Below, piece after piece: positions 1 to 23,579 of a stretch of DNA of 23,579 nt. Made by a program: the position numbers and the translations under genes. The notes beneath the pieces are model-generated. The model did no database searches. It saw nothing but the letters and a program-made list of their open reading frames with translations, and was not told the DNA's origin. The DNA comes from a virus: positions 1-23,579 of the IMG/VR virus record IMGVR_UViG_3300009504_000039; one strand, 5' to 3'. The stretch's first letter is position 1. Every line of letters begins with the position of its first letter.

Positions 1-51
1 CCCGCTCACATAAAAAACTGTCCAAATTCCAGACGGAGCCAATGTTAGACG
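1..51 (+). promoter_or_regulatory. AT-rich leader upstream of the HTH gene
   Basis: This short stretch is clearly richer in A/T than the rest of the window, with an A6 run at about 12-17. It holds no gene and leads into the helix-turn-helix gene at 52. A GGAG at 35-38 is too far from ATG 52 (13 nt) for a strong ribosome binding site and rather close to ATG 42. I see no convincing -35/-10 pair. A promoter is plausible from base composition only. Confidence 0.3.
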
Positions 52-327
52 ATGCCAGACAATCTAGACGGTCTACTGGCGCCAGCCGAACTAGCGAGCG
101 AGCTCGGCGTCTCGGTGGCGACGCTGCGCCAATGGCGGTGGCGCGGCGAGGGCCCCGCACACATCAAGCTGAACAGCCGCGTGATCCGGTACAAGGCCGA
201 CGACGTCGACGCCTGGCTAGCGCGTCGGGATCGCGTCGAGGACAGCGACGTGATCATGCTGGCCAAGCTGCGCAAGGCTGACGAACTCGAGTCCGATGGC
301 TCGAAGCAGGTGGTGCGCTTTGGGTGA
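52..327 (+). CDS. Small MerR/AlpA-type helix-turn-helix protein
   Basis: This 91-residue protein is a probable DNA-binding regulator. Residues 8-57 match the compact winged-helix fold of AlpA/excisionase and MerR-N proteins: LLAPAELASELGVSVATLRQ is the helix-turn-helix, followed by W-R-GEGP, then the wing R-VIRY and the closing helix DDVDAWLARR. The C-terminal 30 residues are charged and not recognised. The gene is the first of the head operon and its end lies close to or overlaps the protease start. Family members act as excisionases, repressors or packaging factors, and the sequence alone does not say which. No integrase is visible, so an excisionase role is unsupported. A palindrome at 65-75 inside its first codons could allow autoregulation. 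Fold confidence is high, role confidence low. Confidence 0.8.
   Translation: MPDNLDGLLAPAELASELGVSVATLRQWRWRGEGPAHIKLNSRVIRYKADDVDAWLARRDRVEDSDVIMLAKLRKADELESDGSKQVVRFG
65..75. promoter_or_regulatory. TAGAC-G-GTCTA palindrome, possible operator
   Basis: A perfect 5+1+5 palindrome sits in codons 5-8 of the HTH gene. The half-site AGAC also occurs at 31-34, 47-50 and 57-60, on both sides of the start codon. Clustered half-sites around the start of a DNA-binding protein gene are typical of an autoregulatory operator, but short repeats like these can arise by chance. Confidence 0.25.
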
Positions 328-337
328 AGATGTCCGG

Positions 338-1531
338 GTGCGGCGATACGACTGGGCGTCGGCGATCGTCGTCTGCCGGGCGGATGAGTCGCCGCCACCG
401 GGGGCCATCGCGGCGCGCATGACCCCTGAGGGGTTCTTGCGCGTAACCGGGCGCATCAACGGCTGCGGAGTCTACGGCTACGAGAACGAGGCCGGCGAGA
501 AGTGGGGCGAGCTTCGCGTCGCGGAGCACGTCGGCCACCCGGACGTGCTGGAGTCGTGGAAGCTCCGGGCGATGACCGACGACCACCAAGCGTGGATCAC
601 GGCCGCGAACATCGACCAGTATCGCCGCGGGTCTACGGGCTCGGATGCGCGGTTCGATGGCGAGTTTACGTGGGTCGACATCGTCATCGACTCGCCTGAG
701 TTGATCGCCAAGATCCGGGGTGGCAAGTACCAACTTAGCTGCGGCTATTCGTGCATACTAGTCAAGCAGCGCGGTGTTTTTGGTGGCGTCGAATATCACT
801 TCATTCAAACCGAGATCTACGGCAACCACGTCGCCGTAGTCGACATGGCCCGGGGCGGCCCTCTCTGCGCCCTTGTCTTTGATACCGCTGCTGCCGTGCG
901 CAGCCAACCCGCTCCCATACGAGGTCACATGGACGAAACCCAAGAAGAGAAGAACGACGCCAAGCTGGTCACCAGCGAGGGCGCCATCGAAATCCCACCC
1001 GAGAAGCTCGCGGCCGTGATGGCTTTGCTGGCTGATCCCGAACCCGCCCCGGCCGTGGTCGAGCCCGCTGCGGTCGTCGTGGCGCCGGTCGATGCCGACA
1101 TGGCGGCAGACCCCGAGTCGCGTGACGACGCCATTGCGGCGAAGGTCGCCATGCTCGAGGCCGCGAACAAGCAGCTCCGAGACGACTTCTCGACCAAGGT
1201 CAGCGACCGCGTGTCGCTCGTGACCAAGGCCCGCGAGGTTCTCGGCGACGGCGTCACCAAGCTCGACAGCATGGGCGACAACGCGATCAAGGTCGCCGTC
1301 GTCAAGGCGGTCGCGCCCACCGTCAAGCTCGACGGCAAGTCGAGCGACTTTATCGCGGCGAGCTACGCGATGGCTCTCGAAGCCCACGCCCGCAAGCTCG
1401 ATTCGAGCGGCGAGCTCATGGGGCTCACGGGTCGCGCCCTCAACACGGACGGCGGCGGCGAGTCGCTCGACGCCATCTACGACAAGATGATCAAAGAGCG
1501 ACGCGACGGCGTCGAGAAGGTTGGTGCCTGA
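338..1531 (+). CDS. DUF2213 head maturation protease with C-terminal scaffold-like region
   Basis: The N-terminal ~200 residues match DUF2213 phage proteins, predicted capsid maturation proteases. Recognisable blocks are VRRYD at the start, GFLRVTGRINGCGVYGY, HPDVLESWKL, FTWVDIVIDSPELIAKI, then KYQLSCGYSC and YGNHVAVVDMARGG. After a Pro/Ala/Val linker the C-terminal half is acidic and helical (a heptad-like helix around MLEAANKQLRDDF), as expected for a fused scaffold. I prefer GTG 338 (397 aa) because family members begin at the RRYD block and GGTGA at 323-327 precedes it; ATG 296 would give 411 residues overlapping the HTH gene by 32 nt. An internal ATG at 929 could give a free scaffold. 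The gene is followed by cement and capsid genes, the usual order. The catalytic residues are not assigned here. Confidence 0.85.
   Translation: MRRYDWASAIVVCRADESPPPGAIAARMTPEGFLRVTGRINGCGVYGYENEAGEKWGELRVAEHVGHPDVLESWKLRAMTDDHQAWITAANIDQYRRGSTGSDARFDGEFTWVDIVIDSPELIAKIRGGKYQLSCGYSCILVKQRGVFGGVEYHFIQTEIYGNHVAVVDMARGGPLCALVFDTAAAVRSQPAPIRGHMDETQEEKNDAKLVTSEGAIEIPPEKLAAVMALLADPEPAPAVVEPAAVVVAPVDADMAADPESRDDAIAAKVAMLEAANKQLRDDFSTKVSDRVSLVTKAREVLGDGVTKLDSMGDNAIKVAVVKAVAPTVKLDGKSSDFIAASYAMALEAHARKLDSSGELMGLTGRALNTDGGGESLDAIYDKMIKERRDGVEKVGA
929..1531 (+). CDS. Possible separately started scaffold protein (internal start)
   Basis: ATG 929 is in frame within the protease gene and would give a 200-residue acidic, helical product beginning MDETQEEKND, exactly after the protease domain. 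GAGGT lies at 921-925, only 3 nt upstream, so the ribosome binding site is close but real in sequence. Nested scaffold genes inside protease genes are known in lambda-type heads (C/Nu3). This is an inference from domain layout, and the fused form alone would also work after proteolysis. Confidence 0.35.
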   Translation: MDETQEEKNDAKLVTSEGAIEIPPEKLAAVMALLADPEPAPAVVEPAAVVVAPVDADMAADPESRDDAIAAKVAMLEAANKQLRDDFSTKVSDRVSLVTKAREVLGDGVTKLDSMGDNAIKVAVVKAVAPTVKLDGKSSDFIAASYAMALEAHARKLDSSGELMGLTGRALNTDGGGESLDAIYDKMIKERRDGVEKVGA

Positions 1532-2313
1532 TGCCTCAATACGACTTCAACGATCCATCGCCCCTTCCCGGCACGCTCGCGCAATGCGGCGGGCCAGCGC
1601 CCGAGATCATCTCGGTCGCCAACCCCTTGCTCGCGCAAATCGGCGATATCGACGTCAACGGCGCCACGACCGACGGGACCTACACCCTCGCGGCCCTCGG
1701 CACCGACGGCTCCGGTTTCTCGGTCTCGTTCGTCGCGGCCAGTAAGACGGCGGCTGAAATCGCCGCGGGCCTGGCCGCCGCGATCAACAACGGCATCGTC
1801 TCGCGCGGCCTCGCCTTCGCCGAGGTCCACGACACCGACCAATTCAGCATCGCCCACACCGCGGGCGGCGTCACCTACGCCTACACGCTCGGCGGACCCG
1901 CGGGCCCGGTCGTGTTGGCCAACATCCAAGACGCCGGCTACTCGGTCGTTCCCGTCGGCGTGATTCTCCAGGCCGATGGCTCTGGCGGGTTCTCCCTGAC
2001 CTACAGCGATGCCGCGCTCGCGCTCGGCATCGTCATGCGCAGCGCGAATCTGCTGCTTCCGTCCGACCCCAATCAGGGTGTCGGCGGTTACGACGGCCCG
2101 TGCTTCATGGACGTGCTTGCCATCGGCAACGCGCACGTGCGGGTCGCGGGCGGCGTGACCGTGATGCGCGGCCAAAAGGTCTACTTCAACAGCACCACCC
2201 GCACCTGGTCGAACGTGACCACCAACTCCCACGTGCTCGTCGAGGGGGCGCAGTGGCAAACCAGTGGCGCCGGTGTTCAGGCCGTTCGCGTCCGTCTCCC
2301 CAGCGAGACCTGA
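1531..2313 (+). CDS. Head decoration / structural cement protein with inserted domain
   Basis: This is a 260-residue virion protein starting in a TGATG overlap with the protease gene. Residues ~150-260 resemble phage structural cement (gp24-type) proteins, with GIVMRSANLLLPSDPNQGVG, a glycine-rich beta segment, GGVTVMRGQKVYFN and a C-terminal QAVRVRLPS strand. Such proteins stabilise the expanded capsid. Residues ~38-135 look like an extra beta-alpha-beta insertion: DGTYTL, SVSFVAASKTAAEIAAGLAAAINN, then AEVHDTDQFSIAHTAGG. Similar insertions occur in the DUF4054 and terminator-like proteins downstream. The position directly before the capsid gene supports the role. The assignment rests on motif resemblance and gene order. 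Confidence 0.75.
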   Translation: MPQYDFNDPSPLPGTLAQCGGPAPEIISVANPLLAQIGDIDVNGATTDGTYTLAALGTDGSGFSVSFVAASKTAAEIAAGLAAAINNGIVSRGLAFAEVHDTDQFSIAHTAGGVTYAYTLGGPAGPVVLANIQDAGYSVVPVGVILQADGSGGFSLTYSDAALALGIVMRSANLLLPSDPNQGVGGYDGPCFMDVLAIGNAHVRVAGGVTVMRGQKVYFNSTTRTWSNVTTNSHVLVEGAQWQTSGAGVQAVRVRLPSET

Positions 2314-2328
2314 TAGGAGCACCCAGCT

Positions 2329-3309
2329 ATGCGACGCATCAATCTCGATTCATTCCTCAAGCAAGTCGGCGCGCGGTTCCGCGAGAACTACGACGACAAC
2401 GGGGCGATTCTCGCCACCAACCTCACCCGCGCCACCGTCCGGGAGCTGTTCGCGTACAAGGTGCTCGACACCCCGTGGGCCAACGGAGACCTGATCTCGC
2501 TCGACACCTCGCCGCCCGAGGGCGCGCAGTCGGTCGACTGGTACATGATCAAGGATGTTGCTCCGGCGGGCTCGTCCTTCGTCGCTCCCGGCGGCCCATT
2601 CCCCCGGGTCGACATTGCCGGCGAGGGGCACAACAACCGGGCGCACACGATGGGTTGCTCGTTCGGCTTTGAACTCTCGGAGCTGCAAGGCTGGGAGCTT
2701 CAAGGGCTCGGCGGCAGTCTGCCCGAAGGCAAGGCCCGCGCGGCTCGTCGCTTCCACGACGCCGACCTCAACGACGCCATCATGCGCGGTGTCGCGGCGC
2801 TCGGTATCTCCGGGATGATCAACATGCCCGGCTCGCTCCAACTGCAAGCCGGCGTCGTCGCGGGCACGACCGCCGATTGGCTCGACCCGTTGGTGACCCC
2901 CAACCAGATCACCGACACCTTCGAGGCGCTCTACAGCGCAATCTACGACGGCAGCAACGGCAAATTGAAGCCCAACACCTGCGTGATCCCGTCCAAGGTC
3001 GCCACGCGGCTCCGTCGGCAGAACAGCCTCGCCAACGGCGACTCCATCATCACGTGGCTTAGGGAGACCTTCCCCGAGATCACCAAGTGGGAGATCGATC
3101 CGCGCATGAACACCGCCGGCCTCGGCGGCACGAAGGCGATGCTGCTCTACAACCGCGACAAGGACATGGTGTGGGCGTTGATGCCCCAGCTGCTTCGGCC
3201 GCTCCCCGTTTACATCAAGCACCAGAACACCGAGCAGGCTTTTCAGTCGCGCTACGCCGGCATCGCCTGCCCGTACCCCACCTCTGTCGCTCTGCTCTCG
3301 GGAGTCTGA
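2329..3309 (+). CDS. Major capsid protein, DUF2184-like HK97 fold
   Basis: This 326-residue protein is the best major capsid candidate: length, position after protease and cement genes, and a DUF2184-like layout. It has an N-terminal helical arm, GCSFGFELSELQGWELQG followed by the helix ARAARRFHDADLNDAIMRGVAALGI (E-loop to spine-helix pattern), then LGISGMINMPG, a P-domain helix around ITDTFEALYSAIYDGSNG, NTCVIPSKVATRL, and a C-terminal beta segment ending QSRYAGIACPYPTSVALLSG. It would assemble the icosahedral shell. A TAGGAG motif at 2313-2318 lies upstream of ATG 2329, slightly distant but good. No N-terminal delta domain is obvious, consistent with the scaffold being supplied by the upstream gene. 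Confidence 0.85.
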   Translation: MRRINLDSFLKQVGARFRENYDDNGAILATNLTRATVRELFAYKVLDTPWANGDLISLDTSPPEGAQSVDWYMIKDVAPAGSSFVAPGGPFPRVDIAGEGHNNRAHTMGCSFGFELSELQGWELQGLGGSLPEGKARAARRFHDADLNDAIMRGVAALGISGMINMPGSLQLQAGVVAGTTADWLDPLVTPNQITDTFEALYSAIYDGSNGKLKPNTCVIPSKVATRLRRQNSLANGDSIITWLRETFPEITKWEIDPRMNTAGLGGTKAMLLYNRDKDMVWALMPQLLRPLPVYIKHQNTEQAFQSRYAGIACPYPTSVALLSGV

Positions 3310-3312
3310 ACA

Positions 3313-3666
3313 ATGCGCCGCGCCAAGAACACCAGCCTGTATTCCGTCCTCGTCGGCGAAGTCGTGCTCCGGCCGGGCGAATCGTGCCCGGTCGCAGACG
3401 AGCTCGCCGATCGGATTCAGGCTCTTGGCGCGGGGCTTCTTGCCTTTGAAGACGACGACAGCGAGTCGGAGGCGCCTGCACTTGCGGTGCAGGCTCCCCC
3501 GTCTCTCCCGTCGATGAACGCCTGGGCTCCAGCTCGTGTGGCCAACTGGGCCTCCAAACAAACCGCAGCGGCGACGATTGAGCTCGCGCTCACGGGCAAG
3601 CTGCGCGGCGACGCACGCGAGGCTTTGGAGCTTCGCCTGCGCGAACTGAACGAAGGGAGCAACTGA
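3313..3666 (+). CDS. Small unknown protein of the head operon
   Basis: I do not recognise this 117-residue protein. Residues 1-45 are beta-rich and then helical (YSVLVGEVVLRPGESCPVAD, ADRIQALGAGLLAFE), followed by an acidic linker and two C-terminal helices (WASKQTAAATIELALTGKL, AREALELRLRELNEG). It begins 4 nt after the capsid gene and ends just before the DUF4054 gene, so it is co-expressed with head genes. A minor head or connector component is a reasonable guess from position. No catalytic motif is visible. Confidence 0.65.
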   Translation: MRRAKNTSLYSVLVGEVVLRPGESCPVADELADRIQALGAGLLAFEDDDSESEAPALAVQAPPSLPSMNAWAPARVANWASKQTAAATIELALTGKLRGDAREALELRLRELNEGSN

Positions 3667-3667
3667 C

Positions 3668-4354
3668 ATGTGCATTGACCTCCCCGCGTTCCTCGATTTT
3701 TTGCCTGAGTTCGGCTCGACCGGTTCAGCGTCGACAGGTTCGATCGAATGGCTTGCGACCGGCACCGCCGGGGACACCATCACGATCGGGACCGTCACGC
3801 TCACCGCGGTCGCCGGTGCTCGGGTTGCAGGCTCGCTCACGTGGAGCGTCGACGGCGACGCCACGGCCGAGGCTGCGAGCTTCCGTGCTGCCCTCGCCGA
3901 CTCCCCCGCCGCGGCCGTCGTGCTGGCGAGCGGGGCGGGTGTCGTGGTCGACCTGACCACGCGGACCAAGGGCCCGGTGTCTTTGCTCGACCTGGCCGCG
4001 AGCGACCCCGACGTCTACGGGCTCACGCCGTTCGCCGGGGGCGACAGCCAGATCGTGATGACGCTCGCGCTCACCTGCCCGCTCGTCGCGTGTCACGGGG
4101 CTAACAAGGGCATGGCCCACGCCTATCTCGCCGCGCACTTCTTGGCGGTCGGCGGCGGCCAAGAGTCGGGCGTTCGCACGAGCCGGACCGTCAACAAGAT
4201 CAGCGAGGGCACGACCGCGCCGAGCTTCGCCGCGAGCGATGCCGCCTTCGCCACGACCCGCTTCGGCCGGCTCTACCTCGCGCTGAGGTCGTCGGTGTTG
4301 GTGTTGCCCATGACGACAGCGACCCCCTGGGGCGGCGGGTGCGGCTGTGGCTAA
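3668..4354 (+). CDS. DUF4054 head-completion adaptor with a large inserted domain
   Basis: Residues 1-15 (LPAFLDFLPEF) and ~126-228 (SQIVMTLALTCPLVAC, then GMAHAYLAAHFLAVGGG, VNKISEGTTAPSFA, ATTRFGRLYLALRS) match the DUF4054 adaptor, a helical-bundle ring protein docked under the portal. In typical members the FPEF motif runs almost directly into the first helix. Here about 100 residues (roughly 24-124) intervene: GDTITIGTVTLTAVAGA, a T/A-rich helix and VVVDLTTRTKGPVSLLDLA. That is the pattern of phage beta-sandwich insertion domains and explains the 228-residue length against about 130 in the family. GGGAG upstream provides the ribosome binding site. The C-terminus is unusual, ending in a short Gly/Cys tail. 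Confidence 0.75.
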   Translation: MCIDLPAFLDFLPEFGSTGSASTGSIEWLATGTAGDTITIGTVTLTAVAGARVAGSLTWSVDGDATAEAASFRAALADSPAAAVVLASGAGVVVDLTTRTKGPVSLLDLAASDPDVYGLTPFAGGDSQIVMTLALTCPLVACHGANKGMAHAYLAAHFLAVGGGQESGVRTSRTVNKISEGTTAPSFAASDAAFATTRFGRLYLALRSSVLVLPMTTATPWGGGCGCG

Positions 4355-4817
4355 GCCCGGCGCGACCGTGACGGTGCGCGGCCCTGGTCTCGGGCCGACG
4401 TTGAAGCGGCTGGCTGAGCTCGCTGAGCTCGCGGCGACCGTCGGCTACCAGGGCGCGACCGGTGCGGCCATGGCTGGCGATGCCGAGGTCAGCACCGCGA
4501 CGCTGGCGACCATCCACGAATTCGGGACCGACCACGTGCCCTCGCGGCCGTTCCTCCGGCGCGGCGCCGACAAGGGCTCACGTCCCGCGGGCAAGGCAGC
4601 CGAGCAAGCCCTGGCCCTCGTCCTAGAGGGAAAGCTCGAGCCGGCCAAGGGCGTCGGTCGCATCGGCGAGGAGCTGGCCAAGTCCGTCGCCCACGAGCTC
4701 GCCACGGCGGAGTCATGGAGCGGCGCGGCCCTGGTCGACGACGACCGCTCGCTCGTCGACGGCCTCTCGCATGCAGTACGCCGACGCGACCAGCTCGTCG
4801 GCTCGGAGACAACGTAA
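4347..4817 (+). CDS. HK97 gp10-like / virion morphogenesis protein
   Basis: This 156-residue protein carries the hallmark IHEFGTDHVPSRPFLRRGADKG (residues ~56-77), diagnostic of phage virion morphogenesis and HK97 gp10-like tail-completion proteins. An N-terminal helix (TLKRLAELAELAATV) and a strand VGYQG precede it. The C-terminal half, GRIGEELAKSVAHELATAESW, matches the helical region of the family. It overlaps the end of the adaptor gene by 8 nt and starts with GTG 4347, which is the only reasonable start. The next gene begins in a TAATG overlap at 4817. Function: completing the head-tail junction. Confidence 0.8.
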   Translation: MAKPGATVTVRGPGLGPTLKRLAELAELAATVGYQGATGAAMAGDAEVSTATLATIHEFGTDHVPSRPFLRRGADKGSRPAGKAAEQALALVLEGKLEPAKGVGRIGEELAKSVAHELATAESWSGAALVDDDRSLVDGLSHAVRRRDQLVGSETT

Positions 4818-5635
4818 TGGCGAACGACACCAACAAGATCAACCGCTCCACGTCGCTCGCCGATCTGTTCGGCACCCCCGTCAGCGACGGGACCTTTGGC
4901 GACGTGGTCGAGACCCCCAAGGTTGACCGACCCGGCAAAGAGGTCCCCGCCAGCCGCAGCCAGAATGCCGGTGGGCAGCTCTGGGCCAACCTCGTTGACG
5001 ACGCGATCAAGCGCGTCGTCGAGGGCTACTACAGGGGGCTAAAGCTATGGACCGCCGCCGACGCGACCGAGCGCGACGGGCTGGGCAGCGCCGACGGGCT
5101 AGCGGTCGACGACCTGCTTTTCCAGCGGGACGCCGCGGCGCTGTACGTGGCCGCGACCGTCGGCGCGACCGAGTCCACGTGGACCGCCCTGACACCCGAG
5201 CCACCGTCGGCCGTCGTCGATGCCTCCCGCGTCCAGGGCTCGACCGCGCGCGGTTCGACCAACGATCAGATCTTCCGGTGGACCACCGAGGTTGAACAGT
5301 CCGGCACGGCGATAACCTACACAGACTCCGCGTCGCTCGGGGGGTACTGGGCGATCGCTGAGGCGGGCATTTACTCGGTGTCCGTCAGCCTGGACGCCGG
5401 CTCTGACGGGGCCGTGGCGATCAAGGTCGCCGGCGCGCTATCAAACACACTGATGGAAGCTTCGATCCGGGCGTTCGCATACGACGGGTCGACCGGAGCT
5501 CAGCCGCTGTCAACCGCCTGGACAGGGCCGATCGCGGCGGGTGAGATCGTTTGGATTGCCGGATACAGTCAGGATCCGGGCAACGTGACCGGTAGCGCCT
5601 TTGCCAAGACCTGCACGATCTGTCGGGTCGGCTAA
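4817..5635 (+). CDS. Probable neck/head fibre with C1q/TNF-like C-terminal domain
   Basis: This 272-residue protein starts at ATG 4817 within TAATG. The N-terminal 60 residues look like a virion anchor. Residues ~74-125 (LKLWTAADATERDGLG, LAVDDLLFQRDAAALYV, STWTAL) are a common phage fibre connector motif. Residues ~150-272 have the pattern of a C1q/TNF-like trimeric jelly roll: YWAIAEAGIYSVSVSLDAG, AIKVAGALSN, then PIAAGEIVWIAGYSQDPG and a final CTICRVG strand. Fibre proteins with this fold bind receptors or surfaces. It lies among head-completion genes rather than with the tail fibre at 16682, so a neck whisker or head fibre is a plausible inference. No enzyme motif is visible. Confidence 0.6.
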   Translation: MANDTNKINRSTSLADLFGTPVSDGTFGDVVETPKVDRPGKEVPASRSQNAGGQLWANLVDDAIKRVVEGYYRGLKLWTAADATERDGLGSADGLAVDDLLFQRDAAALYVAATVGATESTWTALTPEPPSAVVDASRVQGSTARGSTNDQIFRWTTEVEQSGTAITYTDSASLGGYWAIAEAGIYSVSVSLDAGSDGAVAIKVAGALSNTLMEASIRAFAYDGSTGAQPLSTAWTGPIAAGEIVWIAGYSQDPGNVTGSAFAKTCTICRVG

Positions 5636-5654
5636 CCCGTAACCAAGGAAACAC

Positions 5655-6074
5655 ATGAGCATCTACACCGATCTATTGAAAAAGTTATCGCTCGGGGATC
5701 TCGCCTCGCTCGACCTTGCCGACCTCGGCGACTTGGCGCAGGTGGACCTTGCCGACCTCGTGATTAGCCGGGAGCAAATCGACTGGGGAATCCGAACGAT
5801 CTCGGCGGACGGGGCCGTTGTCATCGGGGCTGCCGATGCGTGCATCATTCTCGATGCGTCGGAGACGGGAGCGAAGGCGATCACCCACAACGGCTGCTAT
5901 GCGGGGCAACAGGTAAGCCTTCGCTTGGCGGCCAGGTCTGGGGGCAGTTACACGCTCGAAGTCGCAGGGGGGACGCTGACCATAGACGCAGCGAACGAGG
6001 GGACCATCGTCGTGCGCAACGGGGCCAACAGCGCCTGGCTCGTCGCGCAGCTGTTCGGCGCAACCGTCGTCTAA
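5655..6074 (+). CDS. Probable decoration/head-fibre beta protein with N-terminal DLADL repeats
   Basis: A 139-residue protein with a clean AAGGAAA ribosome binding site before ATG 5655. Residues ~12-35 contain a leucine/aspartate repeat (LGDLASLDLADLGDLAQVDLADL) with a roughly five-residue spacing, possibly a trimeric helix or short beta-helix stalk. Residues ~45-139 look like an all-beta module: ISADGAVVIGAADACIILDA, GQQVSLRLAARSGGSYTLEV, TLTIDAANEGTIVVRNG, SAWLVAQLFGA, a pattern seen in phage spike and head-fibre proteins. It pairs with the preceding fibre-like gene. I do not recognise a specific family. Confidence 0.55.
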   Translation: MSIYTDLLKKLSLGDLASLDLADLGDLAQVDLADLVISREQIDWGIRTISADGAVVIGAADACIILDASETGAKAITHNGCYAGQQVSLRLAARSGGSYTLEVAGGTLTIDAANEGTIVVRNGANSAWLVAQLFGATVV

Positions 6075-6082
6075 GGAACCTC

Positions 6083-6445
6083 ATGCTAATCGACTCGGTA
6101 CCGCTGATCGCTTCCATGGACTTGACCCCGATTCTCGGGCCGCTGGTTGTCCGGCGCGCCGGGGCGTCGTCGGTCAACGTCTACCGGGAGCACGTCAGCG
6201 GTGCCGAGCTCGTCTTTTACGTGAGCCCCTGGGTTGCCCACACATCCGACGGCACCGCGATGCAGCAGTCCCCGGAAGCCGACCGAAGCGCCGAGCAAGT
6301 CGACGTGTACGCCGGGGGCTTTCTCTTCCAGCTCGGCGACCGCTTCACCTACGACGGCTCGTCGTGGCGCGTCACCAAGCGCGAGAACTACATCACCCAA
6401 GGCGGCGTTTCGTTCGCCGTCGGAACCAAAGAGGACGCGCCTTGA
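6083..6445 (+). CDS. Candidate head-closure (stopper-like) neck protein
   Basis: This 120-residue protein has AAGGA at 6074-6078 and ATG 6083. Its second half, VDVYAGGFLFQLGDRFTYDG, SWRVTKRENYITQGGVSFAV, has the G-D-x-hydrophobic-x-Y-x-G-x-x-W-x-V pattern of small beta-barrel head-closure and minor tail proteins. It lies between the fibre-like genes and the tail-terminator gene, where a stopper is expected. Specific family membership is not certain. The following gene starts at TTG 6442, overlapping the stop codon. Confidence 0.5.
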   Translation: MLIDSVPLIASMDLTPILGPLVVRRAGASSVNVYREHVSGAELVFYVSPWVAHTSDGTAMQQSPEADRSAEQVDVYAGGFLFQLGDRFTYDGSSWRVTKRENYITQGGVSFAVGTKEDAP

Positions 6446-7266
6446 TTGACCACGTAATCCGACTCGACCTCCTGCAGTCCGTGCTCGGGGAGCTGGTCGA
6501 GACCGGCACCGGCGAGACCGTGCTCTGGTGCTACGGCGAACCTCCGTTCGACGGCGGCGACCTGATCAGCCTGCGCGTCCTCTCGGGCCCGACCGCAGAG
6601 CAGACCTTCGCCCGCGGCTACAACCTCCAGCCGCCGAGCGAGATCGTGCTCACCATCGACGCGACCCCCGGGAAGCTCGCGCGGATGGTCGTCAACTCGA
6701 TCCCGTACCAGCACGAGGTTGCGGCCCTCGACACCCCGGCCACGGTCCGCGCGGCGTTGATTGCCGCCGTCCAAACCGACCCCGAAGCAGCCTTCACAGC
6801 GGTCGCCCACGCGGACGCGGACAAGCTCCGGCTGGTCCCCGCGGCCCTCGGGTCAATCTGGGCCGCGCGCATCACCGGGCCGCTCACCGCCGACGTGACG
6901 CTGGCCGATGCGCTGGTCAAGGTGACCAAGTCGCGGCGCCGCGTCGTCGTGAACGTGCAGGCGTACAGCAAGACCAAGACCGTTCGGGGAGGGGCCGCGA
7001 AGATGACAGCTCGGGCGCTCGCGGTGCTGGAGTCTCCCGCCGCCGCGCAAGCCCTCCAAGAGTCAACGATCGGAATCTACGGCATGTCGAGCCCCGTGGA
7101 TTTGAGCGCCATCGCTGGGGCTCATTGGGAGACCCGTAGCGCGTTCGACCTGATCCTCAACATCCAAGCCGTGACGATCACACCCGTGTATCAGATCGGA
7201 CAACTGGCGGGTGGCTTCACTGGCCATACCGCGGCACACTCATTCAACGTGGAGCTAGCCTCATGA
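6442..7266 (+). CDS. Tail/neck terminator protein, LIC_12616-like, with inserted domain
   Basis: The start is TTG 6442 (TTGA overlap with the preceding stop), supported by GAGGA at 6431-6435 with 6 nt spacing; no ATG or GTG lies near. The 274-residue product opens with a helix (IRLDLLQSVLGELVETG) and a strand, and ends with SSPVDLSAIAGAHWETRSAFDLILNIQAV, which fits the phage neck terminator LIC_12616-type family (W-E-x-R-x-x-x-D signature). Residues ~66-162 form an extra module (EIVLTIDATPGKLARMVVN, TVRAALIAAVQ, DKLRLVPAALGSIWAARITG) of the same general type as in the cement and DUF4054 proteins. Its role is to cap the tail tube for joining to the head. It sits directly before the sheath gene, as expected. 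Confidence 0.65.
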   Translation: MIDHVIRLDLLQSVLGELVETGTGETVLWCYGEPPFDGGDLISLRVLSGPTAEQTFARGYNLQPPSEIVLTIDATPGKLARMVVNSIPYQHEVAALDTPATVRAALIAAVQTDPEAAFTAVAHADADKLRLVPAALGSIWAARITGPLTADVTLADALVKVTKSRRRVVVNVQAYSKTKTVRGGAAKMTARALAVLESPAAAQALQESTIGIYGMSSPVDLSAIAGAHWETRSAFDLILNIQAVTITPVYQIGQLAGGFTGHTAAHSFNVELAS

Positions 7267-8801
7267 CAATCTCAGCTTTCCATTTCGTAGACGTTTCGGT
7301 TCAAGTCGCTGGGGCCACGGTCGACCGTTTCGGCTTCGGCAACTACATGCACGTTGCCGAGCATAACATCACCACGTCGCGGCAGGACGGGCCCTTCGCG
7401 TCGCTCGCTGACGTGGCCGCCGCTGGCTTCACCGAAGGCGCAGCGCCGACGGTGTACTGGGCCGCCGCCGCTGCGTTCTCGGTCGACAACGCGGTCAATC
7501 AGCTCTGGGTGGGCCGCAAGATTCCCGCCGCCGGTGGACCGCTCGATCGGGTCTGGCAGTTCGACGACAGCACCGAGACCCTCGTCAACGTGACCGCCGC
7601 GGCCAACAGCGCCGGAGCTGGGGACTGGGTCTTGTTCCCCGCCAGCGAGGCCGTCGGCGACGCCGTGCGAATCGGCAGCCGGACCCCCTTCAACTCGGTT
7701 ACGTTCTCGTCCGCGGGTGGTACGGCGGGCGTCGACGGTGGCGCGTTGGAGCTGGCTCACGAGGCTTGGGACGGCAGCGCCTGGGTCCCGCTCGCGGGCG
7801 TGGTCGACGGGACCAGCGACTTCACCGAGGTTGCGGGCGCTGGACAAGTCCTGTCTTTCACGGCCCCGCCCAACTGGGCCCCGGCGATTCTCGACGGCGA
7901 GCCCGAGGCGCTCTACTACATCCAGATTCGGATCGTCGCGGGCGACTACTCGACCAACCCGATCTACTCCCAAGCCGTCATCACCGGCGACGCCTCGTGG
8001 ACGGCGGCGCTCTCGGCCATCGAGGCGACCGTCGGGGCGGGCTCGGATGACTGGTACGGATTCACCATCGAATCGCGGGTCAAGGCTGACCTGCTGGCCG
8101 TGGGCGCGTGGACGGAACCCAGGTTCAAGCGCTACATCCCGCAGTCCGCCGACGTGGACTTCCGAGTCGGAACCGCCGGCAATGTTGGGCTCGAGCTAAA
8201 GGCGCTCGGCTACTGGCGGACCATGGGCCCGCTGTACCACGCGGTGTCGGATGGTGCGGCGAACGGCTATCTCGACGCGGCCATGGCCTCGCGCGGCTTC
8301 GGGTTCAATCTCGACGCGCCCAACGGTCACGACAACTGGATGTTTCAGTCGTTGCAGGGCATCGCGCCCGACCCCGTGACCAACGCCCAAGCCCAGGCAA
8401 TCTGGGCCGCCAACGGCAACGTCTACGCATCAACGCTCGGCTCGTCGTTCGTGTCGAAGGGAACGACCGCCGCGGGCGAGCCCTACTTCATGGATATCAT
8501 CTCGGCGGTCGACTGGTTCAAGCGCCGCGCCGAAGAGGACGTGATTGCGCACTTCGTGGCCAACCGCCCCAGCTACGACAACGCTGGCATCCAAGGTGTC
8601 GCCGCCGTCGTCAAGCAGCGGCTCGATATTGGCGTTCGCGTCGGGGCGTTCAGCGGCGACCACCCGCGCACGGTCATCGTCCCCGACGTGAGCGAGGTGT
8701 CGACCGCCGACAAGCAAGCGCGCCTGCTCACGCTGGAGTGCTCGGCGGTGTTCCGCGGCAAGATCCAAAAGCTCGACTTCACTCTCGCCGTCCAGTTCTG
8801 A
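7263..8801 (+). CDS. Contractile tail sheath protein
   Basis: This 512-residue protein is the tail sheath (DUF3383-type). The N-terminus FHFVDVSVQVAGATVDRFGF, with later FASLADVAAAGF, is typical of the family, and residues ~243-512 carry the conserved core: DDWYGFTIESR, AWTEPRFKRYIPQ, YWRTMGPLYH, AMASRGFGFN, the insertion helix AQAQAIWAANGNVY, MDIISAVDWFKRRAEEDVIAHFV, and a C-terminal strand KIQKLDFTLAVQF for inter-subunit handshakes. Residues ~95-242 are an added domain containing AHEAWDGSAWVPLAGVVDGT, APPNWAPAILDG and ALYYIQIRIVAGDYS, a beta module seen in phage virion proteins. It starts in an ATGA overlap and is followed by the tube gene. The presence of a sheath makes this a myovirus-type tail. 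Confidence 0.88.
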   Translation: MTISAFHFVDVSVQVAGATVDRFGFGNYMHVAEHNITTSRQDGPFASLADVAAAGFTEGAAPTVYWAAAAAFSVDNAVNQLWVGRKIPAAGGPLDRVWQFDDSTETLVNVTAAANSAGAGDWVLFPASEAVGDAVRIGSRTPFNSVTFSSAGGTAGVDGGALELAHEAWDGSAWVPLAGVVDGTSDFTEVAGAGQVLSFTAPPNWAPAILDGEPEALYYIQIRIVAGDYSTNPIYSQAVITGDASWTAALSAIEATVGAGSDDWYGFTIESRVKADLLAVGAWTEPRFKRYIPQSADVDFRVGTAGNVGLELKALGYWRTMGPLYHAVSDGAANGYLDAAMASRGFGFNLDAPNGHDNWMFQSLQGIAPDPVTNAQAQAIWAANGNVYASTLGSSFVSKGTTAAGEPYFMDIISAVDWFKRRAEEDVIAHFVANRPSYDNAGIQGVAAVVKQRLDIGVRVGAFSGDHPRTVIVPDVSEVSTADKQARLLTLECSAVFRGKIQKLDFTLAVQF

Positions 8802-8820
8802 TCCGAGGAGACGCAACGCT

Positions 8821-9261
8821 ATGGCATACGTACACACATTTGGAACCACCGAAGTCCTCTGGGGCGCTCCCGGCCTGTCTCTCGATTTGAAGCCGGGCCT
8901 CGCCCAAGGGGTCCCGATTTCCTACTCGTTCAGCGTTCCTCGTGCGACTTACCGGAGCACGGCCAAGGGCCGCAAGATCAAGATCACCAACGAGGACCGG
9001 AGCGGCGTGCTCACGGTCACCTTCGAGACCGCCAGCGAGGTCTTCGACGCCGTGATGGCGGCCATCCCTTTGGAGCTGGTCGGCCTGTTCACCGTCTACG
9101 AGGCGGCGACGAAGCGACGCTTTCTCTTCACGAACGCCGATATTGTGACCGACCCTGACGGCAGTTTCGGCCCCGATGCACCGACCTTCGACGTGCAGTG
9201 GCATTTCGAGAGCCTCACCGTCCAGCCCGCCGTGGCCCCGGCGAACATCATCGGAGTCTAA
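8821..9261 (+). CDS. Tail tube protein
   Basis: A 146-residue protein directly after the sheath, with GAGGAG at 8806-8811 upstream of ATG 8821. It contains the tube signature KIKITNEDRSGVLTVTFETASEVFDAVMAAI (residues ~56-87), where the N-E-D-R-S-G-V/T block is common to phage tube proteins with a DUF3277-like fold, followed by LVGLFTVYEAATKRRFLFTNADIV and a closing strand DVQWHFESLTVQP. It would polymerise as hexameric rings inside the sheath. Length and position match the family. Confidence 0.82.
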   Translation: MAYVHTFGTTEVLWGAPGLSLDLKPGLAQGVPISYSFSVPRATYRSTAKGRKIKITNEDRSGVLTVTFETASEVFDAVMAAIPLELVGLFTVYEAATKRRFLFTNADIVTDPDGSFGPDAPTFDVQWHFESLTVQPAVAPANIIGV

Positions 9262-9265
9262 GACC

Positions 9266-9691
9266 ATGCTCAAGCCTCACCAGTATTCAATCGGCGGCCT
9301 GAACTACGCGACCACGCCGCTCCCGGCCGGCGAGGCGTTGGTCTTCATGCCCAGGATCATCCGGCTGCTCGGCAAGGAGCTCACGGCTCTCTGGCTCATG
9401 TCGGACGAAAAGGCCAGCGAGGGCGCTCGCGGGATCGAAGCGCTGCTTGAGGACCGCGAGGTGATGGCCCGCGCAATCTCGACGATCTCCGAGAACGCCG
9501 TCAACGAAGAGGGCGGACTCGGCATCCTGCGCGAGATCATGCGATACACCGTGGTCGAACTGGTCGCCGGTGAAGTGCCAGTCAAGGTGCTCGACGTGTT
9601 CGACAACCACTTCGCGGGCGATCCGCTGTCCATGATGAGCGTGGCCGCCCACGCCCTGCGCTCGTCTTTTACCCGTCCCTCGGCCGGCTAA
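9266..9691 (+). CDS. Tail assembly chaperone, short (zero-frame) product
   Basis: This 141-residue helical protein lies between the tail tube and tape-measure genes, the invariant place of tail assembly chaperones (lambda G/GT, T5- and Mu-type analogues). It opens with KPHQYSIGGLNYATTPLPAGEALVFMPRI, a strand-rich entry, then helices including GARGIEALLEDREVMARAISTISE and GLGILREIMRYTVVELVAG, and ends SFTRPSAG at a TAA. Such chaperones coat the tape measure during tube polymerisation and are absent from the virion. The start is ATG 9266, five nt after the tube gene. The following open frame lacks a usable start, so this product is probably also extended by -1 frameshifting. Confidence 0.72.
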   Translation: MLKPHQYSIGGLNYATTPLPAGEALVFMPRIIRLLGKELTALWLMSDEKASEGARGIEALLEDREVMARAISTISENAVNEEGGLGILREIMRYTVVELVAGEVPVKVLDVFDNHFAGDPLSMMSVAAHALRSSFTRPSAG

Positions 9692-10002
9692 CGGCTCCGC
9701 TCCCGGAGTACGCCGTCCACAAGAGCGCGAGCGGAGCTCTTCACAAAGGTCTCTCCCCGATCACGATCCACCCGCTGATCTATTCGGCGTGCTCTACGAA
9801 AGACGGCATCAACGTGGCCACCTACGAAGCCCTTGCAACTCGACTCGACCTGAACGCGCTGGCGGACCTTGTCGAGATGCAGCACGTGCGGGATTCGTGG
9901 ATGCACGCTGAGCTGTTCGAGGCTGAACGGCGGCGCGAGATGGCGGCCGACCAGCGAGCGCAGCAAGCCTCGCCACCGCGCAAGTCTAGGGGGCGGCGAT
10001 GA
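9667..10002 (+). CDS. Tail assembly chaperone extension reached by -1 frameshift (T-like part)
   Basis: The -1 frame is open from 9574 (TGA at 9571-9573) to TGA 10000-10002. It contains no ATG, GTG or TTG before GTG 9814, yet it reads as protein well before that: GRLTAPLPEYAVHKSASGAL, then PITIHPLIYSACSTKDGINVATYEALATRLDLNALADLVEMQHV, ending in a charged tail. The natural reading is a fusion to the preceding chaperone. The best slip site is the T4 run at 9667-9670, where codon TTT (9668-9670) can re-pair with TTT at 9667-9669. That would give about 245 residues. A perfect X XXY YYZ heptamer is not present. A simple gene caller would report only the GTG 9814 fragment of 62 residues. The tape measure overlaps its stop. 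Confidence 0.6.
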   Translation, partial: FYPSLGRLTAPLPEYAVHKSASGALHKGLSPITIHPLIYSACSTKDGINVATYEALATRLDLNALADLVEMQHVRDSWMHAELFEAERRREMAADQRAQQASPPRKSRGRR

Positions 10003-11753
10003 GCACGACGATCGCAGACCTGCTCGTCAAAATCGGGGTGTCCGTCGACGGGGCTAAGAACGCTCAAAAAGAGGTCGAGGGCTCGACCAAGGCGAGTGAG
10101 GACACCGACACCAAAGGCAGTCCCAAGCTCAAAGCCTTTGCGAAAGTTGCGAAGGCAGCCTTCGGCGGTGTCGCCGTGGCGGCTACGGCTGCGTCGGGTG
10201 CCGTGCTCGCGGCCGGCGGCGTCATCTTCGGGTTCGTCTCCAAGACGACCCAGGACATGGACGACATTGCGAAGGGCTTCAAAAAAGCCGGGCTCGCGTC
10301 GTCCGAAGAATTCCAACGCATCTCACACGCAGCGAAGCTCAGCGGCACGGAGGTTGGCGGCGTGGCTAAGGGCTTGAAAGCCCTCAACGTCCAGATGCTC
10401 GACGCGAGCCGGGGCGGCGGCGCAGCGTTCAAACAGAGCCTCACCGACGTGGGGCTGGGCCTTGCTGACCTGGAGGGTAAGTCCGCGACCGAGCAGCTAG
10501 GCATCATCGCCGACGCGCTCAACAAGGTCGAGGACGAGTCGATGCGCTCGGTGCTGGCGAGCAAGCTGCTCGGCAAGTCCGGCAGCGAGATGGCCGATCT
10601 ACTGCGCGCCGGCTCGCGCGGCATCAACGAGATGGCCGGCTCGCTGGAGAACGTCTTCACCGACGACCAGCTGAGCCAGGCCGAAGAGTTTCAGAACCAG
10701 CTCACCAACGTCAAGGCGCAACTCGGGCAGGCCGCGGGCGAACTAGCCATCGCACTAACCCCGGCGATTGAAGCCGGCGTGAAGGTGTTCCAGGACTTCA
10801 TCCGCGAGAACGACGAACTAATCAAGCAGCAGCTACCTCGCTTGTTGACGATGGTCGCCGAGAACGCGGTCAAGCTCCTGCCGATCGCGCTCAAGGTCGT
10901 GGGCGTCATCGCCGACCTCGTAGAAGAAGCCACGCCGCTCGTTGACCGGTTCCTAATCTTCACGACGGGCCAGCTCGAACGGGGACTGAACGGCACCAAG
11001 TCGGCGCTCTCGGTGCTGCTGCCGATCGTTTTGAAGCTCGCCAACGCGGTGCTTGATACGGTCGAGGGGATCGAGAAGGCATACAACTGGGCCGTCACGC
11101 TGGGGTCGATCGAAAAGAACCAAGTCCCGCGCGGGGCTCCCGGGTTCCTCGGCGACAAGAAAGACCCGAAGACTGGCGAAACTCCGAACGAGGTACGCGC
11201 CCGCGAAGCCAAAGAGAAGAAGTCGAAGCAGGATGAAGTCACCAAGGCGCGCGCGGCCGAAGAAGCGGCGCTGGTGACTCGCAAGGTGCGCATCGTCAGC
11301 GACAAGCTGGCCAGCTCGACCAAGGGCGGCCGCAAGTGGTCGGACGCTGACGAAGCGCTCGCGTCCATGCACGGGCTGACGCGCGACGACATTCGCAACG
11401 CCGCTGGCACGACCGCACCGAAGCGCGGCGGCGGAGGCAGGGCCAAGCCCGTCGACGCCCCGACCAAGTCAGCCAGCTTCGGAGACTTCCGGGACGTGCT
11501 CGCCGTGTACATGGGCCGGTCGCCGGAAGAAGCGATGCAAGGGCTCTCGACGCTCGAACAAGGCAAGATGCGCGAGGACCATCGGCCCGAGACGAGCATC
11601 AACATCACGAACAACACGACCAACAACTACGACGTGACGATCCCGGTCAACGGGGCTCGCAACGCGCAAGAGACGGCAATCGCGGTGCGGGATGTACTGG
11701 CGGCCACCTACAAAGACGCGGCGGCCAAGATGCCGCAGAACATCGTGCGCTAA
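9999..11753 (+). CDS. Tail tape measure protein
   Basis: A 584-residue protein starting in an ATGA overlap. It begins with IADLLVKIGVSVDGAKNAQKEVEG, typical of tape measures, then an Ala/Gly-rich hydrophobic stretch (~50-78), then long helices including FQRISHAAKLSGTEVGGVAKGLKALN and a region of the TP901-type pattern (LSQAEEFQNQLTNVKAQLGQAAGELAIALTPAIEA). A second hydrophobic helical part (~280-380) follows. The C-terminal third is charged (KEKKSKQDEVTKARAAEEAAL) and ends with an Asn/Thr-rich patch. It fixes tail length. At 584 residues the tail would be short, of the order of 90 nm by the usual ~0.15 nm per residue rule. No peptidoglycan hydrolase domain is visible. Confidence 0.85.
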   Translation: MSTTIADLLVKIGVSVDGAKNAQKEVEGSTKASEDTDTKGSPKLKAFAKVAKAAFGGVAVAATAASGAVLAAGGVIFGFVSKTTQDMDDIAKGFKKAGLASSEEFQRISHAAKLSGTEVGGVAKGLKALNVQMLDASRGGGAAFKQSLTDVGLGLADLEGKSATEQLGIIADALNKVEDESMRSVLASKLLGKSGSEMADLLRAGSRGINEMAGSLENVFTDDQLSQAEEFQNQLTNVKAQLGQAAGELAIALTPAIEAGVKVFQDFIRENDELIKQQLPRLLTMVAENAVKLLPIALKVVGVIADLVEEATPLVDRFLIFTTGQLERGLNGTKSALSVLLPIVLKLANAVLDTVEGIEKAYNWAVTLGSIEKNQVPRGAPGFLGDKKDPKTGETPNEVRAREAKEKKSKQDEVTKARAAEEAALVTRKVRIVSDKLASSTKGGRKWSDADEALASMHGLTRDDIRNAAGTTAPKRGGGGRAKPVDAPTKSASFGDFRDVLAVYMGRSPEEAMQGLSTLEQGKMREDHRPETSINITNNTTNNYDVTIPVNGARNAQETAIAVRDVLAATYKDAAAKMPQNIVR

Positions 11754-12383
11754 ATGACCAGTCCCCTAGACGGCTCACTCGGGATCGAGACCTGTAGCAT
11801 CTACCGGCTCGACCCGACCGGCACGGTTCCGATCGAGCCGTTGCTCGACATTGTCCCCGGACTGGGGCCGCTGCGGGTGACGTTCGACGTGATCGACCAA
11901 GAGACCTACAGCGAGCGGTTTCGGGTCACGCGAAACACCTTGCAGGATTTCAGCGATACGACGAGCAACGTCTACGCGGAGCTCGCCGTGCTCTCGGTCA
12001 CCGGTGTCTTCGCGGCCGGCGGCCCTGTTGTGCTGGGGGGCTCTGGCCTCGTGCGACTCGCTCGGTTCGATTTGATGCGTATCGCTAACCTGCGAGCCAT
12101 GGGCCGCGCGCGACAGCCCATCATGATCGTCACCCCGCATCACTCGCTCGCGCGGGCGTTCATCGAACAGCTGGACAGCACGTGGACGCCCGCAGACGGG
12201 CAGTCGATCCCCATCTCCATCACGTGCATCCAAGCGCGCGTGCTTGGGCCCGGGTCCGTGACCGCGTTCGCCGACGCCGACTCGCTCGCCACCGGGAACA
12301 ACGCCGCGACGGGCGGAGGCTCGGGCGGCGGTCAGTCGGTGGCGGATGTTGATTTTCTGAACCCCTTGGAGCTTCGCTCATGA
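11754..12383 (+). CDS. Dit-like baseplate/distal tail protein
   Basis: This 209-residue protein starts immediately after the tape measure (TAAATG). Residues ~38-165 resemble Dit-like myovirus tail proteins: VTFDVIDQETYSERFRVTRNTLQDFSD (the E-...-V-T-...-D-x-x-D/S block), ELAVLSVTGVF, LARFDLMRIANLRAMGRARQPIMIVTPHHSLARAFIEQLDSTW, and ISITCIQARV. The C-terminal ~40 residues are a Gly/Ser-rich linker. It would form the ring joining tube to baseplate. Order (tape measure, Dit-like, plug, hub) matches other simple contractile phages. Confidence 0.68.
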   Translation: MTSPLDGSLGIETCSIYRLDPTGTVPIEPLLDIVPGLGPLRVTFDVIDQETYSERFRVTRNTLQDFSDTTSNVYAELAVLSVTGVFAAGGPVVLGGSGLVRLARFDLMRIANLRAMGRARQPIMIVTPHHSLARAFIEQLDSTWTPADGQSIPISITCIQARVLGPGSVTAFADADSLATGNNAATGGGSGGGQSVADVDFLNPLELRS

Positions 12384-12736
12384 TGATCCAAATCGCGCAG
12401 CGCATCGGCACGAGCGAGCACTACGAGATCGGCGAGCGTCTCGGCGCGGCGTCGTTTCGTCTCGTGCTGTACACCACGGTGCTCCCTCCCGGGCTTTGGG
12501 GCTTCCCCGAGACTCGCACCGGCGGGTGGTCGCTCGACCTCTACGACGGCCAGGGGGCCCCGCTCGTGCTTGGTCTCGGCGTCCGCCCGAAGGTCGAGAT
12601 GCTCTACCCCTACCGACACCTCGCCGTACCTCCCGGCGAGCTCGTGTGCTGGACCAGCGACGGTCTCGACCCCGACCTCACGGCCTTCGCGGAAGACCGC
12701 GCGCGGTTGCTCTACAAGGCGCCGGTGCCGTCTTGA
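12380..12736 (+). CDS. Baseplate plug-like protein (DUF6983-type)
   Basis: A 118-residue protein in an ATGA overlap with the Dit-like gene. The pattern SFRLVLYTTVLP, GWSLDLYDGQGAPLVLGLGVRPKVEMLYPYRHLAVPPGELVCW matches phage baseplate plug proteins: a beta strand with L-x-L, a W-x-L-D-x-x-D motif, a G-x-x-L...Y...Y block, and G-E-L. Members close the hub in small contractile phages. The C-terminal helical piece (DLTAFAEDRARLLYKAP) is consistent. The next gene begins at TTG 12733 overlapping this stop. Confidence 0.65.
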   Translation: MMIQIAQRIGTSEHYEIGERLGAASFRLVLYTTVLPPGLWGFPETRTGGWSLDLYDGQGAPLVLGLGVRPKVEMLYPYRHLAVPPGELVCWTSDGLDPDLTAFAEDRARLLYKAPVPS

Positions 12737-13686
12737 TCCCGGTCACGTTCACCCGGTTTTTGGGCGTCGCCGCCGGCCTCGCTGGAATCAACCCAGCCGA
12801 GCAAGCGACGTTCGCCGCGTCGGGGATTGCAGCGCCGACGCAGCTGATCAACCTGGACGGTAGCGGGCTGTGGATGGCGTGGGAGCTCTCACGCTCGCGG
12901 TCCAGTAAGTCGGACCAGTGCGAAGTCACGATCGCCAACTTGTCGCCGCTCGTACGCGCGCAGTTGTTCGCCGCCTGGCAGGCCACGCGCTCGACTCCGT
13001 TCGGGTTCCCGATGGCGCTCTACCTCGGCTGGGATCGACAGCTCACGCTCGCGTTCTCCGGCGAGGTCTACGACCTGATCCCCAGCAGGCGCGTCGGGGT
13101 CGACGTGCACACGGTCATCCGCATGGGCGAGGGCTACAAATCCGTCGAGCGCAACGCAGACGCCCCGACGGTCCACACCTACAGCGCTGGACAAGGCGCG
13201 GTGATCTGGGGCTTGCTGGTCTACTGCTTCACGCAGTTGGGCTTGCGAGTCGACCCCGCGCAACAGCCCGTCGTGGAGGCCGCCGTGGTCGCCACGCCGC
13301 TCCCTGTCGACGGTCAAATCTCGCTCGAGGGCGAGACCCGCGAGGTGCTTGACGGCCTCGTGGCGTCGCTCGGGCTGGAGTGGAAAGTGATCGACGGGCT
13401 CGTCGTGTTCATGCGCCAAGGCGTCACGGCGAGCGCCCAAGGCTCCGCGGCGATGTTGCTCGACGCTGCGCACGGCTTGCTGAGCTGGGAAGAGACCGAC
13501 GGCGGAGGCATTCGGGTCGACGCGCTCGCGCAACCCCAAGCTCGACCGGGCGATCAGTTCGTGGTGATCGACAGCTTCGGTGCGCCGCTTGGTGCACTGT
13601 ATAGGTGCGAGTCCGTCTCGATGTCGGGAGCCACCGACCACACGTCCATCATGACGATCGACGGACGGCCATCGGTGCCACTATGA
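12733..13686 (+). CDS. Baseplate hub protein, gp27/late control D-like
   Basis: This 317-residue protein most likely starts at TTG 12733 in a TTGA overlap, giving LIPVTFTRFLGVAAGL; there is no better start nearby, though no strong SD is visible (AAGG at 12717-12720 is 12 nt away). It has SDQCEVTIANLSPLVRAQLF, the domain-1 strand-helix of gp27-like hubs, then LTLAFSGEVYDLIPSRRVGVDVHTVI, the LysM-less hub region GAVIWGLLVYCFTQLGL, and a second barrel around LEGETREVLDGLVASLGLEWKVIDGLVVFMRQG with LLSWEETDGGGIRVDALAQPQARPGDQF. Trimeric hubs connect tube and spike. Position between plug and spike agrees. Confidence 0.72.
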   Translation: MIPVTFTRFLGVAAGLAGINPAEQATFAASGIAAPTQLINLDGSGLWMAWELSRSRSSKSDQCEVTIANLSPLVRAQLFAAWQATRSTPFGFPMALYLGWDRQLTLAFSGEVYDLIPSRRVGVDVHTVIRMGEGYKSVERNADAPTVHTYSAGQGAVIWGLLVYCFTQLGLRVDPAQQPVVEAAVVATPLPVDGQISLEGETREVLDGLVASLGLEWKVIDGLVVFMRQGVTASAQGSAAMLLDAAHGLLSWEETDGGGIRVDALAQPQARPGDQFVVIDSFGAPLGALYRCESVSMSGATDHTSIMTIDGRPSVPL

Positions 13687-14369
13687 GCCGCGCAGATCAG
13701 ACGGACCCCTATTCGCTGCCCGCCGACCCGGATCTACACGATCTGTTCGTTGCGTGGGCCCGGTCGATTGCGTTGTCAACTCGCACCGCGACCGTGGGCA
13801 GCATCACCGCCTACAACCCCGCGGACCAAACCGCGGCCGTCACCGTCGATATTCTGGAGGTCGCTCGGGTCGTCGGCACCACAGCTGCTGCCCCGCGCCC
13901 TCCGTTGCGGCTGCCCAAGGTGCCGGTCCACTTCTACGGCGACGGTACGGGGGAGTGCTACATGAGTATGCCGCTCAAGCCGGGCTCCACGGGCATGCTC
14001 ATCGTGAGCGACCGGAGCTTGGCCGCCTGGCTTGGCCGACCTGGCCCCGCTCCCGTCGACCCGGTCGAGTGGTTCACCCATCGTTTCGCGTCGGCCGTGT
14101 TCGTGCCCGGCCTCACCGACAACGCCCACAGGATCGCAACCCCGACGGCTCTTGACGGCCCCGTGCTCGAGGGCCCGACGATTCACCTGGGTCGAGAGTC
14201 CGTCCTCTCCGTCGCCGTCGCCGAGCATCTCATCACGGCCGTCGACGCGATGCTGGCGGCGCTCGTGACCGCTGGGGCCGGCAATGCGTTCACGGGCGCG
14301 GGCACGGCTCAGGCTGCGTGGGACCTGGCCAAAGAGGCCATCGCGTCGGTGAAGGTGAAGGTGATCTAG
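13683..14369 (+). CDS. Membrane-puncturing spike protein, Gp138 N-terminal type
   Basis: A 228-residue product starting at ATG 13683 (ATGA overlap). Residues ~25-115 fit the Gp138-type OB-fold: ALSTRTATVGSITAYNPADQTAAVTVDIL, LRLPKVPVHFYGDGTGECYMSMPLKPGSTGMLIVSDRSLAAWLG, followed by FTHRFASAVFVPGL. Residues ~150-185 have the beta-prism/spike strand pattern GPVLEGPTIHLGRESVLSVAVAEHL, and the C-terminus is helical. The role is the central spike at the tip of the tube. The typical metal-binding HxH tip is not evident, and the C-terminal helix after the spike is a little unusual. Confidence 0.75.
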   Translation: MSRADQTDPYSLPADPDLHDLFVAWARSIALSTRTATVGSITAYNPADQTAAVTVDILEVARVVGTTAAAPRPPLRLPKVPVHFYGDGTGECYMSMPLKPGSTGMLIVSDRSLAAWLGRPGPAPVDPVEWFTHRFASAVFVPGLTDNAHRIATPTALDGPVLEGPTIHLGRESVLSVAVAEHLITAVDAMLAALVTAGAGNAFTGAGTAQAAWDLAKEAIASVKVKVI

Positions 14370-14735
14370 ATGGACTTGAAGATCGACCAGTTCGGCGACC
14401 TCGTGATCGAAAACGGCGACTTTGTTTGGGTCACCGGCAAAGAAGCGATCGCGCAGCAGATCGTCTTTCGCTTGCGCACGGCTCTCGGCGAGACGCCCTA
14501 CGGCCGCACGATCGGCACGCCCTGGTTGCAAGTCCTGTTCAGGCCCGGCACCCCGGCCGAGTCAATCCGCTTCATCTTGGAGAACCGGGCCGCGGAGACG
14601 CCCGGCGTCGTGTCGGCCGAAGTCGACCCGCTCCAGATCGACACGTCCACCCGCGTGGCCACGGTCCGCGGCCGAGCCCAGACAATCGAAGGCGAGGTGA
14701 CTTTCGAGGTCGCCGTCGCCGGGAGCAACAACTGA
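14370..14735 (+). CDS. Baseplate wedge protein, gp25-like
   Basis: A 121-residue protein abutting the spike gene. The gp25/W family features are clear: GDFVWVTGKEAIAQQIVFRLRTALGETPYGRTIGTPW at residues 16-52 (the helix with Q-x-x-x-x-R-L and E-x-P-x-x-x-x-x-G), then the helix ESIRFILENRAAETPGV and strands ATVRGRAQTIEGEVTFEV. The protein is part of the baseplate wedge that triggers sheath contraction. Length and neighbours (spike before, J-like after) match the family. Confidence 0.85.
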   Translation: MDLKIDQFGDLVIENGDFVWVTGKEAIAQQIVFRLRTALGETPYGRTIGTPWLQVLFRPGTPAESIRFILENRAAETPGVVSAEVDPLQIDTSTRVATVRGRAQTIEGEVTFEVAVAGSNN

Positions 14736-14738
14736 CCT

Positions 14739-15998
14739 ATGGCATTCGAGCTCACAACCAACGGCCTCACCCTCCAGACCCGCGAAGAGATCGTCGCGGG
14801 GCTCCTCGTTCGCCTGCAAGCGAAGTTCGGCAACACGCTCAACACGTCGGTCATGGAGGCCGTGTCCAGCGAGTTCGCCGAGATTCAGGGCGAGCTGCTC
14901 GCGGTCTACCAGCAGCTCGTGCTTCGGGCGGTCCAGTCCTTCGATCCGAATGCGGCGACGGGGGTGTTGCTCGACCAGCGTTGCGCGCTCACGGGGACCA
15001 TCCGCAAGGCAGCGCGCGCGTCCACCGTGCGGGGCGTGCTGACGGCCACCGGCGCGTGCGATGTGCCAGACGGGACCATCTTCCGCAACGACACCTACGG
15101 GACGCTGTGGGAGACGTACGGCGGCCCCTACGTCTTCGCGGGGGCGGGCGACTTGGACGCGACCGTGCGCGCGCTGGAGACGGGGCGCCTGGTCTCGCAG
15201 GCCGGCGACGCGTGGGAGCCGACTGTGTCGATCGCCAACCTGACCGGCTTCACCAACCCGACCGAGGACGCCAAGCTTGGCGCCGACCGAGAGACCGACC
15301 CGGCGCTTCGCGTCCGCCGAGTCCTCGAGCTTTTCTCGAGCGGCAACGGTCCGCTCGCCGCCATCACGGCCGCCGTCTCCCGCTCGGAAGCGGCCGAGGC
15401 CATCCGGTCAGTGCGGACCTACCACAACCCGGCGACCAGCCCGTTCGACAGCGACGGCATCCGGTGGAAGGCGACCAACACGGTCGTCGACCTGTTCACC
15501 TCGCCGCCGAGCGCCGAGGTCCAGCAAGCGCTGTGGGATGCCATCTTCTCGGCGACCGGCGGCGGTGGGGATCCGTGGGCAACCGACGCGGGCTACCACG
15601 GCACCGTCACCGATATCGAGGGCGGCGTGCACCCGGTCGGGTTCGACATTGTGGCCGAGGTCGACGTGTGGCTCACGGTCGAGATCGAGACGGGCGGAGA
15701 CGGGCCCGTCGTGCCGATCGACCCGGTGACGATGGCCGAGATCGTACGCTCGCGGTGCGTCACCGAGGCTCAAAGCAAGCGCAGCAACCCGGGCGAGGAC
15801 TTCCGCACGCTGACTTACAGCGGCATCGTCTCGCAGCTCGTCAACGCGGGCGAGCTGTCGGGCCTGGCTTCGGTCGCCGTGCGCGTGGGCACCAGCTCGC
15901 CGCCGGCCATCACGTCGCTGGTCCCGATCGGCATCCGCGAGAAGATCAACCTGTCGACCGCGCGCACGGTCGTCGTCATCAACGGGATCGACTACTAA
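14739..15998 (+). CDS. Baseplate J-like protein
   Basis: This 419-residue protein matches baseplate J-like (gp47/gpJ) proteins. The N-terminal helix TLQTREEIVAGLLVRLQAKFG, the segment AVQSFDPNAATGVLLDQRCALTG, GVLTATGACDVPDGTIFRNDTYGTLWET, VSIANLTGFTNPTEDAKLGADRETDPALRVRR, and the C-terminal NPGEDFRTLTYSGIVSQLVNAGELSGLASVAVRV are the expected blocks. It forms the wedge core with the gp25-like neighbour. The end TAA overlaps the next ATG (TAATG at 15996-16000). Confidence 0.86.
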   Translation: MAFELTTNGLTLQTREEIVAGLLVRLQAKFGNTLNTSVMEAVSSEFAEIQGELLAVYQQLVLRAVQSFDPNAATGVLLDQRCALTGTIRKAARASTVRGVLTATGACDVPDGTIFRNDTYGTLWETYGGPYVFAGAGDLDATVRALETGRLVSQAGDAWEPTVSIANLTGFTNPTEDAKLGADRETDPALRVRRVLELFSSGNGPLAAITAAVSRSEAAEAIRSVRTYHNPATSPFDSDGIRWKATNTVVDLFTSPPSAEVQQALWDAIFSATGGGGDPWATDAGYHGTVTDIEGGVHPVGFDIVAEVDVWLTVEIETGGDGPVVPIDPVTMAEIVRSRCVTEAQSKRSNPGEDFRTLTYSGIVSQLVNAGELSGLASVAVRVGTSSPPAITSLVPIGIREKINLSTARTVVVINGIDY

Positions 15999-16678
15999 TG
16001 GCGTTCTGGGGCGAGGGTTGGGGCGAAGACTTCGAGTGGGGTCTGTCTGCGGTCGGCGAGGAGTGGGCTTGCGACCTAACCCAAGCACGGCTGCTCCACT
16101 GGCACCCCGAGGCCAGCAACATCCGCAACTGGTTCTGTGCCTACGGGGAGCACGTCGGCTCTGACATCGACACACTCGTCGCACTCCCGCACGCGTTCGC
16201 TGTCGAGTTCGCCGTAGGCGCGCAGCTCGACGTGCTCGGGTCCATCGTCGGGCTGCCCCGATCGGGCGCGACCGACACCCGCTACCGCACGCTGTTGCGG
16301 ATTCAAATTCGGCTGCTGCTCTCGGCCGCGCGCGAGGACGCGAATTGGACGGGGACAACGAACAACCTGCTCGGCATCGTGCGCGAGTTCATCGGCCCGG
16401 GGCCTGCTCCGATCGGCCTGGTCAACCTCCCGCCCAAGTCGTTCTTGCTGACGATCCCGGATATCACGGACACTAGCGATCTCCACGTCCTAATCAGCTT
16501 TCTGACCAAAGCAGTGTATTCTGAAACGGTGGGCTACGTGCTATTCGCAACTGCCACCGAAGGCTCCGTTTGGGGTAGCGAGTCCGTCGCTGTACCCGGC
16601 GCGGGTATCTGGGGCAGCGCGTCCGTTGTGGTGCCCGGTGCCGCGACTTGGGGCTACACCGTAACGATCGGAGTCTAA
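15998..16678 (+). CDS. DUF2612 baseplate/tail protein I-like, with W-G repeat tail
   Basis: A 226-residue protein starting at ATG 15998. Residues ~25-190 fit DUF2612, the tail-protein-I/gp53-like wedge component: VEFAVGAQLDVLGSIVGLPRSGATDTRYRTLLRIQIRLLLSA (the L-D-x-x-G-x-x-V-G-x-x-R and D-x-x-Y-R signature), then NNLLGIVREFIG, and LVNLPPKSFLLTIPDI. After residue ~190 there is a repetitive tail of 13-residue units beginning x-W-G-S-x-S-V-x-V-P-G-A, two full copies and a partial third, which is not part of the family and may anchor the fibre. A reading start further upstream in the same frame (14318) is an artefact through other genes. Confidence 0.75.
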   Translation: MAFWGEGWGEDFEWGLSAVGEEWACDLTQARLLHWHPEASNIRNWFCAYGEHVGSDIDTLVALPHAFAVEFAVGAQLDVLGSIVGLPRSGATDTRYRTLLRIQIRLLLSAAREDANWTGTTNNLLGIVREFIGPGPAPIGLVNLPPKSFLLTIPDITDTSDLHVLISFLTKAVYSETVGYVLFATATEGSVWGSESVAVPGAGIWGSASVVVPGAATWGYTVTIGV

Positions 16679-16681
16679 GCC

Positions 16682-17821
16682 ATGGCAAAACCCGTCACCA
16701 CATTCACTCACGCGACCGACGCCAACTTCACGAGCGGGCCGGCGATCGGCAAGCCGACCAAGATTGCGGCCCCTACCCCGCAAGGCATCATCCCCGGCAC
16801 AGGCATCGTGCCCGAAATGCTCAACTGGCTGCTTCACGTCACGGGCAACTGGGTGGGCTGGCTCGCCGCCGGCAAGTCGACCGCAGCCGAAGACGCGCAC
16901 ATTGTCGAGACCGACGACGACGGCCGCGGGCGAGTAGCCGGTGTGGTCCTGGGCTCGACCGGCGCGGGCTTCCCTGCGATCACGGCCAACGAAAACTCCG
17001 GCTCCGCGGCGTCGACAATCTCGACGACCAACAACAGCAACGGCTTCGCTTTGCTGGGGTCAGCGTCCGGCTCCGCCGCGGCCATCCGCGGTGTGTCGGG
17101 CGGGTCTGGTGCCGCGTTGGAGGGCGTGTCGACGGGGCCGGGCCACGGCCTGAACGTCTCGGGCACCGCCCATGTCTCCGGCACGGTCACGCTCGGCGGC
17201 GTGCTCGCGGTCACCGGGATCGTAAGCCCGCTGGCGGGGATCAATCTGGGCACGCAGACTATGTCCGGCAGCGCCGGTTCGCTCGTCGACGTCACGACCA
17301 CAAAGGTCACCCAACTCGACTTCAACAACTCCGGCTTGGGCCTGGCTGCGGCGACGGGACGCATCCGGTGGAACGAGACTTTTTTCTCGTTCCTCGACGG
17401 CGTCGGGCAGGCCCGCACCTTTGAGGAGCCGGTCCGCGGCTACGCTGCGTCGCTCGTCACGCTCAACGCAATCGCCGACACAGGCGCCGCCGCGACCCGT
17501 CGCATCCGCCACAACGAAGAGGTGTGGATCGAGGTCTCGGCCCGCGTCGAGTGCAGCGCTTCGCCGACGACCTTGGCCATGCGCATCGGCGCCACGGGCC
17601 CGCTCGGCTACGACGAGCCGATGGTCACGAGCTACCGGATCGTCGCCACCGACGTGGGGTTTGCGGTCTCCACTGTCTACCGGTGGAAGCCGACAGACTC
17701 ATGGCCCGCCGCGTCCGACATTCAGTCGTACGCGATCAAACTGCGTCTGGGCATCAACTCCGGGACGCTCACCGCGTCCCGGTGCTCAATCAAGGTGTCG
17801 AGTGACTTCTTCATTCCGTGA
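16682..17821 (+). CDS. Tail fibre / receptor-binding protein
   Basis: A 379-residue protein beginning MAKPVTTFTHATDANFTSG. The first ~70 residues are the likely baseplate anchor. Residues ~95-215 form a Gly/Ser/Ala-rich beta-repeat region (GVVLGSTGAGFPAITANENSG, GFALLGSASGSAAAIRGVSGG, ALEGVSTGPGHGLNVSG, HVSGTVTLGGVLAVTG) typical of trimeric fibre shafts. The C-terminal ~130 residues look like a globular beta-sandwich receptor domain (VWIEVSARVECSASPTTLAMRIG, AVSTVYRWKPTDSW, SRCSIKVSSDFF). Position at the end of the baseplate cluster supports the call. No dedicated fibre chaperone follows: the next gene is on the other strand and its end overlaps this stop by 11 bp. Confidence 0.8.
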   Translation: MAKPVTTFTHATDANFTSGPAIGKPTKIAAPTPQGIIPGTGIVPEMLNWLLHVTGNWVGWLAAGKSTAAEDAHIVETDDDGRGRVAGVVLGSTGAGFPAITANENSGSAASTISTTNNSNGFALLGSASGSAAAIRGVSGGSGAALEGVSTGPGHGLNVSGTAHVSGTVTLGGVLAVTGIVSPLAGINLGTQTMSGSAGSLVDVTTTKVTQLDFNNSGLGLAAATGRIRWNETFFSFLDGVGQARTFEEPVRGYAASLVTLNAIADTGAAATRRIRHNEEVWIEVSARVECSASPTTLAMRIGATGPLGYDEPMVTSYRIVATDVGFAVSTVYRWKPTDSWPAASDIQSYAIKLRLGINSGTLTASRCSIKVSSDFFIP

Positions 17822-18194
17822 CCTTGGCGACCATCGCGTTGCCCACGTCCAGCCACTCGGCGCCCGACACGGCGCAGGCCGGACCGACGGCAACGGCGAA
17901 GTCGCCCTCGACGCGGAAGCACCCAACGCGGCCGTGTCCGTCGACGACCACGCAAAGGTCAACGTCGGGCTCGCGCTCGCACTCCCACACGTCGGCCTGG
18001 TCGACTTCGGTGAGCGCGACGAGATCGTCGGCTGCCACGACACGCGACCACGCCGGGCTGTCATCCCACCGGGCCTCGCACTCAGTCGTGCTGCATCGAA
18101 GCTCGACGAGCTCGCGCCGACTGCCGTCGGCTGTGGCGGTGCAAGCCGAGGCGAAGAGAACAACAGCGGAGAGAGCCAGGGTGCGGATCTGCAT
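17811..18194 (-). CDS. Small cysteine-rich lipoprotein (moron candidate)
   Basis: This is the only convincing minus-strand gene. From ATG 18194 (127 aa) it opens with a lipoprotein signal: n-region MQIR, hydrophobic TLALSAVVLFASA and lipobox F-A-S-A-C with the lipidated Cys at 18. The +2 residue is Thr, so outer-membrane sorting is likely in a Gram-negative host. Six further cysteines follow at 34, 39, 72, 81, 92 and 107, suggesting disulfides in the periplasm. Codon usage in this frame is strongly GC3-biased like that of true genes. An upstream start at 18224 would lengthen the n-region. It lies alone, convergent with the tail fibre (11 bp overlap) and divergent from the terminase. Candidate roles are superinfection exclusion or a lysogenic conversion factor. 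An Rz1-type spanin seems unlikely with no Rz partner. I do not recognise the family. Confidence 0.75.
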   Translation of the reverse strand: MQIRTLALSAVVLFASACTATADGSRRELVELRCSTTECEARWDDSPAWSRVVAADDLVALTEVDQADVWECEREPDVDLCVVVDGHGRVGCFRVEGDFAVAVGPACAVSGAEWLDVGNAMVAKVTE

Positions 18195-18243
18195 CGGCGC
18201 CAGGCTAGCAGCCCCGCGGAGCATGCGCCTACGGATAAGGAAA
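18195..18243. promoter_or_regulatory. Divergent intergenic region between lipoprotein and terminase genes
   Basis: Only about 50 bp separate two divergent starts, so at least the minus-strand lipoprotein must be transcribed from here or from within the terminase start. The segment 18231-18267 is a distinct AT-rich pocket in a GC-rich background. I could not identify a convincing -35/-10 pair on either strand. The region also holds AAGGA at 18237-18241 ahead of ATG 18244. Confidence 0.3.
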
Positions 18244-18783
18244 ATGCAGCGTAAACACCGATATAAGCGCGCCGCTCGCAAGGGTGCAAAAGCCGCGCCG
18301 CGCGAGCACGTCCTGGAAGTGCCCGCCGAGGCCTCGCCTGTGGTGTTCGACCCCAACGAGGGGATCACCCAGGCGCTCGTCGCCGCGTTCGCGGAGCTGC
18401 TTCGCCTTGGGCTGCGCAAGACGGTCGTCTGCGCTCGGCTAAAGATCCCGCTCGAGACCTACCGGCTGTGGGCCCGCGAGGGCAGCACGGCGCTGCGTCT
18501 TTACGCCTCCGACCGGTCCGATGCCCTTGGGGTGCACGGCGAGTTCGTCTTGGCCATCGACGCCGCCGAGGCCGACGCTCACGCGCGATGCGTCGAGATC
18601 GTGATGGGGTCGGAGGACCCAGACCTCGTCTTCAAGTTCATGATCAAGCGCTGGCCCAAGCACTACCTGCATAACGGGCGCAAGGTCATCGACGACGACG
18701 ACGGCACCGAAGAAGAGGCCGACGCCGAGACCGAGTCGTTGATCATCGACCGACTGAAAGCCATGTTCAAGGACGATTCCTGA
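18244..18783 (+). CDS. terS: Terminase small subunit
   Basis: The 179-residue product starts at ATG 18244 or possibly ATG 18223 (186 aa); both have short SD spacing. A very basic N-terminus (residues 1-20) precedes helices with a helix-turn-helix at ~48-80: LLRLGLRKTVVCARLKIPLETYRLWAREG, the DNA-recognition module of small terminases. The middle has FVLAIDAAEADAHARCVEIVMG and DPDLVFKFMIKRWPKHYL, an oligomerisation-type pattern common in TerS proteins with an R/K-W-P-x-x-Y/W block. The C-terminus is acidic (VIDDDDGTEEEADAETESLI). It sits immediately before the large terminase. It recognises phage DNA and recruits the packaging motor. Confidence 0.8.
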   Translation: MQRKHRYKRAARKGAKAAPREHVLEVPAEASPVVFDPNEGITQALVAAFAELLRLGLRKTVVCARLKIPLETYRLWAREGSTALRLYASDRSDALGVHGEFVLAIDAAEADAHARCVEIVMGSEDPDLVFKFMIKRWPKHYLHNGRKVIDDDDGTEEEADAETESLIIDRLKAMFKDDS

Positions 18784-18784
18784 C

Positions 18785-20158
18785 GTGGCCATGCTCCCGC
18801 GGATCGGCGAGATTGCGCAGCGTGCAGCCGCGGAGGCTGGCGACTCGCGATCGCCCCGGGAGCTGATCGCCGCCATGTTCGCTTCCATGTCACCGTACGA
18901 GCGCCGCGCGGTGCTCGATGACTGGGCGATGTGGTCGCTGCCCTACCAGCGCATCCCGCCGGGCGACTGGCGACGATGGGCCATGATCGGGGGCCGCGGG
19001 ATCGGCAAGAGTTGGACTGCCAGCAAGACGGTCCACGAGGTCGCCAAGGACGTGGGTTCGCTCGGCGGGGGCATCATCGCGATCGTGGGACGGACCCACA
19101 CGGACGTGCGCGAAACGAACGTGGAGGCGCGTGCGACGGGCATCCTCGCCGCGGCGCCCCGCGGGTTCCTGCCGCGCTGGAAGCCGGGGCCGGGGATCCT
19201 CGAATGGCCCAACGGCGCCCGCGGGCGCGTCTTCTCTGCCGACGGGGAGTCTGCCCAGAGCATCCGCGGGTCTAACATCGCCTTTGCGATCGGCGACGAG
19301 GTGGCCGCGTGGAAGAAAGGCGAAGAGACGTGGTGGCACCTGCTCGAGTTCGCCACGCGCGTCGGTCGAGCGCAGCTGATGATGACGACCACGCCGCGGC
19401 CGCTAAAGTGGCTCAAGAAGGCCGTCGACGACGCGGACACGGTGCTTACTGGGGCGAGCACGTTCGACAACCCGTTCTTGACCGAGAAAGCCATCAAGGT
19501 CTACCGCAACGCGTTCGAGGGCGCGGCGATCGGCGAGCAGGAGCTGCGCGGGTTGTTTCTCGGCATGGTCGAGGGTGCGCTGCTCAAGCAGTTCGAGTTC
19601 ATCAGCGACCACCGGATCGAGCTCGCTGACCTGCCACCGATGGCTCGAGTGATCGTGTCGGTGGATCCGGCGGTGACGGCTCACCGCAGGAGCGACAAGA
19701 CCGGCATCGCGGCGCTCGGAATCGACAGCGCCGGCGAGGGCTACGTGCTCGAGGACGCCACGGACAAGTACGATATCAGCACGGGCGAGTGGGCGGAGGT
19801 CGCCATCTCGCTCTACCGCAAGTACCAGGCCGATCGCGTCGTCGCCGAGGTCAACCGCGGCGGCGACATGGTCGAGGCCGGCCTGCGCGCGGTCGACCGG
19901 AACATCCCGTTCGCCAGCGTCCGGGCCACGCGAAGCAAATTCACCCGAGGCGAGCCAGTGGCCACGCTCTACGAGCGAGGCAAGGTCCATCACGTCGGCA
20001 TCTTCCCGGAGCTCGAGGCCGAGCTTACGACATGGATCCCCGGCGACAGCCAGAGCCCCAACCGGCTGGACTCGGTCGTCTGGGGGATCACCTACTTGAT
20101 GCTGTCGGAGGACAGCCCAATCCGCACCACCGCAGACGGCCCCGGGGCCTACGCTTGA
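18785..20158 (+). CDS. terL: Terminase large subunit (ATPase-nuclease)
   Basis: This 457-residue protein carries all large-terminase signatures. Walker A is GGRGIGKS (69-76). Walker B is AFAIGDE with D171/E172. A coupling motif TTTP follows (201-204). The RNase H-like nuclease domain has D294 (SVDPA), E355/D361 (AEVNRGGDMV) and D429 (PNRLDSVVWGI). It powers DNA translocation through the portal and cuts the concatemer. The start is GTG 18785, one base after the terS stop, with AAGGA at 18769-18773 (11 nt away); ATG 18791 is an alternative. Length is within the family's normal range of about 400-550 residues. Confidence 0.92.
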   Translation: MAMLPRIGEIAQRAAAEAGDSRSPRELIAAMFASMSPYERRAVLDDWAMWSLPYQRIPPGDWRRWAMIGGRGIGKSWTASKTVHEVAKDVGSLGGGIIAIVGRTHTDVRETNVEARATGILAAAPRGFLPRWKPGPGILEWPNGARGRVFSADGESAQSIRGSNIAFAIGDEVAAWKKGEETWWHLLEFATRVGRAQLMMTTTPRPLKWLKKAVDDADTVLTGASTFDNPFLTEKAIKVYRNAFEGAAIGEQELRGLFLGMVEGALLKQFEFISDHRIELADLPPMARVIVSVDPAVTAHRRSDKTGIAALGIDSAGEGYVLEDATDKYDISTGEWAEVAISLYRKYQADRVVAEVNRGGDMVEAGLRAVDRNIPFASVRATRSKFTRGEPVATLYERGKVHHVGIFPELEAELTTWIPGDSQSPNRLDSVVWGITYLMLSEDSPIRTTADGPGAYA

Positions 20159-20168
20159 CGAGCTAGCC

Positions 20169-22058
20169 ATGAACGACCCAACACCACAAGCCCCTCCCAT
20201 CGTGCACGTCGACGGCTACGTCGACTTTCTCACCGCGAGCGGGCCACAGCTCGGACAGCAGCCGCGGGCTTACTACGGCGCTGAACGTGAGCTGGGGACC
20301 GAGGAACTGTCGAACGCCTACGAGAACGACGCGGTCGCAGCTCGCATCATCGACCAGGTCGTCGACGACGCGACCCGGGCCAAGTGGGATCTCGTGGGGC
20401 TGGACCAGGCGTACGACTGGCAGTCGATTCGCTCGCGCATGGATGACCTCCGCGCAGTCCCCAAGATTGCCGAGGCGTGGCGCTGGGCTCGGCTCCAACG
20501 AGGGTCGATTCTCGTGCTCGCCGTCGACGACGGCAAGAGCTTCGACAAGCCGCTCGACCTCGCCACCGTGCGAGAGCTTCGCGGGCTGACGGTCGTCGAC
20601 GCCACACGCGTCACGGCCGGCACGTTCGACATGGGGCGCGGCTCCGACTGGCGACGCGACCCCGAGTTCTACGTCATCGCGGACCCTGCGAAACCCGACG
20701 AAGCGAAGGTCCACCGCTCGCGCGTCATCCGGTTCGACGGGGTCGTCGTGCCGCCGGACCGCATGACCTACAACGGGCTGTGGGGACCATCCGTGCTCTC
20801 GCGGTGCTGGCGTTCGCTAGGCCAGTACAGCAACACGATGAAGAACGCCGAGGCCATCATGAAGCGGATTTCGGTGATGGTGCTCAAGATGAACGGCTGG
20901 AAGCAAGCCATGTGCGGGAGCGAGGCCGACAAGGACAAGGCGCGCGCCGGGCTGCAAGCGCTCTGGTGGGGAATCGACAACCTGAACCTGCTAGCGATCG
21001 ACAAGCTTGACGACTTCGGCGAGGTCAAGCGCTCGATCGAGGGCGTGAAGTCGATGATGGAAGCTGCCGTCGACGACCTCGTGATGACCAGCGGGTGCTC
21101 GCGCCAGATCATCACCGGCACGCAGACGAGCACGGGACTGAACAGCGACACGAAGGGCGAGCGCACGGCCTGGCACAATCACGCGATCGTCCAGCGCAAT
21201 CACTACGTCGACCCGGCGCTGTCCCGCATCCTGGAGATCGAGTTCGCCGCGCGGCGGAACCGGGGCGAGCAAGTCCCCGACGAATGGACGTTCACTTGGG
21301 AGCCGCTCGAACAAGAAGCCGACGCGGACCTGGCCGACCGCGCCGTCAAGTGGGGGGGCTTCGTCGCGCTGATGCTCGACAAGAACATCATCGACACCGC
21401 CACGGCTCGCCAACTGCTCATCGACCAGGGCATCGTCGACAAGACCGAGCTGGGGAAGCTCGTCCCGCCCGCGGCTGTCAACGGCGGCGGGGAGTCGGTC
21501 GGCTCCCCGCTGGAGATCTTGGCCAAGGTCGCGGCCGGCGAGCTGCCGGCTGCGTCGGCTATCTGGCTCATCTCGAAGGCGTGCGTGCTCTCGGGCGCGA
21601 CGCTGTCCGACGCCGAGCAGGCAGCCATGCACGCGGCCGTCTACGCTGCGGCCGAGCACGCCAAGAGCAGCGGCACACAAGGGCTGGCCGCGGCATCGCC
21701 CCCGGCGAACCCCGACCCCGTGGCGCTGGACGAAGTCGGCGAGGTCGAGCCCGTCGAACCCGACCCGCTCGACATGTTGCTGGCCGAGATCCCCGGCGAC
21801 CTCATGAGCCCCGGGGCCATCGTCGAAGAGATCAAGGCCCGCATGGGTCTCGAGGTCTCGACGCGGCTCGTTCACAACCTCGCCAAGAAGTACGGCGCTC
21901 GCCGGGGCAAGGTCGGCGGGGACATGGGCTACAGCGCGAGGGACATCAAGTTCGCGCTCGCCAAAGAGAACGGGCTCGAGCTGCCAGCCGAAGATCCGCA
22001 GGGGGCAGACGCGGGGAGCGCGGCGCGCAAGGTAGTAAAAAAAGAAATGACCGCTTGA
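20169..22058 (+). CDS. Portal protein, DUF1073-like, with C-terminal extension
   Basis: The 629-residue protein follows TerL by 10 nt. Residues ~1-400 match the DUF1073/Mu gp29-type portal layout: LSNAYENDAVAARIIDQVVDDATRAKWDLVG, KIAEAWRWARLQRGSILVLAVDD, EFYVIADP, VHRSRVIRFDGVVVP, WGPSVLSRCWRSLGQYSNTMKNAEAIMKRISVMVLKM, and the block SRQIITGTQTSTGLNSDTKGERTAWHNHAIVQRNHYVDPALSRILEIEFA. It forms the dodecameric DNA gateway. The C-terminal ~90 residues add a Pro/Glu linker and a helical part (545-605, SPGAIVEEIKARMGLEVSTRLVHNLAKKYGARR, then GYSARDIKFALAKENG) that looks like a helix-turn-helix and is not typical of the family. The end has an A7 run at 22037-22043. Confidence 0.85.
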   Translation: MNDPTPQAPPIVHVDGYVDFLTASGPQLGQQPRAYYGAERELGTEELSNAYENDAVAARIIDQVVDDATRAKWDLVGLDQAYDWQSIRSRMDDLRAVPKIAEAWRWARLQRGSILVLAVDDGKSFDKPLDLATVRELRGLTVVDATRVTAGTFDMGRGSDWRRDPEFYVIADPAKPDEAKVHRSRVIRFDGVVVPPDRMTYNGLWGPSVLSRCWRSLGQYSNTMKNAEAIMKRISVMVLKMNGWKQAMCGSEADKDKARAGLQALWWGIDNLNLLAIDKLDDFGEVKRSIEGVKSMMEAAVDDLVMTSGCSRQIITGTQTSTGLNSDTKGERTAWHNHAIVQRNHYVDPALSRILEIEFAARRNRGEQVPDEWTFTWEPLEQEADADLADRAVKWGGFVALMLDKNIIDTATARQLLIDQGIVDKTELGKLVPPAAVNGGGESVGSPLEILAKVAAGELPAASAIWLISKACVLSGATLSDAEQAAMHAAVYAAAEHAKSSGTQGLAAASPPANPDPVALDEVGEVEPVEPDPLDMLLAEIPGDLMSPGAIVEEIKARMGLEVSTRLVHNLAKKYGARRGKVGGDMGYSARDIKFALAKENGLELPAEDPQGADAGSAARKVVKKEMTA

Positions 22059-22083
22059 CGCAACGGCAAACGGACACCATCAT
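22055..22083 (+). promoter_or_regulatory. Possible promoter upstream of the 22140 gene
   Basis: TTGACG (22055-22060), overlapping the portal stop codon, resembles a sigma70 -35. After exactly 17 nt, CATCAT (22078-22083) matches four of six -10 positions. It lies just before the first copy of the duplicated leader. The second copy, at 22647 onward, lacks the TTGACG, so promoter function would not be common to both copies. Confidence 0.35.
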
Positions 22084-22144
22084 GTCTGAGTCGGGGCGAT
22101 GACCGCCCCCGCAAGCCCCCGAACCCAAGGACCACGACCATGAC
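22061..22144 (+). repeat. Leader element, copy 1 (mini-ORF, hairpin, start context)
   Basis: This is one of two copies of a 5' leader that ends in the start codon of a gene. Both contain CAACGGCAAAC (22061-22071 here) and an identical 34-bp core (22077-22110 here), followed by GCAAGCCC, an A-G-G-A-type ribosome binding site (AAGGA 22127-22131) and CACGACCATGACC. The core includes a six-codon reading frame (22082-22102, product MSESGR) whose TGA falls in the loop of a GGGGCG/CGCCCC stem (22093-22109). I do not recognise the element. It may be a translational control leader or a recombination scar left by gene duplication. Confidence 0.8.
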
Positions 22145-22559
22145 CACCACGACCGATACCCGCGACATCATCATCTCCACCGACGCTGACGAGGCCCTGC
22201 TCGTCGCCTGGTACGGCGAGTACGCTGAGCCCACCGCCTACTGGCCGACCGGAGACCGCGCCGAGTTCGAGTCCGCCCTACGCGAGTGGATTCGAGAGGA
22301 CACCCAGATCTGGGGATGGACCAACGAGGAGGACGCCAGCGACGAGGACGATCTGGTCCGCGTCGAGCGGTACATGTCCAGCATCAGCATCGAGCTGCCG
22401 CGCATCGACGACGAGCAGATCGAGGCGCTTCGACGCGAGGCCGGCCAGGCCGGCGACAGCGAGCTCGTCGCCGCGTGCGACGAGGCGCTCGAGGACGGGC
22501 AAGGCAGCCCGGCGTACGTCACCTGTCGAGACGCGATCCTCTCCGCGCGCGGGGCCTAG
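22140..22559 (+). CDS. Small acidic unknown protein
   Basis: The 139-residue product starts at ATG 22140 with AAGGA 8 nt upstream. It is acidic, with an N-terminal TTTTDTRDIIIS stretch, a Trp/Tyr-rich middle (LVAWYGEYAEPTAYWPTGD, REWIREDTQIWGW) and an acidic Asp/Glu patch. The C-terminal 45 residues (QIEALRREAGQAGDSELVAACDEALEDG, then AYVTCRDAILSARGA) resemble a short module common in small phage and plasmid proteins, with the pattern L-R-x-E-A-x-x-A-G-D...C-x-x-A-L. The role is unknown. It is the first of three small genes between the portal and the right end. Confidence 0.7.
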   Translation: MTTTTDTRDIIISTDADEALLVAWYGEYAEPTAYWPTGDRAEFESALREWIREDTQIWGWTNEEDASDEDDLVRVERYMSSISIELPRIDDEQIEALRREAGQAGDSELVAACDEALEDGQGSPAYVTCRDAILSARGA

Positions 22560-22563
22560 CTCG

Positions 22564-22610
22564 CGGGGCTCCGGCCCCGTCTCGTGAGCCGACGCGATCG
22601 GCCTCACGAG
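22564..22610 (+). terminator. Two tandem hairpins after the 22140 gene
   Basis: Hairpin 1 (22564-22579) has a CGGGGC/GCCCCG stem with a TCCG loop closed by C-G, the very stable UNCG-type tetraloop. Hairpin 2 (22581-22610) pairs CTCGTGAG with CTCACGAG plus CCGA with TCGG across one bulged base, loop CGCGA. Both follow the stop codon directly. There is no U tract, so ordinary intrinsic termination is uncertain. They may act as a transcript end, an RNA stabiliser or a processing site. Confidence 0.45.
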
Positions 22611-22646
22611 GCGGACCGCAGTTTCGCGGGATCGATCACCGGCCAT

Positions 22647-22726
22647 CAACGGCAAACAGCCACCCATCATGTCTGAGTCGGGGCGATGACCGCCCCCCGC
22701 AAGCCCGAAGGACCCACGACCATGAC
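22647..22726 (+). repeat. Leader element, copy 2
   Basis: This is the second copy of the leader: CAACGGCAAAC (22647-22657), the identical 34-bp core (22664-22697), GCAAGCCC, GAAGGA (22707-22712) and the same CACGACCATGACC at the start codon (22722). The MSESGR mini-ORF here is 22669-22689. Relative to copy 1 there is one extra base before the core, one extra C after it, and a shorter spacer before the ribosome binding site. The region between the tandem hairpins and this copy (22611-22646) shows nothing else. Confidence 0.8.
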
Positions 22727-23114
22727 CGACATCATACGCAAAACGATCACCACGACCGCCGACGAACAGCGCCCGCGCGGGCTCACATCGGCCGCGTGTC
22801 GGGTTGAGGTGGTGCTCAAGGAAGGGGACTCGGGGCCGTGGTCCGTCAGGCTGGTGGACATCTGGGACCCGCTTGAACCGGCTACTGGATGGCACGACGT
22901 GGCGACCACAGCAGACGAGCGCGGCCGGCCGCGGTGGGTCGAGATCTCGCCTGACGGGGTGCGCCGGAACCTTCGCATCCACGACGAGGATGCGAAGTCG
23001 GCGACGAGCACGACGATCCATTACTCGGACCCCTTGCCGAAGTGGGTCGCCCCGGCCGTGCTCGAAATAATCCGGGGTCGTTTCGATCGTGAAGGGGTCG
23101 AGGTGGCATCGTGA
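22722..23114 (+). CDS. Small unknown protein
   Basis: The 130-residue product is started at ATG 22722, because the duplicated leader places the same start context there and GAAGGA lies 9 nt upstream. The in-frame ATG at 22686 lies inside the leader and has no counterpart in frame with the 22140 gene. The protein begins MTDIIRKTITTTADEQRP and is beta-rich (CRVEVVLKEGDSGPWSVRLVDIWD, HDVATTADERGRPRWVEISPDGVRRNLRI), with a C-terminal helix PKWVAPAVLEIIRGRFD. No family is recognised. The end overlaps the next gene (GTGA at 23111). Confidence 0.65.
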   Translation: MTDIIRKTITTTADEQRPRGLTSAACRVEVVLKEGDSGPWSVRLVDIWDPLEPATGWHDVATTADERGRPRWVEISPDGVRRNLRIHDEDAKSATSTTIHYSDPLPKWVAPAVLEIIRGRFDREGVEVAS

Positions 23115-23443
23115 AGCGACGACGACACACGTTGGCGGCGCTGACCCCCGAGGACGACGGCGACGGCGGGGGCCGGCCGCTCCTCTTCGGCTACGGGCTC
23201 GAGTGGATCGCCGCGGCGGCCCGACGGACGAAGCGGACGGTCCGGCGAGCTCGGGTCGACGGGATCCCGCTGCACGATCCCGTCGAGGCAGTCGCGTGGA
23301 TCGTCTCCCGACGAGGCGCGCCCGAGTTCGCCGACGAGCTGCTCGAGCTGCTCGGGCGGTCCGCTCGGTACGTCGGCGCCGACGACGGGACAACAAAAAA
23401 AAGTGTCGCGCCAGTTGACCCTGGCGCCGGACCACGCTACTGA
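23111..23443 (+). CDS. Small basic protein with possible helix-turn-helix
   Basis: The 110-residue protein starts with GTG 23111 in a GTGA overlap. After a basic start and acidic/Gly linker, residues ~26-65 (FGYGLEWIAAAARRTKRTVRRARVDGIPLHDPVEAVAWIVSRRG) look like a helix-turn-helix with a following helix, as in small phage regulators. The C-terminus (LLELLGRSARYVG, DDGTTKKS) runs into an A8 tract at 23395-23402, with a stem-loop 6 nt after the heptamer A AAA AAA. A -1 slip there would end the protein early at 23418. Function is unknown; DNA binding is an inference. Confidence 0.6.
   Translation: MKRRRHTLAALTPEDDGDGGGRPLLFGYGLEWIAAAARRTKRTVRRARVDGIPLHDPVEAVAWIVSRRGAPEFADELLELLGRSARYVGADDGTTKKSVAPVDPGAGPRY
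23395..23427. other. A8 tract plus stem-loop: slippery site or minus-strand terminator
   Basis: A AAA AAA (23395-23401) is in the correct register for -1 slippage in the gene at 23111, followed after 6 nt by a 7-bp stem GCGCCAG/CTGGCGC (23408-23414 with 23421-23427, loop TTGACC). Read on the minus strand, the same elements are a hairpin followed 5 nt later by T8, which is an intrinsic terminator for leftward transcription entering from beyond the right edge. Either reading is possible, and the alternatives are not exclusive. Confidence 0.4.
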
Positions 23444-23579
23444 TAGCAGGCGTCGGCGGCGATCGTGCCCCCAGCACCCCATAGCGAGCGAATATGACCC
23501 ACCTCCAAGATGGGAGGTGCGATACCGAAGCTGTATCGCACCTCGCGGCAGTCCCGCAACAGACCAGGCCCGCACAAGC
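23444..23579. promoter_or_regulatory. Non-coding right end with two competing hairpins
   Basis: I see no credible gene here. Hairpin A pairs CACCTCC (23500-23506) with GGAGGTG (23513-23519). Hairpin B is a perfect 12-bp stem (23514-23525 with 23533-23544) around a 7-nt loop. They share 23514-23519, so only one can form at a time, as in attenuators. The GGAGGTG strand is itself a strong Shine-Dalgarno-like sequence with no start codon placed after it in this window. No U tract follows either hairpin. Confidence 0.45.

Follow-up and report, generated by a model that had tools for sequence, protein, structure and literature searches.

The window, by which we mean the whole stretch of DNA that was analysed, is a complete IMG/VR viral record of 23,579 bases, in which no terminal repeat of at least 10 bases was found. 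It carries the virion module of a contractile-tailed phage, with a sheath gene present, and the genes of this module that could be named all lie on the plus strand. Scans with the TerL, portal, baseplate J, fibre and tape measure proteins retrieved no close relative of the phage; TerL found distant relatives only (about 43% identity at best), and tblastn showed no other window protein in common with them. Leucine is encoded mostly by CTC, and no integrase was seen in the window. Between the tail fibre and terminase genes lies a minus-strand gene for a putative lipoprotein, which is our subject here. The genes and features of the window are:

296-1531, plus strand: head protease
2329-3309, plus strand: major head protein
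between the head and fibre genes listed, plus strand: neck protein, Dit-like protein and gp25-type baseplate protein
7263-8801, plus strand: sheath (phrog_205)
9999-11753, plus strand: tape measure
14739-15998, plus strand: baseplate J, 5' of the baseplate-like gene and the fibre
15998-16678, plus strand: baseplate-like protein, directly before the fibre gene
16682-17821, plus strand: tail fibre, 379 aa, convergent partner of the lipoprotein gene, assigned from its position after the baseplate genes and from a match of its C-terminal half to L095:1560-2660
17811-17821: 11-bp tail-to-tail overlap of the fibre and lipoprotein genes (4 bp in L095)
17811-18194, minus strand: lipoprotein gene, 127-aa precursor, supported by codon use, signal peptide, cysteines and the homologue L095:1159-1563
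18195-18224, minus strand: possible 10-residue N-terminal extension of the lipoprotein, from an alternative in-frame ATG at 18224
18195-18243: divergent gap between the lipoprotein and TerS genes, 49 bp
18244-18783, plus strand: terminase small subunit (TerS; phrog_4102), divergent neighbour of the lipoprotein gene
18785-20158, plus strand: terminase large subunit (TerL), context
20169-22058, plus strand: portal protein (PF06381, E 1.6e-46), context

As the sequence-only reading had stated, the open reading frame at 17811-18194 translates on the minus strand to 127 aa and overlaps the plus-strand fibre frame, which ends at 17821, by exactly 11 bp. Its codon score is 0.193, as compared to 0.13-0.365 for the phage's own genes, and exceeds that of all five other frames. 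The codon-aligned plus frame opposite it also scores positively (0.09) and locally does as well or wins, so that codon use taken alone provides only moderate evidence for a minus-strand gene. At the phage's cysteine frequency, at least seven cysteines in 127 aa have a probability of 2e-5, a figure to be read with the caveat that some antisense frames are richer in cysteine through composition. The gene could be a spurious antisense frame if the true gene were a plus-strand extension of TerS from GTG 17818, given that the TerS frame is open over 17818-18783, that this GTG and the fibre stop overlap in the sequence GTGA, and that the second, codon-aligned plus frame equals the minus frame in local score. 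However, the TerS frame has a codon score of -0.18 (0.19 for the minus strand), the codon-position GC of the extension (0.53/0.75/0.83, versus 0.73/0.51/0.82 for the lipoprotein frame) is not gene-like, and a good ribosome site precedes ATG 18244. Moreover, the minus-strand protein is conserved: between the window lipoprotein and the homologue described below, dN/dS is about 0.27 (Nei-Gojobori; dS 1.86, dN 0.50), and by this comparison the minus-strand reading is under purifying selection. Together, the homologue and the selection on it lead us to regard an extension from GTG 17818 as excluded for practical purposes. TerS probably starts at ATG 18244, with AAGGA in front, and the divergent gap is therefore 49 bp. 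This gap (18195-18243) contains no sigma-70-like promoter, although the sigma-70 consensus may not be the host's, and no terminator for the lipoprotein gene was found.

The encoded product has the lipobox and six further cysteines that had been read from the sequence, namely Cys18 in the lipobox and Cys34, Cys39, Cys72, Cys81, Cys92 and Cys107. Its N-terminal features are:

18144-18194, minus strand: signal peptide MQIRTLALSAVVLFASA, residues 1-17, recognised from the hydropathy of the h-region
18141-18143, minus strand: Cys18, the putative lipidated residue (FASA|C), aligned with Cys21 in the LAGC lipobox of the homologue

The N-terminal hydropathy of 2.35 is the highest among 836 candidate starts with a lipobox pattern in an open reading frame, the best unrelated start reaching 1.39. 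Judging by the window alone, a signal peptidase I site (ATA|D, residues 20-23) is a possible alternative, and the window lipobox FASAC is non-canonical in having Ala at -3; the homologue has the canonical LAGC. We infer from this alignment that Cys18 is lipidated. The protein carries a signal peptide with a lipobox cysteine, and its lipidation is putative. The mature part is acidic (pI ~4.2), and the protein contains 2.4% proline and no C-terminal membrane segment. Structure prediction had been suggested as a check: AlphaFold runs on single sequences of the precursor and the mature form gave beta-rich models, but with pLDDT values of 43 and 46 these are unreliable.

Searches for relatives bore out the earlier statement that the protein belongs to no recognised family, as Pfam, PHROG, NCBIfam and PADLOC profiles gave no match to it. 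No relatives were found in the PDB with either the single sequence or a two-sequence profile, and an IMG/VR scan with the lipoprotein as a single protein returned no match. Searches of phages and plasmids by tblastn, with the window protein and with its homologue, yielded no matches or chance matches, and a search of 17 genomes from the phylum of G001 was uninformative. A scan of genome contigs with the lipoprotein produced one match, antisense inside an rpsA gene, which we rejected as due to chance. Among 67 terminase-related loci inspected for a lipoprotein 5' of TerL, there were three weak candidates and no convincing one. A search of 2.9 million viral contigs with degenerate DNA encoding the motif C-V-x-V-D-G-x-G-x-V-x-C-F retrieved exactly one locus, in IMGVR_UViG_3300010413_000214. 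We refer to this locus as L095 and to the whole record of the same contig as G007. The relevant features of L095 are:

L095:1159-1563: lipoprotein homologue, 134 aa, identified by its 46-47% identity to the window protein
L095:1560-2660: fibre gene, tail to tail with the L095 lipoprotein gene, 4-bp overlap

The two lipoproteins are 46-47% identical over their full length (BLASTP E 1e-36 for the pair; tblastn 7e-32), and all seven cysteines are aligned. Against family profiles, the homologue gave weak matches only, largely over the signal peptide. By these comparisons, the two lipoproteins constitute a new, unnamed family.

The resemblance between the two loci extends into the neighbouring gene, where one further feature of the window can be delimited:

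17174-17821, plus strand: fibre C-terminal module common to L095 (37% identity over 225 aa; window fibre residues 165-374)

PHROG tail-fibre families recognise the L095 fibre via its N-terminus. The N-terminal halves of the two fibres align poorly, and the C-terminal module of the window fibre has no family or phage match of its own. Among the other window proteins queried against L095, only portal (24%) and protease (36%) matched, both distantly, and the TerL, sheath, capsid and baseplate J proteins of the window had no significant match in the L095/G007 sequence searched. Therefore, what the two phages have in common is the distal module of the fibre together with the lipoprotein. The association with the tail fibre proposed by the sequence-only reading is strengthened by this result, since the tail-to-tail pair recurs in an otherwise different phage. 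The gene had also been called single and isolated. No second convincing minus-strand gene interrupts the plus-strand structural series, but this one travels with the C-terminal module of the fibre. Both phages have the pair upstream of the terminase, but its orientation relative to the terminase is opposite in the two. The fibre of the window follows the structural genes and the lipoprotein gene alone is reversed, whereas in G007 the lipoprotein gene is on the strand of a RecD2-type helicase and a methylase and the fibre gene alone is reversed. We conclude that the two genes of the cassette were inverted or relocated together with respect to the genes around them. No convincing long inverted repeats, such as might form an inversion switch, flank the cassette. 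On the evidence of gene order in these two phages (n=2), the lipoprotein is one half of a fibre/lipoprotein cassette and not an isolated moron.

We next considered what such a lipoprotein might do. Because it is predicted to be exported, is rich in cysteine, and travels with the presumed receptor-binding part of the fibre, its probable target is the receptor on the cell surface to which the fibre binds, and it may, for instance, block re-infection. By analogy with T5 Llp or Rtp45, we give receptor-directed superinfection exclusion a probability of about 0.5. The mature protein of ~110 residues would form a compact, mainly beta domain with up to three disulfides. After synthesis in the infected cell (or lysogen), export and lipid anchoring, it would bind the surface receptor used by its partner fibre, or else a partner of this receptor in the membrane, and phages carrying the same fibre would then be kept from adsorbing or from delivering their DNA. 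It might also prevent wasteful adsorption of progeny to debris. A broader proposal, which we advance tentatively and hold to be somewhat less probable, is that contractile phages possess a family of fibre-matched exclusion lipoproteins with up to three disulfides, exchanged and inverted with the receptor-binding half of the fibre as a cassette of receptor binder and receptor blocker.

Known exclusion lipoproteins offer several parallels. T5 Llp jams FhuA from the periplasm (PMC9586334). According to the T5 record AY543070 and its annotation, llp encodes a small exported lipoprotein, as is predicted for the window protein; it adjoins the receptor-binding gene oad, is encoded on the strand opposite to it, and has the large terminase gene nearby. 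The window gene likewise adjoins a putative receptor-binding tail gene, and does so again in L095. There are differences: llp and oad are divergent (head to head) and the fibre and lipoprotein genes are convergent, Llp has 77 aa and the window protein 127 aa, and the window phage is contractile and its receptor-directed exclusion putative. A comparison of the sequences found no homology to Llp. In Rtp45, a small lipoprotein that blocks LptD, there is a disulfide and a beta hairpin (PMC12685063), and the receptor-binding loci described for small siphophages, downstream of gpJ, come with cognate exclusion proteins (PMC8594841). Rtp45 and the exclusion lipoproteins of small siphophages (Drexlerviridae and others) resemble the window protein in being linked to a receptor-binding locus; in this comparison, made by description only, the window protein differs in being about twice as large and in having six cysteines.

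Several points weigh against exclusion. In addition to the missing similarity to Llp, the known exclusion lipoproteins belong mostly to siphophages with protein receptors, and the sheath of the window phage is contractile. LPS often serves as the receptor of contractile phages, and jamming is less well established for a receptor of this type. A single homologue was found, so that the linkage rests on two phages, and the site at the terminase held no convincing lipoprotein in any of the 67 loci. The divergent gap also lacks a promoter that fits the sigma-70 consensus, with the proviso about the host given above.

The main alternative, though a less likely one, is a generic lysogenic-conversion (moron) lipoprotein that alters the host surface for the benefit of the host, with a merely physical linkage to the fibre. 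Lambda Bor provides the precedent, as bor, which encodes a small outer-membrane protein, stands alone on the minus strand beside the late genes and precedes the terminase on the circular map. This topology is very similar to that of the window and means that a conversion gene can also take the form of a single minus-strand gene close to the terminase; the absence of a family match is also typical for morons. However, bor has no link to a fibre gene, and recurrence with the C-terminal module of the fibre in a different phage would not be predicted for an unrelated moron. The comparison revealed no similarity to Bor and no Pfam family for the window lipoprotein. Expression in a lysogen, which the sequence-only reading had raised, found no support, as neither an integrase in the window nor a recognisable promoter for the gene was seen. 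Clearly less probable is another envelope function in the infection cycle of the fibre, such as protection of the envelope, inhibition of a surface enzyme, or release of progeny by preventing virions from sticking to the receptor; such roles would suit an exported, fibre-linked protein and overlap mechanistically with receptor blocking. A lysis role as an o-spanin or u-spanin, homology to which had been named in advance as a counter-indication, is very improbable: the product is a small phage lipoprotein, as are Rz1-type o-spanins, but it is Cys-rich rather than proline-rich, lacks the C-terminal membrane segment, is encoded by a gene that stands alone on the opposite strand, where no i-spanin partner was seen nearby on either strand, and has no profile similarity to Rz1.

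Receptor-directed exclusion, if true, would mean that lipoprotein-mediated exclusion is not confined to enterobacterial siphophages and occurs also in contractile phages of a different, high-GC host, and fibre tip and blocker would move as a single cassette. If fibre and lipoprotein are a matched pair, the lipoprotein would be a genetic pointer to the fibre receptor in phages of uncultured hosts, as well as a ready-made receptor blocker.

Other genes of the two phages gave rise to minor observations. At 52-327 (plus strand), the window encodes an excisionase/MerR-like HTH_17 protein (PF12728, E 5e-12); its gene overlaps and directly precedes that of the head protease, an odd site for a DNA-binding protein. 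Two genes after the portal, at 22140-22559 and 22686-23114 (plus strand), have no convincing family match, the latter showing a marginal match to a type II restriction enzyme (E 0.015). Within the final 250 bases of the window (plus strand), a sigma-70-like TTGACC-17-TACTGAT, read by eye, points off the contig end. In L095, a gene at 8953-9807 (plus strand) carries an XRE-type regulator domain (HTH_31) and lies between a terminase-like frame at 8370-9116 and the protease; by eye, this terminase-like frame resembles part of the L095 TerL and may be a partial duplication. L095:5368-7725 (plus strand), also present in G007, is a 785-aa open reading frame that combines portal PF06381, an excisionase-type HTH_17 and a sigma-54-activator AAA+ domain with its lid in one frame, a candidate portal/transcription-activator fusion that would be very unusual if real. 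The window portal (20169-22058) has a long C-terminal extension (200 aa) past its PF06381 match, a feature to which the extended L095 portal may be a parallel.
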